In this document: piece after piece, positions 1-64,000 of the stretch
How the letters are laid out: each line of letters opens with the position of its first letter
How positions within the stretch are numbered: the first letter of the stretch is position 1
NCBI RefSeq assembly: GCF_900105925.1
Contig: NZ_LT629791.1
Location: 5,612,001 to 5,676,000, forward strand
Length of the DNA stretch: 64,000 nt
From: Jiangella alkaliphila
GTDB taxonomy: Bacteria > Actinomycetota > Actinomycetes > Jiangellales > Jiangellaceae
Reading direction: 5' to 3'
The notes under the pieces: generated by a model
The model's database searches: none
What the model saw: the letters and a program-made list of their open reading frames with translations, nothing else
Told to the model about the DNA's origin: nothing
Program-made: the position numbers and the translations under genes

Positions 1-1
1 C

Positions 2-55
2 GGCACGTCCGGTGAGGCGGCCCGGCAGCGGTATGGCAAGCTGATCGCCGCCTGA
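2..55 (+). CDS. 3' end of an unidentified gene
   Basis: An open frame enters from the left edge and ends at TGA 53-55. It reads GTSGEAARQRYGKLIAA and has the G/C-ending codons typical of this genome. Only 17 residues are visible, so no family can be assigned. A short gap separates it from the aminotransferase downstream on the same strand. Confidence 0.35.
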   Translation, partial: GTSGEAARQRYGKLIAA

Positions 56-254
56 CGATGACGGGCTGATGTCACAGCCGTCACATTCGTGCGCATCGAG
101 CGGAATCGGTTGTGCCGCGGATCACCACTGGGCACCCTGGAGTGATCCACTTCACTGGGGACTGACGTCGAACCGTGCGGTCGGCCGGAACAGCCGAGCC
201 TCGGCGGGGCACGTCTGTGTCCCCGACCTCTCGCGTCCGGAGCTGACGTCCGCC

Positions 255-1547
255 ATGTCCGTCCCTGTGTCCCCGACCCTCGCCCTCAACGAAGCCCTGG
301 CGGACAAGCGCCGCCACGGCCTGCCGGTCCTGCCGCTCGGGTTCGGTGAGGCCGGGCTGCCGGTGCACCCGGCGTTGCGTGAGGCGCTGGCGATCGGGAG
401 CAGCCGGAATGCGTACGGCCCGGTGGCGGGGACGGCGGATCTGCGCGAGGCGGCGGCCGGCTACTGGACGCGCCGCGGCCTGCCCACGGACCCGGGGCTC
501 GTCGTGGCCGGCCCCGGCAGCAAGCCGCTGCTGTACGGGCTGCTCCTCGCCCTCGGCGGCGACATCGTCGCGCCGTCTCCGGGCTGGGTGAGCTACCGGG
601 CACAGGCGCGGCTGACCGGTCACCGGCCCATTCATGTGCCGACGGTGCCGGGTCAGGGCGGCGTGCCGCGACCCGACCTCGTCGCCGACGCCGTGCGCGC
701 GGCGCGAGCGGCCGGGCGCACGGTCCGCAGCCTCGTCGTCACGACGCCGGACAACCCGACCGGCGACGTCGCGTCGCGCGGCACCATCGAGCAGATCGCC
801 GACGTGGCCCGCGAGCTGGACCTCGCCATCGTCTCCAACGAGATCTACCGCGACCTCGTCCACCACCCCAGCACGTTCGTGCACAGCCCGGCCGAGTTCG
901 CGCCGGAGCGGACGATCGTCACCACCGGCCTCTCGAAGAGCCTGGCCCTGTGCGGCTGGCGGCTCGGCGTCATGCGGCTACCGGACAGCCCGCTCGGCCA
1001 GTCGCTGCTGGCCGACGTCCTGGGCGTCGCCAGCGAGGTGTGGTCCAGCCCGGCGGCGCCGGTCCAGTACGCCGCCGCCTACGCGTTCGGCGAGCCGGAG
1101 GAGCTGACCGAGCGGGTCGAGCGCAGCCGCCGCCTCCACGGCGCCGTCGTCCGGGCCGTCGCGGACCGGCTGCAGCGCGCGGGCGCCGTCGTCCCGACTC
1201 CGCGAGCCGGCTTCTACCTCTACCCGGACTTCGGCGGCTGGAGCGGCTACCTCGAGCGTGAACACGGCATCACGACCGGCCGGCAGCTGGCGGCCCACCT
1301 GCTGGACACGTACGGACTCGCCGGGCTGCCCGCCGCGGACTTCGAGGGCGGCCACGACGCGCTGCGGCTGCGTCTGGCGACCAGCCTCCTGTACGGCGAC
1401 ACCGACGTGCAGCGCTACGCCGCCCTCGCCGCCGACGACCCGACGCGGCTGCCCTGGATCCGGGCGCACCTCGACCGCCTCGACGAGATCCTCACCGACC
1501 TCGCCCAGCACGCCGACCCGATCCAGGCCCGCGGCTGGGCCTGCTGA
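255..1547 (+). CDS. Pyridoxal-phosphate-dependent aminotransferase, class I/II
   Basis: A 430-residue fold-type I aminotransferase that transfers an amino group through PLP; the substrate is not evident. Visible motifs are the substrate-loop TTPDNPTGD, SNEIYRDLV, and the PLP-lysine region TTGLSKSLALCGWRLGVM, with a C-terminal Arg in RLRLATSLLYG that should bind the carboxylate. The open frame extends 62 codons upstream, but that stretch lacks family similarity, so I start at ATG 255, where the protein reads MSVPVSPTLALNE. It converges on xerC. The length fits the family. It could be an aspartate/aromatic or MocR-derived enzyme; only the general class is secure. Confidence 0.85.
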   Translation: MSVPVSPTLALNEALADKRRHGLPVLPLGFGEAGLPVHPALREALAIGSSRNAYGPVAGTADLREAAAGYWTRRGLPTDPGLVVAGPGSKPLLYGLLLALGGDIVAPSPGWVSYRAQARLTGHRPIHVPTVPGQGGVPRPDLVADAVRAARAAGRTVRSLVVTTPDNPTGDVASRGTIEQIADVARELDLAIVSNEIYRDLVHHPSTFVHSPAEFAPERTIVTTGLSKSLALCGWRLGVMRLPDSPLGQSLLADVLGVASEVWSSPAAPVQYAAAYAFGEPEELTERVERSRRLHGAVVRAVADRLQRAGAVVPTPRAGFYLYPDFGGWSGYLEREHGITTGRQLAAHLLDTYGLAGLPAADFEGGHDALRLRLATSLLYGDTDVQRYAALAADDPTRLPWIRAHLDRLDEILTDLAQHADPIQARGWAC

Positions 1548-1696
1548 CCCGGGCTCTTCACCCAAACGCTGCCCCCGGTCCCCGTCTGCGCGAGGCGGCC
1601 GGTGACGACCCGGCCGGACTTGCCGATGCGGCTCGTTCCCGGATCCCGCGCCGGACGCCGTCTCCGCGGGACGCCGGCGACGCGACCGGGTCCGGG

Positions 1697-2626
1697 TCAC
1701 GCGCGCGGGTGCGCCTGCTTGTAGGCCTTGCGCAGCCGGTCGACCGAGACGTGCGTGTAGATCTGCGTCGTGCCGAGCGAGGCGTGGCCGAGCAGCTCCT
1801 GGACGCTGCGCAGGTCGGCGCCGCCCTCCAGGAGGTGCGTCGCGGCGGTGTGACGGAGCCCGTGTGGCCCGAGGTCGGGAGCGCCTGGCACAGCCTGCAG
1901 CCGCCGATGCACGACCGTGCGGGCGGCGCGCTGGTCGAGCCGGCTGCCGCGTACGCCGACGAACAGTGCGGGACCGGCGGCGGGCGTGAGCAGGCGCGGC
2001 CGACCGACCCGCAGCCAGGCATCCAGCGCCTCGGCCGCGGGCACCCCGTAGGGCACGGTCCGCTCCTTCCGGCCCTTGCCGAGGACGCGCACGACCCGCC
2101 GCCCGTCGTCGAGGTCGTCGACGTCCAGGCCGACCAGTTCGCCGACCCGGATGCCGGTCGCGTACAGCAGCTCCAGCAACGCATGGTCGCGAAGGTTCAC
2201 CGGATCGCCGTCCGATGCGTCGTCGGCGGCCGCGTCCATCAACATCGCGGCCTCGCCCGCCCGCAGCACCTCGGGCAGCGCCCGCCGCGCTTTCGGCGTC
2301 GCGAGCGGTGCGCCGACGTCCTCGCTCAGGAGTCCGGTGCGGTGCGCCCACGCCGTGAAGACCCGCGCCGCCGACGAGCGCCGGGCCAGCGTCGCGCGCG
2401 ACCGGCCGAGCGTGCTCTGCCGCGCCAGCCAGCTGCGCAGGGTCGCGAGGTCGAGCTGGCCGACCTCGGTGCGCCCGAGCTTCGCCACGTGACCCATCAG
2501 CGCCGCGACGTCGCCGGTGTAGGCACGGATCGTGTGCTCGGACCGGTTTCGCTCCGCCGCCAGGTGCCGGGCGAACTCCACGACCGCGCCGGCCAGCGCC
2601 TCGGGCAGCTCCTCGTCGGCGTCCAT
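1697..2626 (-). CDS. xerC: Tyrosine recombinase XerC
   Basis: A 309-residue site-specific recombinase that, with XerD, resolves chromosome dimers at dif. The N-terminal SAM-like core-binding domain covers about residues 10-105 and the catalytic domain 115-309. Catalytic residues are Arg160 (GIRVGEL), Lys184, His255 and Arg258 ([12 protein letters not shown]), His281 (LLGHASLG) and nucleophile Tyr290 (IYTHVS). The frame extends 45 codons upstream, but homology starts at ATG 2626. It follows dprA on the same strand, the usual actinobacterial order, except that a dodecin gene lies between them. I see no integrase-like genes nearby, so this is housekeeping Xer rather than a phage integrase. Confidence 0.93.
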
Positions 2627-2782
2627 GCCTCCAGGATCACCCGACGACGCGCCCCGCGGGCCGCCGCCACGCGGGCGAGCGGCACGCGCGTAGCGGACGA
2701 CGGGTCCTGCGGGTCGCCACCACGCGCACGACAGCTGGTGCCGGCCCCCACCGGCCGGCACCGCCGTCGAGCCGCAGCGTCG

Positions 2783-2989
2783 TCAGTCGTCGAGGATGAA
2801 GGTGACCTCCATGGCCACCTGGTAGGCGACGATCTGGCCGTCGCGGATCTCGACCTTCTGGTCCTTGATCCAGGCGCCTGAAACGTTGCGCAGCGTCTGG
2901 TTGGCCCGGGCGATGCCCGCGCGGACCGCGTCGTCGAAACTCGTCTCGGAGCGAGCGCTGATGTTGGTGATGCGTGCGACAGAGCCCAT
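2783..2989 (-). CDS. Dodecin (flavin-binding dodecameric storage protein)
   Basis: A 68-residue protein matching the dodecin family in length and sequence: it starts MGSVARITNISARSETSFDD, has a central helix with IARANQTLRNVSGAW, and ends VAYQVAMEVTFILDD. Dodecins form hollow dodecamers that bind FMN, riboflavin or CoA in the cytoplasm and are thought to buffer flavins. The Trp in the VSGAWIKDQ segment is the residue that stacks on flavin in characterised members. It lies between dprA and xerC on the same strand, an insertion into an otherwise conserved gene pair. Confidence 0.9.
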   Translation of the reverse strand: MGSVARITNISARSETSFDDAVRAGIARANQTLRNVSGAWIKDQKVEIRDGQIVAYQVAMEVTFILDD

Positions 2990-3068
2990 GTGCGGTTCCC
3001 CTCTCTCCGTCGGCGCCGCCGGATGGCCTGGCGCCCCGTTCCGTCCATGCTTACCCCTTCCAGCCTGG

Positions 3069-4244
3069 TCATGTGCGGGTTTCCAGCGGACTGATCGTCG
3101 AACCGAGGCGCCAGCCGCCGTCCTCGCGGGTGACCCAGCCGACGGCCGCCAGCTCGCGCAGCGACGTCGCGACTGTGCGGGCGGGCAGGCCGGTTCGCCG
3201 GGCGAGGCCGGCGACGGTCTCGAGCGCGTCGGCGTACATCCGCTCGCGGACCATCAGGTGAACCGGGAGCAGGTCGTCGATGGGCCGGGTCTCGCGCTCG
3301 GGGTCGGGCGGCATGTGGTCGCCGAGCCGGCCGATCGCCTCGAGCACGTCGGCGACGCCGGTGACCAGCGTTCCGGCGCCGTTGCGCACGAGTGTGTGGC
3401 AGCCGGCGGAGAGGTCCGACGTGATCGGCCCGGGCACGACGAGGGTCTCGCGGCTCAGCTTCTGCGTCCACGTCGCCGTGCTGAGCGCGCCCGACCGCGG
3501 CGCCGCCTCGACGACGACGGTGCCGGCGCTCAGGGCGGCGATGATGCGGTTGCGGGCGAGGAACCAGGCCCGCAACGGCCGGCTGCCCGGCGGCACCTCG
3601 CTGACGATCAGCCCGTCGGCCGCGATGCGCTCGAGCAGCTGGGCGTGGGTTCGCGGGTACGGGACGTCGACGCCGCAGGCGAGCACGGCGATGGTCTCGC
3701 CGCCGACGCCGAGGGCGCCCCGGTGGGCGGCGGCGTCGATGCCGTACGCGGCGCCGGAGACGACCGTCCGTCCGGCCAGCGCGAGATCGGTCGCCAGGTC
3801 GGACGCGACCCGCGCGCCGTACCGGGAACAGGCGCGCGACCCGACGACCGCGACCGCCGACTCCGCCAGCGCCGCGAGGTCGCCGTCGCCGTAGAGCCAC
3901 AGCCCGAGCGGCGGCGGGACCCTGTCGCCGTAGTCGAGCGTGACCGCCATGTCGTCCAGTGGCGCCGGCCAGCCCGGCTCACTGGGGCACAGGTACTGGA
4001 TGCCGAGCTGCTCCGCCCGCTCCAGCAGCTCCCCTCCGTCGACGTGTTCGGCGCGCCGCCGCGACGTCCGGGACCGGTCGAGGGCGTCGTCGCCGCCGAG
4101 GACGGCCTGCCAGGTCGCCTCGGCGCCGGCATCGCGCACCCGCAGGGCGATCCGTTCATCGCCGGGCTCGGTGACGGCGGACAGCGCGGCCCGGGCAGCG
4201 CGATCGGCGGACGACACGGTCACGCGGACCCGCTCGACGCTCAT
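3069..4244 (-). CDS. dprA: DNA-processing protein DprA
   Basis: A 391-residue DprA/Smf protein, which binds incoming single-stranded DNA and loads RecA during transformation; in actinobacteria the role is little studied. The Rossmann-like core is clear: AVVGSRACSRYG (Gly-Ser-Arg phosphate-binding loop), VSGAAYGIDAAAHRGAL, GVDVPYPRTHAQL, FLARNRIIAALS and PRSGALSTA. A C-terminal winged helix follows (GLARRTGLPARTVATSLREL). The longer open frame upstream is an out-of-frame reading of yifB; the true start is ATG 4244, which overlaps the yifB stop in an ATGA. It is therefore translationally coupled to a gene that is itself truncated. Confidence 0.93.
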   Translation of the reverse strand: MSVERVRVTVSSADRAARAALSAVTEPGDERIALRVRDAGAEATWQAVLGGDDALDRSRTSRRRAEHVDGGELLERAEQLGIQYLCPSEPGWPAPLDDMAVTLDYGDRVPPPLGLWLYGDGDLAALAESAVAVVGSRACSRYGARVASDLATDLALAGRTVVSGAAYGIDAAAHRGALGVGGETIAVLACGVDVPYPRTHAQLLERIAADGLIVSEVPPGSRPLRAWFLARNRIIAALSAGTVVVEAAPRSGALSTATWTQKLSRETLVVPGPITSDLSAGCHTLVRNGAGTLVTGVADVLEAIGRLGDHMPPDPERETRPIDDLLPVHLMVRERMYADALETVAGLARRTGLPARTVATSLRELAAVGWVTREDGGWRLGSTISPLETRT

Positions 4245-4861
4245 GCGGCCTCCCCCAGCCGGAACGAGAGCGCTCTGAGCACGTCGTCGGCGGTGGGCCG
4301 GTCGCGGCCGGCGAGATCCGCGATGGTCCACGCCACCCGCAGCACTCGGTCGACGCCGCGGAGGGTGAGGCTGCCGTCGCGGACCCGCGCGAACGCCGGC
4401 GCCGTGACGGCGGCCGGGAGCTTCAGCTCGCGCCGCAGGTACGGGCCGGGCAGCTCGCCGTTGCAGCGCCACGGGGTGCCGCGCAGCCGCCGTTCCTGGC
4501 GGGCCCGGGCCTCGGCGACGCGGTCGGCCACCACCTTGCTGGCCTCGGCGGCGACGTCGAGGTCGGCCATGGTGGGCGCGTCGACGTTGGCGCGGATGTC
4601 GACGCGGTCGCGGACCGGGCCGGACAGCCGCTGGCCGTACCGCCGGACGGCGTCGGGCCTGCAGGTGCACTCGCGGACCGTGCTGCCGAAGTTGCCGCAG
4701 GGACACGGATTCTGCGCCATGACCAGCTGGAAGCGGGCCGGAAACACCGACGCCGCCTCGGAACGGGCCAGCGTGAGGGTGCCGCTCTCGAGCGGCTGAC
4801 GGAGCGCGTCGAGCGCGCGAGCCTGGAACTCCGGCGCCTCGTCGCCAGATCGAAAGTACAC
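4241..4861 (-). pseudogene. yifB/comM Mg-chelatase-like ATPase, C-terminal fragment
   Basis: The 206 residues match the C-terminal part of YifB/ComM AAA+ proteins: DEAPEFQARALDALRQPLES, the four-cysteine cluster around NPCPCGNFGSTVRECTCRPD, YGQRLSGPVRDRVDI, and the terminal helical domain with LRGVDRVLRVAWTIADL. Full-length relatives are about 500 residues. Here the ChlI-type N-terminal domain and Walker A are missing. The sequence changes abruptly just before the Walker B acidic residues: relatives read LFLDEAPEF and this gene reads YFRSGDEAPEF. I infer a rearrangement junction near 4845. The product cannot bind ATP normally. The ATGA overlap with dprA is kept. Confidence 0.85.
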
Positions 4862-5444
4862 CCCGATCGTGGACGCATTCTAGCCTAAGCAGCCGCTGGC
4901 TCACGACCTTCAGGATGGAGGCACTGAGTCGGCCGGGCGGACGGCTAGGCCAGCGCCTCGAACCTGTACTACCGCCTTAGAGGGCGGCACGCTCGCTCCG
5001 GCACAGTAGTCGCTGACCTGCACCAACGCAGCCATCCCTTGATCACGTTGCCGACTTGGATACGTATTCGCCACGGGATGACCGGCGAGCGTCGTCGACA
5101 GTTGGCGTCGGCCACCGACAGAGGGATACCAGCGTTCGTTCGGCACCGGCCGGGTCGAAGCCACCCAGCCGAGCGTCTTTCAGCCGACGAGACGACCGAC
5201 ATCGGCCACGAGACCGGCACCACGGTCACCCCCTGACTACACACCGGTGACCAGCCGGTTCACCGCAGATCCACTGAGTGCAGATCGACCTCGGGACCCG
5301 ACGACCACGACCACCTCATCGACCCGGAGGAGCGCATCCGCGTCGCGATGGCCCGGCAATAGGGCCCGGCGTCGTCGGTCCTGGTGACCGTCTTCATCCG
5401 GTTCGGGTGATGCACCTCACCGTCGGTGGTGGTCGATTGAGCAG
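4862..5444. other. Non-coding stretch beyond the yifB breakpoint
   Basis: I see no convincing gene in these 580 bases. Short frames exist on both strands, but none has the third-position bias or a recognisable motif. Base composition between about 4870 and 5280 looks less GC-rich than the flanking genes. Around 5298-5360 a plus-strand frame reads DDHDHLIDPEERIRVAMARQ before a TAG, which looks like the tail of a lost gene. The genes expected upstream of yifB in actinobacteria (yraN, rnhB) are absent. Confidence 0.5.
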
Positions 5445-6713
5445 GTGACAGGGCTCGCCGTGCTCGCCGTGGTGTTCATCGGCTACTCCGCCGTGGCGGC
5501 TCGCCTGGGACGTTGGTCGATCACCGCGCCGATGGTGTTCATCACGGCGGGCGCCCTGGTCGGCCCACACGGCTTCGGCATCCTGGACATGGCGACCGAC
5601 CTCGAGGCGGTCAAGATCATCGCTGAGGTGACGCTCGCCTTGATCCTCTTCGCGGATGCCTCAACGCTCAGGTGGTCAGAGGTGCGCCTCGATGCGAGCC
5701 TTCCGGCACGGTTGCTGGTGCTCGGGTTTCCGCTCACAGTCCTCGCCGGCATGCTGGCCGGATGGTGGCTCATGCCCGCCGCCGGCTGGGCCGCCGCGGC
5801 GTTGGCGGCCAGCATGCTCGCCCCCACCGATGCCGCCCTCGGTCTCGGAGTCTTCACCGACCGCTCGGTCCCGGCACGGATCCGGCGTGCGCTCAACGTC
5901 GAGAGCGGTCTGAACGACGGGCTGGCCACCCCGCTGGTGACACTCTTCCTCGCGGTCGTGGTCGCCGAGGAGGGCGCCGGGCCGGACGGCTGGCTCGCCG
6001 AGTCCGCCCGCGAGCTGGGCATCGCGGTTGTCGTGAGTGCGGTGGTCGGTCTCGGAGCCGGACGCCTCGTCTCCGATGCCCGGCGGCGCGGGTGGACCTC
6101 GCCGGTGTCAGAGCAGCTGGCGGTGCTGGCAACGGCGCTGCTGTCGTACGCTGCCGCCGTCGCGGCAGGCGGCAACGGCTTCGTGGCCGCGTTCGTCGCC
6201 GGCATCCTCTTCGCCGCCGCGTCCGCGGGTCGGTTGCATCAGGCCACCGAGTTCACCGAGGACCTCGGGCTGTTCACTTCGTACCTGATCTGGGCGCTGT
6301 TCGGCGCGTTGCTCGTGGCCGCGGTGCTGACCCACGACATTCATCCGTCCGCCATCGTCTATGCCCTGGTCAGCCTCCCTCTGGTGCGGATGGTGCCGGT
6401 GGCCATGGCGTTGGCGGGAACCGGGCTCAGACCCGTCTCGGTCGCGTTCATGGGCTGGTTCGGCCCGAGAGGCCTGGCATCGGTGCTGTTCACGCTCATC
6501 GCCCACGAGTCGTTGGAGACCGGCGGGTTGGCCTCGGAGCGGCTCATCGAGGTGGCCACATGGACCATTCTGCTGTCGGTAGTCGCCCATGGCCTGACGG
6601 CCGGCCCGCTGGCGGCAGCCTACGGACGAGCCGTCACCGAATCCGCGGCCGAGCACCGCGGACCGACACTCGAGACGGAGACCCGAGTCCGACGCAGCCT
6701 GTCGGCCAGGTGA
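5445..6713 (+). CDS. CPA1-family cation/proton antiporter (NhaP-like)
   Basis: A 422-residue polytopic membrane protein with about 12 hydrophobic segments, exchanging Na+ or K+ for protons. The CPA1 signature is the Asn-Asp pair in LNVESGLNDGLATPL, the ion-binding site of electroneutral NhaP-type exchangers. Other family segments are ASMLAPTDAALGLGVF and MGWFGPRGLASVLFTLIA. It has a GTG start. The C-terminus is short and lacks TrkA-N or RCK domains. It stands alone, convergent with the sulfatase gene. Ion specificity cannot be told from sequence. Confidence 0.88.
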   Translation: MTGLAVLAVVFIGYSAVAARLGRWSITAPMVFITAGALVGPHGFGILDMATDLEAVKIIAEVTLALILFADASTLRWSEVRLDASLPARLLVLGFPLTVLAGMLAGWWLMPAAGWAAAALAASMLAPTDAALGLGVFTDRSVPARIRRALNVESGLNDGLATPLVTLFLAVVVAEEGAGPDGWLAESARELGIAVVVSAVVGLGAGRLVSDARRRGWTSPVSEQLAVLATALLSYAAAVAAGGNGFVAAFVAGILFAAASAGRLHQATEFTEDLGLFTSYLIWALFGALLVAAVLTHDIHPSAIVYALVSLPLVRMVPVAMALAGTGLRPVSVAFMGWFGPRGLASVLFTLIAHESLETGGLASERLIEVATWTILLSVVAHGLTAGPLAAAYGRAVTESAAEHRGPTLETETRVRRSLSAR

Positions 6714-6837
6714 GGTTGTCGCCGTTGGCGAACACTCCGCCCGGGCGCGGCGGCTCGCCGAACTGGCGGCGGCACTGCTCGTTGAAACGCGGACGCGACT
6801 TGCCATGGGTCAGCTGCGACAGGGTCGGTCGCCGGAG

Positions 6838-9123
6838 TCATTTGGCCTGCACGGTGACCTTCTTCAGGGTTCCGGTGAAGGCGAAGGGGGTTCGGTAGGT
6901 CGGTGAGATGGGTGTTCCCCAGTCTTCGCCGACGTCGAAGGTGTCGTCGGTGGAGAAGTAGACCGGGACGGTTCGCTCGATCCGGCCCTCTCCCACGGGC
7001 TTGCCGTTGACGGTCAGGGTGCCGGTGCCGCCCTTGCCGGGGCCGCCGCCGTCGTAGGCGAAGTCGAAGATGATGGTGCACGGCCCGGTGGGGAGCGGCT
7101 CGGTGGCGGTGATGGTGTAGCGGTGCAGGCCCAGGTAGTTGTAGTGGAAGGTCGGCCGGCCGTCGACCACCAGGAGCGCGTAGCCGCCGGTCTCTCCGCC
7201 GAGGGTGACCAGGGTGCCTTCGGCATCACCGTGGGGGTTGTCGATCTCGGCGGTCAGCGAGAACGATCGGTTCTTGATGTTGATGACGGCGTCTTCGGCG
7301 AGGCGGATGGTGCCGGGGCCGTAGCTGGCCTGGTCACCGTGGACGAGCTTGGGCCGGTCGGCGGTGAGTAGTGCCATCGCGTTGTCCGCCAGCGGGTAGA
7401 CGTTGTACCGACGGGCCTCGCGGTCGAACAGGGCCCGCAGTTCCTCGAGCTTGTCCGGGCGCCGGGCTGCCAGGTCGGTGGCCTGGCCGAAGTCGGCGCG
7501 CATGTCGTAGAGCTCCCAGACGTCCTGGTCGTACGGCACGGTGGTCTTGGCGAAGGACACGCCGTCGACGCCGTGGCGGGTGCCGGCCCACCAGCCGTCG
7601 TGGTAGATCGCCCGGCCGCCGAGCAGCTCGAAGTACTGCGTCGTGTGCCGGTCGGCGGCGTCCGGGTCGTCGAAGGTGTAGAGCATGCTCACACCTTCCA
7701 TCGGCCTCTGGTCGATGCCGTTGACGCGGACCGGCTCGGGCACGCCGACGCATTCCAGGATGGTCGGGGCGATGTCGTTGAGGTGGTGGAACTGTCGGCG
7801 GATGCCGCCGCCGTCGCTGATCCGCGCCGGCCAGGAGATGACGGCCGCGGTGCTGCAGCCGCCGCCGGAGGTGACCTCCTTGCCGTAGGTGAACGGGGTG
7901 GAGGTGGCGTAGGCCCAGGCGGCGGGGTAGCTGCCGTGCGACTCCGGGGTGCCGAACGCGTCGATCTGCTCGACAAGGTCGTCGAGGGACTCCTGGACGC
8001 CGTTGAAGTAGCTCAGCTTGTTCATGGTGCCGTGCAGGCCGCCCTCGGGAGTGGGCCCATTGTCGCCGGCCAGGTAGATGATCAGCGTGTTGTCCGCGTC
8101 ACCGGTCTCCTCGATGGCGTCGATGATCCGGCCGATCTGGTGGTCGGTGAACTCGACAGCGCCGCAGAAGACCTCCATCCAGTGCGCCCCGACCTTCTGG
8201 TCGGCCTCGCTCAAGTCAGCCCAGGCCGGCAGCGCCGGCGGCGGTGTCGCCAGTCTGGTGCCGGCAGAGACGATCCCGAGCTCCTTCTGCCGTGCCAGGG
8301 TGCGTTCTCGCAGCACGTCATAGCCGTCGTCGAACCGGCCCCGGTACCTCTCGATCCACTCCGGCGGCACCCCGACCGGCGGCTTGTGCCCACTCGGGGC
8401 GTAGAAGGCCAGCCAGGGCTTCTCGGGATGGATGGACCTCTGCCGCTGGATGAAGGCGATGGTCTTGTCGGCCATGTCGGCTTCCAGGCTGTAGCCCTCC
8501 TCCGGCGTCGCCGGCGCCTGCACCGGGGTGCTGTTCTCCCACAGCGGCGGGTGCCACTGGCTCACCCCGGGGCCGAAGAACCCGTAGAAGTACTCCGCGC
8601 CCATACCGCCAGGCCACCGGTCGAACGGCCCCGCGGCGGTGATCTCGTGAATCGGAGTCAGATGGGTCTTGCCGACCCAGGCGGTGCCATAGCCGTTCTG
8701 CCGGAGGATCTCGAGCACGGTCGCGGCGCTGCGCGGGATGCTGGCGGTGTACCCCGGGAACCCGACAGAAGTCTCCGGAATGGCGCCCATGCCCACCGAG
8801 TGGCCGTTGCGCCCGGTCAGCAGGGCCGCGCGGGAAGCAGCGCAGACCGGCGAGGTGTGGAAGTTGGTGAACCGCAGTCCCCGATCCGCGAGCCGGTCGA
8901 ACACCGGCGTGTCGGCCGGGCCGCCGAACCCGCTCATGTGGCCGTAACCGATGTCATCACCCATGATCAGCAGCACGTTCGGCGCACCCTCCGGCGCCCG
9001 CAGCGGCATCGGGAAATCCGCCGTCGAGTCCTCCAGAGCCACCTCGATCCGGCCACCGAACGCCGGCTCCGGCGGCGGCAGCACCGTCCGATCGACCGCA
9101 CCCGGATTCGCACCGTCAACCAT
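6838..9123 (-). CDS. Arylsulfatase-type sulfatase
   Basis: A 761-residue alkaline-phosphatase-superfamily sulfatase that hydrolyses sulfate esters. Metal ligands are in NVLLIMGDDIGYGHMSG and the YLAGDNGPTPEGG segment. The modified-cysteine motif reads SPVCAASRAALLTGRNGHS: Cys-Ala-Ala-Ser-Arg, so the usual Pro of CxPxR is Ala. CxAxR still fits the broader formylglycine consensus. About 170 C-terminal residues after the catalytic domain form a beta-rich, probably lectin-like module. No signal peptide is visible, so it may be cytoplasmic. No formylglycine-generating enzyme lies in the window. It is a single-gene unit. Confidence 0.88.
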   Translation of the reverse strand: MVDGANPGAVDRTVLPPPEPAFGGRIEVALEDSTADFPMPLRAPEGAPNVLLIMGDDIGYGHMSGFGGPADTPVFDRLADRGLRFTNFHTSPVCAASRAALLTGRNGHSVGMGAIPETSVGFPGYTASIPRSAATVLEILRQNGYGTAWVGKTHLTPIHEITAAGPFDRWPGGMGAEYFYGFFGPGVSQWHPPLWENSTPVQAPATPEEGYSLEADMADKTIAFIQRQRSIHPEKPWLAFYAPSGHKPPVGVPPEWIERYRGRFDDGYDVLRERTLARQKELGIVSAGTRLATPPPALPAWADLSEADQKVGAHWMEVFCGAVEFTDHQIGRIIDAIEETGDADNTLIIYLAGDNGPTPEGGLHGTMNKLSYFNGVQESLDDLVEQIDAFGTPESHGSYPAAWAYATSTPFTYGKEVTSGGGCSTAAVISWPARISDGGGIRRQFHHLNDIAPTILECVGVPEPVRVNGIDQRPMEGVSMLYTFDDPDAADRHTTQYFELLGGRAIYHDGWWAGTRHGVDGVSFAKTTVPYDQDVWELYDMRADFGQATDLAARRPDKLEELRALFDREARRYNVYPLADNAMALLTADRPKLVHGDQASYGPGTIRLAEDAVINIKNRSFSLTAEIDNPHGDAEGTLVTLGGETGGYALLVVDGRPTFHYNYLGLHRYTITATEPLPTGPCTIIFDFAYDGGGPGKGGTGTLTVNGKPVGEGRIERTVPVYFSTDDTFDVGEDWGTPISPTYRTPFAFTGTLKKVTVQAK

Positions 9124-9549
9124 GACCCGCTCCTCGCCTGCTCGCGATCACACCCGCCATGACATCGTGACCCGCGAACCCGCCCGACGCCTCACACAGA
9201 CCGGGTGACGCCGATGCCCAACCGCGGGCCGAACCTGCACCGTCCCCCTGTGATGTCGGCAAATTCCAGCCAAGCGCGAACGGCCCAGAGTCGAGGACGC
9301 CCGGACCGACGAAAGAACCCCGCACCTGCGATTCCGCAGTTGAGAGCACTTGCTGGAACGAGGCGCAAAGCTGCACGCCAACGAATTCGCCGCGACGGAC
9401 TTCGGTCGCAGCGCATTCCGAGCGCGCGCACCCACGATCTCGACACGGACGACGCGCACACGGGGTGCACATCGTGGTCGGTCGATCTCGGGTGGGGCGC
9501 CCATGCGCGAGGTGAACGACGCCCGTGGGCGGATAGGCCGTGACGCCCG
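9124..9549. other. Intergenic, no gene recognised
   Basis: About 425 bases between the 5' end of the sulfatase gene and the 3' end of the TetR gene. Frames run through on both strands, but the two readings have equal, weak codon bias and no family motif. It presumably contains the sulfatase promoter. I see no strong dyad. Confidence 0.4.
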
Positions 9550-10260
9550 CTAAGCGCTGGCATTGTCGGCGTAGGCGGCTGTGCTGGTGGTGATGCCGTC
9601 GAGGACCCGGCGGAGTCCCCAGAGGTACTGCTCGGTGGAGATGTAGCCGGCCATCTCGGTTGCCGCCGCAGCTGTCCTGGGGTACTGCTCGGCCGGTGTC
9701 GCGGCGTAGGCGCGGACCCTGGTGTCGACGCGTTCGGACTCCGGAAGCAGCGGGCCGGGTTGGTGCTGATCGGCGACTTCCAAGGCGACCGAACCGAAGA
9801 CGTAGACGATCAGCAGGTAGGCCGCGCGCACGGCGTCCGCGGGATGGAGCCCGGCGTCGGCGAGGAGCTCGAGGAGCCGCTCGTTCAGGGTGAGCGCGCT
9901 GGGGCCGTCCATGGGACCGCCGATCATCAGGGGCACGGCGCCGGGGTGTGCGGACAGCCGTGTTCTCAGCTCCAGTGCGAGGGATTCGACGCGTTGCCGC
10001 CACGGTTGGTCGCGATCGGCGAAGACGCCGTGGTCGACGTCGCCGAGGAGGCGCTCGACGAGCGCCTTGACCACGGCGGCCTTGTCCGGGAAGTAGGTGT
10101 ACACCGCGTTCGGGGCCACGCCTACCTGTGCGGCGATTCCCCGGATCGACGCCGCGTTGGCCCCGCCGGTGTCGAGCAGCGTCAGTGCGGCGTCAAGGAT
10201 CTGGTCCTCGGTCAGGACTCGCCGCGGCCCGGGACGGCCTCGCTTGGATGTCTCCGGCAT
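9550..10260 (-). CDS. TetR/AcrR-family transcriptional repressor
   Basis: A 236-residue repressor. The helix-turn-helix is residues about 15-60: LTEDQILDAALTLLD, then IRGIAAQVGVAPNAVYTYFP. The rest is a helical ligand domain of the TetR_C type (PLMIGGPMDGPSALTLNERL). The frame extends 51 codons upstream, across the operator-like repeats, so ATG 10260 is preferred. It is divergent from a three-gene operon (membrane protein, epimerase-like, SDR) that it most likely controls. The inducer is unknown. Confidence 0.88.
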   Translation of the reverse strand: MPETSKRGRPGPRRVLTEDQILDAALTLLDTGGANAASIRGIAAQVGVAPNAVYTYFPDKAAVVKALVERLLGDVDHGVFADRDQPWRQRVESLALELRTRLSAHPGAVPLMIGGPMDGPSALTLNERLLELLADAGLHPADAVRAAYLLIVYVFGSVALEVADQHQPGPLLPESERVDTRVRAYAATPAEQYPRTAAAATEMAGYISTEQYLWGLRRVLDGITTSTAAYADNASA

Positions 10261-10288
10261 TGATTCGTGCTCCCCTCTTGACTTCGAT

Positions 10289-10321
10289 CTGTACAGCATA
10301 CAGGATTTGTACAGCGTACAG
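10289..10321. promoter_or_regulatory. Tandem operator-like repeats in a TetR divergent promoter
   Basis: Two 14-base direct repeats lie 18 bases apart: TGTACAGCATACAG (10290-10303) and TGTACAGCGTACAG (10308-10321). Each is itself a dyad around a five-base centre; the first extends to CTGTA-N5-TACAG. They sit in the divergent gap between the TetR gene and the membrane-protein gene, where a TetR dimer would repress both directions. A bound dimer per repeat is inferred. Confidence 0.65.
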
Positions 10322-10394
10322 AATTCGCCGCCAGCCTCGGCCTCCAACGCATCACTACCCGGTCGGCGACCCCGACCAGCAGGAGTTGAGCACC

Positions 10395-10991
10395 ATGACC
10401 CCATCCGGAGCATCGCAACCGGTCTTCCTACGCACCTGGCTGGTGTGGACCGCGGGATTCATCGTCTTTCCCCTCGCCGGCCTGGCCGGCACCGCGATAG
10501 CTGGCCGGGTCGACGACGCCGCCGCCGCGCTGCTCGGCGGCCTGGTCGTCGGGCTCGTCCTCGGTACCGGCCAGACGTTGATGAGCCGGCGGCGACTCGA
10601 TCCGCGCAGGTGGATCCCGGCCACCGCCGTCGGCACGAGCGTGGGGCTGCTCCTCGGCGCTGCGGTCGTCGGGTACGGCACCTCGCTGGGCGACCTCGCC
10701 CTGATGGGCGCGCTCACTGGAGTCGTCCTCGGCCCGGCACAGGCCCTCGCCCTACCCCACCAGACGCAGCTTCGTTGGGTCTGGGCCGCCGCGATGCCCG
10801 TCCTGTGGGCTCTGGGGTGGACCGTCACCACCCTCGGCGGCATCAGTGTCGACAACCAGTTCACGATCTTCGGCGCCTACGGCGCGGTGACCTTCTCCGC
10901 ACTGTCTGGACTGCTGCTCCATCGCCTGCTGCCCTACCGCGCGACCGTCGAACCAACCCCGGCCGCCGCCCACCCCGCGGCCACGACATGA
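10395..10991 (+). CDS. Polytopic membrane protein, unknown function
   Basis: A 198-residue protein with four to six hydrophobic helices, beginning WLVWTAGFIVFPLAGLAGTA and repeating short Gly/Ala-rich segments (LGGLVVGLVLGTGQTL, LTGVVLGPAQALAL). The two half-molecules look like an internal duplication with the pattern LxGxVxGxxLGxxQxL. No transporter or enzyme family is recognised. It starts at ATG 10395, just downstream of the TetR operator repeats. Its stop overlaps the next gene's start (ATGA), so it is the first gene of the operon. Confidence 0.75.
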   Translation: MTPSGASQPVFLRTWLVWTAGFIVFPLAGLAGTAIAGRVDDAAAALLGGLVVGLVLGTGQTLMSRRRLDPRRWIPATAVGTSVGLLLGAAVVGYGTSLGDLALMGALTGVVLGPAQALALPHQTQLRWVWAAAMPVLWALGWTVTTLGGISVDNQFTIFGAYGAVTFSALSGLLLHRLLPYRATVEPTPAAAHPAATT

Positions 10992-11929
10992 CCGCAGCGC
11001 AGCACGTCATCTTCGGCACCGGCGCGATCGGCCTCGCCACCTACGACGCGCTTCGCCGCCGCGGCGAATCCATCCGGCTCGTCAACCGCTCCGGCCATGC
11101 CCGCGTGCCCGACGACGTCGAGGTCATCGGTGGTGACGCCTGCGACCCCACCTTCGCCGCCACGGTCGCCCAAGGCTCCCGGGTGCTCTACCAGACACTC
11201 AACCCGCCCTACCCGGAGTGGACGGCGCAGTTCCCCGCTCTGCAGGCGGGTGTGCTCGCCGCCGCCGAGGCCACCGGCGCCCGGCTGGTCAGCATGGAGA
11301 ACGTCTACATGTACGGACGGCCCGCCGGCCGCGCGCTCACCGAGGACCGCGCCTACGAGGCGCACACCAAGAAGGGACGGCTCCGCGGCAGGATGGCCCG
11401 CGAACTCCTCGCCGCACACGACGCCGGCCGTGTCCAGGTCGCGATCGGCCGCGCGTCGGACTACTTCGGACCGCGCGGCGGGGCGCAATCCAATCTCGGC
11501 GACCGCGTCTTTCCCGCCGCCCTGGCCGGCAAGACCGCCACCGTGCTCGGTGACCCCGACCAGCCGCACACCTACACCTACATCCCCGACATCGGCGAAG
11601 CCCTCGCCGTGCTCGGCGAACACCCGGATGCCCCCGGGCAGGTGTGGCACCTCCCGAACGACCCCGACACCCGCACCACGCGGCAGCTGGTCGACCTCGC
11701 CTACCAGTACGCCAGGCAACCACGCACCAAGCTGCGCGCCATGCCGGCGCTGATGCTGCGCTCCCTCGGCCTGATCAACCCCACGGTCCGGGAACTCGTC
11801 GAAATGCAGTACCAATTCGAGGAACCTTTCATCGTGGACAGCAGCAAGATCGCCAGCAAACTCGGCGTTCAAGCCACCTCCATCGACCAAGCCATCGACG
11901 ACACCCTCGCGGCCTACCGAAACGGATGA
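10988..11929 (+). CDS. NAD(P)-dependent epimerase/dehydratase-family protein
   Basis: A 313-residue extended-SDR-like Rossmann protein. The nucleotide loop is VIFGTGAIGLATYDALRRRG, a GxGxxG variant, and the segment SMENVYMYGRPAGRALTED resembles the active-site region of atypical epimerases. The usual YxxxK catalytic pair is not clear; the Tyr-rich MENVYMYG and the later HTKKGRLRGRMA are the candidates. It overlaps the membrane protein gene by ATGA and precedes the SDR gene. Substrate is unknown. It may be a reductase of the NmrA-like type rather than a sugar epimerase. Confidence 0.82.
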   Translation: MTAAQHVIFGTGAIGLATYDALRRRGESIRLVNRSGHARVPDDVEVIGGDACDPTFAATVAQGSRVLYQTLNPPYPEWTAQFPALQAGVLAAAEATGARLVSMENVYMYGRPAGRALTEDRAYEAHTKKGRLRGRMARELLAAHDAGRVQVAIGRASDYFGPRGGAQSNLGDRVFPAALAGKTATVLGDPDQPHTYTYIPDIGEALAVLGEHPDAPGQVWHLPNDPDTRTTRQLVDLAYQYARQPRTKLRAMPALMLRSLGLINPTVRELVEMQYQFEEPFIVDSSKIASKLGVQATSIDQAIDDTLAAYRNG

Positions 11930-11993
11930 CCACGCCGGAGTCCAGCAACAACGCAACCAGGCCCTCGGCGCGAGCGGGATCGAAGGAGCGGAC

Positions 11994-12875
11994 ATGCAAC
12001 AGATCCACCGCGAGGCGATGGCCGGCCGGACCGTGCTGATCAGCGGCGGCACGGCCGGCATCGGCAGAGCGACCGCGCTGGGTCTGGCCGCGATGGGTGC
12101 ACATCTCGCGATCATCGGCCGCGACCGCGGACGCACCGACCACGCGGCTCGCGAGATCCGCGCCGCCGGCGGCGGGCAGGTGGACGTATTCGTCGCCGAC
12201 CTGTCTTCGCAGGCGCAGGTGCGGCACCTGGCCGACGAACTGCTCCACAACGTTCCCCGAATCCACGTGTTGATCAACAACGTCGGGGGCTACTGGAACA
12301 CCCGCCACCTCACCGCCGACAGGCTCGAACGCACCTTCGCTCTCAATCACCTGGCGGCGTTCCTGCTCACCAACCTGCTCCTCGACCGGCTGCGACAAAA
12401 CGGCCCGAGCCGCGTCGTCACGGTCTCGTCCAACGCGCACGCCACAGGACGAATCGACTTCGACGACCTGCAATGCGAACGGTCCTACTCCGGCACACGG
12501 GCCTACAACCAGTCAAAGCTCGCCAACATCTTGTTCACCTACGAGCTGGCCAGAAGGTTGCAGGCCACCTCTGTCACCGCGAACGCGTTGCATCCCGGTG
12601 TCACGAGCACCACATTCGGGGCCGAGGACCCCAGCCGCGCCCAGCGACTGTTCGTCCCCCTCATGCGGCCCTTCATGAAGACCCCAGCCCGAGGCGCCGT
12701 CACATCCATCCACCTGGCATCCGCACCGGACCTCGCGCAGGTGACCGGTCAGTACTTCACCAACAGCAAGCCCAAGAGATCCTCCAAGCGCAGCTATGAC
12801 GAGGCCGCCGCGGCTCGGCTCTGGCGCGTGAGCGCCGACCTGGTCGGGCTGTCCGCTGCACCGACGACTGCGTGA
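11994..12875 (+). CDS. Short-chain dehydrogenase/reductase (retinol dehydrogenase-like)
   Basis: A 293-residue classical SDR. Cofactor loop VLISGGTAGIGRATALGL (TGxxxGIG type, with Ser-Gly for Thr-Gly), LINNVGG in place of NNAG, catalytic Ser in VVTVSSNAH, and YxxxK in AYNQSKLANILFTYELA. That last segment and the HPGVTSTTFG loop match the retinol-dehydrogenase/WW-oxidoreductase subgroup. It lies 64 bases after the epimerase-like gene, probably in the same transcript and under the divergent TetR. The cofactor is probably NADP(H), given the Arg after beta-2 (IIGRDRGR). Confidence 0.88.
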   Translation: MQQIHREAMAGRTVLISGGTAGIGRATALGLAAMGAHLAIIGRDRGRTDHAAREIRAAGGGQVDVFVADLSSQAQVRHLADELLHNVPRIHVLINNVGGYWNTRHLTADRLERTFALNHLAAFLLTNLLLDRLRQNGPSRVVTVSSNAHATGRIDFDDLQCERSYSGTRAYNQSKLANILFTYELARRLQATSVTANALHPGVTSTTFGAEDPSRAQRLFVPLMRPFMKTPARGAVTSIHLASAPDLAQVTGQYFTNSKPKRSSKRSYDEAAAARLWRVSADLVGLSAAPTTA

Positions 12876-12985
12876 GCACCGGCACCGAACGCGGCGGCTG
12901 GGTGACGATGCCACCCCGCGGGCGCTTCGACGCCGCGTCGACGGCAGACCTGGCGAGCCGCACACGCTGAGAGGAGGATTTCGGC

Positions 12986-13714
12986 ATGGCCTTCCTGGAC
13001 ACGCGTGATCCGGTCGCGGTGGCCGCGGTGGCGGCGATCCACTCCGGTGACGTGGACGGGCTGCGGCACCTGCTCGTGGAGCACCCGGGCCTGGCGACGG
13101 ACCGCCTCGGCTCCGCGACCGGCATGTCGCGGACGTTGCTGCACGTGGCGACCGACTGGCCCGGTCATTTCCCGCGCGGCGCCGAGACCGTGGCCGCGCT
13201 CGTCCAGGCGGGCGCCGACGTGAACGCCCGGTTCGCCGGCCCGCACATCGAAACGCCACTGCATTGGGCGGCCAGCACCGACGATGTCGCGGTGCTCGAT
13301 GCCCTGCTCGATGCGGGCGCGGACATCGAGGCCGGCGGTTCCGTCATCGGCGGGGGCACGCCGATGTCCGACGCGTGCGCCTTCGCCCAGTGGAACGCCG
13401 CCCGCCGCCTGCTCGAGCGCGGCGCGACCGCTCTGCTCTGGGAGGCCGCCGCACTCGGTCTGATGGACCGCATCGAGGGCGCCTTCGCCGCCGAGCCTGC
13501 GCCGGACGCGCAGGAGGTGACCCAGGGTCTGTGGGCGGCGTGCCATGGCGGTCAGCGTGAGGCGGCGGCGTACTTCCTCAGCCGCGGCGCCGACGCGGAC
13601 TGGATCGGGTACGACGACCTGACTCCGCTCGACGCCGCCGACCGGGCCGGCGCGTCGGACCTGGTCGCGTGGCTTCGTGCTCGCGGCGCCAGATCGGCCC
13701 GCGACTTGCGCTGA
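12986..13714 (+). CDS. Ankyrin-repeat protein
   Basis: A 242-residue protein made of about five ankyrin repeats. Diagnostic stretches are TLLHVATDWPGHF, ALVQAGADVNARF, TPLHWAASTDDVAVLDALL, DAGADIEAGG and FLSRGADADWIGYDDLTPLD. Ankyrin arrays bind other proteins; no catalytic domain is attached and no signal peptide is seen. A GAGGAGG ribosome site precedes ATG 12986. It is monocistronic, 110 bases after the SDR gene. Its partner is unknown. Confidence 0.85.
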   Translation: MAFLDTRDPVAVAAVAAIHSGDVDGLRHLLVEHPGLATDRLGSATGMSRTLLHVATDWPGHFPRGAETVAALVQAGADVNARFAGPHIETPLHWAASTDDVAVLDALLDAGADIEAGGSVIGGGTPMSDACAFAQWNAARRLLERGATALLWEAAALGLMDRIEGAFAAEPAPDAQEVTQGLWAACHGGQREAAAYFLSRGADADWIGYDDLTPLDAADRAGASDLVAWLRARGARSARDLR

Positions 13715-13723
13715 ACGTCGGTC

Positions 13724-13755
13724 TTGACCCTGTACCCAGGTACGAGTTGATGCAG
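13724..13755 (+). promoter_or_regulatory. MerR-type promoter without an obvious gene
   Basis: TTGACC (13724-13729) is followed by CTGTACCCAGGTACGAG and a TTGATG element. The GTACC-N-rich-GTAC dyad lies inside an over-long spacer, as in promoters controlled by MerR-family activators. It closely resembles the promoter before merR at 23432. No convincing gene follows for 1.4 kb, so it may be left over from a deletion. Confidence 0.4.
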
Positions 13756-15212
13756 CCCTTTTGATGAGGAGTTGCAGATCGCCACGACATCGAGAAGGAC
13801 TGCCAGCTCTGGGCGACCGCGCAGTTCGCATGACGTCTTTGCTTCTTGTTGGTGCCTCAACCGGAAGGAGAAGTCCTCCCGGTGCCTCGTACCTGTGGGT
13901 CAGGCCTGCCTCAAGCCCACCGGCCACCGCCGCGGGGCGGCTTGGAGGCGGACGGTCGGACCACACGAGCAGACGGCCTGACTAATGACACCCCACCCGC
14001 CGACGGGGGAACGTGCGGGTGGGGTGCCTTGCGGGGGTTCGTCCAGATTAGCCGAAACATAGACCACCGGGGGCGTACGAGCGCCTCGCCCGGAAGGCTA
14101 GGGACGGCCTCAAGGGCGCCGGTGCGGAACCAGGAAACGCACAGCCGCCAGGTCGCACTGAAGCGCTTCACAGGCTCAGAGCACGCAAGCCCGCCCTGGG
14201 TCGCGTCGGTCGAAGAGACGAGATTCAGCAGATGAACACGCCCGGGATGATGCCGCCGAGCACAGAACCCCCGAGCTACTGGCAAGATCATCGGCCGATC
14301 TTCCTGACGAGCCGACCGATGCTCGACTCACGGAGGTTCACCGGCCGCGGTCAGACGTCCGCCGGCATTGGTCGGCTCAATCCCCGACCCGGGTTCGCGC
14401 CGGCTGGTCGGCGGCCAACCTCGTCGCCCTAAGTGATCCTGGTACGGCTGCGTTGGTACAGATCAGCGCCTGTCGCGCCGGAATGAGCACGACGCCCAGA
14501 GGGCGCTGGCGAAGCGGCCGTCCGGCCGGGTGAGCACATGTGATCCCGATGAGAGTTCACGCCGCTGCTGGTGGCCGGGAGAATGAATCGCTGACGGGAT
14601 GTCGAGCCCGCCAACTGATGGCGTGGGAGCACCGATCCAACAACCGCGAGCGGCGGGGTTTGCCAGGGTTCCGGCGCTGGTCACCGGCCTGTGCTGGTCA
14701 AGTGCGCAGTGGTGACGGTCTCCCTGGTCGCCGCACTTCCCTGCTGTATTCGATCACGCCCCCGTGCAGGGCCTGTCCCCCCGGATCGGACCCAGCACGG
14801 GGACGGATCCCCAGCCGCTAGCGCTGAATTAGGGCGAATCACAATCATTCTCGCTGTTCCCGAACGTTGCGTCTAGTGCCGAAGGTCCCATGGTCGCGTG
14901 CTGTGACGGTCCGCGCCCCTCATGGCTGCTGCCCCAAGGCCGGAGTGGGGCGTGTCAAGGGTCACGTGGTCGGATCGGCCAACGGACCCGATGCTGCCGA
15001 CGCCGGACGGTGTACGTGGCGTCGCGGCGACCCGTCGGACTGATCCTCGTTGGTCACTGGATCACCAGGCCGTCGACAGGTGCGACGGGTTCTCGCGTCG
15101 TCACCGGCCTGTCTGACAGTTCTCGCCGCGCCCTGCGGTTCGGTGTCGGTGGGTTCGACCGGGCTCGTTTGGACCCGCGTGGCCCGCTCGCAGGCTCCCG
15201 GGGATGCCGTCA
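13756..15212. other. Gene-poor stretch
   Basis: Nearly 1.5 kb with no supported gene. Open frames occur on both strands, but none shows consistent third-position bias, a ribosome site with a start codon, or a family motif. I see one strong hairpin (13989-14026) and no tRNA-like cloverleaf. Composition looks less GC-biased than in the surrounding genes. With the truncated genes that follow, this looks like eroded sequence. Confidence 0.5.
13989..14026. terminator. Strong hairpin terminator
   Basis: A perfect 12-base inverted repeat, CACCCCACCCGC (13989-14000) and GCGGGTGGGGTG (14015-14026), encloses a 14-base loop and is followed by CCTT. It lacks a long U-run, as is usual for actinobacterial terminators. 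It lies 270 bases past the ankyrin gene and could end that transcript or that of a lost gene. Confidence 0.65.
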
Positions 15213-15428
15213 CTACGTCGGGTCGGTGCTGGGTGCGTCCGGGGGTGTCGCGCGCCCGCGGTACACGGCTCCGATCCGCTCGTAGGCGCGGTCCAACTCG
15301 TCCCAGCCCATCTCGGCCGCCGAGCCGAACGTGTGCCCGGTGGTCTGATCGAACTCACTTTCGTCCAGCCCGGCGTAGCGCCATCGCACGATCAGGTCAC
15401 GTGCCCGTTTGTGTCCGACGAACGCCAC
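15213..15428 (-). CDS. Small hypothetical protein (71 aa)
   Basis: A 71-residue frame starts at GTG 15428 with an AAAGGGAGG ribosome site eight bases upstream. It reads VGHKRARDLIVRWRYAGLD, then DQTTGHTFGSAAEMGWDELD and a short Pro/Thr tail. Codon use is clearly G/C-ending in this frame from about 15430 to 15215 and not upstream, which supports the start. I do not recognise the family. It is charged, lacks membrane segments, and is the only likely gene between 13.7 and 15.6 kb. Confidence 0.5.
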   Translation of the reverse strand: MAFVGHKRARDLIVRWRYAGLDESEFDQTTGHTFGSAAEMGWDELDRAYERIGAVYRGRATPPDAPSTDPT

Positions 15429-15592
15429 CAGCGCGGGCCTCCCTTTCCACCGAGCATACTCGCTATGTATTGCCTGTTCGACCCAAGCCGGCTCTTGACC
15501 GCGCCGCTGCTGGGCCCTTCGCGACCCGGCCGAGGTCCAGTGCCTGCACGGCGCTTGCGCCGGAGAGGTCAGGAGCGGGCGAGCCGCGTGAG

Positions 15593-15919
15593 GTGGAAGA
15601 CGTCGGCCACAACGCGGAGTATGCGGAAGTGCTCGAGCGGCTACCCGACCTGAGCGGTGAGTTGGCTGTCGAGCGAGATTGCGGCGACGTGACGTACGCC
15701 GCGGTGAAGGAGTCCGAAGCCGACCTGGACCGGTTCCGCAGCTGGCTCGCCAAGATCGAAACGTGCGACTACTTCGACGCACCCGGCGGACCGGCCGCCC
15801 GGGAGGCTGTCGATCTGGCCGCCGCCGACCTCGCCACTTTCGAGGACGCCTCCGTGCGCGCCGAATCGCCCGAGCCCGGCAATGTCGTGTCGCGATCACA
15901 GGCGGTGGACCAGCTCTGA
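15593..15919 (+). pseudogene. chrB-like (chromate-resistance) C-terminal fragment
   Basis: About 105 residues resemble the second half of ChrB-domain proteins: EYAEVLERLPDLSGELAVER, VTYAAVKESEADLDRFRSWL, AKIETCDYFDAPGGPA and a final AAADLATFEDASVRAE. Intact ChrB N-domain proteins are about 180 residues and begin with a WLVLxYRLPxEPSRxRVxxWR-type segment, which I cannot find in any frame upstream. GTG 15593 could still start a short product, but the regulatory N-terminus is gone. It overlaps the next gene's likely start by four bases, so the old operon layout is preserved. Confidence 0.65.
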
Positions 15920-16338
15920 CCACTTCGATCTGGTGGGACCTCGGGCTGGGCCTCGTGATCGCGCTGGCTGTGGCCTGGCTTGCTCTGGTCCTGGTGCTGG
16001 TGGTCGTCAGGCCGCGCGGCGGGCTGCTGCGCGAGGCGCTGCGGCTAGTGCCCGACGTGCTGAGGCTGATGCGCGGGTTGGCAGCCGACAGATCGCTGCC
16101 GCGCGGCGTACGCATCCGGCTGGGATTGCTCCTGGCCTATCTCGCCGTCCCGGTCGATCTGATTCCCGACTTCATTCCGGTGCTGGGCTACGCCGACGAC
16201 GCCATCATCGTCATCGCGGTCCTACGTGGCGTGGTTCGCCGGGCCGGCATCGACGCCGTCCGGGACCATTGGCCCGGGAGCCAGGATGGGTTCGCCGCTC
16301 TCACTCGGCTCGCCGGCCTCGACCGCCATGCCTCATGA
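15916..16338 (+). CDS. DUF1232 (YkvA-like) membrane protein
   Basis: About 140 residues. An N-terminal transmembrane helix (LGLVIALAVAWLALVLVLVVV) is followed by the DUF1232 core: LLLAYLAVPVDLIPDFIPV then LGYADDAIIVIAVLRGVVRR. The family is widespread with no established biochemical role. The start is uncertain: CTG 15916 overlaps the chrB-fragment stop (CTGA), and GTG 15955 is the next option but cuts into the membrane helix. Its stop overlaps the next gene's ATG. Presence beside chrB and TauE suggests an anion or metal stress operon, which is inference. Confidence 0.75.
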   Translation: MTTSIWWDLGLGLVIALAVAWLALVLVLVVVRPRGGLLREALRLVPDVLRLMRGLAADRSLPRGVRIRLGLLLAYLAVPVDLIPDFIPVLGYADDAIIVIAVLRGVVRRAGIDAVRDHWPGSQDGFAALTRLAGLDRHAS

Positions 16339-16985
16339 GCTGCCACTCGGAGGCCGGCGCGGTGGACCCGTCCGACGCCGGCCCGGCACTGCCACGACCG
16401 CGAGTCCGTCAGCGTCCCGCGGCGGCGTTCCTGGCCGGCGCGCTCGTGGGGGTGCTCGGCGGGCTGATCGGCCTCGGCGGCGCCGAGTTCCGGCTGCCGA
16501 TTCTCATCGGGATGTTCGGGTTCGCCGCGCTCGCCGCGGTCATCCTCAACAAGGGCGATGAGCCTGGTCGTCGTCGCGACCACGCTGCCCGCACGCCTCG
16601 CCGCCGTGCCGCCGCCACGACCGCCGTCGGCGTGCTCGCCGGGGCCGGCATCGGCGTCGTCGCCGCGCTGATGGGCGTGGCCGGCGGCGAGCTGCTCATC
16701 CCGGCGATCGTGCTGCTCTACGGCGTGAACATCAAGGTCGCGGGCAGCCTGTCGCTGCTCGTCTCACTCCCGACGATGCTGGTGGCGTTCGCCCGCTACA
16801 GCCGCGACCGAAGCTTCGTCGTCCTGCGCGAGCAGACCCGCTTCCTCGTCACCATGGCGGCCGGCTCGGTCGCGGGCACGATCGCCGGCGGCTTCCTGCT
16901 CGGCATCGTGTCCGACGCCGTCCTGATCCCGGTGCTCGTCGCGATCCTGCTGCTCTCAGCGATCAAAGTCTGGCGCCACCGCTGA
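16335..16985 (+). pseudogene. TauE/SafE-family exporter with internal deletion and frame scar
   Basis: The two ends match sulfite-exporter TauE/SafE membrane proteins: FLAGALVGVLGGLIGLGGAE with FRLPILIGMFGFAALAAVIL near the N-terminus, and ALMGVAGGELLIPAIVLLYG with KVAGSLSLLVSLPTMLVAFA later. Between them the reading is garbled (GDEPGRRRDHAARTPRRR). In the next frame the same bases read AMSLVVVATTLPARLAAVP, the expected continuation after ILNK. So one extra G near 16553 shifts the frame, and a deletion of roughly 60 codons near 16610 restores it. The ORF is open at 216 residues, but two or so helices are lost. Function is doubtful. Confidence 0.72.
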
Positions 16986-16998
16986 CGCCGGCGTCGCG
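16983..16998. repeat. 16-base repeat with 12-base palindrome, copy 1
   Basis: TGACGCCGGCGTCGCG contains the perfect palindrome GACGCCGGCGTC. An identical 16-mer lies at 21951-21966. Both begin at or just after the end of a gene. Two copies are too few to name a family, and a GC-rich palindrome can recur by chance here. Confidence 0.4.
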
Positions 16999-17016
16999 CG
17001 GTGGCATGGTGCCGTC

Positions 17017-18635
17017 ATGACGACTTCCGCTGACGGCGAGGTGCTGGACGTGCTCGTCGTCGGGGCCGGGCCGACCGGCCTGGCGCTGGCCGCCACGCTG
17101 CAGCGGTACGGGGTGCGGTTCCGGGTCGTCGACCGCGCGCTCGACCGGGTGCACGAGTCGCGGGCGCTGGCCATCCAGCCGCGGACGCTGGAGGTCCTGG
17201 CCGGACTCGGCGTCACCGACCAGCTCGTCGCGCACGGCAACTGCACCGTCCGGCTGCGCCTGCATACCGGTCGCCGCACCGTGTCGATGCCGCTGTTCGA
17301 CATCGGCCTCGACGACACCGCCTACCCCTACCTGCTGTTCCTCTCCCAGGCCGAGACCGAGCGCATCCTCGTCGACCACCTGACCCAGCACGGCGTTCAA
17401 CCGGAGCGCGGCGTCGAGCTCGTCGGCCTGGAGCAGCACGACGACGCGGTCACCTGCCGGCTCAGGTTCGGCGCCGAGGACGAGGAGACCGTGACCGCCC
17501 GGTACGTCGTCGGCTGCGACGGCGCCCACAGTACCGTCCGCACGCTGGCCGGCATCGGCTTCGAGGGCTTGGCCTACCCGCAGACGTTCGTGCTGGCCGA
17601 CCTCGAGGCCGACGTCATCGAGCCCGGCGCCGCCCACGCCTTCGTGAGTGGCCGGGGCATCCTGTTCTTCTTCCCACTAGCCACCCCGGCGTCGTGGCGG
17701 CTGCTGGCCATGCGCCCACCCGGCCGACCAGAGCCCGAACCCGGCGCCGTCACGCTGGCGGAGTTGCAGGCACTCGTCGACGCCGCCACAACGAGCACCG
17801 TCCGGCTGCACGAGCCGATCTGGGCGACCGACTTCCGGATCGCCAACCGCGGGGCCACCCGGTACCGGTCCGGGCGGGTGTTCCTGGCCGGCGACGCCGC
17901 CCACATCCACAGCCCGGCCGGGGCGCAGGGCATGAACACCGGCATCCAGGACGCCGTCAACCTCGGCTGGAAGCTCGGCCTCGTCGTCACCGGCCGCGGC
18001 TCCCCGGCACACTGCTGGACACCTACGAGACCGAACGCGCACCGGTCGGGCGCCGCGTGCTGCGCTTCACCGACCGCGCCTTCACCATCGCCACCTCCTC
18101 GAACCCGCTGATCCGCACCGCCCGCGCCCGCGTCGTCCCGGCCATCGCTCCCCTGGCCACCCGGTTCCGGCGCATCCGCGGCTACGGATTCCGCGTCCTT
18201 TCCCAGCTCGCCATCCACTACCGGCACAGCCCGCTGACGGCCGGCGGCTCGCGCCGCCTCGGCCGGCGCGCACGTCCTGGCGACCGGCTGCCCGACGCTC
18301 CCCTCACCCGCGACGGCCTGCCCACGACACTCCACACCGAGCTCGATGCGCCCGGGTTCCACCTGCTCCTCTGCGGCCCGCCGGGCCAGTGGCCGCCGTC
18401 GGCCGGCGCCGACCTCGCCGCCCGCTACGCCGGCCTGCTCACCATCCACCGACTCAGCCGCGACAACGGCGACGACGTCCTGCTCGACCACACCGGCCGG
18501 GTCAGCCGACTACTCGGCATCGGGAAGACCGCCGCCCACCTGCTCGTCCGCCCCGACGGCCACCTCGCCCACCGCGGCGGCACCGACCTCACCGGCGTCG
18601 AGGCATACCTCCGCCGCTGGCTGCCACCGGCCTGA
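17017..18635 (+). pseudogene. FAD-dependent aromatic monooxygenase (PheA/TfdB type), frameshifted
   Basis: Group A flavin hydroxylase. The first frame carries the dinucleotide fold VVGAGPTGLALAATLQ, the DG motif VVGCDGAHSTVR and the GD motif RVFLAGDAAHIHSPAGAQG. Near 18000, in GGCTCCCCGGCACACTG, the protein continues in another frame as TLLDTYETERAPVGRRVL and runs to a thioredoxin-like C-terminal domain ending AYLRRWLPPA. The total of 1619 nt is one base short of 540 codons, so a single missing base, probably C, explains it. The C-run there makes a sequencing error possible. If real, the product loses about 180 residues. Substrate is probably a phenol or polyketide. Confidence 0.85.
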
Positions 18636-18661
18636 AGGGCGCCCGGGACGCGCAGAGGGGC

Positions 18662-18699
18662 TTGCAATCGGTACCCGGCTACAGGTTTACCGTCGATAC
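18662..18699 (+). promoter_or_regulatory. MerR-type promoter for the thioredoxin fusion gene
   Basis: TTGCAA (18662-18667) is followed by GTACCCGGCTACAGGTTTAC, which shares the GTACC-N-G-N-TAC-purine-purine-G core with the promoters at 13724 and 23432. The dyad lies in the spacer as MerR-family activators require. The -10 is uncertain (TTACCG or CGATAC). It is 50-85 bases before GTG 18749. Confidence 0.4.
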
Positions 18700-18748
18700 G
18701 GAGAGGCCAGGACGTCGGGAGTCCGGCCGTGAGGATGGGACGGTAACG

Positions 18749-19438
18749 GTGAACGAACCTGCGATGGTGCGAGAGATCAGCCCGAGCGACTTCGACGACG
18801 TCACGGCGAGCCGCGGCCCGGTCGTGGTCGAGTTCTACGCGACCTGGTGTGGGGCATGCCGGCGCATGACGCCGGTACTGGATGCCGTCGCCGCCGAACT
18901 CGCCGGTCAAGTCGAGTTCGTGAAGGTGAACGTGGATGAGGCCACCGAGCTGGTCTCCCGCTACGACGTGCGGTCGACGCCGACCCTGCTGGTCTTCAAG
19001 GACGGCTCCCCCATCGGCGCGCCGCTGGTCGGCGCCTACCCGGAGGTGACGGTGCGCGAAGCGATCACGGCGTCGCTCGTTCCCACCGCACCCAGCACCG
19101 CGGCCCTGCTGGCATGGGTCCCCGACGACGCCTGCACCCTTCCGACAGCAGAACGTCCGTTCCGGCTGGACGAGTTCGCCGACCTGTTCGCGACGTCGCT
19201 GCACGGCCTCGAACGGCCGACTGCGACTCGGTTGGTGTTCAGCCTCGATGAGGCGGCCGAGGGGCGCGCCCGCGACCTCGCCGCGCGAGAGAGCAGCTGT
19301 TGCTCCTTCTTCACCTTCACCTTCAGGGCACCTGTCGACGGAACGGTGCAGCTGCAGGTGGACGTGCCGGCGGAGCGCGGCAGCGTTCTCGACGGCCTGG
19401 CCCACCAGGCGACCACAGCGGCCGCTGCGAACCTGTGA
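18749..19438 (+). CDS. Thioredoxin fused to a Cys-containing C-terminal domain
   Basis: A 229-residue cytoplasmic protein. Residues 1-108 are a thioredoxin: [20 protein letters not shown] (active site Cys34-Gly-Ala-Cys37, where classical thioredoxin has CGPC), cis-Pro78 in STPTLLVF. Residues 118-229 form a second domain with Cys129 ([15 protein letters not shown]) and a vicinal pair Cys184-Cys185 ([15 protein letters not shown]). I recall this second domain as a small stand-alone protein near mercury or arsenic genes, but I cannot name it. GTG 18749 is chosen over ATG 18764 for its GGGACGG ribosome site. It follows a MerR-like promoter. The vicinal thiols suggest metal binding or disulfide exchange. 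Confidence 0.85.
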
Positions 19439-19472
19439 GCGACAAGAGCCGGAGTTCGGGAGAATCCGCTCT

Positions 19473-19805
19473 GTGACCGTTGCACGTTCCATCGCCTTGT
19501 TCATCGCCGCCGCGATCGCCGAGATCGGCGGCGCCTGGCTCATCTGGCAGGGCGTCCGCGAGCACCGCGGCCTGCTCTGGATCGGCGCCGGTATCGTCGG
19601 CCTCGGCCTCTACGGCTTCGTCGCCACGCTCCAGCCCGATGCCAATTTCGGCCGCATCCTCGCCGCCTACGGCGGAATCTTCGTCGCCGGTTCCCTCGCC
19701 TGGGGGATGATCTTCGACGGCTACCGCCCTGACCGCTTCGATACCATCGGGGCCGCGATCTGCCTCCTCGGCGTCGCCGTGATCATGTACGCACCACGTG
19801 GCTGA
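19473..19805 (+). CDS. YnfA/UPF0060-family small membrane protein
   Basis: A 110-residue protein with four transmembrane helices. It matches UPF0060: [60 protein letters not shown] and [20 protein letters not shown]. Some members act as SMR-like efflux pumps; a physiological substrate is not established. GTG 19473 gives the standard length. It is 35 bases after the thioredoxin fusion on the same strand, so probably cotranscribed. YnfA often accompanies mercury or arsenic loci, which fits this region. Confidence 0.9.
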
Positions 19806-19918
19806 ACGCCGCGGGTTGATCCGGCCGAACGCATCCGGCCGGTTGTCGTATCCGGCCACGGGCCGTTCGTCTCATGGGTAGAAATGCATTCAGGTCGAGT
19901 ACTCAGGAGGACGTTCTG

Positions 19919-20386
19919 ATGAGCGTGCAACCGATTCCCGCGCACTACCGCCGGGTGACGCCATGCCTCGTCGTGGACGGGGCGGCGAAGGCGCTGGAGT
20001 TCTACGCCGGCGCGTTCGGCGCGACCGAGCGGATGCACTTCCCCGGGCCGGACGGAACCGTCGCGCACGCCGAGATCGAGATCGGCGACTCGGTCCTGAT
20101 CGTCGAGGACGCGTCGCCGTTGATGGGGACCGAAGCGCCGCCCGCGGGCGGGCTGCCCGGCTCGCCGTCGTTCCTGTTCCTCTACGTCGAGGACGTCGAC
20201 GCCGTCGTCGCGAAGGCGGTGGAGCTGGGGGCGAGGCTGAAGCGGGCGCCGCAGGACCAGTTCTACGGCGACCGCGACGGCTACGTCGTCGACCCGTTCG
20301 GGCACGGCTGGACCATCGCGACGCACGTCGAGGACGTCGCGCAGGACGAGCTGGGCCGCCGGCTGGCCGCGATGCAAGGAGCCTGA
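19919..20386 (+). CDS. VOC/glyoxalase-superfamily protein
   Basis: A 155-residue vicinal-oxygen-chelate protein of the PhnB-like type: VTPCLVVDGAAKALEFYAGA, FGATERMHFPGPDG, AHAEIEIGDSVLIVED and DRDGYVVDPFGHGWTIATH. A His and a Glu in the paired beta-alpha-beta-beta-beta modules could bind metal, but such proteins near sigma factors have no proven reaction. CAGGAGG precedes ATG 19919. Four bases separate it from the DGPF gene; VOC, DGPF and sigma form one unit. Confidence 0.88.
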   Translation: MSVQPIPAHYRRVTPCLVVDGAAKALEFYAGAFGATERMHFPGPDGTVAHAEIEIGDSVLIVEDASPLMGTEAPPAGGLPGSPSFLFLYVEDVDAVVAKAVELGARLKRAPQDQFYGDRDGYVVDPFGHGWTIATHVEDVAQDELGRRLAAMQGA

Positions 20387-20390
20387 CCGG

Positions 20391-20732
20391 ATGAAGTACG
20401 TGCTGTTGTTCGTCGATACCGAGCAGTTCTCCGCCGACCTCGATGCGATGGCACCCGACGACCGCGCACGTGCCTTCGACCTGGTCAACGCGTGGGTGGC
20501 CGAGCATCGTCACGTCATCCGGGGCGGCAGCAAGCTGCAGGGCGCCCACACCGCCACCACCGTCCGCCTCGACGGGCCGGAGCCGATCGTCACCGACGGC
20601 CCGTTCGTCGAGGGCAAGGAGGTGGTCAGCGGCTACCTGGAGGTCGAGGTCGCCGACCTGGACGAGGCGCTGCGCATGGTGCAGGCCTGGCCGGGCTGCC
20701 CGGTCGCGGAGATCCGGCCCCTGGAGTCGTGA
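20391..20732 (+). CDS. DGPF (YCII-related) protein, ECF42 partner
   Basis: A 113-residue YCII/DGPF-domain protein: MKYVLLFVDTEQF start, the namesake motif in PIVTDGPFVEGKEVVSGYLE, and an EVEVADLDEALRMVQAWPGC helix. DGPF proteins are the conserved neighbours of ECF42 sigma factors in actinobacteria, and their role is not settled. The stop overlaps the sigma factor start (GTGA at 20729). A second DGPF-ECF42 pair lies at 36505-38131. Confidence 0.9.
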   Translation: MKYVLLFVDTEQFSADLDAMAPDDRARAFDLVNAWVAEHRHVIRGGSKLQGAHTATTVRLDGPEPIVTDGPFVEGKEVVSGYLEVEVADLDEALRMVQAWPGCPVAEIRPLES

Positions 20733-21940
20733 CGACGGACCCGGCGCGGGCCGCGGACCCGCACGACGAGTTGGCCCGTGTGGTGCGTGAGCACGCGGGC
20801 CGGCTCGCGGTCGCCCTGGTCCGGCTGATCGGCGACTTCCCGACCGTCGAGGACCTCGTCCAGGACGCCGTCGTCGCCGCGCTGCAGCGGTGGCCGGTCG
20901 ACGGCATCCCGGAGCGGCCGGACGCCTGGCTGTTCACCGTCGCCCGCCGCCGTGGCCTGGACCTGCTGCGCCGCGAGGCCCGGTACCGGGAGAAGCTGGC
21001 GCAGGTGCAGTGGCCGGTCCCGCCGGAGCCGGACGAACGGCTGCGGCTGATCTTCACCTGCTGCCACCCGGCGCTGCCCCGGTCGGCACAGGTGGCGCTG
21101 ACGCTGCGGGTGGTGTGCGGGCTGACGACGGCGCAGATCGGCCGGGCCTTCCTGGTGCCGGAGACGACGGTGGCGCAGCGGATCACCCGGGCGAAGCGGA
21201 AGATCGCCGACGCCGGCATCGCGTACCGCATCCCGGCGGACACCGATCTGCGCGACCGCACGGCCGACGTGCTCACCGTCGTCTACCTCATGCTCAACGA
21301 GGGCTACCTGTCCACGGCCGGCGCCGTGCACTCGCAGCGGCTGGTCGACGACGCCGAGTGGCTGGCGGCGCTGCTGCACGAACTGCTGCCCGACGAGCCG
21401 GAGGTGGCCGGGCTGCTGGCGCTGATCAGGCTGCACCGCGCCCGGGCGGGCGGCCGGTTCGACTGCGACGGCGGCCTCGTGCTGCTCGCCGACCAGGATC
21501 GGTCCCGCTGGGACCACGCGGCCATCGCCAGCGCCGTCGCGCTGCTGACCCGCGCCGCGCGCCGGCACGGGCCCGGGCCGTACCAGCTGCAGGCCGCCAT
21601 CGTCGCCTGTCACGCCGAGGCGCAACGCTGGGACGACACAGACTGGGAGCAGATCCTCCTGCTCTACGACATGCTGCTGCACCTCGCGCCGTCGCCGGTC
21701 ACCCGGCTGCACCGGGCCGTCGCGCTGCGCTACACCGCCGGGCCCGCGGCGGCCCTGCGCGAGCTGGACCACCTGGCCGAGCGGCTGGACGGGTACCACC
21801 TCTTCCACGCCACCCGGGCCGGGCTGCTGCGCGACCTCGGCCGGCCCGCCGACGCCCGCACTGCCGACGAACGGGCACTGGAGCTGACCAGCAACCCGGC
21901 CGAGCAGGCGATCCTGCACGAACGCCTCACCTGGGCGTAA
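20729..21940 (+). CDS. ECF42-type RNA polymerase sigma factor
   Basis: A 403-residue sigma factor. Region 2 is FPTVEDLVQDAVVAALQRWP with WLFTVARRRGLDLLRREARY; region 4 is LTTAQIGRAFLVPETTVAQR ITRAKRKI. About 200 C-terminal residues form a TPR-like helical domain (YLMLNEGYLST, LHRAVALRYTAGPAAALREL), the mark of ECF42. In that group the C-terminal domain, not an anti-sigma factor, modulates activity. The GTG start overlaps the DGPF stop. The target promoter is probably that of its own VOC-DGPF operon, by analogy. Confidence 0.92.
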   Translation: MTTDPARAADPHDELARVVREHAGRLAVALVRLIGDFPTVEDLVQDAVVAALQRWPVDGIPERPDAWLFTVARRRGLDLLRREARYREKLAQVQWPVPPEPDERLRLIFTCCHPALPRSAQVALTLRVVCGLTTAQIGRAFLVPETTVAQRITRAKRKIADAGIAYRIPADTDLRDRTADVLTVVYLMLNEGYLSTAGAVHSQRLVDDAEWLAALLHELLPDEPEVAGLLALIRLHRARAGGRFDCDGGLVLLADQDRSRWDHAAIASAVALLTRAARRHGPGPYQLQAAIVACHAEAQRWDDTDWEQILLLYDMLLHLAPSPVTRLHRAVALRYTAGPAAALRELDHLAERLDGYHLFHATRAGLLRDLGRPADARTADERALELTSNPAEQAILHERLTWA

Positions 21941-21950
21941 CCGACACCGG

Positions 21951-21966
21951 TGACGCCGGCGTCGCG
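21951..21966. repeat. 16-base repeat with 12-base palindrome, copy 2
   Basis: Identical to the 16-mer at 16983-16998. It starts ten bases after the ECF42 stop codon, in the gap before the CmtR-type gene. It may serve as a short hairpin after the transcript; no U-run follows. Confidence 0.4.
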
Positions 21967-22041
21967 GCGGTCATCTGAAGGGGAACACCAGAGCAGGTTC
22001 ACGCACCGAAGACAGTTCAGCACATCATGTATCGTCACGGC

Positions 22042-22377
22042 ATGACGTTGACTGCGACGATCTCGCACGCCGAGGCGGTGACCCGCCTGGGCCGTGCGCT
22101 CGCCGACGAGACCAGGACGCAGATCCTTCTCGCCCTACGCGAGGCCCCGGCTATCCCGTCCGATCTCGCCGACGCCCTCGGGGTGTCGCGTCAGGTGATG
22201 TCGAACCAATTGGCTTGCCTTCGCGGCTGTGATCTCGTGGCGGCAGTCAGGGAGGGTCGGCACACCTGGTACCGCCTTTCCGACGACCACATCGCCCACG
22301 CACTGGACGAGCTCCTGAGGGTGACGCTGTTCGTCGATCCCGGCTGCTGCTCGACCGAGGGATGCACCTGCTCATGA
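22042..22377 (+). CDS. ArsR-family metal sensor, CmtR type (Cd/Pb)
   Basis: A 111-residue ArsR/SmtB repressor. Winged-helix core: LADALGVSRQVMSNQLACLR then GRHTWYRLSDDHIAHALDEL. Counted from ATG 22042, cysteines fall at 59 and 63 (Cys-Leu-Arg-Gly-Cys in the recognition helix) and at 102-103 (DPGCCSTEGCTCS). That nearly superposes on Cys57, Cys61 and Cys102, which bind Cd/Pb in mycobacterial CmtR. Two more tail cysteines follow. An ATG at 22027 is possible but sits in the likely promoter. It overlaps the flavoprotein gene by ATGA. It should derepress when metal binds. Confidence 0.88.
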   Translation: MTLTATISHAEAVTRLGRALADETRTQILLALREAPAIPSDLADALGVSRQVMSNQLACLRGCDLVAAVREGRHTWYRLSDDHIAHALDELLRVTLFVDPGCCSTEGCTCS

Positions 22378-23408
22378 CGACCGTCGACGTGCTGGTGATC
22401 GGCGCCGGCCAGGCCGGCCTCGCCATGGGCCGCGAACTGGCCCGCGCCAATCGTGACTTCGTGATCGTCGACGGCGCCAGCACGGTGGGCGAGTCCTGGC
22501 GGCGACGCTGGGACTCGCTGCGGCTGTTCACCCCGGCCCGGCACAGCAGCCTGCCCGGCCTGCCGTTTCCGGCCGACCCGGACCACCTGCCAGACAGGGA
22601 CGAGGTGGCCCGGTACCTGAGCGACTACCTCAGCCACTTCGGTCTGCCCGTGCGGCTCGACACCGCCGTGCGTCACCTGCGGCAGGTAGACGGTGGGTTC
22701 CAGGCCGTCACCACCCAAGGCGGCTACATCGCTCGCGCCGTCGTGGTCGCCACCGGACCCTTCCAGCGACCCGCAATACCGGCCCTGACGGGAGGGCTGG
22801 AGCCCGACATCGCGCAACTCCATGCCGCGGACTACCGCAACTCGGACCAGCTTCCCGAGGGGCCGGTGCTGGTGGTCGGGTCGGGTAACTCCGGCGTGCA
22901 GATCGCCGACGAACTCGCGCGCACACGGCCCGTCGTCCTGGCCGCGGGCCGCCGGCAGCCGGTCCTGCCCCAGCGGCTCCTCGGCCGGGACGTGTTCTCC
23001 TGGCTCGACCAGTTGCGCGTCATGAACATCCCGGCCGACAGCCGCATCGGCCGGCGCATGCGGGAACGGGACCCGCTCATCGGCACCGGCCCGCGGGCGC
23101 TGCGACGCACCGGCGTCCGGGTGGTCGACCGCGTCGCCGGTGCCGTCGGCCGCGCGCTGCGCACGGCCGACGGCACTATGATCGAGCCGGCCACCGTCAT
23201 TTGGGCCACCGGCTACCAGCCCGACTACAGCTGGCTCGACGTCCCACACGCTGTCGGCGGCGACGGCTGGCCTCAGCACACCGCCGGCGTCAGCCCGATC
23301 CCCCGCCTGCACTTCCTCGGACTGCCCTACCAGCGCACCCGTGGCTCCGCACTGATCGGCTGGGTCGGCACCGATGCGGCCTACCTCGGCGACCGCCTGG
23401 CGCGCTGA
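22374..23408 (+). CDS. FAD/NAD(P)-binding monooxygenase-like protein (CzcO/ArsO type)
   Basis: A 344-residue flavoprotein with two Rossmann motifs: VLVIGAGQAGLAMGRELARA for FAD and VLVVGSGNSGVQIADELART for NAD(P)H. WRRRWDSLRLFTPARHSSLP is typical of CzcO/YwdC-like and ArsO proteins, and the ATGYQPDYSWL segment closes the FAD site. Homologues occur in arsenic and metal operons, but no substrate is proven for this branch. It is translationally coupled to the CmtR-type repressor, so its expression should be metal-responsive. It lacks the CxxxxC disulfide of MerA and is not mercuric reductase. Confidence 0.85.
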   Translation: MTTVDVLVIGAGQAGLAMGRELARANRDFVIVDGASTVGESWRRRWDSLRLFTPARHSSLPGLPFPADPDHLPDRDEVARYLSDYLSHFGLPVRLDTAVRHLRQVDGGFQAVTTQGGYIARAVVVATGPFQRPAIPALTGGLEPDIAQLHAADYRNSDQLPEGPVLVVGSGNSGVQIADELARTRPVVLAAGRRQPVLPQRLLGRDVFSWLDQLRVMNIPADSRIGRRMRERDPLIGTGPRALRRTGVRVVDRVAGAVGRALRTADGTMIEPATVIWATGYQPDYSWLDVPHAVGGDGWPQHTAGVSPIPRLHFLGLPYQRTRGSALIGWVGTDAAYLGDRLAR

Positions 23409-23431
23409 CCTACGGGCTTCGTCATCAGCGC

Positions 23432-23463
23432 TTGACCCTGTACCGGGTTACGGGGTCGATGAT
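23432..23463 (+). promoter_or_regulatory. merR autoregulated promoter/operator
   Basis: TTGACC (23432-23437), a 19-20 base spacer containing the dyad GACCCTGTAC / GTTACGGGGTC, then CGATGAT. The long spacer with a central dyad is the hallmark of MerR-family activation. The start ATG 23470 lies less than 10 bases after the -10, so the transcript is nearly leaderless. It drives merR and both merB-type genes. Confidence 0.7.
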
Positions 23464-23469
23464 GGCGGC

Positions 23470-23883
23470 ATGAGGACGAGCGAGCTGGCCGGCCACGTGG
23501 GCGTGAACCCGGAGACGCTGCGCTACTACGAGCGCCGCGGACTTCTCGACGAGCCGCCGCGGACGCCGGGCGGGCACCGCGACTACCCGGACACCACCGT
23601 GCGGCTGCTGCGGTTCGTCAAGCGCGCCCAGGAGCTCGGCTTCACCCTCGACGAGGTCGAGGAGCTGCTCCACCTCGACGCCGGCGGCCCGGACGGCTGC
23701 GACGCCGCCCGGGCGCTCGCCGTCGCCCGGAAGTCCGATCTGGAGGCCCGGATCGCGGACCTGCAGCGGATGCGCGACGGCCTCGCCGACCTCGTCGAGA
23801 CCTGCGACCTGCCGCGGGACGACCGCAGCTGCCGGCTGCTGGTGGCCATCGAGCCGCCGCCCCGACCGGAGGACGGCCGATGA
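23470..23883 (+). CDS. merR: MerR-family mercury-responsive regulator
   Basis: A 137-residue MerR activator. The winged HTH begins MRTSELAGHVGVNPETLRYY and continues ERRGLLDEPPRTPGGHRDYP; a dimerisation helix follows. Cys77 (GPDGCDAA), Cys112 and Cys121 (ETCDLPRDDRSCRLL) have the spacings 35 and 9 of the Hg-binding Cys82, Cys117 and Cys126 of Tn501/Tn21 MerR. Hg(II) sensing is thus well supported. ATGA coupling to the next gene makes merR the first gene of a merR-merB-merB operon. No merA, merT or merP lies in the window. Confidence 0.92.
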   Translation: MRTSELAGHVGVNPETLRYYERRGLLDEPPRTPGGHRDYPDTTVRLLRFVKRAQELGFTLDEVEELLHLDAGGPDGCDAARALAVARKSDLEARIADLQRMRDGLADLVETCDLPRDDRSCRLLVAIEPPPRPEDGR

Positions 23884-24842
23884 GCACCGAGCCGGCCCCT
23901 CGACTGGACGTGCTCCACGTGGCCGAGTGCCCGAACCTCGCTCCCCTGCTGGAACGGTTGCGCGAGGTCACGGACCTGCCGGTCACGGTCCGCGAGATCA
24001 CCACCGACGAGGAGGCCGCGTCGTCCGGCATGGCCGGGTCGCCCACGCTGCTCATCGACGGCACCGACCCGTTCGGCGCGCCTGACGACTGCGGCTGCGG
24101 GGTCGCCTGCCGGCTCTACCGCGACGACGACGGCCGCCTCGTCCCAGTACCGTCCACCGAGCAACTGCGGCAGGCACTCAGGGCCGCGACGCCGAGCGGC
24201 CCGGCGGACGTCGTCGACGCCCTGGCCGCCGCGCGCGCCCGGGCCGTGCCGCTGGACCCGGCCCAGCGCGCTGTGCACCAGGCGATCCTGCGCCACTTCG
24301 CCGCCGCCGGCCGGCCGCCCACGCGGGCCGACCTCGACGCCGTCACGGCAGACCCCGCTCGCACCGCCGCCGCACTCGCCGAGCTGCACGACCTCGACGC
24401 CGTCCGCCTCGACCCGGCGGGAGGGATCGTCGTCGCGTACCCGTTCTCCGCCACGCCGACCCGGCATCGGGTCCGCATCGCCGGCCGCACCGACGTCCAC
24501 GCGATGTGCGCGATCGACGCCCTCGGCATCGCACCCATGCTCGGTCAGGACACGCGGATCGACTCCCTCGACGTCACCACCGGCCGCGCCGTCGCCGTCA
24601 CGACGGCCGGTGGCCGGACGTCGTGGGAGCCGGCTGACGCCGTGGTGTTCGTCGGCGCCGACACCTGCGGCGGCGCCGCGGCCGACTGCTGCTGCGACTA
24701 CCTGAACTTCTTCACCAGCCACGCCGCCGCACAGGCCTGGACCGACGCCCACCCGCAGATCCCCGGCCAGATCCTCGACCAGCACGAAGCGCAAGAACTC
24801 GCCGGCCGGGTCTTCGGGCCGCTCCTGGAGGTCGCCCCATGA
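23880..24842 (+). CDS. Alkylmercury lyase-like protein with N-terminal thioredoxin-like domain
   Basis: A 320-residue fusion. Residues about 8-105 are thioredoxin-like (LDVLHVAECPNLAPLLERL, then the cis-Pro segment GSPTLLIDGTDPF) with Cys71, Cys73 and Cys77 in DDCGCGVACRLY. Residues about 125-200 form a winged helix, and 205-315 a MerB catalytic domain: Cys210 and Asp213 (HAMCAIDALGI) match Cys96/Asp99 of E. coli-plasmid MerB, and Cys270-272 (ADCCCDYLNFFTSH) supplies the Cys159 equivalent. The lyase protonolyses C-Hg bonds. The thioredoxin part may pass thiols or Hg(II) on. Overlaps merR and the second merB by ATGA. Confidence 0.85.
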   Translation: MSTEPAPRLDVLHVAECPNLAPLLERLREVTDLPVTVREITTDEEAASSGMAGSPTLLIDGTDPFGAPDDCGCGVACRLYRDDDGRLVPVPSTEQLRQALRAATPSGPADVVDALAAARARAVPLDPAQRAVHQAILRHFAAAGRPPTRADLDAVTADPARTAAALAELHDLDAVRLDPAGGIVVAYPFSATPTRHRVRIAGRTDVHAMCAIDALGIAPMLGQDTRIDSLDVTTGRAVAVTTAGGRTSWEPADAVVFVGADTCGGAAADCCCDYLNFFTSHAAAQAWTDAHPQIPGQILDQHEAQELAGRVFGPLLEVAP

Positions 24843-25471
24843 CCACCGTCGACGACGAAGCCCGTCACCTCGTCAGCCTCATCCGCCGCCAGTTCGGCCT
24901 GACCGACCTGCCACTGCACATCGGCCGGCAACTCCTCACCGCCGGCGAACCGGTCACCGTCGACCAGGTCGCCACAGCCGGCGGCTGGACGATCGAACAA
25001 CTCAGCACCGAACTGCGCAAGCACCCCGGCGTCGACTGGACCGACGACGGCCGCATCGCCGGCTTCGGACTGACGCTACGACCCACCCCGCACTCCTTCA
25101 CCACCGACGGGCGCACCGTCTACGCCTTCTGCGCCAGCGACGCCCTGGAGTTCCCCGTCATGCTCGGACGCTCCGGCGTCATCGAATCCGCCTGCCCCGC
25201 AACCGGCCGGCGCATCCGCATCGAGGTCGACCCGGACCACGTCGTCGCCGTCACCCCCGCCAGCACCGTCGTCTCCAAGATCCGCCCCGACCAGGCTGTC
25301 GACGACATCCGCCGCCAGCTCTGCGACCTCGGAAACTTCTTCATCGACGCCGAGGCCGCCGGCACCTGGACCACGCAGCATCCCGAGGGCCACGTCGTCC
25401 CCATCGACCACGAGTTCGCCGTCACCGTCCAGGCGATGTCCGAACTCGGCTGGACCGCCCCAACCCCGTGA
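24839..25471 (+). CDS. merB: Organomercurial lyase MerB
   Basis: A 210-residue protein of standard MerB length (about 212). The N-terminal winged helix (VATAGGWTIEQLSTELRKHP) precedes the catalytic domain with Cys98 and Asp101 (YAFCASDALEFPVMLG) and Cys162 (RQLCDLGNFFIDAEAAGTW). It matches the Cys-Asp-Cys triad that cleaves organomercury to Hg(II) and hydrocarbon. It is the last gene of the merR operon and overlaps the fused paralogue by ATGA. The two MerB domains are clearly diverged, so this is not a recent duplication. Hg(II) released would need a MerA elsewhere. Confidence 0.92.
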   Translation: MTTVDDEARHLVSLIRRQFGLTDLPLHIGRQLLTAGEPVTVDQVATAGGWTIEQLSTELRKHPGVDWTDDGRIAGFGLTLRPTPHSFTTDGRTVYAFCASDALEFPVMLGRSGVIESACPATGRRIRIEVDPDHVVAVTPASTVVSKIRPDQAVDDIRRQLCDLGNFFIDAEAAGTWTTQHPEGHVVPIDHEFAVTVQAMSELGWTAPTP

Positions 25472-25573
25472 GCGGCCGGCGCTCGTCGAGGGCCAGCCCG
25501 ACGGGCGGCTCCTCCCGTACTACTGAGCGCCCTGCGCGGCACCGGAGCCCACGCGATTTCCGCGATCGTCGTG

Positions 25574-25768
25574 TCAAGCCTCGTCAGCCCGGGGAACGAC
25601 CCGCATGGCAGCGGCTTCGATGGCGATCCGTTCTTCGTCGGTCGCTGACCGGAACACGAGCATCGGGTTGGTGCCGCCATGTTCCCAACGCACGTCGACC
25701 TCGACCCCTTGGCGGCGATACATCGCGACGAGCTCCTCGAACTCGCTGCGCGTGAGCGTGTCCTCCAC
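25574..25768 (-). CDS. Small hypothetical protein (64 aa)
   Basis: A 64-residue frame starting MEDTLTRSEFEELVAMYRRQ and ending AAAMRVVPRADEA. It has good G/C-ending codon bias, an amphipathic N-terminal helix and no membrane segment. I do not recognise a family. It is convergent with merB and divergent from the PPOX-type gene, in its own transcription unit. The bias supports real coding, but the assignment rests on that alone. Confidence 0.6.
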   Translation of the reverse strand: MEDTLTRSEFEELVAMYRRQGVEVDVRWEHGGTNPMLVFRSATDEERIAIEAAAMRVVPRADEA

Positions 25769-26000
25769 ACCACATCCTTACCACCGCGAGGCCATGCGAG
25801 ATACCTCCAATATCGTGCGCGCGATGGGCCAGCGGGCGGCCCCGTGCCTCACCCTCGCGGGTGATGACACGGCTCACGCCAGCCGTGTCAAGGGGCGAGC
25901 GACCTCATAACTGACGACGCTGAGCACCAGAATCGAGGACCCGTCGGTGGTTGAGTGTTCCCCGCTCACCAGGCCGGATCGATGTCACCGCGGAGGCCAC

Positions 26001-26450
26001 ATGGGCGTCGCTCCTAGGCGACTGACACCGCTGGACAGTGAGGAAGCCCTGCGGCTGGTCGCCACCATCTCGCTCGGCCGGATCGTCTTCACCGCGCACG
26101 CGCTCCCGGCGATCCGCCCGGTCAACCACGTCGTTGACGACGGCGATGTCGTCATCCGCACCCACACCGACGATGCCGTCGTCAGCGCCATCGATGCGGC
26201 CGCCGACACCGTCGTCGCCTACGAGGCCGACACCATCGACCCTGTTGACCAGCTCGGTTGGATGGTCGTCATCACCGGCGTCGCGCACCTCGTCACCGAT
26301 GCCGGCCAGCTTGTCCGGTACGAACGAACACTCCAGCCATGGGTCACTCAGCCGATGGGCCAGGTCATCCGCGTACATCCCCAAATCGTCACCGGCTTCA
26401 GGCTCATCCCGGCCAACCAGTATCGCGACGAGTCACCAGCAAGCATCTGA
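26001..26450 (+). CDS. Pyridoxamine 5'-phosphate oxidase-family flavoprotein
   Basis: A 149-residue split-barrel FMN protein. Family features are LDSEEALRLVATISLGRIVF, PAIRPVNHVVDDGDVVIRT, and GWMVVITGVAHLVTDAGQL near the end. This group, common in actinobacteria, binds FMN, haem or F420 and often reduces small molecules; it is not the vitamin B6 enzyme. GGAGG precedes ATG 26001; the longer frame start at 25947 lacks a ribosome site. It is monocistronic. Confidence 0.85.
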   Translation: MGVAPRRLTPLDSEEALRLVATISLGRIVFTAHALPAIRPVNHVVDDGDVVIRTHTDDAVVSAIDAAADTVVAYEADTIDPVDQLGWMVVITGVAHLVTDAGQLVRYERTLQPWVTQPMGQVIRVHPQIVTGFRLIPANQYRDESPASI

Positions 26451-26523
26451 CGCCACATCCTCCGCGACCGTGAGCGATGGACGTGGCGCCGGAAGGCGCG
26501 GCCCCGGAGGTGCGGCTCCGACC

Positions 26524-26963
26524 TCAGGCGCCCTGACGCTCGGGGCGATCGATACCCAGCGGCAATGCCAGATGCACCGAGCGCGCGGGGTCGAGGTGGT
26601 CGGGCCGGTCATGCCAGGTCACTCTGATCCTCGTGACGCGCGCCTGCAGCGGCTGGATCAGCAGATAGCGCTCGGCGTGGCCGGCCGGGAACTCGTCGAG
26701 CGCCGAGGTGCCCTCGTGTTGACGAGGTCTCCCACATCGACGCGGACGCCGTAGGCCGCCGCAGCGCCGACGTTGCGCAGGACATAGCGGTGCCGGCTGA
26801 CGTGATCGAGCCGGAACCAGGCTCCCGTCCATACGCGGCCCATGACACTCAGCGTCGTCCGGGCCGACCGGTTGACGACGGCCACCGCTCGGCGCGCGTA
26901 CCAGACCGCCCAGATCGCCAGTAGCAACGAGATGACGGCGGCCGCGGAGAACACGACCTCCAT
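26524..26963 (-). pseudogene. Small membrane protein with a frameshift
   Basis: From ATG 26963 the frame reads MEVVFSAAAVISLLLAIWAV (one membrane helix), then WTGAWFRLDHVSRHRYVLRN and VRVDVGDLVN. Near 26720 coding continues in another frame as GTSALDEFPAGHAERYLLI and VTWHDRPDHLDPARSVHLAL to a TGA at 26524. The 440 nt are one base short of 147 codons, so one base is missing near 26720. The topology is a membrane anchor plus a small beta domain outside. No function is known. A sequencing error is possible. Confidence 0.6.
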
Positions 26964-27115
26964 GCATCGAATGTAGCTCTGCGTGAGCCTGTGCCGTCGA
27001 ACCGGCTGAACACGTCGGAGCACTCCGCCCACGCAACGCGCACTGCGGTCGCTGGGAGCCTGCCTCGCGATGGGGGCGCCCGAATCCCTTGGGGCGTTTC
27101 TCCCGTACTACCGGC

Positions 27116-28528
27116 ATGGTCATGCTGTTTCCGGGGCCGGTGCTGGAGGCGCTGCGCGCCGCGCCCGGTCGAGCGGCGTTCGAGGTGGGCCGCCGCACGG
27201 TGACGTACGGTGAGCTGCTCGCCATGGTGCGGCAGCTGACCGGCGCGCTGCAGCGAGCCGGGGTGTCCAGAGGGACGGGCGTCGGTCTGGTGCTGTCGCT
27301 GTCGCCTGAGGCGTACGCCGCGCACCTGGCGGCGCACGCGCTGGGGTGTCGCGTGGCAGCGGCACGACTGGGGTGGAGTCCGCGGCAGCTCGCGCGAGCG
27401 CTGGACCTGGTCGACGTCGTCGTCACCGACCAGCTCGTGGATCGGCCGGCCCTCGCTCTGGGTGAGCTGCTCGCCGGCGCCGGGTCCGCAGCCGAGGCCG
27501 TGCCGATCCCGGAACTCGCCCGGCCGGACGACGTCGCCCGCCTCACCTTCACCAGCGGCACCTCCGGCGCGCCGAAGGCGTGCGCACACACGTACCGTGC
27601 GATCAGCCTCGCCCATCAGCGCGACCATTGGGCGCCGGCTCTGGCTCGGCTGATGACGGGCTTCCAGCGGTGCCTCATCTCCGAGAACCTCGCCGGTCCG
27701 GTCATGTTCACCTATCTCGGACGCACGCTCGTGGGCGGCGGCACCGTGGTGCTTCCCGACGGGCTCGAGGTTCCGCAGGCCATCGAGCGGTACGGCGTCA
27801 CCGCCGCCCTCATGCCGCCGGCCCGGCTGCATCAGATGCTGGGCGCCTCCGCCGATCTCCGCAGCCTGCGTGCCGTCGTGATCGGCGGGTCGCCGGCGGG
27901 ACCGCACATCCTGGGGGCGGCGACCCGGCGACTCGGCCCGATCGTGTGGCAGGGCTACGGGCAGGGAGAAGCCGGCGTCATCTCGATGCTCACCCCCAAG
28001 GACATCATCACCGGGCACGACGACACGGTCGGGCGGCCGCTGCCGGCGGTGCAGGTGGCGGAGCGGGACGGCGAGATCTACGTGCGGAGCCCGCACCTGA
28101 TGACCGGCTACTGGAACGACCCGGAGCAGACCCGCGAGGTGCTGCACGACGGCTGGTTGCGCACCCGGGATCTCGGCTACCTCGACGACGAGGGCTACCT
28201 CCGGCTGACCGGCCGGGCCCGCGACGTGATCATGGTCAACGCGGAGGTGTGCTACGCGGGCGCGATCGAGCGGGTCCTGGCCGAACACCCACTGGTCGCC
28301 CAGGCGTACGTCGTCGGCGCGCCCGATCAGGAGACGGGCGAAGCGGTCCACGCGTTCGTCGTGCCCGCCGGCGGCTCCGCACCGGACGCCGAGGCGCTCC
28401 GGGCGTTGGTGCGCGAACGTCTGAGTGCCAACAGCGTGCCCGCGACGGTGAAGGTCATCACCGAGGTGCCGCTCAGCCCGGGCGGCAAGCCGGACAAGAA
28501 CGCGCTCCTCAGGACCGTGACTCGCTGA
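27116..28528 (+). CDS. AMP-forming acyl-CoA/carboxylate ligase
   Basis: A 470-residue member of the ANL superfamily that activates a carboxylate as acyl-AMP and loads CoA or a carrier thiol. Motifs: P-loop LTFTSGTSGAPKACAH, WQGYGQGEAGVIS, and the hinge DLGYLDDEGYLRLTGRARDV followed by PLSPGGKPDKNALL with the catalytic Lys. It is shorter than typical fatty-acyl-CoA synthetases, mostly at the N-terminus. ATG 27116 is preferred; 27122 is an alternative. It converges with the sulfotransferase gene, overlapping it by 20 bases, and is probably part of the pathway encoded at 28.5-34 kb. Confidence 0.88.
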   Translation: MVMLFPGPVLEALRAAPGRAAFEVGRRTVTYGELLAMVRQLTGALQRAGVSRGTGVGLVLSLSPEAYAAHLAAHALGCRVAAARLGWSPRQLARALDLVDVVVTDQLVDRPALALGELLAGAGSAAEAVPIPELARPDDVARLTFTSGTSGAPKACAHTYRAISLAHQRDHWAPALARLMTGFQRCLISENLAGPVMFTYLGRTLVGGGTVVLPDGLEVPQAIERYGVTAALMPPARLHQMLGASADLRSLRAVVIGGSPAGPHILGAATRRLGPIVWQGYGQGEAGVISMLTPKDIITGHDDTVGRPLPAVQVAERDGEIYVRSPHLMTGYWNDPEQTREVLHDGWLRTRDLGYLDDEGYLRLTGRARDVIMVNAEVCYAGAIERVLAEHPLVAQAYVVGAPDQETGEAVHAFVVPAGGSAPDAEALRALVRERLSANSVPATVKVITEVPLSPGGKPDKNALLRTVTR

Positions 28529-29171
28529 CCCGTGCATCGACCCGGGCCCAGAACCTCTCGGGGTCGTTGAGGTGCGGGTACGGCTCGTCGGGCACGGGCA
28601 CGCCGAGGAACTCGCACAGCGGTGCCCACCCGGCCCCGGGCGTGACGACGAGGAGCCGGTCGGGGTGCACGTCGCGGATCACGGCGGCGTTGTGCTGCTC
28701 GTACACGTGGATGGCGTACTCGCGGTCGGCGAACCGGCCGCCGAAGAAGCCGTCCCAGATCATCCGGCGGTGGAAGGCGGTGAAGACGTCCAGGCCGCGG
28801 ACGACCCGCCGGGCCTCGGCGACGCGGTCGTCCGCCGGGCCGTCGCCGAACATCCGGTAGATCGTCTTGCTCACGCTGTCGTACCAGCCGTCGGCGTCGC
28901 GCACGGTGAGGATGATCCGCGCGTCCGGGTAGGCGTCCGCGAGCTGACGCCAGAACGCCGCGCCGGGCCAGTCGACGGTGGAGGTGTATCCCGCTAGGAC
29001 CGCGTTCCAGTCGACGCGGTCACCCGCCGCCGCGGCGTCCCACAGAGATAACCGGTCCGGATGGTCGAGCACGTGCCGGCCGTGGAAGCACGGTCCGAAT
29101 CCGAGCCGCTCGAGGGCGGCCTTGAGCGAGAGCGTGCCCGTGCGTCCGACACCGACTCCGATGACCTTCAT
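28509..29171 (-). CDS. Sulfotransferase (Sulfotransfer_4 family)
   Basis: A 220-residue PAPS-dependent sulfotransferase: the phosphosulfate loop IGVGVGRTGTLSLKAALERL is at the N-terminus, PDARIILTVRDADGWYDSVS carries the 3'-phosphate Arg/Ser, and the C-terminus has LLVVTPGAGWAPLCEFLGVP. This family is common in actinomycetes and fungi with mostly unknown acceptors. Its ATG overlaps the stop of the FMN oxidase gene (ATGA at 29168-29171), so it is the third gene of a coupled operon. It suggests the pathway product is sulfated. Some members may instead be kinases or inactive. Confidence 0.85.
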   Translation of the reverse strand: MKVIGVGVGRTGTLSLKAALERLGFGPCFHGRHVLDHPDRLSLWDAAAAGDRVDWNAVLAGYTSTVDWPGAAFWRQLADAYPDARIILTVRDADGWYDSVSKTIYRMFGDGPADDRVAEARRVVRGLDVFTAFHRRMIWDGFFGGRFADREYAIHVYEQHNAAVIRDVHPDRLLVVTPGAGWAPLCEFLGVPVPDEPYPHLNDPERFWARVDARVSESRS

Positions 29172-30250
29172 GGCACCACCTGGTCCCTGGTGACGTCGGC
29201 GGGTGCGCCCGCGCCGAGCAGCGTGACGGCGTTGGCCAGCTCGCCGCGCATCAGCTCGAGCAGCCGCCTGACGCCTGCCTCCCCGGCGACCGCCAGCGCC
29301 CAGAGCACCGGGCGCCCGACGGCCACCGCCTGCGCGCCCAGCGCCAGGGCCTTCGCGACGTCGGTGCCGCGCCGCACGCCGCCGTCGAGCAGCAGCGGCA
29401 CCCGGCCCGCGACCGCGTCCGCGATGAGCGGCAGCCGGTCCAGCGAAGCCGGCGTGGTGTCGAGCTGCCGACCGCCGTGATTGGACACGATGATGCCGTC
29501 CGCACCGTGCTCCACCGCGAGCCGCGCGTCGGCGTCGTGCAGCACGCCCTTGAGGAGGATCGGCAGCGACGTGGTCCGGCGCAGCCAGTCGAGGTGCCGC
29601 CAGCTGATCTCGGGCGAGAGGACGACGTCGCGCACGTGCCCGTCGCCGCCCATGTTGGCGCAGCGCATACCCGGCGGCAGGTCGTGGAAGTCGTTGCGGT
29701 CGCCCCGCTCGTTGCGGCCGAGAGCGGGCGAGTCCACCGTCACGACGAGTGCACCGCAGCCGGCCGCCTCCGCGCGCCGCACCAGCGACTCGGTGAACGC
29801 GAGGTCCGGCTGGACGTAGAGCTGGAGCCAGAGCTTCGCGCCCGTGGCCGCGATGTCCTCCACGGTGACCGTGGACAGCATCGCCGCGATCATGATCACG
29901 CCGGCTGCCGCGGCCGCGCGCCCCGTCGCCACCTCCGCCTCGGGCCAGGCCAGCCGGTGGAACGCGGTGGGCGCGATCAGGACCGGCATCGACGCCGGCT
30001 GCCCGAGGAGCGTCGTCTCCAGTGCCGGCGCACCCGGGCCGCGCAACACCCGTGGGATCAGCGCCCGCCGGCCGAACGCCGCCTCGTTGGCCGCGACCGT
30101 CACCTCGTCCTGCGCACCACTCGCGAAGTAGTCGTAGTGGACGCGGTTCAGCCGGTCCCGGGCGGCCGCTTCGAAGTCGCGGACGTTCACGATGTCATCC
30201 AGGGCCTCGGACGTCGACGCCGCCGTCAGGTCGACGGCGCCCCCGTTCAC
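29168..30250 (-). CDS. FMN-dependent alpha-hydroxy-acid oxidase/dehydrogenase
   Basis: A 360-residue (beta/alpha)8 flavoenzyme of the glycolate oxidase/lactate dehydrogenase family. Catalytic Tyr lies in HYDYFASGAQDEVTVAANEA, the FMN loop in PVLIAPTAFHRLAWPEAE, and the signature IIVSNHGGRQLDTTPASLDR contains the base His and substrate Arg. DGGVRRGTDVAKALALGA binds the phosphate. It oxidises a 2-hydroxy acid to the 2-oxo acid. The GTG start overlaps the FAD monooxygenase stop. It may act on the pathway intermediate rather than on glycolate or lactate. Confidence 0.9.
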   Translation of the reverse strand: MNGGAVDLTAASTSEALDDIVNVRDFEAAARDRLNRVHYDYFASGAQDEVTVAANEAAFGRRALIPRVLRGPGAPALETTLLGQPASMPVLIAPTAFHRLAWPEAEVATGRAAAAAGVIMIAAMLSTVTVEDIAATGAKLWLQLYVQPDLAFTESLVRRAEAAGCGALVVTVDSPALGRNERGDRNDFHDLPPGMRCANMGGDGHVRDVVLSPEISWRHLDWLRRTTSLPILLKGVLHDADARLAVEHGADGIIVSNHGGRQLDTTPASLDRLPLIADAVAGRVPLLLDGGVRRGTDVAKALALGAQAVAVGRPVLWALAVAGEAGVRRLLELMRGELANAVTLLGAGAPADVTRDQVVP

Positions 30251-31755
30251 AGCCAGTCCTTGATGAATGCGCGCAGCGGCTGCCGATACACCTGCTCGTC
30301 GGTCCAGTCGTTGCAGATGTCCTCCGGCAGCCGGTAGGTCGCGACGACCTCGCCGGCCCTGCGGCGCCGGACCACCGGGTGGAGGTAGCGGTCGTCGTGC
30401 GACCGGTCCGCCTCCCACTCCCGGCCGGCCCGCACGTCGAACGGGTCGATGGCGTCGTGGCCCGCGCCGTACTCGAGACTGACGGTGAAGCAGTCGGCGA
30501 ACGGCACGTAGGCCAGCGGCAGCTCCTCGACGTACCGCCCATCGGGTGTGAAGGCGTCGCAGAGAAAGCCGAACTGCTGGAACAGCGCGGAGGTGCGGTT
30601 GATGCGCTCGAGCACGGCGTCGGCGAGGTCGTCCGCGGCGACCGTGCGATGCGGCCACTCGACGCCGTGGTATTTCTGCTCCAGCATCCGGACGAGCGCG
30701 CGGATGCCGTACCGGAAGCCGTGGATGAACGCGCTCGTGTACCTCTTGAAGTCGCGTGACTGCGTGAGCGTCCCGGCGAAGTACAGGCCGGGCACGTTCA
30801 CCGACTCCCACTCGGGCGTGAGCGCGGGAAACCGGTCGTCGATGGTCAGCTCGGGGCGGCAGCCGGTGGCGAAGACGGACGAGTCCATCCGGAACCCCGT
30901 GCAGGTGATGACCCGGTCGTAGGCGAGTTGGACCACCTTGTCCCTGCGGGCGTACGAGAACGTGACGACGTACTCGTCAGCACCGCGCTCGATCCGCAGG
31001 ATGTCACCGTCGAGCACCATGTTCTGCGTCTTCAGCTGGTACGTGTCGAGGAAGTTGTTGTTCACGGCACGCAGGTGACCGATGAAGTGGGTGCGCCAGG
31101 CGAAGTTGATCGCCCGAGGACCCGCGACATGGATGACCGCCGCCCGCTCCGTCAGGTGGTCGGCGGTCTCGAACGCGGAGTTGCCCTTGCCGATGATGAA
31201 CACGCGCTGGTCGGTGAAGTCGTCCGGGTCGACGGACACGTCCGCGTAGCGCTCGGTGGTCTCGATGCCCGGGATTGGCGGAACGTTCGCCGCACCGAAC
31301 CCGGTGGCGACGATGACCCGCCTGGCATGGATCGTGTCGCCGTTCTCGCAGCCGAGCTCGAACCACCCGCTCTCCCCGTCCCGCCTGTCGACCCGGCCGA
31401 CCCGGCAGTCGTAGCGGATGTCGAGGCCCCGCGCGAAGTCGGCCAGGTAGCTCAGGTAGTCGCCGGCGTCCGGGAAGTAGCGGTCGGTGTAGCGGGTGAA
31501 CCGCAGCGCCGGATCGTCGCAGAGCAGCGAGTTCCAGTCGACCCGCAGGTCCTTCTCGGGGTCGTGCCAGCCCGTGTGCGGCTTGTTGATCGAGATCATC
31601 CGCCGGTGGCGCGGAAAGGTGCGGAAGAACGTGCCAGGCGTCGGACCGCTCTCCAGGACGACGTAGTCACGCCCGGCCTTGCCGAGGAAGTACGCCACCT
31701 GCAGGCCGGCCGGGCCCGCGCCGATCACTGCGTAGTCGACTGCTGCAGACGCCAC
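30247..31755 (-). CDS. FAD-dependent monooxygenase resembling FOXRED2/ERFAD
   Basis: A 502-residue flavoprotein. FAD loop IGAGPAGLQVAYFLGKAGRD, NAD(P)H loop FIIGKGNSAFETADHL, and distinctive PRHRRMISINKPHTG, RVDWNSLLCDDPALRFTRY and RYFPDAGDYLSYLADFARG. From memory these segments match vertebrate FOXRED2 (ERFAD), an ER lumen flavoprotein in protein degradation, more closely than ordinary FMOs. The bacterial protein lacks an ER signal and has its own C-terminal 100 residues. GTG 31755 is chosen; TTG 31782 is an alternative. First gene of the leftward operon, divergent from the P450-like gene. Substrate unknown. Confidence 0.82.
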   Translation of the reverse strand: MASAAVDYAVIGAGPAGLQVAYFLGKAGRDYVVLESGPTPGTFFRTFPRHRRMISINKPHTGWHDPEKDLRVDWNSLLCDDPALRFTRYTDRYFPDAGDYLSYLADFARGLDIRYDCRVGRVDRRDGESGWFELGCENGDTIHARRVIVATGFGAANVPPIPGIETTERYADVSVDPDDFTDQRVFIIGKGNSAFETADHLTERAAVIHVAGPRAINFAWRTHFIGHLRAVNNNFLDTYQLKTQNMVLDGDILRIERGADEYVVTFSYARRDKVVQLAYDRVITCTGFRMDSSVFATGCRPELTIDDRFPALTPEWESVNVPGLYFAGTLTQSRDFKRYTSAFIHGFRYGIRALVRMLEQKYHGVEWPHRTVAADDLADAVLERINRTSALFQQFGFLCDAFTPDGRYVEELPLAYVPFADCFTVSLEYGAGHDAIDPFDVRAGREWEADRSHDDRYLHPVVRRRRAGEVVATYRLPEDICNDWTDEQVYRQPLRAFIKDWL

Positions 31756-31831
31756 GACCCGTACTACGCGAATCTCGACCAAATGGATTGCGGCGAAATC
31801 CCTACGCCGCGGTCGGCCCGTACAACGGACC
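31756..31831. promoter_or_regulatory. Divergent promoter region of the 28.5-34 kb cluster
   Basis: Seventy-six bases separate the GTG starts of the FAD monooxygenase (leftward) and the P450-like gene (rightward). Two coupled operons must start here. The stretch is AT-richer than its surroundings around AATGGATTG. No repeat or recognisable operator is seen, and no regulator gene is adjacent. Confidence 0.5.
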
Positions 31832-33109
31832 GTGAACGGTGTCCTGGTCACGGTGGTCGCACTGGTCGCGGTGGCGAGCCTGCCCTACTGGCTGCCACAC
31901 CTGGTGGTCGCGCTGCGGATGTGGGTGTTCGCTCGCATCAACGGTCCGGACGGGATCCAGGTCCCGGGCGAGCTCATCGACGAGTCCCGCTTCCTGGAGA
32001 TCTACTCACATCCGGCGGTCAACGGACGCAGTCACGGGGCCGGGCTGTCCGACCTGTTCTGGTACTGGCTGTCCCCCGGCGCCGAGGTGCACCAGGAGCA
32101 CCTGGAGCCGGGGCCGGTCTACGACGAGGTGGCGCACTGCACCCGGCGCATCCTCACCATGCCGACCGCCGAGGCGGACCGGCTGGCGGTGCAGAGCCTG
32201 CACGCCACGCTGCACACCACCCTGGGCGCACCGGCGCGGTCACAGGTCGTGCGGCTGCGCGACCTGGTCATGCCGGTGTGGGCGGAGTTCTACCACCGTG
32301 TGGTGTTCCAGCGGCCGTGCACGGACGACGTCCGCGCACTGATCGTCGGCAACGCCGACGACGTCATCACCGCCCTCAAGTGCACCGGCCTCCGGCACCT
32401 GGACCGCCGGCTCCGGCTGACGGCACACCTGGAGCGGGTGCTCGACGACGTGCCGCACGAGCTGCCGTCGTCGCTGCAGCCGAGAGAGCAGGCGTTCTAC
32501 CTGCAGGGCACGTTCTTCAACACCGCCGTCGTGCAGAGCTCGGAGGCGACGGCACACCTGCTCATGGCGCTGGCGGCCGACGACGCCCTGCAGCGAGCCG
32601 CCTCGGACGAGGCGCTGCTCGACCACGCGTTCGAGCAGACGCTGCGCCGGTACCCGCTGTTCGGCGTGGCGCACCGCATCACGACGGCCGACGTCGAGCT
32701 GTCATCGGACCGGACGCTCCCCGCCGGCTCCGTCCTGTGCTTCGACTATCCGGAGTTCCACCGTTCGGGCGGGTACATCCCCTTCGGCGTGGCCGCCAAC
32801 CGCCCCTGCCCCGCCTGGCACCTCGCCCCCGTCACCGTCAAGGCGGTGACCCGCGAGCTCCTCCGCGACCACACGCTCGCGACGACCGCGGCGCACACGC
32901 GCGCACTGCCCAACCGCGGTCCCTGCCTGATGGCCCCGCGCGGCACCTCCGTCCCGCTACGTGCCCCGAGGCTCGCGCTCATGCGAGTCCGCGACAGGTG
33001 GGAGGACGTATCGCGCAGCATCGTCCAACTCGTTCTCGGCACCTACATGGTGTGGGACGCGCGCCGCCTGCGCCTGTGCCAGAGGTACTTCGAAGGGATC
33101 AGGACATGA
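31832..33109 (+). CDS. Membrane-anchored cytochrome P450-like protein
   Basis: A 425-residue protein with an N-terminal hydrophobic helix (VLVTVVALVAVASLPYWLPH). The haem loop PFGVAANRPCPAWHLAP places Cys326 eight residues after Phe318, as in P450s, but Gly two after Cys is Ala. The K-helix reads FEQTLRRYPLFGVAHR: aligning on LRRYP puts Gln269 where the ExxR Glu should be. The I-helix segment VQSSEATAHLLM has an acid-Ala-Thr but not the usual AGxxT. So the fold is probably P450, with altered haem-site residues. GTG 31832 start; coupled by ATGA to the next gene. Confidence 0.72.
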   Translation: MNGVLVTVVALVAVASLPYWLPHLVVALRMWVFARINGPDGIQVPGELIDESRFLEIYSHPAVNGRSHGAGLSDLFWYWLSPGAEVHQEHLEPGPVYDEVAHCTRRILTMPTAEADRLAVQSLHATLHTTLGAPARSQVVRLRDLVMPVWAEFYHRVVFQRPCTDDVRALIVGNADDVITALKCTGLRHLDRRLRLTAHLERVLDDVPHELPSSLQPREQAFYLQGTFFNTAVVQSSEATAHLLMALAADDALQRAASDEALLDHAFEQTLRRYPLFGVAHRITTADVELSSDRTLPAGSVLCFDYPEFHRSGGYIPFGVAANRPCPAWHLAPVTVKAVTRELLRDHTLATTAAHTRALPNRGPCLMAPRGTSVPLRAPRLALMRVRDRWEDVSRSIVQLVLGTYMVWDARRLRLCQRYFEGIRT

Positions 33110-34056
33110 CCGAACAAGACACCGCAACCCAGCGACCCGTCGTCACCCCCGAGTCCCCGTCCGGCGTGCGACGCCCATGGCTGGTGGTCGTCGTCAGTGT
33201 GATCGCCGGATTCCTGCTCACCGTCGTATGGTCGGCCAGCTTCGTGGACGACACCATCGGCGCCAGCGTCGCCGACACCGTGCTGGGTCACGAAGCCGAG
33301 GACGCGCCGATCACCGGTGTCCTCTCCGGCATCGCGTTCGCCTTCGCGACGGGCATGGCGGGGACGTTCACCGCCTGCAACATCGCGGCGCTCAGCGCGG
33401 TCGCCCCGCTCGTCGGCTCGCGGCCGTCGCTGAGCGAGCGGCTGCGCGAAGTGCTCAAGCCGCTCGGGTGGCTCACGGTGGGCGTGCTGACCGTGTCCGG
33501 CGTGTACGGCTTCATCGTGGGGCTGGTCGGCACGAGCATGCCCCAGTTCTCCACCGCACAAGGAGGAGAAGGTCTCTCGCCGCGCAACATCCAGTCCATG
33601 GTGGCCTTCGGGATCATCGGCCTCGCCTTCCTCTACCTCGGCCTCGCCGCACTGCGCCTCGTCCCGGACCCACTGGAGCGGATCTCCCGACGGTTCCCAG
33701 GGGCCCGCATGCTCCTCATGGGCGCCCTCATCGGAGGCTTCCTCATCGGCCGGCCGTTCGGCCTGTTCCGCCAGCTCTTCCGCGACGCCGCCGAAAGCGG
33801 CAACCCGTTCTACGGCGCCGCGGCGTTCATGCTCCAGTCGCTCGGCAACATCGTCCTCATCGCCGTGCTGTTCGTGCTCCTCGCGCTGGTGACAGGCGGC
33901 CGAGCGGGCCGCTGGCTGATCGCCCGGCCGGCCCGGCTGGCCGTCATCACCGGCGCGTCGTTCATCGTCGTCGGCGTCTTCACCTTCCTCTACTGGGACG
34001 TCCGCATCCTCGCCCGCAACGACCTCATCTGGTACCCGACGGCCCCATGGTCGTGA
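33106..34056 (+). CDS. Polytopic membrane protein of the 27-34 kb cluster
   Basis: A 316-residue protein with seven or eight transmembrane segments. An N-terminal tail of about 25 polar residues is followed by WLVVVVSVIAGFLLTVVWSA and ATGMAGTFTACNIAALSAVA, a large loop containing FSTAQGGEGLSPRNIQSMVA, and FLIGRPFGLFRQLFRDAAES. The single Cys in TFTACNIAAL sits in a helix, loosely recalling CcdA/DsbD proteins, but no Cys-Pro pair exists. No family is recognised. ATGA coupling to the P450-like gene suggests an electron-transfer partner or an exporter. Confidence 0.75.
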   Translation: MTEQDTATQRPVVTPESPSGVRRPWLVVVVSVIAGFLLTVVWSASFVDDTIGASVADTVLGHEAEDAPITGVLSGIAFAFATGMAGTFTACNIAALSAVAPLVGSRPSLSERLREVLKPLGWLTVGVLTVSGVYGFIVGLVGTSMPQFSTAQGGEGLSPRNIQSMVAFGIIGLAFLYLGLAALRLVPDPLERISRRFPGARMLLMGALIGGFLIGRPFGLFRQLFRDAAESGNPFYGAAAFMLQSLGNIVLIAVLFVLLALVTGGRAGRWLIARPARLAVITGASFIVVGVFTFLYWDVRILARNDLIWYPTAPWS

Positions 34057-34153
34057 CCTTCGTCCACCGCCGGAACCCGTCATGCTGAGCGACGTCGATT
34101 CGATCCGGACCCCTTCGTCGCCCTGGGTCCATGCGCGATAGCCACCAGCCGCA

Positions 34154-34276
34154 TCAGGCTCGGCATCGGCGTGACCTCACCGGCACTGCACTCGGCCCGG
34201 CCGCCGCGGCCGGGTTCGCCAGCTGCTCGAGGAACGCAAGGCCCTCGGGTCCGATGTCCAGGGGCGGCGGCCTCAT
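34154..34276 (-). pseudogene. N-terminal remnant of a hydrolase-like gene
   Basis: Starting at ATG 34276, which overlaps the sigma factor stop in ATGA, 40 codons read MRPPPLDIGPEGLAFLEQLA and then PAAAAGPSAVPVRSRRCRA before TGA. The first 25 residues resemble the N-terminus of alpha/beta-hydrolase-type proteins that follow sigma genes. No continuation is found in other frames. It looks like a gene that has lost everything after its first 80 bases. Low certainty on identity. Confidence 0.4.
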
Positions 34277-35295
34277 CGCGTACTCCTCGTGCGCGTACTC
34301 GGGTAGCCGCCATTGGTGGCTGTGCGGTCGAACTCGTGGGGTAGCCCGAATGCCGGGAAGAGGGTGGCGTCGGCGAACCCGGTGATGCCGGCCACCGATC
34401 CGTCGCGCAGGTCCAGGACCATGACGCCGTACGCCGCGACGTCCCCGTCGTCGTCGGGTCCGTAGGCCGCCAGGGCGGTCTGTCCATTGGCGGCTGTGAC
34501 GATGAGCGGGATGAGGTCGAGGCGACCACCGGCCGGGACCGTGGACAGGAAGGCCATGATCTCGTCGGGGCCATGTAGCGCGAGCGGTTCCGGCGGCATG
34601 CGCAGCACAGCATCCTCGCTGAGCAGGGTGATGAGGCAGTCGATGTCGCGGCGCGACCAGGCGTCCAAGAACCGCTCCAGGACGGTGACGTCGGCCGGTG
34701 TCAGCTCGCGGCCGGCTCCCGGGCCAGCGCCACGCAGCCTCGTTCGTGCCCGTTGCAGGCCGCTGTTGACCGTGGCCACACTCGTGTCGAGAGCCTCGGC
34801 GATCTCGGCGCTGCTGAAGGCCAGGACGTCCTTCAAAATGACCGCTGCCCGCTGAGTCGCTGGCAGGAGTTGCAGGGCGGACACGAAGGCGAGTGTCACG
34901 CTCTCGCGCTGTTCGGCCTCGCGCGCCGGATCGAGGCTCGCGGCCGGCAGGGCGTCGAGGAGCCGGTCGGGGTACGGCTGCAGGTGAGCGAGGTCTTCCA
35001 CGAGCTGTGGCCGGCGTCCCGCGGCCCGGATCATCATCAGGCAGGTGGTGGTCGCGATCCGGTACAGCCAGTGCGAGAACGGCGCCCGCGCCTCGTAGCT
35101 CCCCAACGCTGACCAGGCGCGCAGCAGCGTCTCCTGCGTCGCCTCCTCGGCGTCATGGAAAGACCCCAGCATGCGGTAGCAGTGCAAGTGGATCCCGCCT
35201 CGGTGTGGTCCCACCAGTTCGGCGAAGGCATGTCCGTCGCCGTCACGCGCGGCAGCGAAGGACGTCGACTGGTCAGCTGGGACCACTGGTCTCAC
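34273..35295 (-). CDS. ECF sigma factor with SnoaL-like C-terminal domain (SigG-like)
   Basis: A 340-residue sigma factor. Region 2: HLHCYRMLGSFHDAEEATQE then TLLRAWSALGSYE; region 4: FSSAEIAEALDTSVATVNSG LQRARTRL. After residue 200 comes a SnoaL/NTF2-like domain (VLERFLDAWSRRDIDCLITL, LSEDAVLRMPPEPLALHGPD). This matches the SigG/SigX5 group, with regulation through the fused domain rather than an anti-sigma factor. Start GTG 35295. It is divergent from a free-standing SnoaL-like gene at 35390, a possible target or partner. Confidence 0.9.
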   Translation of the reverse strand: MRPVVPADQSTSFAAARDGDGHAFAELVGPHRGGIHLHCYRMLGSFHDAEEATQETLLRAWSALGSYEARAPFSHWLYRIATTTCLMMIRAAGRRPQLVEDLAHLQPYPDRLLDALPAASLDPAREAEQRESVTLAFVSALQLLPATQRAAVILKDVLAFSSAEIAEALDTSVATVNSGLQRARTRLRGAGPGAGRELTPADVTVLERFLDAWSRRDIDCLITLLSEDAVLRMPPEPLALHGPDEIMAFLSTVPAGGRLDLIPLIVTAANGQTALAAYGPDDDGDVAAYGVMVLDLRDGSVAGITGFADATLFPAFGLPHEFDRTATNGGYPSTRTRSTR

Positions 35296-35389
35296 CTCTC
35301 GGGGTGCAGCGGCGCGGGCGATGAATGTCGCGTCGTCGCGGCATCAAACGCGTCGTCCACACCACATCACTTGCTGAAGGAGCACTGTC

Positions 35390-35746
35390 ATGGACGCGAC
35401 GCGAGTCATCGGCGTCTACTACGACGCCTGGAAGAACAAGAAGGGAGACATGACCGGGGTCCCGCTGGCCGATGACATGGTCTTCAAGGGCCCGATCGTC
35501 AGCTTCACCGACGCCGCCGGGTTCACGCAGATGGCCGCCGAGGCCGGCGCAGCCGTCACCGCGTTCGAGGTGCGGCGTCAGTTCACCGACGGATCGACCA
35601 TCTGCTCGATCGTCGACTGGCAGATGGCCATGCTGCCCGGGGAAGTCCTCACCTCGGCCGAGATCCTCGAGGTGGAGGACGGGCAGATCGTGCGAGGTGA
35701 ACTGATCTACGACGCCGAGTCGCTGCGCAAGGTGATGGCCAGCTGA
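35390..35746 (+). CDS. SnoaL/NTF2-like small protein
   Basis: A 118-residue alpha+beta-barrel protein: MDATRVIGVYYDAWKNKKGD, LADDMVFKGPIVSFTDAAGF and VEDGQIVRGELIYDAESLRK fit the NTF2-like fold. Such proteins act as small isomerases, hydrolases or ligand binders; no catalytic residues are conserved enough here to choose. GAAGGAG precedes ATG 35390. It is divergent from the SigG-like gene and probably under its control. Confidence 0.82.
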   Translation: MDATRVIGVYYDAWKNKKGDMTGVPLADDMVFKGPIVSFTDAAGFTQMAAEAGAAVTAFEVRRQFTDGSTICSIVDWQMAMLPGEVLTSAEILEVEDGQIVRGELIYDAESLRKVMAS

Positions 35747-35826
35747 ACACTGTCCGCGGGTCGGGCTCGTCACCACGCGAGCCCGACCCATGCAGCCCCT
35801 GCATCGATGACCGGCCAGGTGAACGC

Positions 35827-36162
35827 TCATGAGGCGGACTCGTGGAGCCGCGCGAACCTGCGGGCCTCGTCGGCCAACTGGTCCCATGCGTCCACGCTGG
35901 CGATCGGCAACGACACCCACTCACGAAACACCCGCCCCGCGGGAGCGAACGGCTCACCGAGGCCCTCGCCGATCAGCTCGCGAACACGCTGCCGCGGCAG
36001 CTTGATCACCAGGGCATCCGCCTGGGCATCGAACGAGGCGAAGAACCGGCCCCGCAACCTCAGGCACGGGAAACCCATCATCGTCGACCGCTCGACCCCG
36101 CGGTCGGCGAGCAACCGGTCCTCGATGTCCTCATACAGCGCACCGGCAGTCCGATCCACCAC
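35827..36162 (-). CDS. TfoX/YjbR-like small protein
   Basis: About 111 residues: ALYEDIEDRLLADRGVERST MMGFPCLRLRGRFFASFD, a core LVIKLPRQRVRELIGEGLGE and FREWVSLPIASVDAWDQLAD. This pattern fits the TfoX N-terminal/MmcQ-YjbR family, with no firmly known role. The start is GTG 36162, preceded by GGGAG; the longer frame upstream lacks coding bias. It is monocistronic, convergent with the SnoaL-like gene. Confidence 0.75.
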   Translation of the reverse strand: MVDRTAGALYEDIEDRLLADRGVERSTMMGFPCLRLRGRFFASFDAQADALVIKLPRQRVRELIGEGLGEPFAPAGRVFREWVSLPIASVDAWDQLADEARRFARLHESAS

Positions 36163-36504
36163 CGCTTGCTCCCTTCCACGACGTCCCGTGCGGACGACCC
36201 GCCCCATTCCGCGCCATGTACTGGTCGATGCCAGCACATCCAGGAAATCATCGCCGGTTCGATGACATCCGGGCCAGGCCGGCATCTGACCTCGCACCAA
36301 TCCAGGCTGGGCCAAACTCGTCAGGCCCGCGTCGGGCCGCTCATCGACGCCACGCCCTGCTCCGCTGGAACCACCCGTCGTCGAGGTCACGGCCGATGAG
36401 GAACCCGAGGCCGTGAGATCCTGGCGGATCGTCGTCGCGAAGATCCAAGAACGGGCAGTTCGGCGAGCGGCGCTCCATCAACGACCCGCGCCATCGGGAA
36501 GCGT
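36163..36504. other. Intergenic, no gene recognised
   Basis: About 340 bases between the TfoX/YjbR-like start and the 3' end of the ECF42 gene. Frames on both strands lack bias. No dyad or motif stands out. Confidence 0.4.
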
Positions 36505-37728
36505 TCACCGAGACGGTCGGCCGGCTGTGACGAGGTGGTCGCGTCTACTGGCCAGGAACTCGAGTTCGGGTTGGGTGGGCGCCAGTTCCGCGGCGCGGGC
36601 GTAGGCCTCGGCCGCCTCCGCGGTCCGTCCGAGGCGCTCCAGCATCGCCGCCCGGGACGCGTGCAGCAGGTGGTAGCCGTCGAGGTCGTCCGCTATCCCG
36701 TCCAGCAAAACAAGGGCGGTCGCGGGCCCTTCGGTCTCGGCTACGGCGATGGCGCGGTTCAGTGCCACGACCGGGGTCGGCATGATCGCCACCAGCCGGT
36801 CGTAGAGCCGGACGATCGCCGGCCAGTCGGTGACGTCGTACGTGACGGCCGCACAGTGGACCCCGTGGATCGCGGCCTGGAGCTGGAACGGTCCCATCCG
36901 ACCCCGTTGGATGCAGGCCAGCACCAGCCGGTGTCCGTCCGCGATGAGCGTTCGATCCCACAGTGATCGGTCCTGGTCGCGCAGGAGAACGATGCCGCTG
37001 CCACTGCGCGCCGGGACCCGGGACTCGCACAGCAGCATCAGCGCGAGCAGACCGAGCGCCTCGGGCTCGTCCGGCATCAACGCCGCCAGTAGTCGCGTCA
37101 AACGGATCGCCTCACGACGAAGATCAGCGCGCGCTTCCTGGCCGTCGGCGCCCGCGTTGTAGATCAGGTACAGGACCGACAGCACTGCGCGTAGCCTCGC
37201 GGGGAGTTCCGCCTCACCGGGCACACGGTAGGGAATGTTCGCCGCCTTGATCTTGTACTTGGCGCGCACCAGCCGTTTGGCCATGGTCGCCTCGCTCACC
37301 ACGAACGCGCGAGCCACCTCACCCAGGGACAGCCCACCGATCAGTCGCAGCGTGAGCGCCACCTGGTGCTCCACGCTGATCGCCGGGTGGCAACACGTGA
37401 AGATGAGCCGGAGCTGGTCATCACGGCTCAGACCGAGGTCCCCACCTGGAGCTGCGGCGAGCTCGCTCGCCGCTGCTGCGGCCAGCTGCTGGTACAGCTC
37501 CCGGCCACGCTGATTGCGTCGTACGACATCGGTCGCGCGGTTACGGGCAGTCGTCACGATCCATCCCGCCGGATTGTCGGGGATCCCGTCCCTCGGCCAC
37601 CTGTCCAAAGCGGCGACGAACGCGTCCTGGACCGCGTCCTCGGCGAGCGAGATGTCACCGAAGACGCGGACCAGCGTCGCCACCGCACGACCATGGGCCG
37701 CACGGAACGCACGCTCGACCTCGTTCAT
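36505..37728 (-). CDS. ECF42-type RNA polymerase sigma factor, second copy
   Basis: A 407-residue paralogue of the protein at 20729. Region 2: DISLAEDAVQDAFVAALDRW with GWIVTTARNRATDVVRR; region 4: LSLGEVARAFVVSEATMAKR LVRAKYKI. The C-terminal TPR-like domain has YLIYNAGADGQEARADLRRE and VALNRAIAVAETEGPATALV. ATG 37728 is chosen from homology. Its DGPF partner lies just upstream on the same strand. The two ECF42 proteins differ throughout, so they arose long ago or were acquired separately. Confidence 0.92.
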   Translation of the reverse strand: MNEVERAFRAAHGRAVATLVRVFGDISLAEDAVQDAFVAALDRWPRDGIPDNPAGWIVTTARNRATDVVRRNQRGRELYQQLAAAAASELAAAPGGDLGLSRDDQLRLIFTCCHPAISVEHQVALTLRLIGGLSLGEVARAFVVSEATMAKRLVRAKYKIKAANIPYRVPGEAELPARLRAVLSVLYLIYNAGADGQEARADLRREAIRLTRLLAALMPDEPEALGLLALMLLCESRVPARSGSGIVLLRDQDRSLWDRTLIADGHRLVLACIQRGRMGPFQLQAAIHGVHCAAVTYDVTDWPAIVRLYDRLVAIMPTPVVALNRAIAVAETEGPATALVLLDGIADDLDGYHLLHASRAAMLERLGRTAEAAEAYARAAELAPTQPELEFLASRRDHLVTAGRPSR

Positions 37729-37753
37729 CCACTCAGGTCCGAGCCACGGGCTG

Positions 37754-38131
37754 TTACGCCGGTTGGACGCGGCCGGTGGCCCGGAACGGCCGGACCTCGA
37801 CGGCGTGGTTGGTCGCGTCCACGACCTTGCCCGCCCACTCCAGGGCATGGTCCAGGCTCTCGGAGTTGATGATGTAGAAGCCGCCGATGTGCTCCTTGGC
37901 CTCCGTGAAGGGACCGTCGGTCATGACCTTGTCCAGGCCGGTGCCGGCACTCACCACGGTAGCAACGTCCGGGCCGTGCAGTGCCCCGCCGAACACGAAG
38001 GCACCAGCAGCCTCCATCTCCTCCTCCAGCGCGACCACCCGAGCCATGAACGACTGCATCTCCTCCGGCGTCGCCGGGGCTCCCTCGACCCTGCCCTGCA
38101 CCTCGTACACCGACAACAGGTACTGGTTCAT
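37754..38131 (-). CDS. DGPF (YCII-related) protein, ECF42 partner
   Basis: A 125-residue DGPF-domain protein: MNQYLLSVYEVQGRVEGAPA, the motif in KVMTDGPFTEAKEHIGGFYI and the end DHALEWAGKVVDATNHAVEV RPF. It precedes the ECF42 gene by 25 bases, giving the same DGPF-sigma order as at 20391-21940 but without a VOC gene. The longer frame upstream to 38446 lacks similarity. Biochemical role unknown. Confidence 0.9.
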   Translation of the reverse strand: MNQYLLSVYEVQGRVEGAPATPEEMQSFMARVVALEEEMEAAGAFVFGGALHGPDVATVVSAGTGLDKVMTDGPFTEAKEHIGGFYIINSESLDHALEWAGKVVDATNHAVEVRPFRATGRVQPA

Positions 38132-38479
38132 CCGAACTCCCAACCACATTGACGCTGGCGCTTCCCTCTCCGACCTACTGACGAACGGGAGCATGCCGAT
38201 CAGGACACCCAGTCCGAAGACTACGACTGCGCATTCTCGGCCCCACGGAGTCGTGCGCGTCCAACGGGTCAGCGACGGGCGCGGTGGCATCGTGCGATGC
38301 CTGCGAGCGGACCGGCACCCGCAACGGTGAGAGCGGCAGCGGCGAGCCACCGCGGACCGGCGTTCGCGACCCAGCCGCAAAGAGCGTGCCCTGGATCTCA
38401 GGGCGGTGTCGACGACGGAATCGGCCGGGTCGCCGCCGGCGTTCACCCGCAGGAACCTGGCTCGAGCTCGCGAGCTTCG

Positions 38480-38930
38480 TCAGGCCCCGCCACCCGCATC
38501 GCCCACCGCCACGTCAACGAGCGAGGTTCCTCCCGGACTCTGCCGGGCGCGGCGTGCCGCATCGTGACCGCCGACCAGGTGCTCAGCGCGGAGCGGCCCA
38601 GCGTGCGGGCCACTTCCTCGGCGGCGGGCGGCGTGCGCTCGACGGCGGCGCGGGTCGCCCCGATCGCCTTGGGCAGGAACAACACCGCGTAGGCGAAGCA
38701 CAGCACGGCGGCGCTCTGGTAGAGGCCGGGGACCACCCGCGGGGAGAAGACCAGCGACAGCCCGACCACGATCCCGGGCAGCGCGTGGCCGAGGTAGGAG
38801 ACCCCTTCCAGCGCCGCCGCCCGGACCGCGGCCACCCCGCCGCGGGCGGCCCGGCGACGGACGGCCGCTCGGCGACGACCACGATCGACGCCAGCGCCGC
38901 CAGCACCAGCGCCAGAGCATCTGCCGGGTG
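38480..38930 (-). pseudogene. Iron-type ABC transporter permease remnant
   Basis: Minus-strand translation gives GVSYLGHALPGIVVGLSLVF, then GLYQSAAVLCFAYAVLFLPK, AIGATRAAVERTPPAAEEVA and RTLGRSALSTWSAVTMRHAA. This is the EAA-loop region of FbpB/ThiP-type permeases. Upstream hydrophobic sequence (LALVLAALASIVVVAERPSV) sits in a different frame. Both ends are lost, and no binding protein or ATPase gene is nearby. A clear relic of an iron or thiamine importer. Confidence 0.65.
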
Positions 38931-38958
38931 GCCGATGGTTCGGCGGCCGATGGCTGTT

Positions 38959-39855
38959 TCAGCGGCTCACCGCGGTCTCGCGCTCCACCCGCGAGAGCTT
39001 GTCGGGGTTGCGCACGTAGTAGAGCCCGGTGACGAGGCCGTCCTCGACCCGCACCGCGACGACGCCGTCGAGCTCGCCGTCGACCCGCACGATCAGGCCG
39101 GGGTAGCCGTTGACCTGCGCCGGCTCGGCCGACATGGCGGCACCGAGCCGGTTCAGGCCGGTCGCCCACAGGCGAGCCACCTTGTCAGCACCCACCGTGG
39201 GCCGCTGCATCGACTGCTTGACGCCGCCGCCGTCGCTCATAGCGACGACGTCCGGCGCGAGGATGTCGAACAGGATCCGCAGGTCGCCCGTCTCGATCGC
39301 ACGCTGGAAGGCCGCGAGCGCGGCCCGGGTCTCGGCGGAGCTGACCGTTCCACGCGGCCGGCGCGCGGCGACGTGCGCCCGCGCGCGGTGGGCGATCTGG
39401 CGCACCGCGGCGGGGTTCTTGTCGACGGCCGCAGCGATCTCGTCGTAGGCCAGGTCGAACACGTCGCGCAGCACGAACACGGCCCGCTCAGTCGGGGTGA
39501 GCGTCTCCAGGACCAGCAGCATCGCCATCGACAGGCTATCCGCCAGCTCGACGTCGTCGGCGACGTCGGGCGCGGTCAGCAACGGCTCGGGCAGCCACGG
39601 GCCGACATAGGACTCCTTGCGCCGGCCGACGACGCGCAGCCGGGCCAGCGCCTGCCGGGCGGCGATCCGGACCAGATAGGCGCGCTGGTCCCGCACCGTG
39701 CTCAGGTCGACGCCGGCCCACCGCAGCCACGTCTCCTGCAGCACGTCCTCCGCGTCGGCGGCCGAGCCGAGCAGCTCATAGGCGACGGTGAAGAGCAGGT
39801 TGCGGTGGGCGACGAACACCTCGGTCGCGGCGTCCGCCCCGCCGTCGTCGCCCAT
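38959..39855 (-). CDS. ECF41-type sigma factor with SnoaL-like domain
   Basis: A 298-residue sigma factor (SigJ-like). Region 2: AYELLGSAADAEDVLQETWL RWAGVDL; region 4: LAYDEIAAAVDKNPAAVRQI AHRARAHV. The C-terminal domain holds both ECF41 marks: the DGGG motif in VVAMSDGGGVKQSMQRP and NPDKL in LYYVRNPDKLSRVE. In ECF41 proteins this domain both assists and restrains activity. ATG 39855 has a GGGAGA ribosome site. It is divergent from an SDR gene at 40024, the kind of oxidoreductase partner typical of ECF41. Confidence 0.93.
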   Translation of the reverse strand: MGDDGGADAATEVFVAHRNLLFTVAYELLGSAADAEDVLQETWLRWAGVDLSTVRDQRAYLVRIAARQALARLRVVGRRKESYVGPWLPEPLLTAPDVADDVELADSLSMAMLLVLETLTPTERAVFVLRDVFDLAYDEIAAAVDKNPAAVRQIAHRARAHVAARRPRGTVSSAETRAALAAFQRAIETGDLRILFDILAPDVVAMSDGGGVKQSMQRPTVGADKVARLWATGLNRLGAAMSAEPAQVNGYPGLIVRVDGELDGVVAVRVEDGLVTGLYYVRNPDKLSRVERETAVSR

Positions 39856-40023
39856 GGGTCTCCCGTCTCGCCGCGCTTCGCCATCACTCACAAGATGCCG
39901 CGCGCCATCGGTTTGTGACATCACCGCGGCGATGACCCGCGTCACAGTGCCGTGCCTGTCACACCCGGCCGGGTGCGGGCATCTCATGACCGGCAATGAC
40001 AACGGCGACGAGCGGAGTGACGG

Positions 40024-40893
40024 ATGACGGAGCCAGGGCCGGCCTCGCTGGCGGGACGGGTCGCGGTCGTGACCGGGGCCGGGTCCGGAATCGGCGCGGC
40101 GACGACGGTGACGCTGGCAGCGCTGGGCGCGCGGGTGTGCTGCGCCGGACGTCGTGCCGACGGCGTCGAGCGGACGGCCGAGCGGATCACGGCCGCGGGC
40201 GGCAAGGCCTTCGGGCTGCGCGTCGACGTGGCGTCGCCGGAGGACAACGCCGCGATGGTGCGCGAGACGGTGAACCGCTACGGCGCCGTGCACATCGCGC
40301 ACCTCAACGCCGCGACGGGGCACTGGGCCGGCGTCCTGGACTACCCGCTGGAGGAGTGGGACCACACGATGGCGGTGAACCTGCGCGGTGTGCTGCTCGG
40401 TCTGCAGGCGACGGGACGGGCGATGCGCGCCGCGGGCGGCGGCTCGGTCGTGGTCACGGCGTCGGCGGCCGGGCTGACCGGTGTGCGGATGTCGGCGGCG
40501 TACTCCGCGTCCAAGCACGGCGTGATCGGGCTGGTGAAGTCGGCCGCACTGGAGCTGGGGCCGGCCGGCATCCGGGTCAACGCGATCTGCCCGGGCTTCA
40601 TCGCCAGCAACGAGCTGCTACGGAGGATGGGCGAGGAACTCGACGTCAGCAGCCGGTTCCCCCTGGGCCGGCCCGGGCAGGCCGACGAGGTCGCCCACCT
40701 GGTCGCGTTCCTGGCCGGCGAGAACGCCTCGTTCATCACCGGCAGCGTCTTCACCATCGACGGCGGCTGGCTGGCCGGCGGCATCGAACTGCGAAGCGAT
40801 ACCGACGACCCCGCCACGGGCGATGACACGGTCGCCGCCCTCGCCAACACCGGCGCCCGGACCTCCCGCGAACACCAGCCACGCCGGACGTAG
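40024..40893 (+). CDS. Short-chain dehydrogenase/reductase
   Basis: A 289-residue classical SDR: VAVVTGAGSGIGAATTVTLA (TGxxxGIG), HLNAATGHW in place of the NNAG segment, Ser in VVVTASAAGLTG, YxxxK in AYSASKHGVIGLVKSAALEL, and the C-terminal FITGSVFTIDGGWLAGG. About 30 extra residues follow the usual end. It is divergent from the ECF41 gene and a likely target. The substrate is not evident; NAD(H) or NADP(H) cannot be told. Confidence 0.9.
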   Translation: MTEPGPASLAGRVAVVTGAGSGIGAATTVTLAALGARVCCAGRRADGVERTAERITAAGGKAFGLRVDVASPEDNAAMVRETVNRYGAVHIAHLNAATGHWAGVLDYPLEEWDHTMAVNLRGVLLGLQATGRAMRAAGGGSVVVTASAAGLTGVRMSAAYSASKHGVIGLVKSAALELGPAGIRVNAICPGFIASNELLRRMGEELDVSSRFPLGRPGQADEVAHLVAFLAGENASFITGSVFTIDGGWLAGGIELRSDTDDPATGDDTVAALANTGARTSREHQPRRT

Positions 40894-40925
40894 TCGTTCC
40901 CGGGCGGCTTCGGGCCCATCGATGA

Positions 40926-41216
40926 TTGCGGGCGCACGCCATCTGGGACCCGATCTACGACGGCATCCGCGAGCGCATTGCCGCGTTCGTGGACAAGCCG
41001 CCCGGCGGCGACAAGCCGCCGCGGCCCAGGCGCTGGTCACGATCGTCGAGGCCGAGCACCCGCCGTTGCCGGTGTTCCTCGGTCCTCAGGGCCACCAGAT
41101 CGTGCCGAAGGGTCTACGCCGACCGGCTCAAGACCTGGGCGGATTGGCAGGACCTCGCCGTCGAGGCCCACGGCACGACCGTGCACGACCCCGGACCCCA
41201 CCGTGGCTTGAGCCAC
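40926..41216 (+). pseudogene. Frameshifted C-terminal fragment of another SDR
   Basis: Three frames in turn give AIWDPIYDGIRERIAAFVDK, then AAAQALVTIVEAEHPPLPVF LGPQGHQIV, then VYADRLKTWADWQDLAVEAHG. Together these read like the tail of an SDR of about 280 residues (the AIVEAEHPPLRVFLG-type ending). At least two frameshifts separate the pieces and the catalytic core is missing. No start or product is expected. Confidence 0.6.
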
Positions 41217-41279
41217 TCCTGTGACGCACGCCATAGGCCGCTCCTGTCAGCTATCGGGGCGTCGTTCCGCTCAACCCAC

Positions 41280-42842
41280 ATGAGCACGAACCATGTACAG
41301 GCAGTACCCGCTGACGGGTCCGGCCCGGGCGCGCCGGACGCGCGCCAGCTGCGCACGATCCTGATCGCCGTCTCGATGGCACTGATGGCCGTCATCGCCT
41401 CGGTGTCCGGGCTCAACGTCGCGCAGACACGCATAGCCGTCGACTTGGAGACCACGCAATCCACGGTCTTGTGGATCATCAACATCTACACCCTCGCGCT
41501 GTCCGCACTGCTGCTGCCGCTCGGCGCGATCGGTGACCGCCTGGGTCGCAGGCCGACGCTGATCGCCGGGTTGGCCGTGTTCGGCGTCGCGAGCGTTGTC
41601 GCCGCCCTCGCGCCGACCGCTGAATTCATGCTCACAGCGCGCGTGGCCAACGGTGTCGGGGCAGCCATCATCATGCCCGTCACCCTGGCCGTGATCACCT
41701 CCACGTTCCCCGAGGATCAGCGTGGCAAGGCGATCGGCGTGTGGACCGCCGTCGCCGGAGGCGGCGGCATCCTCGGCATGTTCCTGTCCGCCCTTCTCAT
41801 CGACGTGGCCGACTGGCGCTGGCTGTTCGCCCTGCCCATCGCCTTGGTGGTCCTCGCCCTGGCCATGACGCTGAGGTCGGTTCCCAACTCCCGCGAGCGG
41901 TCCGCCCACGCCTTCGACACCATCGGCGCACTCGTCTCCGTCGTCGCCGTCGTCGGCCTCATCTTCGTCCTCCAGGAGGGGCCGGAGCGCGGCTGGACCG
42001 CACCGGCGACGCTGACCAGCCTGGCCGTCGGCGTCGTCGCCACGGTCGGCTTCGTGTCTTGGGAGTTGCGCCGCAAAGACGCCGCACTGCTGGACGTGCG
42101 CCTGTTCCGCGAACGCGGCCTTGCCGGCGGCTCGACCACCCTGGTGGCGGTCTTCGGTGTTCAGTCAGGCATCTTCGTGGTGCTCTTCCCGTTCTTCCAG
42201 GCCGTTCTCGACTGGTCGGCGTTGCTGTCCGCGGCGGCGCTGATGCCGATGGCCGCCGCGATGATGACGGCCTCCGGGCTGGCCCCGAGGATGGCTTCGC
42301 GGATCGGGGCCCGGCCGACCATGACCGCCGGAGTCGCGTTGACCGCTGCCGGACTCACGCTCATGGCCCTGTCCGTTTCCGTCGACGGCGGCTACCTGTC
42401 GATCCTGCCCGGCATCATCGTCATGGGCATCGGCATGGGCCTGGCCATGGTGCCATCCACCGAGGCCATCACCCTTTCCCTGCCGCGCGCGAAGCAGGGT
42501 GTCGCCTCGGCCCTCAACGACGTCACCCGCGAGTTCGGCACCGCGCTCGGCGTCGCCGCGCTGGGGGCGATCCTCACGGCCGGCTACCGCGACGCCATCG
42601 ACGACCGGCTGGACGGCGTGCCCACGGCGACCGCGGCCACCGCGCGGGAGGGCATCGCCAACGCCGTCGAGGCATCGGCCAGCGCTGGCACGGACACGCA
42701 ATACCTCCTCGACGCCGCGAGACAGTCCTACGTGGACGGATGGCAGCAATCCATGTGGGTCGGTGTCGCCGTCATGGCCGTGCTCGCCCTCTACATCGCC
42801 CTGCGCGGTCCGAAGGACGCCACCCGCGCCACCGAGGTGTGA
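41280..42842 (+). CDS. MFS drug-efflux transporter, DHA2 (14-TM) type
   Basis: A 520-residue proton-coupled exporter with about 14 membrane helices. Motif A is GAIGDRLGRRPTLIAGLAVF between helices 2 and 3, and motif C-like GVWTAVAGGGGILGMFLSAL marks an exporter. It resembles the EmrB/QacA group for antiseptics, dyes and antibiotics. The frame extends upstream through the SDR fragment; ATG 41280 is the true start. It is 86 bases from the flavoprotein gene, perhaps cotranscribed. Confidence 0.9.
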   Translation: MSTNHVQAVPADGSGPGAPDARQLRTILIAVSMALMAVIASVSGLNVAQTRIAVDLETTQSTVLWIINIYTLALSALLLPLGAIGDRLGRRPTLIAGLAVFGVASVVAALAPTAEFMLTARVANGVGAAIIMPVTLAVITSTFPEDQRGKAIGVWTAVAGGGGILGMFLSALLIDVADWRWLFALPIALVVLALAMTLRSVPNSRERSAHAFDTIGALVSVVAVVGLIFVLQEGPERGWTAPATLTSLAVGVVATVGFVSWELRRKDAALLDVRLFRERGLAGGSTTLVAVFGVQSGIFVVLFPFFQAVLDWSALLSAAALMPMAAAMMTASGLAPRMASRIGARPTMTAGVALTAAGLTLMALSVSVDGGYLSILPGIIVMGIGMGLAMVPSTEAITLSLPRAKQGVASALNDVTREFGTALGVAALGAILTAGYRDAIDDRLDGVPTATAATAREGIANAVEASASAGTDTQYLLDAARQSYVDGWQQSMWVGVAVMAVLALYIALRGPKDATRATEV

Positions 42843-42928
42843 CGCACGTCACCTGCTGGTCCTGTCAGGAATCGGGGCGCTGTCCCGCTCAAGGTCACGA
42901 AGAGCAGCGGGACCGACAGGAGCATCGC

Positions 42929-44128
42929 ATGAAGCATCGCATCGTCGTTCTCGGCGCGGGCTATGCCGGGGCCTACGTGGCCGGGAACCTGGCCGGCCGG
43001 TTGTCACCGACGGACACCGAGATCACAGTGGTCAACGCCGCGCCGGAGTTCGTGCAGCGGCAGCGGCTGAACCAGCTGGCGGCCGGCCGCGAGGTCGCGG
43101 CTCCGCAGCTGACCGAGGTCTTCGCGGGCACGACGATCCAGGTGCGGCTGGCCCGGGTCACCGCGATCGTCCCGGAGCGCCGGGTCGTCGCGGTGGCCGA
43201 CGCCGAGGGCGGCGGCGAGGTCGGCTACGACTCGCTCGTGTACGCGCTCGGCAGCCACGTCGCCGACCACATCGTCCCCGGCGTGGCCCAGCATGCCTTC
43301 GACGTCGCCGGGCGGCCCTCGGCGCTGCGGCTGCGCGAACGCCTGGACGAGCTGGAGCGGCGGGGCGACGGCGGACGGGTGCTGGTCGTCGGCGACGGGT
43401 TGACCGGCATCGAGACCGCCACCGAGATCGCCGAGGCCCGGATCGGGCTGTCGGTGTCGCTGCTGGCCCGCGGCGAGCTGGGCGCCCGGCTCTGCACCGG
43501 TGCGCGCACCCATCTGCGCCGGGCTTGCGCGCGGCTGGGCATCACCGTCGTCGAGCACACGAGGGTAGACGCGGTCGAGGCCACCCGGGTGCGGTGCGCC
43601 GACGGCGCCGTCCTGGCCTCCGACGCGACGGTCTGGACGGGCGGGTTCGCGGTCAGCCCCATCGCCGCCGCCGCCGGGCTCGAGGTCACCGAGCACGGTC
43701 AGATCGTCGTCGACCGCACCATGCGGTCGGTCTCGAACCCGGACGTCTACGCCATCGGCGACAGCGTCCACACCATCGGCGACAACGGCCGGCAGCTGCC
43801 GATGAACTGCGGCTCGGCCGGCTACACCGGCCGCCAGGCCATCGAGGCGATCGTGGGACGCCTGACCGGCCGCGACATCGCGAACGTCAAACTCGTCTAC
43901 TGGAACAACGCCATCAGCCTCGGACGGCGCGACGGGATCCTGCAGCTGATCGACGGCGCCGCGCAGCCGCGGCGGAGATTCGTCGGCGGGCGGATGGCCA
44001 GGCAGATCAAGGCCGGCGTCCAGCGGGGCGCGCTGCTGGGCACCATGCACCCGACGGCGTTCGGCCTGCCCAAGCGCCGGCGTCGCCTGGCCACCCCATC
44101 GAACGACGCCCACACGACGGTCGCGTAG
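42929..44128 (+). CDS. NDH-2-like FAD-dependent oxidoreductase
   Basis: A 399-residue pyridine-nucleotide-disulfide-type flavoprotein: FAD loop IVVLGAGYAGAYVAGNLAGR, NAD(H) loop VLVVGDGLTGIETATEIAEA, and the FAD-ribityl segment NPDVYAIGDSVHTIG. No redox-active CxxxxC pair, which fits type II NADH dehydrogenases and related quinone reductases. Eighteen bases separate it from the ECF41-like sigma gene. Oxidoreductases are conserved ECF41 neighbours and targets, so redox-linked regulation is likely. Confidence 0.88.
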   Translation: MKHRIVVLGAGYAGAYVAGNLAGRLSPTDTEITVVNAAPEFVQRQRLNQLAAGREVAAPQLTEVFAGTTIQVRLARVTAIVPERRVVAVADAEGGGEVGYDSLVYALGSHVADHIVPGVAQHAFDVAGRPSALRLRERLDELERRGDGGRVLVVGDGLTGIETATEIAEARIGLSVSLLARGELGARLCTGARTHLRRACARLGITVVEHTRVDAVEATRVRCADGAVLASDATVWTGGFAVSPIAAAAGLEVTEHGQIVVDRTMRSVSNPDVYAIGDSVHTIGDNGRQLPMNCGSAGYTGRQAIEAIVGRLTGRDIANVKLVYWNNAISLGRRDGILQLIDGAAQPRRRFVGGRMARQIKAGVQRGALLGTMHPTAFGLPKRRRRLATPSNDAHTTVA

Positions 44129-44146
44129 CCGTCTACGTTGGTCCGC

Positions 44147-45100
44147 ATGGACGGCACCGCCATCGATCGCTTCGGCACCGGCCGGTTCGAAGCCAGCCGC
44201 AACCGGCTGGCCTCACTGGCCTACCGGCTGCTGGGTTCCGCCGCCGACGCCGAGGACGCCGTGCAGGATGCATACCTGCACTGGCAGGCCGCCGACCGGC
44301 AGCGGATCAAGGTCCCGGAAGCGTGGCTGACCAAGGTCGTCACCAACCTGTGCCTCGACCGGCTCCGCTCGGCGCAGGCCCGCCGCGAACGCACCGCCGG
44401 TGCCTGGCTGCCCGAACCACTGCTCGACGGCGACCCGATGCTCGGCCCGGCCGACACCTACGAGCAGCGCGAATCGGTCTCCCTGGCCGTGCTGACGCTC
44501 ATGGAGCACCTGTCACCCGTCGAACGGGCCGTCTACGTCCTACGCGAAGCGTTCTCCTACGGCCACGCCGAGATCGCCGAGATCCTCGACGTCACCGAAT
44601 CCGCCAGCCAGCAGCACCTCCACCGGGCCAGGCGCCGCATCAGCACATCGCGACCCCGCGGCGTCGACGTCGACCCGGCATCCGCCCGCAGGATCGTCGA
44701 GGAGTTCTTCACCGCCGCCGCCTCGGGCCGCACCGAACCACTGGTGGCGCTACTCACCGACGACGCGACGGCGATCTCCGACGGCGCCGGCCTGACCGCG
44801 ACGCTACTGCGATACGACACGCCGCAACGCATCGCCGCCATCGCCCGGGCCGGATTCGCACCCACAGCCGCGAAACGGCGGTTCGCCGGCGGCACGCCCG
44901 CCGTCCACTACGCGCTCGTCAACCGCTCCCCTGCCATCCTCTTCGTGCTCGGCGACCACGTCGTCGGCGCCGTGACGTTCGATCTCACCGGCGGCAGGAT
45001 CGCCGCCGTCTGCGGCGTCGCCGCCCCCACCCAACTCATCCGCCTCACCGAAGCCTGGCGGCAGCACGAACCGGACCTACCGATCGTCACCCAGTGGTAA
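44147..45100 (+). CDS. ECF41-like sigma factor with SnoaL-like domain
   Basis: A 317-residue SigJ-like sigma factor. Region 2: LAYRLLGSAADAEDAVQDAY LHWQAAD; region 4: YGHAEIAEILDVTESASQQH LHRARRRI. The SnoaL-like domain begins at about residue 185. The ECF41 DGGG motif is changed to DGAG (ATAISDGAGLTATLLR), and the NPDKL motif near the end is not found. It may therefore be tuned differently from the protein at 38959. ATG 44147; a TTG at 44138 is also possible. Follows the NDH-2-like gene. Confidence 0.9.
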   Translation: MDGTAIDRFGTGRFEASRNRLASLAYRLLGSAADAEDAVQDAYLHWQAADRQRIKVPEAWLTKVVTNLCLDRLRSAQARRERTAGAWLPEPLLDGDPMLGPADTYEQRESVSLAVLTLMEHLSPVERAVYVLREAFSYGHAEIAEILDVTESASQQHLHRARRRISTSRPRGVDVDPASARRIVEEFFTAAASGRTEPLVALLTDDATAISDGAGLTATLLRYDTPQRIAAIARAGFAPTAAKRRFAGGTPAVHYALVNRSPAILFVLGDHVVGAVTFDLTGGRIAAVCGVAAPTQLIRLTEAWRQHEPDLPIVTQW

Positions 45101-45191
45101 CCCCAAGCGCCGGGCGCGGCCAGGCGCAGCTCGTCCCGTGTCTCGATTTGGGCTACTGACGACAGCTGCTGCGCAGGGGTCCTTGTGCGCC

Positions 45192-45213
45192 TGATTGAAC
45201 ACATGTTTAATCA
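45192..45213. promoter_or_regulatory. TetR operator overlapping the start of its own gene
   Basis: An imperfect 22-base dyad: left arm TGATTGAACA, right arm TGTTTAATCA, two-base centre. Eighteen of 22 positions are self-complementary. It ends six bases before GTG 45219, so binding would block the TetR gene's own transcription. Confidence 0.65.
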
Positions 45214-45218
45214 GAGGC

Positions 45219-45908
45219 GTGCGCGACACGAGCGCGAAGCGAGAGGCCCGGCCCGCCGGCGTGGAGACGGCCGAGCGGATCCGCGACGCCGCGATCGCGC
45301 GGTTCGGTCGCGACGGTTTCGCCGTGGGGCTGCGAGCACTCGCCGCGGACGCCGGCGTGACCGCGGGACTGATCGTGCACCACTTCGGCTCGAAGGACGG
45401 CCTGCGACGCGAGTGCGATGCGCAGGTCCTGGCGGTCATCCGCGCCGAGAAGACCAAGGCCGTGACGACCGGCACCGCCGCGATGCTGTTCGCGCAGCTG
45501 GCCGAGGTGGAGCAGTTCGCGCCGATGGCCCGGTACCTGCTGCGCAGCCTGCAGGCCGGTGGCGCGCTGGCGTCGGAGCTGGTCGAGCAGATGCTGGCCG
45601 ACGCGCAGGAGTATCTGGCGGCGGGCGTCGCGGCGGGCGTGATCCTCCCCAGCCGCGACCCGGAGGCGCGCACGCGGTTCCTCGCCTACCAGAACATTGG
45701 CGGCCTGCTGCTGTGGGCCACGATGCACCTCGACGATCACCCGGACGACTTCGCCGCGGCGTTCCGCCGCTACTCCGAGCAGATCACCCTGCCGGCGCTG
45801 GAACTGTTCAGCCAGGGCCTGTTCGTCGACCGCTCCATGCTGGACGACTACCTCATGTACGTGCCGGATCCGCCACCGGCAGGCGACGCGGCCACGGCCG
45901 CGAGCTAG
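45219..45908 (+). CDS. TetR-family regulator of an ABC exporter
   Basis: A 229-residue repressor: [43 protein letters not shown], and an all-helical C-terminal domain (Tet[22 protein letters not shown]). GTG 45219 gives a normal N-terminus; the TTG at 45195 lies in the operator. It sits just upstream of an ATPase-permease pair of the polyketide-exporter type, an arrangement seen repeatedly in actinomycetes, and is probably its repressor. Confidence 0.9.
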
Positions 45909-45920
45909 CCACTGACGCAC

Positions 45921-45937
45921 GCCCCGCACCTCGGGGC
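45921..45937. terminator. Short hairpin between TetR and ABC genes
   Basis: GCCCCG (45921-45926) pairs with CGGGGC (45932-45937) around a five-base loop, followed by CCTTT. It is small. It may partially end the TetR transcript or be insignificant. Confidence 0.4.
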
Positions 45938-46003
45938 CCTTTCATCCGTCACGATCTTCTCTTCCCCGGCCATGGGCTGGGGTTCACGCATCGAGGTAGC
46001 CCG

Positions 46004-46918
46004 ATGACTCCTGCCATCCAGATCCAGCAACTGCGCAAGTCCTTCGGAACCGTCACCGCACTCGACGGACTCGACCTGAGTGTCGAGACCGGCGAGGTCC
46101 ACGGCTTCCTCGGCCCGAACGGCGCCGGCAAGTCGACCACCATCCGGATCCTGCTCGGGCTGCTCCGTGCCGACGCCGGCCGCGCCGTCGTGCTCGGTGG
46201 CGACCCATGGGATGACGCCGTCGAGCTGCACCACCGGCTCGCCTACGTCCCCGGTGACGTCGAGCTGTGGCCCAACCTCACCGGCGGCGAGGCCATCGAC
46301 CTGATGGCCCGGCTGCGCGGCGGCCTGGACCCCGACCGCCGCCGCGACCTGATCGAACGCTTCGACCTGGACCCCTCCAAGAAGGCCCGCACCTACTCCA
46401 AGGGCAACCGGCAGAAGGTCGCCATCATCGCCGCGCTCGCCTCCGACATGGACCTTCTCATCCTCGACGAACCCACCGCGGGCCTGGACCCGCTCATGGA
46501 GACGGTGTTCCAGCAGCTCATCGCCCAGGCCAAGAACGACGGGCGCACCGTGCTGCTGTCCAGCCACATCCTCGCCCAGGTCGAGAAGCTGTGCGACACC
46601 ATCAGCATCATCCGCCGCGGCGAGGTCGTCCAGACCGGCACCCTCGCGCAGATGCGGCACCTGACCCGCACCACCATCGAGGCCGACACGCTGCGACCGG
46701 CGGACACGCTGGCGGAGCTGCCCGGGGTGCACGACTTCCACGACGAGAACGGCCGGGCACGCTTCGACGTCGACAGCGAGCACCTCGATACGGTGATCCG
46801 CCGGCTCGGTGACCTGGGCGTGCGCAGCATCACCAGCCGCCCGCCCACGCTCGAGGAGCTCATGCTGCGCCACTACGGCGACGAGCTCGCCGGCAACGGG
46901 GCCGGGGGTGCGCGATGA
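46004..46918 (+). CDS. ABC transporter ATP-binding protein (drug exporter)
   Basis: A 304-residue ATPase: Walker [19 protein letters not shown]-loop region [18 protein letters not shown], an ABC signature that reads [14 protein letters not shown] (in place of LSGGQ), Walker [16 protein letters not shown]-loop [13 protein letters not shown]. The Y-S-K-G-N signature occurs in this DrrA/NatA-like subfamily. The C-terminal 90 residues are the DUF4162-like regulatory tail. ATGA overlap with the permease gene. Hydrolysis powers export. Confidence 0.92.
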
Positions 46919-48570
46919 GCACCGCCACCACGCTGCCCACGCAGGCCAGGTCATCGTCGAGATCGCGGAGCACACTGGCCGGCACCTGGACGCTGACCCG
47001 GTTCATGCTGCGCCGCGACCGCGTCCGCCTGCCAGTATGGATCGCCGCGCTGACACTCTTCGGGGTCGGCACGGTGGGCAGCTTCGAGCAGACCTACCCG
47101 ACCGCCGCGGACCGCGCGACGGCGGCGGACCTGTCCAGCCTGCCGGCGGTCACCGCCATGGTGGGCCGCATCTACAGCCGCGACGACTACACCTACGGCG
47201 TGATGACCGGCCACCAGATGTACGTCTTCATGGCGATCCTGCTGGGACTGATGAGCATCCTGCTGTTCGTCCGCCACACCCGCGCCGAGGAAGAGACCGG
47301 CCGCGCCGAACTCGTCCGCTCGAACGTCCTGGGCCGCCACGCCCAGCTGACCGCGGCGTTCCTCGTCGTCGGCGGCGCCAACGCCGTCACCGGACTGCTC
47401 ATCGCCGCCGGGCTGAGCGGCTCCGGCGCCGACGGCGTCTCCGGTGAGGGTTCCCTGTTGTTCGGTGTCGGCCTGGTCGCCGCCGGTCTGGTGTTCACCG
47501 CGGTCGCCGCGGTCACCAGCCAGATCACCGAATACGCCCGCGGCGCGTCCGGGATGGCGCTGGCGGTGCTCGGCGTGACCTACGCGATCCGGGCGGTCGG
47601 CGACGTCGCCGCGAGCGGCCTGTCGTGGGTGTCGCCGCTGTACTGGGGCCAGGCCACCCGGTCCTTCGCCGCCGACCAGCGGTGGTGGCCGCTGCTGCTC
47701 ATGGTCGCCCTGACCGTCCTGCTGGCCACCGTCGCCTACACATTGAGCGTGCACCGCGACGTCGGCGCCGGTCTGCGTCCGGCCCGGCTCGGCTCCCCCA
47801 CCGCCTCACCAGCGTTGAGCGGCCCGCTCGGGCTCGCGTTCAGGCTGCAACGCGCCAGCCTCATCGCGTGGTCCATCGGGCTGCTCGTCCTCGCGGTCAC
47901 CTACGGATCGTTGGTCGACAGCATCCAGGGCATGTTCGACCAGATCTCCTCGTTCGAGGACCTGATCCGCGACATCGCCGGTGCCACACTGATCGAGTCG
48001 TGGCTGGTCACCGTGCTCAGCCTCACCGGCATGCTCGCCTCCATCCAGGCCGTCCTCGCGGTACTGCGGCTGCGGGCGGAGGAGACCGCCGGGCGCGCGG
48101 AACCGATCCTGGCCACGGCGGTCTCCCGCGGCCGCTGGGCCGCCAGCCACCTCACCATGGCCTTCGGCGGCAGCGCCGTCAGCATGGTGCTGGCCGGGCT
48201 CGGCTTCGGCGTCTCCACCGCAATCGCCACCGACGACACCGCCTGGATCGGCGACATGCTCGCCGCCGGCCTCGTGCAGCTCCCAGCGATCTGGGTCGCT
48301 GCCGGCTTCGCGATGGCCGTCGTCGGCCTGGCACCACGACTGAGCCCGCTGACCTGGCTCGTCCCCGCCTACGCGATCGCCATCGTCTACATGGGACAGA
48401 TCCTGCAGTTCCCCGACTGGACCAGGAACCTGTCACCGTTCGGGCATGTCCCCGAACTCCCGGCCGGCGACTTCGAACCCGTCCCGGTGCTCATCCTGCT
48501 GACAATAGCTGCGGCATTCTCCTGGGCCGGGCTCGCCGGGATGCGCCGCCGCGACATCCCGATCAACTGA
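46915..48570 (+). CDS. ABC exporter permease (polyketide/tetronasin-type)
   Basis: A 551-residue membrane protein with about 12 helices made of two tandem ABC-2-like halves; each starts with a helix and an amphipathic region ([20 protein letters not shown] and [20 protein letters not shown]). The conserved loop [20 protein letters not shown] recurs as [20 protein letters not shown] in the second half. This matches exporters of polyketide antibiotics such as TnrB3-like proteins. Coupled to the ATPase by ATGA. A hairpin terminator follows. Substrate unknown. Confidence 0.9.
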
Positions 48571-48603
48571 CGGCCACCGGATGGCGGTCAGGACAAGTGG
48601 TGG

Positions 48604-48641
48604 TGTTCGGCCACACCGGATGCCTACGGTGTGGCCGAACA
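48604..48641. terminator. Strong hairpin terminator after the ABC operon
   Basis: A perfect 14-base inverted repeat, TGTTCGGCCACACC (48604-48617) and GGTGTGGCCGAACA (48628-48641), with a 10-base loop. It lies 34 bases past the permease stop and ends the TetR-ABC transcription unit. The small gene at 48661 starts 20 bases beyond it. Confidence 0.75.
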
Positions 48642-48660
48642 GACGGCCAGGGGGGCACCA

Positions 48661-48846
48661 ATGCCTGAACGCCACGTGATGGCTCCGCTGCGTCGGTGGC
48701 TGATCCAGCCCGGTTCGCCACCGAAGGTGATCGCCATCCTGCTGCTCATCCTGATGGCGAGCATGGTGGCGCTACTCACCGTGCGGAACGAGGCGCCCCC
48801 GACAATGGCGGCGCAACGATCATGGAAATTCCGGCTCGTCCGGTGA
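48661..48846 (+). CDS. Small single-pass membrane protein (61 aa)
   Basis: ATG 48661 with an excellent AGGGGGG ribosome site. A basic N-terminus (MPERHVMAPLRRWLIQPGSP) precedes one hydrophobic helix (VIAILLLILMASMVALLTV) and a polar tail. No family is recognised. Its 3' end overlaps the hypothetical gene on the opposite strand by about 27 bases. It could be a stress-related small membrane protein. Confidence 0.55.
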   Translation: MPERHVMAPLRRWLIQPGSPPKVIAILLLILMASMVALLTVRNEAPPTMAAQRSWKFRLVR

Positions 48847-49182
48847 CCAGCGGAGATGCCACCGGCTCGGACCCTGCCTGGAGCATCCTCTGACCAGAGC
48901 ACACGCGCCACGCGGTGGATCCCAGCACGTCGCAGTCTGTGCCTCATCCCGCGACGGGTCGTCGACGATCTCAAGCTCGTCAGGCCGGAATACTCCAACG
49001 CCCGTCCGCGGAAATTCCACATGCACGTCACCGTTGCGGTCCAGGGCTATGAGGACCTGACCGACAACGGCACGAGGATCAGGGCGGGTAGGGTCCTCAT
49101 CAACCATCTCTGTTGCCAGCACCCCCACCGGTCTGACGAGCATCCCGACCTCGAACCTCGCCTCAGCCATCTGAGCGTTCAT
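48820..49182 (-). CDS. Hypothetical protein after the SPFH gene
   Basis: A 121-residue frame from ATG 49182, overlapping the SPFH gene's last 20 bases. The N-terminal 75 residues look real: ARFEVGMLVRPVGVLATEMV, VGQVLIALDRNGDVHVEFPR and VGVFRPDELEIVDD, perhaps a small beta domain. The C-terminal 45 residues have weaker bias and more Cys/Trp, so the true end could differ. No family is recognised. It may be cotranscribed with NfeD-SPFH. Confidence 0.5.
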   Translation of the reverse strand: MNAQMAEARFEVGMLVRPVGVLATEMVDEDPTRPDPRAVVGQVLIALDRNGDVHVEFPRTGVGVFRPDELEIVDDPSRDEAQTATCWDPPRGACALVRGCSRQGPSRWHLRWSPDEPEFP

Positions 49183-50356
49183 CCGGGGCGGAGACGGCCG
49201 GCTCATCCCCATGTGGGCGGCCGGCCACCCTCGCTGCGCGAACGCCGGCGCGGCCTGTGCCAATGCCGCTCTCGGCCGCCGCGGCCTCGGCCTTGGCGTC
49301 CTCGACGGCGGCCGCGGCCTGCTGGGCGACCTGATGCGCCGCGGCGGCGGCATCACCGGAGGGCACGCCCCCTGCCGTCAGCTCCCGGTGCTCGTCGTGG
49401 TCGAGCTCGGCCGGCGCCCTGCCGTCGCCGTCACCGTCGCCGTCATGGCTGCCGTCGTGGTTGCCGGACGCCTGAGCGGCGCCCGAGCCGGAGTGGTCGC
49501 CGAAGGCGCTGGTGACCGTGCGGATCGCCTCGGTGAACTCGCCGGGGATGACCCAGAACGTGTTGTTCTCGCCGCCGGCGAGGTGCGGCAGCGTCTCGAG
49601 GTACTTGTAGGCCAGCACCTTCGGGTCGGCGTCGTTCTGGTGCACCGCCTGGAAGACCCGCTCGATGGCGCGCGCCTCGCCGTCGGCACGCAGGATCATC
49701 GCCTGCTGGTTGCCCTGCGCCTCCAGGATCTCCTGCTGCCGGGTCCCCTCGGCGGTGAGGATCTTCGACTGCCGCTCCCCCTCGGCGTGCAGGATGACGG
49801 CGCGCTTGTCGCGCTCGGCCCGCATCTGCTTCTCCATGGCCTCCTTGATGGTGGACGGCGGATCGATCGCCTTGATCTCGACCCGGTTCACCCGGATGCC
49901 CCACTTCCCCGTCGCGTCGTCGAGCACCGTCCGCAGCTGGGCGTTGATCACCTCACGGGAGGTGAGCGTGCTCTCCAGGTCCATGCTGCCGATGACGTTG
50001 CGCAGCGTGGTGACGGTCAGCTGATCGATGGCCTGCAGGTAGTTGGCCACCTCGTAGGCCGCCGCGCGGGGGTCGGTGATCTGGTAGTAGAGCACCGTGT
50101 CGATGTTCACCACCAGGTTGTCCTGAGTGATCACCGGCTGCGGCTGCGACGTGAACACGTGCTCGCGCACGTCGAGCTTGGTGTTGATGCGGTCGACCAT
50201 CGGGATGATGAAGTTCAGCCCGGGTTGCAGCGTCGTGCGGTAGCGGCCGAATCGCTCGACGTTGTAGCGGCGCGCCTGAGGCACCACCCGCACCGTCGAG
50301 GCGACCCCGAACGCCACCACGGCAGCGAGGACGATGATGAGCACCAGCAGTTCCAT
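49163..50356 (-). CDS. SPFH/band-7 (stomatin-like) membrane protein
   Basis: A 397-residue slipin/stomatin-type scaffold. One N-terminal helix (ELLVLIIVLAAVVAFGVAST), the band-7 domain (RRYNVERFGRYRTTLQPGLN, EHVFTSQPQPVITQDNLVVN, VTTLRNVIGSMDLESTLTSR) and a coiled coil (EAMEKQMRAERDKRAVILHA, then QQEILEAQGNQQAMILRADG). The last 90 residues are a low-complexity Asp/His/Gly-rich then Ala-rich tail absent from simple relatives. It forms membrane microdomains with its NfeD partner just upstream. Confidence 0.93.
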   Translation of the reverse strand: MELLVLIIVLAAVVAFGVASTVRVVPQARRYNVERFGRYRTTLQPGLNFIIPMVDRINTKLDVREHVFTSQPQPVITQDNLVVNIDTVLYYQITDPRAAAYEVANYLQAIDQLTVTTLRNVIGSMDLESTLTSREVINAQLRTVLDDATGKWGIRVNRVEIKAIDPPSTIKEAMEKQMRAERDKRAVILHAEGERQSKILTAEGTRQQEILEAQGNQQAMILRADGEARAIERVFQAVHQNDADPKVLAYKYLETLPHLAGGENNTFWVIPGEFTEAIRTVTSAFGDHSGSGAAQASGNHDGSHDGDGDGDGRAPAELDHDEHRELTAGGVPSGDAAAAAHQVAQQAAAAVEDAKAEAAAAESGIGTGRAGVRAARVAGRPHGDEPAVSAPDERSDG

Positions 50357-50374
50357 GTGTCCTCCGTCGTCGTG

Positions 50375-50812
50375 TCAGGGCAGCAGTTCCCGCGGATAGA
50401 CGATGGCCGTCGCGCCCTCGATCTCCATCACGTCGACCACCGAACCGGCCGGGATCACCTGGTCACCGTCCAGGACGCGGGCCGACCAGGTCTCACCGGC
50501 GAGTTTGATCAGCCCGCGGTCGGTCGTGACGTCCTCGATCACCACGGCCCGCTTCCCGACCAGCGCATCGCTGCCCTCGCTGGTCAGCGGTGGGTGACTC
50601 ATGTGCTGGCGAGCGATCGGCCGGACGACCAGCAACCCGGCGGCGCCGGCGAGCGCGAACGCCGCGATCTGCAGCAGCCACGCACCGCCAAGCCCCGCGA
50701 CGACGGCCGCGACCAGCGCCGCGCCGGCGAGCATGCCGAGAGCGAACGTCAGCGTGAAGAACTCCGCCGCGCCCAGCATCGCAGCCACCAGCAGCCACAC
50801 GATCCACGACAT
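50375..50812 (-). CDS. NfeD-family membrane protein
   Basis: A 145-residue short NfeD: three helices (MSWIVWLLVAAMLGAAEFFT, GMLAGAALVAAVVAGLGGAW, LLQIAAFALAGAAGLLVVRP) and a C-terminal OB-fold (ALVGKRAVVIEDVTTDRGLI, WSARVLDGDQVIPAGSVVDV). NfeD proteins partner with SPFH proteins, encoded 18 bases downstream. GGGAGG precedes ATG 50812. No protease domain, so this is the short type. Confidence 0.92.
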   Translation of the reverse strand: MSWIVWLLVAAMLGAAEFFTLTFALGMLAGAALVAAVVAGLGGAWLLQIAAFALAGAAGLLVVRPIARQHMSHPPLTSEGSDALVGKRAVVIEDVTTDRGLIKLAGETWSARVLDGDQVIPAGSVVDVMEIEGATAIVYPRELLP

Positions 50813-50970
50813 GGAACCGACCTCCCGGACATCCAGGACGGTTACCACCAACCTAACTCGCCGGACCCCAGTCCCAGGTGGACGGCGGCCGGATCGTGAT
50901 GGACGTGCCCTGGACACTCTGGCCGGTCGGGAGGCTGACCGGGGCCTGCGCCGTCGGGCACACTGGCCCT

Positions 50971-51831
50971 GTGCCCACCGTGTACAAGAGCCCGCGCGGC
51001 CAGTTCGCGGTGCAGCAGTGGTGCTCGGACACCCTGGCGCGCGCAGACTTCCCCCTCGCCACCGCGAGCGTGGACACCAGCGTCGGTCGCGTGTCGCTCG
51101 TGTCGGCCGGGCACCGGACCCCTCAGGTCGTCGTAGTGCCCGGCACGAACTTCAACGCCGCGGTGACCCTGCCGTGGCTGCGGGCGTTGTCGGATCGGTG
51201 GGCGACCACCGTGGTCGATCTGCCCGGCCAACCCGGACTCAGCGACCCGCACCGGCCGCGGTCCGGCCGCATGGCCTGGTACGGCCGAGTCCTCGACGAG
51301 GTCCTGACGGCCGCCGATCTGAACCGTGTCGTGCTCGTGGGCAACTCCCTGGGCGCAGCGGTCGCCCTGGCCGCCGACTCACCCCGGATCGCGGTTCGCG
51401 CACTGATCTCCCCGGCCGGTGTCACCCGTCTCACCGTGGACCCGACGCTGGCACTGGCCTCGGCGCGCTGGCTGGTGCGTCCCACAGCCGACCACGCTCG
51501 CCGCATGCTCCGATCGTTCGTCGCCCCCGGCGAGGAGCCGCCCGAGACCGAAGTGGCATGGATGACCCTCGTGGCCACCCATTGCCACACCACCCTCGCC
51601 CCGCCTCCCCTTCCGCCCGAATTGCTCACCCGCCGCACCAACCGGCCCTGCATTGTCGCCGTCGGCGAGCACGACCGGTTTCTCCCGCCCCAGCGGCTGG
51701 GACCGGCACTGGCGCGGACCATGAATCTCGACCTGCGGGTCCTCCCCGGCATGGGCCACCTGACGACCCCGAGCCACCTCGACGACGTGGTGCCGCTGGT
51801 AGCCGAGGTCGCCGACCAGCCGCTGGGCTGA
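50971..51831 (+). CDS. Alpha/beta-hydrolase
   Basis: A 286-residue hydrolase. Oxyanion region VVVVPGTNFNAAVTLPWLRA, nucleophile elbow VVLVGNSLGAAVALAADSPR (Gly-Asn-Ser-Leu-Gly), acid in VAVGEHDRFLPPQR and His in RVLPGMGHLTTPSHLDDV. GTG 50971 is chosen; the frame is open 31 codons further, but without bias. It could be an esterase, haloperoxidase-like or C-C hydrolase. Monocistronic, divergent from NfeD. Confidence 0.85.
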   Translation: MPTVYKSPRGQFAVQQWCSDTLARADFPLATASVDTSVGRVSLVSAGHRTPQVVVVPGTNFNAAVTLPWLRALSDRWATTVVDLPGQPGLSDPHRPRSGRMAWYGRVLDEVLTAADLNRVVLVGNSLGAAVALAADSPRIAVRALISPAGVTRLTVDPTLALASARWLVRPTADHARRMLRSFVAPGEEPPETEVAWMTLVATHCHTTLAPPPLPPELLTRRTNRPCIVAVGEHDRFLPPQRLGPALARTMNLDLRVLPGMGHLTTPSHLDDVVPLVAEVADQPLG

Positions 51832-51930
51832 CCACGTGCGCAGACCAAACAGCCCGAATCCGTAGGATGGACATGGTGCGCCGGGAAGTCTGGTCGGCAG
51901 TCGATGCCCCGACCCCTGAGGAGCACCCCT

Positions 51931-53301
51931 ATGACTCAACAGCCTCGCCGCACACCCCTCCTCTTCGGACGGGGCTCGTGGGTCGAGGCACACCGCATCG
52001 CGGACATCCTGCGCAAGGAGACCATCGGCGGCGCGCTGCTCCTGGCCGGCGCCGTCCTCGCCCTGGTATGGGCGAACTCGCCCCCATCCGATCTGTACGA
52101 GTCGATCCGCGATTACCGGTTCGGGCCGGAAGCACTGCATCTGGACCTGACCATGGCCGCCTGGGCGTCGGACGGCATGCTCGCGATCTTCTTCTTCGTC
52201 GCCGGACTGGAACTCAAGCGAGAGTTCGTCGCCGGCGACCTACGATCCCCTCAGCGCGCCGCGGTGCCGATCGCCGCGGCCCTCGGCGGCGTCGCGATCC
52301 CCGCCATCATCTTCACGCTCATCAACCTGCAGGACGGCGGCGCACTCGAGGGATGGGCGATCCCCACCGCCACCGACATCGCCTTCGCCCTGGCCGTCCT
52401 CGCCGTCGTGGGACGCAGCCTGCCCACGGCGCTGCGGACGTTCCTGCTCACCCTCGCCGTGGTCGACGACCTCGTCGCGATCATCATCATCGCCGTCTTC
52501 TACACCAGCAGCCTATCCATCGCGCCCCTGCTCGGCGCGCTCCTGCCGCTGGCGGTCTTCACCTGGCTGGTCCAGAAGCGGGTGCGCTCCTGGTGGCTGC
52601 TGCTGCCGCTCGCCGCCGCCACCTGGACACTGGTGCACGCCTCCGGCGTCCACGCCACCGTCGCGGGTGTCATGCTCGGCTTCGCCGTGCCGGTGCTGCG
52701 CAGCCAGCAAGCCGGCGGCCCCGAAGCCGGCCCGGGCTTGGCCGAACACTTCGAACACCGGTTCCGGCCACTCTCCGCCGGCGTCGCCGTGCCGATCTTC
52801 GCTTTCATGTCCGCCGGTGTCGCCATCAACGACCAAGGCGGCGGGCTTGCGACATCCCTCACCGACCCGGTGGCGCTGGGCATCATGGCCGGGCTCGTCA
52901 TCGGCAAACCCGTCGGCATCATGACCGCCACCTGGCTGGTCAGCAGGTTCACACAGGCCCGGCTCGACCCCAGCCTCACCTGGACCGACGTGTTCGGGCT
53001 GGCAATGCTGGCCGGCATCGGCTTCACCGTGTCGCTGCTCATCGGAGAACTCGCCTTCGGCCTCGGCAGCGAACGCGACGGTCACGTCAAACTCGCCGTC
53101 CTCACCGGTTCCCTGACCGCCGCGATCCTCGCCACCGTCGTGCTGCGGATCCGCAACCGCGCCCACCGGCTCATCCAACTCGCCGAGACCACCGACACCG
53201 ACCGCGACGGCATCCCCGACATCTACGAACACGACGAGCTCCCCGACGACGGCTCCGACCGTCCTGCAAGCCCCGCATCCGAGAAGACCGCTGGGACCTG
53301 A
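51931..53301 (+). CDS. nhaA: NhaA Na+/H+ antiporter
   Basis: A 456-residue electrogenic antiporter with 12 helices. The unwound-helix motif [20 protein letters not shown] and the ion-binding Asp pair in [20 protein letters not shown] match Asp163/Asp164 of E. coli Nha[21 protein letters not shown] is also conserved. The cytosolic tail after the last helix has [12 protein letters not shown], a Ca-binding-like loop of the thrombospondin-3/EF-hand kind, and an acidic end. GAGGAG precedes ATG 51931. It stands alone. Confidence 0.93.
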
Positions 53302-53469
53302 CGCTGGTCGTCGTGACGCCATAATGGATCGCAGGTGGCCAGCTCTCGACGTGGCGTCCCTCCCCCGTGGGGTCGTCCCGACCGGAGCTGGCCACCGCCT
53401 CCAATGCGCCGCGCAGGAACCCCTGGGCGCTCACAGCGGCGACCGTCATGGCTCGCCGGCTGCGGCGAG

Positions 53470-53590
53470 AGCAGACGAGCACGGCGCGGACCTGGCGGTG
53501 GACCTCGGTGACTTCTGGTTCGAGGTCGAGTCTCATGAGGGCCGAGGTGATGTGTTTCTCCACGGCACGCCCGGTCAACGCCAGTCGGAC
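53470..53590 (-). pseudogene. LuxR-type response-regulator HTH remnant
   Basis: The minus strand reads LTGRAVEKHITSALMRLDLE then PEVTEVHRQVRAVLVCSRRS, the recognition and final helices of a NarL/LuxR-type HTH (AVEKHI...LxLxP). The receiver domain and most of the HTH are gone, and it runs directly from the neighbouring ArsR remnant. Confidence 0.5.
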
Positions 53591-53598
53591 GGCGACGG

Positions 53599-53690
53599 GC
53601 CGTGGCGTCCTTGTCGGCGCGGCAGTAGACGGTCTTGCCGTCGCGGCGCGAGGTCAGGATGCCGCCGCGAGGCAGGAGCTTGAGTCGCTA
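53599..53690 (-). pseudogene. ArsR-type HTH remnant
   Basis: In reverse complement the bases read LKLLPRGGILTSRRDGKTVY then CRADKDAT, matching the recognition helix and wing of ArsR repressors (LxxAGLVxSRRDGRxVYY). About 28 residues survive. It is sandwiched between the LuxR-type and monooxygenase remnants. Confidence 0.5.
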
Positions 53691-53945
53691 GAGCCGCGTC
53701 TCCGCGCCCACGGCGAACTCGCGGACCTCGGCGTCGGCGTCGGTGATGCGCGCTGCCTGCTCGTCGCCGGTGCCGTCGCCCCGGAGCGCGTCGAGCGCCT
53801 CCCTGCGTCTCCCAGCGCTCGTGGACGTTGATCCGCTCCGGGTCGACGAGGTCGGCTCGACAGGCCTCACCGAGATAGGCGAGGATCTCGACCTCGCGCT
53901 CGATGAGAGTGCTGACCAGTTCACGGGCATCGCCGTGAGCCGACG
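53688..53945 (-). pseudogene. Antibiotic-biosynthesis-monooxygenase-like gene, frameshifted
   Basis: One frame gives ARELVSTLIEREVEILAYLG then ADLVDPERINVHERWET; a shift of one base near 53810 continues as REALDALRGDGTGDEQAARI TDADAEVREFAV to a stop at 53688. Joined, it resembles the second half of an ABM-domain protein (the DPxRxxVxERWESREALDAH signature). The N-terminal strand and a start are missing. Degenerate. Confidence 0.6.
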
Positions 53946-54130
53946 CCGTCCGCGGCTGCGGTGACGGGTGGCGGAGGTGGGGCGTCCGCCACGCCGCCTT
54001 GGTGGGATACGCGACCCCGCAGGTCAGCCGGCGATGCCAGCGGCACTGTGGTTCACGGTTTCGTAAGGTCCACAAGTTCGCGTGCAGGGGATGATGCCCG
54101 TGTCCGTCTTCGCCTCGGAGGTTCTCTCGT

Positions 54131-54742
54131 ATGCGTCCACGATCGACTGCCCTGGTCGGTGCCGTCCTGCTTTGTCTGTCCGCATGTGGATCCGTCGACA
54201 ACGGCGACGAGCTCAATGCATCGCCGCCCACGGCGTCGGCCACGACCGACCCCATCCCGGCCGCGACGCCGGAACCAACGACGCCCGCGCCGCCGGCGCA
54301 GACCAGCCCAGCTGCACCGGCCGTGGCCCTGCCAGAGGAACTGGACTTCACCGCGCCCACCGTAGCGGGCGGCACATTCGAGGGCGCGAGCCTGCTCGGC
54401 CGTCCCGCTGTGCTCTGGTTCTGGGCGCCGTGGTGCCCGGTGTGTCAGCGTGAGGCACCGCTCATCGCCGACCTCGCTGGGCAGTACGAGGGTCAGGTGG
54501 CATTCGTGGGTGTGGCCGGTCTGTCCGGTGACCTCGCCTCGATGGAGGACTTCATCGCCGACGGCGGCGTCGACGCCATCCCGCACATCGACGACCGCGA
54601 CGGCGACGTCTACACCCGGTTCGAGGTGACCCAGCAATACGACTTCGGCCTCGTGTCCGCCGACGGCACCGTCGAGGTGATCCGCGGGCCGCTGGGAGAA
54701 GACGAGATCGTGGCCGCGGTCGAGCGCCTCGCGGCCGGCTGA
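54131..54742 (+). CDS. TlpA/ResA-like thioredoxin lipoprotein
   Basis: A 203-residue exported redox protein. Signal peptide with lipobox LLCLSAC at residues 13-19 (Cys19 lipidated), a Pro/Thr/Ala-rich linker, then a thioredoxin fold with VLWFWAPWCPVCQREAPLIA (CPVC). A cis-Pro occurs in GVDAIPHIDDRDG. It acts on the outer face of the membrane, probably receiving electrons from the CcdA-like protein encoded two bases downstream. DsbE/MPT53-like reducing or oxidising role is not decidable. Confidence 0.9.
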   Translation: MRPRSTALVGAVLLCLSACGSVDNGDELNASPPTASATTDPIPAATPEPTTPAPPAQTSPAAPAVALPEELDFTAPTVAGGTFEGASLLGRPAVLWFWAPWCPVCQREAPLIADLAGQYEGQVAFVGVAGLSGDLASMEDFIADGGVDAIPHIDDRDGDVYTRFEVTQQYDFGLVSADGTVEVIRGPLGEDEIVAAVERLAAG

Positions 54743-54744
54743 CC

Positions 54745-55620
54745 ATGCCCGACGTCCCATTCCAGTTCGCGCTGCTGCTCGGCATGGTGGCGGCGCTGAA
54801 CCCGTGCGGCTTCGCGCTCCTTCCCACCTACCTGACCCTCCTGGTCGCCCAGGGCGGCGCGCCCGGCCCGAACGCAGCGCTGCGGCGCGCCACCGTCATG
54901 ACGACCGCCATGACGGCAGGATTCATCCTCGTGTTCGGCGCGTTCGGCCTGATCGTCGTGCCCGCGGCCGTGTCGGTCGAGCGGTTCCTGCCCTGGGCAA
55001 CCGTCGTGATCGGCATCGGCCTCGTCGCGCTGGGATGCTGGCTGCTGTCCGGCCGCGACCTGGTCGTCCGGGCGCCACGGCTCGCGGGCAACGCGCCGAC
55101 ACACTCGCCATGGTCGATGACCGGCTACGGCATCGCCTACGCCATCGCCAGCCTGTCCTGCACCATCGCACCGTTTCTGGCGCTGGCGACATCGACCTTC
55201 TCCGGGCCGGGCATCCTCAGCGGGCTCCTGGCATTCGTGACCTACGGCCTCGGCATGGGCTTGGTCGTCGGCGTCCTGGCGATCACCGTGGCGCTGGGCA
55301 GCGACGCGGTGCTGCGGCATTCGCGCCGGCTGCTGCCGTACGTGTCGCGGGTCAGCGGCGCGCTCCTGCTTCCCGCCGGAGGGTACGTCACGTACTACGG
55401 TATCTACGAGTTGCGAGTGAACGCGGGCGGCGGCCTGGACGACCCGGTGATCGACACCGCGCTGGCGATCCAGGCCACGCTCAGCGGCTGGGCCACCGAC
55501 CTCGGGCCTGCCCGGGCCACCGCCGCCCTCGCGTTGGTCGTCGCCGCCGGCCTACTCGCCGCGCGGCTGACCCGCCGTCGGGCGCGCCGCCACACCACAC
55601 CCGATCATCGGATCAGCTGA
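54745..55620 (+). CDS. CcdA/DsbD-like transmembrane electron carrier
   Basis: A 291-residue protein with about seven helices. The first redox Cys is in MVAALNPCGFALLPTYLTLL and the second in IAYAIASLSCTIAPFLALAT, the Cys pair of the CcdA family that moves electrons from cytoplasmic thioredoxin to the outside. It follows the TlpA-like lipoprotein by two bases, a normal CcdA-TlpA couple. The C-terminal 60 residues are longer than in minimal CcdA. Confidence 0.9.
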   Translation: MPDVPFQFALLLGMVAALNPCGFALLPTYLTLLVAQGGAPGPNAALRRATVMTTAMTAGFILVFGAFGLIVVPAAVSVERFLPWATVVIGIGLVALGCWLLSGRDLVVRAPRLAGNAPTHSPWSMTGYGIAYAIASLSCTIAPFLALATSTFSGPGILSGLLAFVTYGLGMGLVVGVLAITVALGSDAVLRHSRRLLPYVSRVSGALLLPAGGYVTYYGIYELRVNAGGGLDDPVIDTALAIQATLSGWATDLGPARATAALALVVAAGLLAARLTRRRARRHTTPDHRIS

Positions 55621-56087
55621 CGACAGGTTGGCAGTCACGGCAACCCGCCGGCCGGCCACACCAGACGGCGACCGGTTCGCCGGTGCGCTTGAGCATGTGC
55701 CGGCTGGCCCGTCAGCTTTGCCTGCGGGTTGGACTCGTCGAATCTGAGTCGAATCACATCGACGGACTGTGCTCGCAAGGCGTCGTAGTCCGGCTCACTG
55801 GCGGAAGCGTGTCACGATGGTCCGCGGCGGAACCACCAGGAACCGGCCACCGATGTCGAGAACCGCACGGCCGAACCGTTGTCCGCACCATCGGCCAGGC
55901 AAGAGATTCCCACAGCGTGATCGCACGACGCGTGCAGATGGCACGATCAACGAGAAACCTCCCGGCGTCGCCGAGTTCACGGTGGCCAGTGACGGCAATG
56001 CGCAACTCGGCGCGTCGCGGGCCGTCTCCGCAAGCAGATCGGCGACGTCGAACATGAACGGAGCGGTTGGCCACGAGCCCGGCGACC
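55621..56087. other. Intergenic, possible gene trace
   Basis: About 465 bases between ccdA and the MFS gene, which run toward each other. No supported gene. A minus-strand frame around 55990 reads ELRIAVTGHRELGDAGRFLV, which recalls the N-terminus of SLOG/TIR-type RVAVTGHR proteins and may be a remnant. Flanking codons lack bias. Confidence 0.4.
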
Positions 56088-57524
56088 TCAGTGGAGCGGC
56101 AGCTCGGCCATCGCGGGCCGTCCGGCCGGCACGAGCGCCCACGCGACCATTCCAGCGACCACGGCAGCGCCGGCGCCGGCAGCGAACGCGCCCGTGAACC
56201 CGTCCGTCCCGGCCGCCCCGGGAGCCAGGTCCGCCGCGGCGATACTCGACGCCAACGCGACCCCCAGCGCGGCGCCGAACTCGTGGAACGTGTTGACGAT
56301 CCCGGATGCCAGCCCGGCGTCGTGGTGGTCGACGTGGGCGAGGGCGGTGGTCGTGGCGGTGACGAAGCCGCTGCCGAGACCGGCCGTGGCGACGCTCATC
56401 CCAGCCACCAGTAACGCGGTAGCGGCTGAACCGCTGTGCCGCGTCGTCGCCACGGCCGCCAGCGCGAGCCCGGCGGCCGCGACTGTCAGCGCGACCGCCG
56501 CGATGCGCCTCGGTCCCACCCGGCCGACCGCCCGTCCACCCACGTGCGCCCCGGTGGCGACCGCCACCGCCACCGGAAGGAACAGCAGGCCGGTGGTCAG
56601 GGCGCTGTAGCCGCGGACGTGCTGCAGGAAGAACGAGCCGAGGAAGAACGACGAGATCAGCAGCGCCGTCAGGACCAACATGAGCAGGACCCCGGTCAGC
56701 ACAGGCCGGCGGGTGAGGATCCACGGGTCGATGAGGGGTGCCCGCAGCCGCCGCTGCAGCGCGCCGAAGACGGTGTAGAGGACCAGCGCGACCGCCGCCG
56801 GCACGACGGTCGATGCGCCGGTCCAGCCGTCGTCGCCGGCGTTGACCAGGCCGTAGATCAGGGCTCCGGTCGCCGCGGTGACGAGCACCGCCCCCGGCAC
56901 GTCCAGCCGCGGCGGCCGCATCCCGCCGTCGACTGGCCGGCCCGGCGACGCGTCGTGCGGTGGCATCAGCCGCATCAGCAGGGCCACCAGCACGATGCCG
57001 ACCGGCACGTTCACGTAGAAGATCCACGACCAGCCGGGGCCGGCCGTCAGCAGCCCGCCGACCAGCACGCCGGCCGCCGACCCGGCGCCACCCAGCGCGG
57101 CCCAGACGCCAAGGGCACGATTGCGCTCGGTGCCCCTGAACGTGGTCGCGACGACCGACAGCGCGGCAGGGGAGAGCAGCGCGGCAGCGGCACCCTGGAC
57201 GACGCGGCCACCGATCAGCGACTCCGCGTTCCACGCCAACCCGCTGACCAGTGACGCCGCCGTGAACAACGTCAGCCCGGCGAGGACGACTCGCCGGGCG
57301 CCGAACAGGTCCGCCAGCCGGCCGCCGAGCAGCAGCAGTCCGCCGAACATCAGCGTGTACGCCGAGACCACCCAGGTCAGCGAGCTACGCGAGAGCGACA
57401 GCTCCGCGCCGATGTCCGGCAGCGCCACCGCTACCACCGTCACGTCGAGCACCAGCATGAACTGCGCGACGCCGAGCAGAGCGAGCAGCCGCCAGCGATC
57501 GGCAGCGGGCGGATTCGTGAACAT
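56088..57524 (-). CDS. MFS multidrug exporter, DHA2 (14-TM) type
   Basis: A 478-residue 14-helix exporter. Helix 1 MLVLDVTVVAVALPDIGAEL, motif A LLGGRLADLFGARRVVLAGL, motif C-like ALGGAGSAAGVLVGGLLTAG and WSWIFYVNVPVGIVLVALLM match EmrB/QacA-like pumps. ATG 57524 is chosen; further starts upstream lie in the promoter. It is divergent from a TetR gene with a clear operator between them, so a TetR-controlled efflux pair. Not closely alike to the MFS protein at 41280. Confidence 0.92.
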   Translation of the reverse strand: MFTNPPAADRWRLLALLGVAQFMLVLDVTVVAVALPDIGAELSLSRSSLTWVVSAYTLMFGGLLLLGGRLADLFGARRVVLAGLTLFTAASLVSGLAWNAESLIGGRVVQGAAAALLSPAALSVVATTFRGTERNRALGVWAALGGAGSAAGVLVGGLLTAGPGWSWIFYVNVPVGIVLVALLMRLMPPHDASPGRPVDGGMRPPRLDVPGAVLVTAATGALIYGLVNAGDDGWTGASTVVPAAVALVLYTVFGALQRRLRAPLIDPWILTRRPVLTGVLLMLVLTALLISSFFLGSFFLQHVRGYSALTTGLLFLPVAVAVATGAHVGGRAVGRVGPRRIAAVALTVAAAGLALAAVATTRHSGSAATALLVAGMSVATAGLGSGFVTATTTALAHVDHHDAGLASGIVNTFHEFGAALGVALASSIAAADLAPGAAGTDGFTGAFAAGAGAAVVAGMVAWALVPAGRPAMAELPLH

Positions 57525-57574
57525 GATCCCCCTAATCTGAACACCTCTGTCTGACTTATGCACGGTACACTAAC

Positions 57575-57592
57575 TCGAACACGTGTGTTCGA
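57575..57592. promoter_or_regulatory. TetR operator between the MFS and TetR genes
   Basis: Arms TCGAACAC and GTGTTCGA are perfectly complementary around a GT centre. It is 17 bases before ATG 57609 and 50 before the MFS start, so binding would control both. A related half-site, TGAACAC, lies at about 57537-57543. Confidence 0.7.
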
Positions 57593-57608
57593 CAAGGCGG
57601 GAGAACGG

Positions 57609-58199
57609 ATGCCGGTCACGACGGGGAGGCGCGCTGACGCCCAGCGCAACGTCGCCGCGATCCTGGACGCCGCCGCGGAGTGCCTGGTCCGCGATCCGGA
57701 CGCGAGCGTCTCCGACATCGCGGCGGCCGCCGGGGTGGGCCGGGTGACGCTCTACGGGCACTTCGCCTCACGCACCGACCTGGTCGACGCGGTGTTTGTC
57801 CGGGCCGTGGCCCGGGCACACGAGGCCCTTGACGCCGTCGACCTCACGGGCGACGCGCGGGCGGCATTGGCGCGGCTGGTCGCGTCTAGCTGGCGGGTGA
57901 TCGACGAGTCGCGGTTGCTGCTGGTCGCGGCGCAGCACGCGTTGCCCCCGGAGCGGATCCGCGAGCTGCACGAGAACCCGATGGGGAGGGTCCGCTCACT
58001 GCTCGAGCGCGGCCGGGCCGCCGGCGTGTTCCGGTTCGACCTGCCGGCGGACTGGCTGGTCGCGGTGTTCTACACGGTGATTCACGGCGCAGCGGACGAG
58101 CTCGGCGCCGGGCGGCTGGCTCCCGACGCCGCGGCCGACACGATCACGGCCACCCTGCTCGCGGCCTTCACCCCGCCCGGCGCCCCCGTCCCCGGCTGA
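57609..58199 (+). CDS. TetR-family regulator of the MFS pump
   Basis: A 196-residue repressor: NVAAILDAAAECLVRDPDAS, HTH DIAAAAGVGRVTLYGHFASR, then helical domain with LLLVAAQHALPPERIRELHE. The longer open frame from 57558 includes the operator; ATG 57609 has good bias and the usual N-terminus. It is divergent from the efflux gene it probably represses. Ligands are probably hydrophobic drugs or cell metabolites. Confidence 0.9.
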   Translation: MPVTTGRRADAQRNVAAILDAAAECLVRDPDASVSDIAAAAGVGRVTLYGHFASRTDLVDAVFVRAVARAHEALDAVDLTGDARAALARLVASSWRVIDESRLLLVAAQHALPPERIRELHENPMGRVRSLLERGRAAGVFRFDLPADWLVAVFYTVIHGAADELGAGRLAPDAAADTITATLLAAFTPPGAPVPG

Positions 58200-59061
58200 G
58201 AGGCGGATGGATGGGGCACGTCGCTCGGCTGGGGGCGCAGCTCGCTCGTCTGGGACCGAACGTCAGCCGGATCGGGCACCGCTGCGGTGCCCCAGGCGAG
58301 TGAGGTGCACCTGCGGCCTGACACAGCGGCAATGGAGCAGCAGGGGCCGGCCAACGGTGCGAACCCAACCCATGTGAGCCCGGGCGAACGCCCCCCGGTC
58401 CATCCGCATCCTCACCAGAGGTCGAGGGCTTGGGACGAGACATGGGCGCAGCTACGGGCAATCGCTTCTGCAGGCGACAGCAGGTCGAGGCGGGCTGCCA
58501 ATATCCGGCCGCCGACGATCGTCGCGTCGGGCCGACCGAAGCAGTCGGCCCGCCCGTTCCTTCGCCCGCGACCGCCTCGTGCCCGCACAGTGACAGGTGG
58601 ATGAACCTCGCTGAACGCGAAGCCTGGCCGGCGCGTACCCCTTAGTGTCAGACCCCTTGCCACTCGGAGGAACAATGCCGCAGTCCATCTCGTCCGTCGT
58701 GCGCATGGCCGCCACGGTCGTCGAGGCGCTCGGTCCGCAGCGGGTCGGCTGAGGTCACGCGGGCGAATGTGTGCAGCGTGCGTGCCGATGGTGGGCGACG
58801 CCACGGGGAAAGCGCCGCCCACCACCGCTCCGGGTGAGCCTCATCGAAGGCGAGCCGGCGCGGCCCGCCCCCCTTGACGGCCGCCCCGACTCGCTCGTGG
58901 ACACAGCGCCCGCACAGCGGGTCGCAAGGTGTCCGAAAGCGGACAATAGCTGCCCGGTCGCCCCATCGCCACCGGGCACCGGCCGAGCCAGGTGCGAATC
59001 GATCCAGGTCGCGATGGCGACGGTCACCCCGGCCGGCGCCGCGCTGTGTAGGCGGGTCGGG
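58200..59061. other. Gene-poor stretch with one truncated-looking ORF
   Basis: About 860 bases without a supported full gene. The only signal is at 58675-58752, where a CGGAGG ribosome site precedes ATG and a 25-codon frame, MPQSISSVVRMAATVVEALG then PQRVG. It looks like the start of a lost gene. The rest has no coding bias in any frame and no strong dyad. Confidence 0.4.
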
Positions 59062-59757
59062 TCACTGCTCCGGGGCCGCAGCTGAGGGACAGCTGACGTC
59101 GCTGCCGGGTGTGGCGGTGGGTGGCGTGTCGTCGGGTGCCGCGAGGAGCGCCGCGTAGTCGGAGGCGCCGAGTGGTCCGGTAGCCAGCTCGCCGTCGGGC
59201 AGCGGCACTTGGAGCTCGCCCTGGTCGCGGAGGAGCTCGACCCGGCTGACGCCGGGGATGGAGGTGACCGAGAGGACGACCTGGGCGGCCGCGAGGGTGA
59301 CGCGGCCGGCGCCGATCGCGTCGTTGGGCGAGACCTGGAGCCGTGCGGTGTCTCCGTCGAGTTCGAGGAGGGTGACCCACTCCTCTGGTGGAAGGGCGGT
59401 GCCAATGCCGGCGACCCGGTCCTCCTCAGGCGGGCCCGCCACCAGCTGCTCGAGGATCTCCTCGACGACCTCGGCACGCGTGGCCACGCAGTAGCGGGCC
59501 GGGGTTCTGGCCACCAGGTGCTCGGTGGGGTCGACCCAGTACAGGTGGGCCGTCAGAGACTGCTCCGGGGCCGGCCCGGCGGACGGTGTCTGTTCCGGGT
59601 CGTCCAGGAGTCGATACGGCACCTCAGCGGCGTCGATGACTCGGACGGCGTCGTCGGACGGGACGCCGCACCCGGCCAGCGGACAGAGCAGCATGGCCAG
59701 CACCGCAGCGGAGGCCGACACCAGCCTCGTGGTTCGTCTCGTTGCGTGCGCGGTCAC
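59062..59757 (-). CDS. GerMN-domain lipoprotein
   Basis: A 231-residue exported protein. Signal peptide with lipobox PLAGC at about residue 30, then a GerMN (sporulation/germination-type) domain: LTAHLYWVDPTEHLVARTPA, VVEEILEQLVAGPPEEDRVA and ITSIPGVSR-like SVTSIPGVSRVELLRDQGEL. It is far shorter than LpqB (about 580 residues) and lacks its beta-propeller. The GTG start overlaps the kinase stop. RR-kinase-lipoprotein order mirrors mtrA-mtrB-lpqB, so a sensory accessory role is likely. Confidence 0.85.
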   Translation of the reverse strand: MTAHATRRTTRLVSASAAVLAMLLCPLAGCGVPSDDAVRVIDAAEVPYRLLDDPEQTPSAGPAPEQSLTAHLYWVDPTEHLVARTPARYCVATRAEVVEEILEQLVAGPPEEDRVAGIGTALPPEEWVTLLELDGDTARLQVSPNDAIGAGRVTLAAAQVVLSVTSIPGVSRVELLRDQGELQVPLPDGELATGPLGASDYAALLAAPDDTPPTATPGSDVSCPSAAAPEQ

Positions 59758-61157
59758 GGCAACCCTCCGGACGCGGGGAGGGAGAAGACGAAGTCGGCGC
59801 CTCCGGCAGCGCTCTCGCGGCACCACACCGAGCCGCCGTGGACAGCGACGGTCCGCTCGACGATGCTCAGCCCGAGTCCGCTGCCGCCGTTGGCGCCCCG
59901 AGCGCCGATACGGGCGAAGCGTTCGAAGATGCGCTGCCGCTCCGCGGGATGCACGCCAGGACCGGCGTCCTCGACGTGAATGTCGACGAACCGGCCACGG
60001 GACGCGATCCGGATGGCGGTCAACCCGCCACCGTGGGTGTCGGCGTTGCGGATGAGGTTGGACAGCGCGCGGCGGGCCTGGAGCCTGTCGACCCGTACCC
60101 GCAGGTGTACCGCATCGGGCTCGGTCGTCACCACCGCGGTCGGCTCGTCCTTGTCCGTGTCCACGATGATCGCGGACCGGGTGTCGGCGACGGCCAGGGC
60201 GACGAGATCGGTCACGGCGACGGACTCCCACTCCGATTCGCGGACGCCGGAGTCGAGTCGGCCGAGGGCGATGAGGTCCTCCAGCGCTTGACGGAACCGC
60301 TCGAGTTCGGTGCTCATCAGCTGGACCGCGAGCGCGGACGACCCCGATAGCCCGGGCGTGCCCTGCAGCACCCCCAGCGCGGTGGTGAGGGTCGCCAGCG
60401 GGGTACGCAGCTCGTGGGCGACGTCCGCGGCGAAACGGGCGTCACGCTCGATCCGCTCGGTGACGGTGTCGACCATGTTGTTGAACGACCCCACCAGGGT
60501 GGCCAGGTCGGGGTCGTCGACCGGGTCCAGTCGGGAGGCGAGGTGGCCGCCGGAGATCCGGGCGGCGGCGACCGTGACCTGGTTGAGCGGGCGCAACACG
60601 CCGCGCGCGGCGTACCAGCCCAGCAGCGCGCCGGCCAGCGTGGTGATCAGCGCGGACACGATGAGTGCGGTGCGCAGGGTGAGCAGTGTTCCGTCGAGCT
60701 CCTCGGCGACGATGACCTCGTAGTACTCCGCATCCACCGCGGCCAGCGGGATGCCGACCACGATGGCGGGCGGATCCGTCGCCCCGGTCCAGCTCAGGCC
60801 GGCCGACCCGGCGACGACGGCCCGGGCGACGTGCTCGGTGACCGCATGGCCCTCCTCGGCCAGGCCGGAGGAGTACCACTGCCCGCCGGTGCGCACGTAG
60901 GCGATGGTGCGGTTCGGCAGCGCGATCGCGTCGAGCACATCGACCACGCTAGCGCCGGAGGTGCGCAGCCCGTCCTTGGCCAGGGCGGCGTTGGTGTAGG
61001 CCTGCTGCAATGCTGTGCGCTCGCGTTGCTCGATCAGGTAGTGCCGTGCCGAGAGCTACGTACCCAGGGCAAGGATCACGCTGATCAGCAGTGCCCCGGC
61101 GGCGAAGGCGCCCAGCACCGAAGAACGAAGTCCGCGCGGCACCAGCCGTGTCCTCAC
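59754..61157 (-). pseudogene. HAMP sensor histidine kinase with in-frame amber codon
   Basis: From GTG 61157, which overlaps the regulator stop, 33 codons read VRTRLVPRGLRSSVLGAFAA then GALLISVILALGT, a signal-anchor helix. Codon 34 is TAG (61056-61058). The frame then continues LSARHYLIEQRERTALQQAY and is open to the end: sensor region, second helix, HAMP, H-box FAADVAHELRTPLATL, N-box NLIRNADTHGG, G-box GGSGLGLSIVE. All catalytic boxes are intact. A TTG at 61010 could restart, but without the first helix. Either a recent nonsense mutation, suppression, or a sequencing error. Confidence 0.85.
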
Positions 61158-61870
61158 TGTGGATCCAGCCGGTAGCCGAGACCGCGGATCGTGAGGACAA
61201 GTGCGGGCGCGCCGGGGTCCTGCTCGATTTTGGTCCGCAGCCGCCGAATGTGGACGTCCACGATCCGCTCGTCACCGAAGTGCCCGTCGGTCCACACTTG
61301 CGACAGGAGGCTGCCGCGGGCCATCACCTTTCCGGCGTTCTCTGTCAACGTGTGCAGGAGTTTGAACTCGGTATAGGTCAGATGCACCTCCTCCTCGCCG
61401 CGCCTGAGCGTGGCCGCAACCGGGTCGAACACCAGCGGACCGTACCGGGAGTCCAGCACCACTGCGCTGCCCGCGTCGGGCGCCTCGTGGGCGGCGATGG
61501 CCGGCCGTCGCAGCGCGGCCCGTAGCCGGGCTTGGACCTCGGCGACGTCGAAGGGCTTGCGGATGTAATCGTCCGCGCCTGCCTCCAGGGCCGTGACCAC
61601 GTCCCGGGCAGCGTCCCTGGCGCTGATCACGATGATCGGGGCGGTCGCGTCCGGCCGGGCACTGCGGATGAAGGTGAACCCGTCTAGACCACCCAGCATG
61701 AGGTCGACCAGCATCACGTCCACGTGCTCAGCGCGCACAAGGGCCAGCGCCGTCATCGCGTCGGCCGCCTCGACGACTGTGTACCCGTCCTGCTCCAGCA
61801 CCAGCCGCAACGACGTGCGCAGGCCGTAGTCTTCCTCCAACACGAGCACCCGCCTCGACACATCCGGCAT
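61154..61870 (-). CDS. OmpR-family response regulator
   Basis: A 238-residue regulator. Receiver domain: VLVLEEDYGLRTSLRLVLEQ (acidic pocket), phospho-Asp in VDVMLVDLMLGGLDGFTFIR, VISARD (Ser where Thr is usual) and Lys in DDYIRKPFDVAEVQARL. Winged-helix DNA-binding domain with VHLTYTEFKLLHTLTENAGK and VDVHIRRLRTKIEQDPGAPA. ATG 61870. It is first in the regulator-kinase-lipoprotein operon and divergent from the STAS gene. The kinase's amber codon leaves its activation unclear. Confidence 0.92.
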   Translation of the reverse strand: MPDVSRRVLVLEEDYGLRTSLRLVLEQDGYTVVEAADAMTALALVRAEHVDVMLVDLMLGGLDGFTFIRSARPDATAPIIVISARDAARDVVTALEAGADDYIRKPFDVAEVQARLRAALRRPAIAAHEAPDAGSAVVLDSRYGPLVFDPVAATLRRGEEEVHLTYTEFKLLHTLTENAGKVMARGSLLSQVWTDGHFGDERIVDVHIRRLRTKIEQDPGAPALVLTIRGLGYRLDPQ

Positions 61871-61926
61871 CGTCTCACCGACCCCGGAGGCGTATACCTG
61901 CCTCGGCGGCCCCGGCCGGCATTGTC

Positions 61927-62367
61927 ATGGAATTGCAAAGCAGCCGTCAGGACACCTCCACCTGGCCAGGGCAGCCTGTGCGGATGCGTCAGAACGCCCA
62001 CCCACCGCGCCCGCAGCGGGGGCCGGCCCGCCCAGCGGTGTTCTACACGCGGGGCGACTCGGCCGTCGTGCCCCTGTCGGACCAGACCTTGCGCGAAGGC
62101 ATCCACGACCTGCGCTGGCGTCTGGAGGAGATGCTGGCCGACGGTCCGTCCGCGCTGGTCGTCGACGTGTCCGGCCTGACCAGACTCTCGTCTCCGACCA
62201 TCGCCGCGCTGCTGTGGACCAAGCGGCGCTGCTCCGCCCGCGGGGTCCGCGTGATGCTCAGCCACCCAGATCAGGCCATGGCGGGACTCCTGCACCGCAC
62301 AGGTCTCGATGACGTTCTGGACATCCAACCTCCCCTCGATTCGGCCCTCGGAAGGGCAACCCGATGA
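61927..62367 (+). CDS. STAS-domain protein (anti-sigma factor antagonist-like)
   Basis: A 146-residue protein (90 without the N-terminal extension). STAS core: AVVPLSDQTLREGIHDLRWR, ALVVDVSGLTRLSSPTIAAL and GLLHRTGLDDVLDIQPPL. Ser88 or Ser89 in LTRLSSPTIA is where SpoIIAA-type antagonists are phosphorylated. Start uncertain: ATG 61927 or ATG 61984, which fits the domain better. It overlaps the next gene by ATGA. It would control a sigma factor by binding its anti-sigma kinase. Confidence 0.85.
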   Translation: MELQSSRQDTSTWPGQPVRMRQNAHPPRPQRGPARPAVFYTRGDSAVVPLSDQTLREGIHDLRWRLEEMLADGPSALVVDVSGLTRLSSPTIAALLWTKRRCSARGVRVMLSHPDQAMAGLLHRTGLDDVLDIQPPLDSALGRATR

Positions 62368-62852
62368 GTCACCACACCCTGCGCGAGCCCGCTGTCCACG
62401 ACGGCACCTACCCCCCTGGAGCCGTCGACCTGATCACTCCCCAGGAGGCGATGGACAAGGTCCATGCCTGGACGGACTCCCGGGTCGTCGGCGAGCGTGC
62501 CGCCACCCGGCTGGAGATCCTTGCCGCCTTCGGCGTGCACCTGGGCATGTCGGCCAGGCCGAGGGAGATCACCGTGGGGCTCGCCTGGCGCACCCCGGTC
62601 TGCGTGGAGCTGACGATCGCGTGGTCACCGTCCGGCAACGGACCTGGTGACCCCGATCCTCCCGTCGCCGACGCCCTCACCGTGCTCACCAAGGAATGGT
62701 CCCTCGATCACACCGGTGACACGGCAGAACTGGTGTGCATCGTCGAGGACACCGGCAATGCCGGCCGCAGCGACCAGACCGACGGGAGACTGGACCATAC
62801 GCCATCCCGCCCGGTGGTCCCGTCCGTCGCGTGGCAGACGAACGAAAGGTGA
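62364..62852 (+). CDS. Hypothetical protein, possible RsbW-like partner without an N-box
   Basis: A 162-residue protein. It has no clear motif, but [40 protein letters not shown] and [20 protein letters not shown] have the helix-strand-strand-terminal strand layout of HATPase_c_2 anti-sigma kinases (ending with a W-x-EL-type strand). The ATP-binding Asn (ELVTNAV) and GxGLxLV boxes are missing. It overlaps the STAS gene by ATGA, which supports a partner role, but catalysis is unlikely. Otherwise unknown. Confidence 0.6.
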
Positions 62853-62856
62853 GGGC

Positions 62857-64000
62857 GTGACCGCGGCACGCGCGGAAGGACTGTTCAAGGTCTTCGGCCG
62901 AGACGCCGACGACGCCGTTCAACGGCTCCGGGCCGGCGCCGGCCGCGCTGACGTCGTCGCGCAGGGTGCGACCCCGGCGGTGATCGACGCGAGCTTCGAG
63001 GTCCGGCCGGGCGAGATCTTCGTCGTCATGGGACTCTCCGGCTCGGGCAAATCGACGCTGATCAGGATGCTCAACGGCCTGCTCGAACCGACGGCCGGCC
63101 AGGTCCACGTCGACGGCGTCGACCTCTCCGGCATCGACGCGGCCGAGTTGCGCCGGCTGCGGCAGCAGAAGATCAGCATGGTCTTCCAGCACTTCGCCCT
63201 GCTCCCGCACCGCACCGTCGCCGAGAACGCGGCCTACGCGCTGGACGTCCAGGGTGTCAGCCGGGTCGTGCGGCGAGCACGAGCCGCCGAGGCGCTGGAG
63301 CTGGTCGGCCTGGACGGCTGGGAGGACCGCTATCCGGCCCAGCTCTCCGGCGGCATGAAGCAGCGGGTCGGGCTGGCCCGCGCGCTCGCCGCCGGCAGCG
63401 AGATCATGCTGATGGACGAGGCGTTCTCGGCGCTGGACCCGCTGATCCGCCGCGAGATGCAGGACCAGCTGCTGGAGCTGCAGGCGCGCCTGGGCAAGAC
63501 GGTCGTCTTCATCACCCACGACCTCAACGAGGCCATGCGGCTCGGCGATCGCGTCGCGGTCATGCGCGACGGCCGGATCGTGCAGGTCGGGACGGCGGAA
63601 GAGGTGCTGCGCGACCCCGCCGACGACTACGTCGCCCGGTTCGTCGCCGACGTCGACCGCACCCGCGTCCTCACGGCGGCCGATGTCATGGTGCCGGCCC
63701 CGGTGGAGGTCAACGGGTCGGCTGGACCGTACGTGGCGCTGCACGGCATGCGCGGCAAGCGGCTCAGGGCCGCGTTCGTCGTCTCCCGGGACCGGAGGCT
63801 GCGCGGCGTCGTGCGCGACGAGGACGTCGTCACCGCCGTCAACCGGGGCGACTGCATGCTGGAGCCGATCGTGACTGACCACGTGGCTGTGGTCCGCCCG
63901 GACACGCCGCTGGCGGAGCTGTTCGCGGCGTCGGCCGGGTCGGACCAGCCGCTCGCGGTGGTCGACGGCGACGGCCGGCAACTGGGCGTCATCCCGCGGG
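62857..64000 (+). CDS. proV: ProV/OpuAA-type glycine-betaine ABC transporter ATPase (cut by window end)
   Basis: At least 381 codons. GTG 62857 has an AGGTGAGG ribosome site. Walker [22 protein letters not shown]-loop [20 protein letters not shown], signature [18 protein letters not shown], Walker [22 protein letters not shown]-loop [23 protein letters not shown] domains ([19 protein letters not shown]) start at about residue 270, as in osmoregulated ProV/OpuA. Typical length is about 400. It imports glycine betaine or proline; permease and binding protein genes should lie beyond the edge. Five bases after the preceding gene. Confidence 0.93.

Follow-up and report, generated by a model that had tools for sequence, protein, structure and literature searches.

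Sungeidine is the product of an enediyne pathway, and its sulfotransferase SgdX2 (8y9p), an enzyme of secondary metabolism, matches nearly the whole of the sulfotransferase studied here (ST; 2.2e-52). The enediyne pathway of SgdX2 differs from the present locus, in which a domain search of the six genes detected no PKS. Glycolate oxidase (1gox) and 4-hydroxymandelate oxidase (5zzp) can be matched over nearly the whole length of the FMN protein of the locus and share its active-site Lys, His and Arg, whereas the FMN protein scores under the cut-offs of its matching NCBIfam models. The ligase (LIG) matches 4-coumarate- and feruloyl-CoA ligases, and it is closer still to 6sq8, annotated as a fatty acid CoA ligase. 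Searches of open-licence PMC text with several narrow multi-term queries returned no paper recognised as describing the cluster.

The window is a 64,000-nucleotide stretch of the Jiangella alkaliphila genome. Positions 27116-34056 contain six open reading frames of the families named by the first-pass annotation, and promoter-like elements precede three of them:

27083..27111, + strand: promoter-like element of LIG, GAATCC-N16-CGTACTAC (G at 27082), ending 4 nt before the ATG
27116..28528, + strand: LIG, AMP-dependent acid/acyl-CoA ligase of 470 aa, a transcription unit by itself
28509..29171, - strand: ST, Sulfotransfer_4 sulfotransferase (PF17784), 220 aa
29168..30250, - strand: FMN, alpha-hydroxy-acid oxidase family (PF01070), 360 aa, with Lys234, His258 and Arg261
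30247..31755, - strand: FAD, Pyr_redox_3 flavoprotein (PF13738), 502 aa, with GAGPAG and GKGNSA motifs
31761..31789, - strand: promoter-like element for FAD-FMN-ST, CAATCC-N16-CGTAGTAC, separated by 5 nt from the GTG at 31755
31797..31826, + strand: promoter-like element for P450-MEM, AAATCC-N17-CGTACAAC, separated by 5 nt from the GTG at 31832
31832..33109, + strand: P450, divergent cytochrome P450, 425 aa, with Cys326 kept, QTLR replacing ExxR, and no meander
33106..34056, + strand: MEM, polytopic protein and optional cluster member, 316 aa

The first-pass annotation described two operons diverging from a 76-base gap, with an ATGA or GTGA overlap at every internal junction. The gap is present at 31756-31831, and four-base overlaps occur at three junctions (FAD/FMN, GTGA; FMN/ST and P450/MEM, ATGA). 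LIG and ST meet tail to tail with a 20-base overlap (28509-28528). Since LIG lies on the + strand, convergent with ST, the six genes form three transcription units, with LIG outside both divergent operons. No Rfam family matched at gathering scores in 26000-35500, and no sigma-70-type promoter was found in 26800-34300.

The gene set is real, shared by bacteria and not coincidental. Among the best 80 of 214 P450 relatives from one scan, which define the related loci, FMN was found in 77 (within 2 kb), FAD in 66 (within 3 kb) and LIG in 58 (within 5 kb), together with an antiporter (54), a response regulator (54), a kinase (53) and ST (31). Contig ends explain some of the loci in which FMN (3), FAD (14) or LIG (22) was not found. 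FAD and FMN share a strand in 63 of 63 cases, with a median gap of 42 bases. The P450 occurs at E<1e-90 in 11 of 345 genomes of the class, all 11 of which carry FAD within about 1.2 kb; five of the 334 genomes without the P450 contain FAD at E<=1e-80 (hypergeometric 2.5e-17, relatedness ignored; at most five and four first-look candidates were scored per genome in these searches). The 26 FAD or MEM contexts lacking the P450 included no FMN and two LIG. Three layouts were distinguished: A, with a two-component system and the antiporter; B, that of the window, usually with an ECF sigma gene; and C, like A with an aromatic ammonia-lyase added. FAD was found at only one of ten type-B loci. The nearest cluster, L014, is 79% identical in ST, 81% in FMN, 79% in FAD, 72% in LIG (partial) and 71% in P450. 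A comparison with empty sites in 12 genomes of the genus showed no insertion site, because the left flank is variable (a MerB relative in 3 of 12 genomes) and the right flank belongs to a many-copy sigma family.

The pattern AATCC-N16/17-CGTANNAC has three matches, at the three unit starts of the window (0.01 expected; 0 of 100 shuffles), and is partly post hoc: the -35 was loosened from GAATC to AATC after inspection of the window, and two of the three matches depend on this relaxation. The LIG element fits the independent strict form. The pattern GAATC-N16/20-CGTA matches the window once, with 0.62 expected. GAATCY-N16/17-CGTA occurs 23 times in nine of the ten type-B loci (181 kb), never there at spacers of 10-15 or 18-24, and nowhere in the remaining 70 loci (1.4 Mb). 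L014, the closest relative, lacks an exact match; its two sites have GGTA in place of CGTA. GAATCC-N20-CGTA sites outside type B were rejected as promoters, as 13 of 14 are a stretch of FAD coding sequence on the opposite strand. Judged by sequence, the three units of the window appear to start at one kind of promoter, of the ECF type, like those of the type-B relatives. An ECF sigma gene is present in nine of ten type-B loci and absent from the window cluster. The same genome encodes a 60% identical relative of the type-B sigma factor (the next by E-value is 38% identical), which is present in all 12 genomes of the genus and lies at 0.57 Mb (572785-573318) on the contig that carries the cluster at 5.64 Mb. 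This resident sigma factor may read the window promoters.

Four of the encoded enzymes retain the motifs of their families. LIG contains PF00501 (1.6e-43) and PF13193 (5.5e-17), and its adenylation motifs and Lys458 are conserved in an alignment with its relatives. FMN (PF01070, 7.5e-118) has the active-site K234, H258 and R261 in 100% of 78 rows, as expected of its family. ST combines the domain of PAPS sulfotransferases (PF17784, 1.5e-64) with the 5' phosphosulfate-binding loop GRTGT, present in 100% of 32 rows. FAD matches PF13738 at 7.3e-47. The conserved motifs are consistent with the acid activation, alpha-hydroxy-acid oxidation and sulfation that had been proposed, and these reactions remain predictions. 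Class B flavin monooxygenases carry the fingerprint FxGxxxHxxx(Y/F/K). It is present in none of the 66 FAD rows, the window among them, so the earlier assignment of FAD as a monooxygenase is not upheld. Twelve genomes whose P450 locus lacks FAD (nine of type B) each encode one FAD relative elsewhere (E<=1e-40, 46-51%). Ten such paralogues, including six from these 12 genomes, group in one clade separate from the cluster FADs, and the neighbours in 19 FAD contexts include CMD-type genes in 12 loci, GCS2 in 12 and SnoaL in 11. Because these neighbours belong largely to other families, the paralogue was dropped as a trans-encoded partner of the FAD-less loci.

Neither the P450-like gene nor MEM has a significant Pfam or NCBIfam match. 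MEM was found in two of the 80 related loci (best 80 of 214) and is an optional member of the cluster. It was not found in the other 78, and there is no sign of a membrane sulfotransferase; the suggested sulfation at the membrane is not supported. No relative of MEM was found in the PDB (best E 0.93), and its predicted structure is unusable (pLDDT 42). Four of eight MEM contexts viewed adjoin a complete or partial DUF1702/UnbV/PKS set (domains were run on one), and MEM and ST both pointed toward enediyne pathways. An enediyne cluster, with an iterative PKS and DUF1702/UnbV, was rejected: no member of such a set is among the six window genes. A search for DUF1702 found none in the own genome but none in the control genomes either, which leaves its absence beyond the six genes unproven, and the enediyne connection is retained as a side lead.

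The identification of the P450-like gene as a P450 was borne out by phmmer, profile and Foldseek searches. Phmmer matched it to CYP113A1 at 8.7e-7, and a profile of 32 sequences reaches CYP3A4 at 1e-11. All 50 PDB matches listed by Foldseek for its AlphaFold2 model (pLDDT 83.6) are P450s, with TM of about 0.4-0.56, and the model indicates that the gene product adopts the P450 fold. A predicted N-terminal helix (residues 2-37) is a putative anchor. The heme-ligand Cys region is PFGVAANRPCPAW in the window, and the Cys is present in 81 of 81 rows. ExxR retains both residues, E and R, in 74 of 81 rows; the window P450, with QTLR and no meander, lacks the complete ERR triad and has thus lost parts of the heme-stabilising motifs. 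With such a P450, the earlier idea that the substrate is oxidised three ways is not supported. Four of the seven ExxR exceptions are of type B (window, QR; L014, DR; L017, RH; L018, WH). Like the window P450, those of L014-L019 have no meander; L082 and L092 have a shortened one.

We propose, with a probability of just under one half, that the locus is a horizontally mobile tailoring cluster that would convert a carboxylic acid, perhaps aromatic, to an oxidised and sulfated small molecule. This reading is supported by the recurrence of the genes, the family motifs kept in LIG, FMN, ST and FAD, and the ECF-type elements at the unit starts. It is weakened by the relaxed -35, the inexact L014 sites, the finding of FAD at only one of ten type-B loci and a P450 dN/dS relative to L014 that exceeds those of the other four genes. 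LIG would convert the acid to an acyl-AMP or acyl-CoA, FMN would oxidise an alpha-hydroxy acid to a keto acid, P450 and FAD would carry out further redox steps, and ST would sulfate a hydroxyl, either to finish the product or to create a leaving group. The cluster probably lost its ECF sigma gene and would now be served by the related genus-wide sigma factor. The substrate is perhaps derived from tyrosine or phenylalanine, by analogy with relatives that encode an ammonia-lyase (PF00221, 2.4e-134 in L107) beside FAD-LIG: six of the 80 related loci (best 80 of 214), four further clusters and two detached FAD-LIG pairs. The aromatic assignment is carried over from these relatives, because the lyase is absent from the window and from every type-B locus examined.

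That the genes are neighbours by chance is extremely improbable: the P450 is sporadic, occurring in one of 12 genomes of the genus, but the same gene order and strands turn up in different families and also on two contigs with an acidobacterial label, and the co-occurrence counts refute coincidence. The annotation would have called the cluster coincidental had the families never been found together, and they occur together in fixed order across many genomes. Catabolism or detoxification of a mandelate- or phenyllactate-like acid, through CoA activation, FMN oxidation, P450 attack and detoxifying sulfation, is rather unlikely. Structure-database sequence comparisons liken LIG to fatty-acid, feruloyl- and 4-coumarate-CoA ligases and FMN to lactate, glycolate and 4-hydroxymandelate oxidases, and stress responses could account for the antiporter and the two-component genes in the other layouts. 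However, no ring-cleavage or beta-oxidation gene is among the identified recurring neighbours (antiporter, response regulator, kinase, ECF sigma and lyase), which are a minority of the flank families. The type-C lyase could feed in an acid from an amino acid, which points to synthesis yet also fits amino-acid breakdown. A sulfate that serves as a leaving group, with ST an activating enzyme and the final product sulfate-free, is a minority possibility to be taken seriously; the nearest solved structures of ST, 9kf1 (9.1e-58) and SgdX2, favour it, but family likeness leaves the acceptor unfixed. It is possible, if doubtful, that the P450 of type-B clusters has ceased to act as a monooxygenase and serves instead as a partner, structural or redox, or that it is degenerating, in view of the losses in ExxR and the meander among type-B proteins. 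Against this, the Cys is invariant, the dN/dS of 0.34 relative to L014 (the highest of five genes; others 0.19-0.26) indicates constraint, and L015, L016 and L019 retain E and R. Loss of ExxR is not tied to the type-B layout, because exceptions also occur in L069, L082 and L092.

Beyond the tailoring cluster itself, we speculate on a broader picture, unlikely in its entirety. The 214 P450 relatives from one scan would represent a widespread, little-noticed, scaffold-free family of actinomycete clusters that turns tyrosine-derived acids into oxidised, sulfated products, with the regulator module (two-component system or ECF sigma) swapped between clades. The window copy would have been acquired horizontally, lost its own sigma and come under the control of the ECF sigma already resident throughout the genus, via leaderless promoters, while some clade P450s shed the ERR triad, maybe using thiolate heme for non-classical chemistry. 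If so, the clusters would constitute a large, testable orphan family whose core has no PKS or NRPS gene, the ECF sigma factor would be a probable handle to switch on one branch, and the P450s would be a natural series in which motifs believed to be essential to heme binding are lost to differing degrees. Like tyrosine ammonia-lyase (2o6y), the lyases of the cluster relatives carry ASG and a His-Leu pair (12 of 12), while the window contains no lyase. As in ECF sigma regulons, a bipartite element with a fixed spacer is present at the cluster genes, and an ECF gene adjoins nine of ten type-B clusters; the window departs from such regulons in that its candidate sigma gene is far away on the contig and belongs to all 12 genomes of the genus.

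The six genes at 27116-34056 form a real, recurring, orphan tailoring cluster in a genome that consists of a single 7.7-Mb contig, of which the window covers positions 5,612,001-5,676,000:

27116-28528, + strand, LIG, AMP-dependent acid/acyl-CoA ligase, own transcription unit
28509-29171, - strand, ST, Sulfotransfer_4 sulfotransferase, FAD-FMN-ST operon
29168-30250, - strand, FMN, alpha-hydroxy-acid oxidase family protein, FAD-FMN-ST operon
30247-31755, - strand, FAD, Pyr_redox_3 flavoprotein, FAD-FMN-ST operon
31832-33109, + strand, P450, divergent cytochrome P450, P450-MEM operon
33106-34056, + strand, MEM, polytopic membrane protein, P450-MEM operon

GTGA and ATGA overlaps join FAD, FMN and ST into one operon, from which the P450-MEM operon diverges. 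The first-pass annotation counted LIG within these two operons, but it is a separate third unit, which converges on ST with a 20-base overlap. The operon structure proposed there thus falls, while the description of the genes largely stands and the interpretation as an oxidative and sulfating cluster stands in part. Three sigma-70-type genes surround the cluster (20492-21937, 34276-35295 and 36508-37848), DUF6596 being present in two of them and a SnoaL_2 domain in one; a 92% copy of the last, interrupted by internal stops, lies at G000:C1:6381855-6383099 of the same genome. A further Pyr_redox_3 flavoprotein, a MerR regulator and two tandem MerB (alkylmercury lyase) genes occupy 22362-25471, and three of 12 genus genomes, including this one, encode a relative of the first MerB.

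A single scan gave 235 candidate stretches, 214 of which encode a P450 relative. In the best 80 of these P450 loci, neighbours scored by tblastn with identity cut-offs were FMN (77, all at most 2 kb from P450), FAD (66, within 3 kb), LIG (58, within 5 kb), a cation/proton antiporter (54), a response regulator (54), a histidine kinase (53), ST (31) and MEM (2); the antiporter, regulator and kinase were domain-checked on one protein each. Restricting the counts to the 66 loci flanked by 6 kb or more on each side gives 63, 57, 51, 48, 47, 46, 26 and 2. FAD and FMN are co-oriented at 63/63 loci, and the FMN misses at L034, L061 and L071 are genuine: FAD adjoins P450 there and no FMN intervenes. 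Searches of 345 class genomes, in which scoring was limited to a few first-look candidates for each genome, found the P450 in 11 (E<1e-90), always with FAD no more than about 1.2 kb from it; eight more matches (E>1e-5) were discarded as generic P450s, and five more genomes contained only a FAD relative of 48-49%. MEM relatives (E<1e-60) occur in 13 of the 345, own genome counted, and in the three others of the 13 in which P450 is also present (G037, G171, G274) the two genes are far apart or on different contigs. MEM is optional in the cluster. Other MEM relatives (L104, L106, L121, L122) are neighbours of genes for DUF1702, UnbV_ASPIC and/or a large PKS, as in an enediyne-type set; the assignment comes from Pfam at L104 and from blastp grouping with L104 at the others.

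The nearest cluster, L014, lies on a Sporichthyaceae MAG contig and is 79% (ST), 81% (FMN), 79% (FAD), 72% (LIG, partial) and 71% (P450) identical to that of the window; the two P450s are sisters in the tree (100/96). Only one of 12 genus genomes contains the P450. Together with the co-occurrence, this distribution is consistent with horizontal movement of the unit; an empty-site comparison within the genus revealed no insertion site. Two contigs labelled acidobacterial MAGs (L056, L080) also contain FAD-FMN-P450, by transfer or misbinning.

Three layouts can be distinguished. Type A (e.g. L022, L024-L026) has the order ST on the minus strand, LIG, FAD, FMN and P450 on the plus strand, then antiporter, response regulator and kinase. 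Type C (L113-L116 and, among the 80, six loci from Pseudonocardiaceae) resembles it and adds an aromatic ammonia-lyase and a second copy of FAD; the antiporter was not matched at L116. Type B comprises the window and ten loci (L014-L021, L023, L050), which contain FMN (10), ST (9), LIG (8), FAD (1, L014) and MEM (2, L015 and L018), and none of which has the antiporter or two-component genes. Behind the P450 of L014, the 1.1 kb of available sequence contains no MEM. Type-B P450s except that of L050 form one clade (96/88), and the FADs of the window and L014 group with those of Actinoallomurus clusters (SH-aLRT 97), separate from a paralogue clade. Members of that clade (10 copies in the tree; L105, L117-L120, L135-L146) mostly have CMD-type, GCS2 and SnoaL-type genes as neighbours.

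Type-B loci have in common a bipartite element, present on each strand of their divergent gaps. The 181 kb of the ten type-B loci contain 23 copies of GAATCY-N16/17-CGTA, spread over nine loci, and no version with a spacer of 10-15 or 18-24; the other 70 loci (1.4 Mb) contain no copy with a spacer of 16-17. The tenth locus, L014, has two correctly placed sites, one per strand, with GGTA replacing CGTA. A long ORF starts at most 14 nt from CGTA at 14/24 exact sites (window ligase site counted), compared with 113/934 CGTA that lack the upstream half. In the window, the strict form stands before LIG, and GAATCY-N15/18-CGTANNAC occurs three times in the whole genome, the LIG site among them. The looser GAATC-N16/20-CGTA matches the window once (0.62 expected). 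AATCC-N16/17-CGTANNAC matches it exactly three times, once per transcription unit, against 0.01 expected and 0/100 shuffles with three matches; the relaxation to AATCC was chosen after the window was seen, which weakens the figure for two of these sites. The distances from CGTA to the start codon behind it are 8, 9 and 9 nt, so leaderless messages are predicted from all three units.

A small ECF-type sigma gene is present at 9/10 type-B loci. The L014 copy is disrupted by a frameshift and sits between LIG and ST, where the two genes of the window overlap; the frameshifts in this copy (729-1236) and in the L014 FAD (3003-4554) may be assembly errors in the MAG contig. The host genome encodes one clear relative (572785-573318, 60%; next by E-value 38%), which is present in 12/12 genus genomes, is followed by a gene for a zf-HC2 protein, possibly an anti-sigma factor, and is preceded by CAATC-N17-CGTA in 16/16 copies viewed (12 genus, 4 family) of 22 found. 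The in-cluster sigma genes of relatives, the genus-wide resident sigma and the promoter elements suggest that a sigma gene of the window cluster itself was lost and that the resident one may now serve the cluster.

The window P450 had no significant match in Pfam or NCBIfam and is not among the PF00067 matches of its genome. It is nevertheless assigned as a P450 from phmmer (CYP113A1, 8.7e-7), a family profile search (CYP3A4, 1e-11) and a predicted model (pLDDT 83.6, N-terminal helix 2-37), for which every one of the 50 PDB matches listed is a P450 (10-17% identity). An alignment of the window P450 with those of the 80 loci (81 rows) shows the heme-ligand cysteine in every row, and both E and R of ExxR in 74. 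The type-B exceptions are the window (Q..R), L014 (D..R), L017 (R..H) and L018 (W..H); the others are L069 (E..Q), L082 and L092 (both D..R). The meander is reduced to four residues in the window and L014-L019. The two Amycolatopsis loci L082 and L092, not type B, combine their D..R with a meander shortened to seven residues.

The ammonia-lyase (PF00221, 2.4e-134 at L107) occurs at 12 places, two of which adjoin a detached FAD-LIG pair (L107, L110) in genomes that also contain type A. Each of the 12 lyases contains the tripeptide ASG together with a His-Leu pair, which aligns by HMMER with His-Leu in 2o6y and Phe-Leu in 2o78, and which is of the kind that selects tyrosine. Among NCBIfam models, those for histidine ammonia-lyases give the lyase its best scores, which stay under the cut-offs, and the substrate may instead be of histidine type. 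If the lyase makes coumarate, a coumarate-type acid is the probable substrate of LIG in lyase-bearing clusters, and the window LIG may use one too. The best explanation, with a probability of roughly 0.48, is a mobile tailoring cluster that converts a carboxylic acid to an oxidised, sulfated small molecule; the lack of an exact promoter match at L014 and the best scores of the lyase as histidine-type count slightly against it. The strongest new points include the wide distribution, the motif loss in some type-B P450s, the putative regulator swap with a shared ECF-type promoter, and the hint of an aromatic acid from lyase-bearing relatives.

Family-motif positions are invariant in FMN (Lys234, His258, Arg261; 78 rows), LIG (Lys458; 58 rows) and ST (GRTGT loop; 32 rows). 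The similarity of FAD to flavin monooxygenases covers about 200 residues at the N terminus, and the fingerprint of these enzymes is in 0/66 FAD rows. Among solved structures, FMN is nearest to L-lactate oxidase constructs, followed by glycolate oxidase and, further down, 4-hydroxymandelate oxidase; LIG is nearest to 6sq8, a 'fatty acid CoA ligase', with feruloyl- and 4-coumarate-CoA ligases ranked lower. ST is closest to 9kf1 and SgdX2. The title of the SgdX2 paper, as cited in PMC11677658, names SgdX2 an activating sulfotransferase; by analogy, sulfation by ST may be a leaving-group step.
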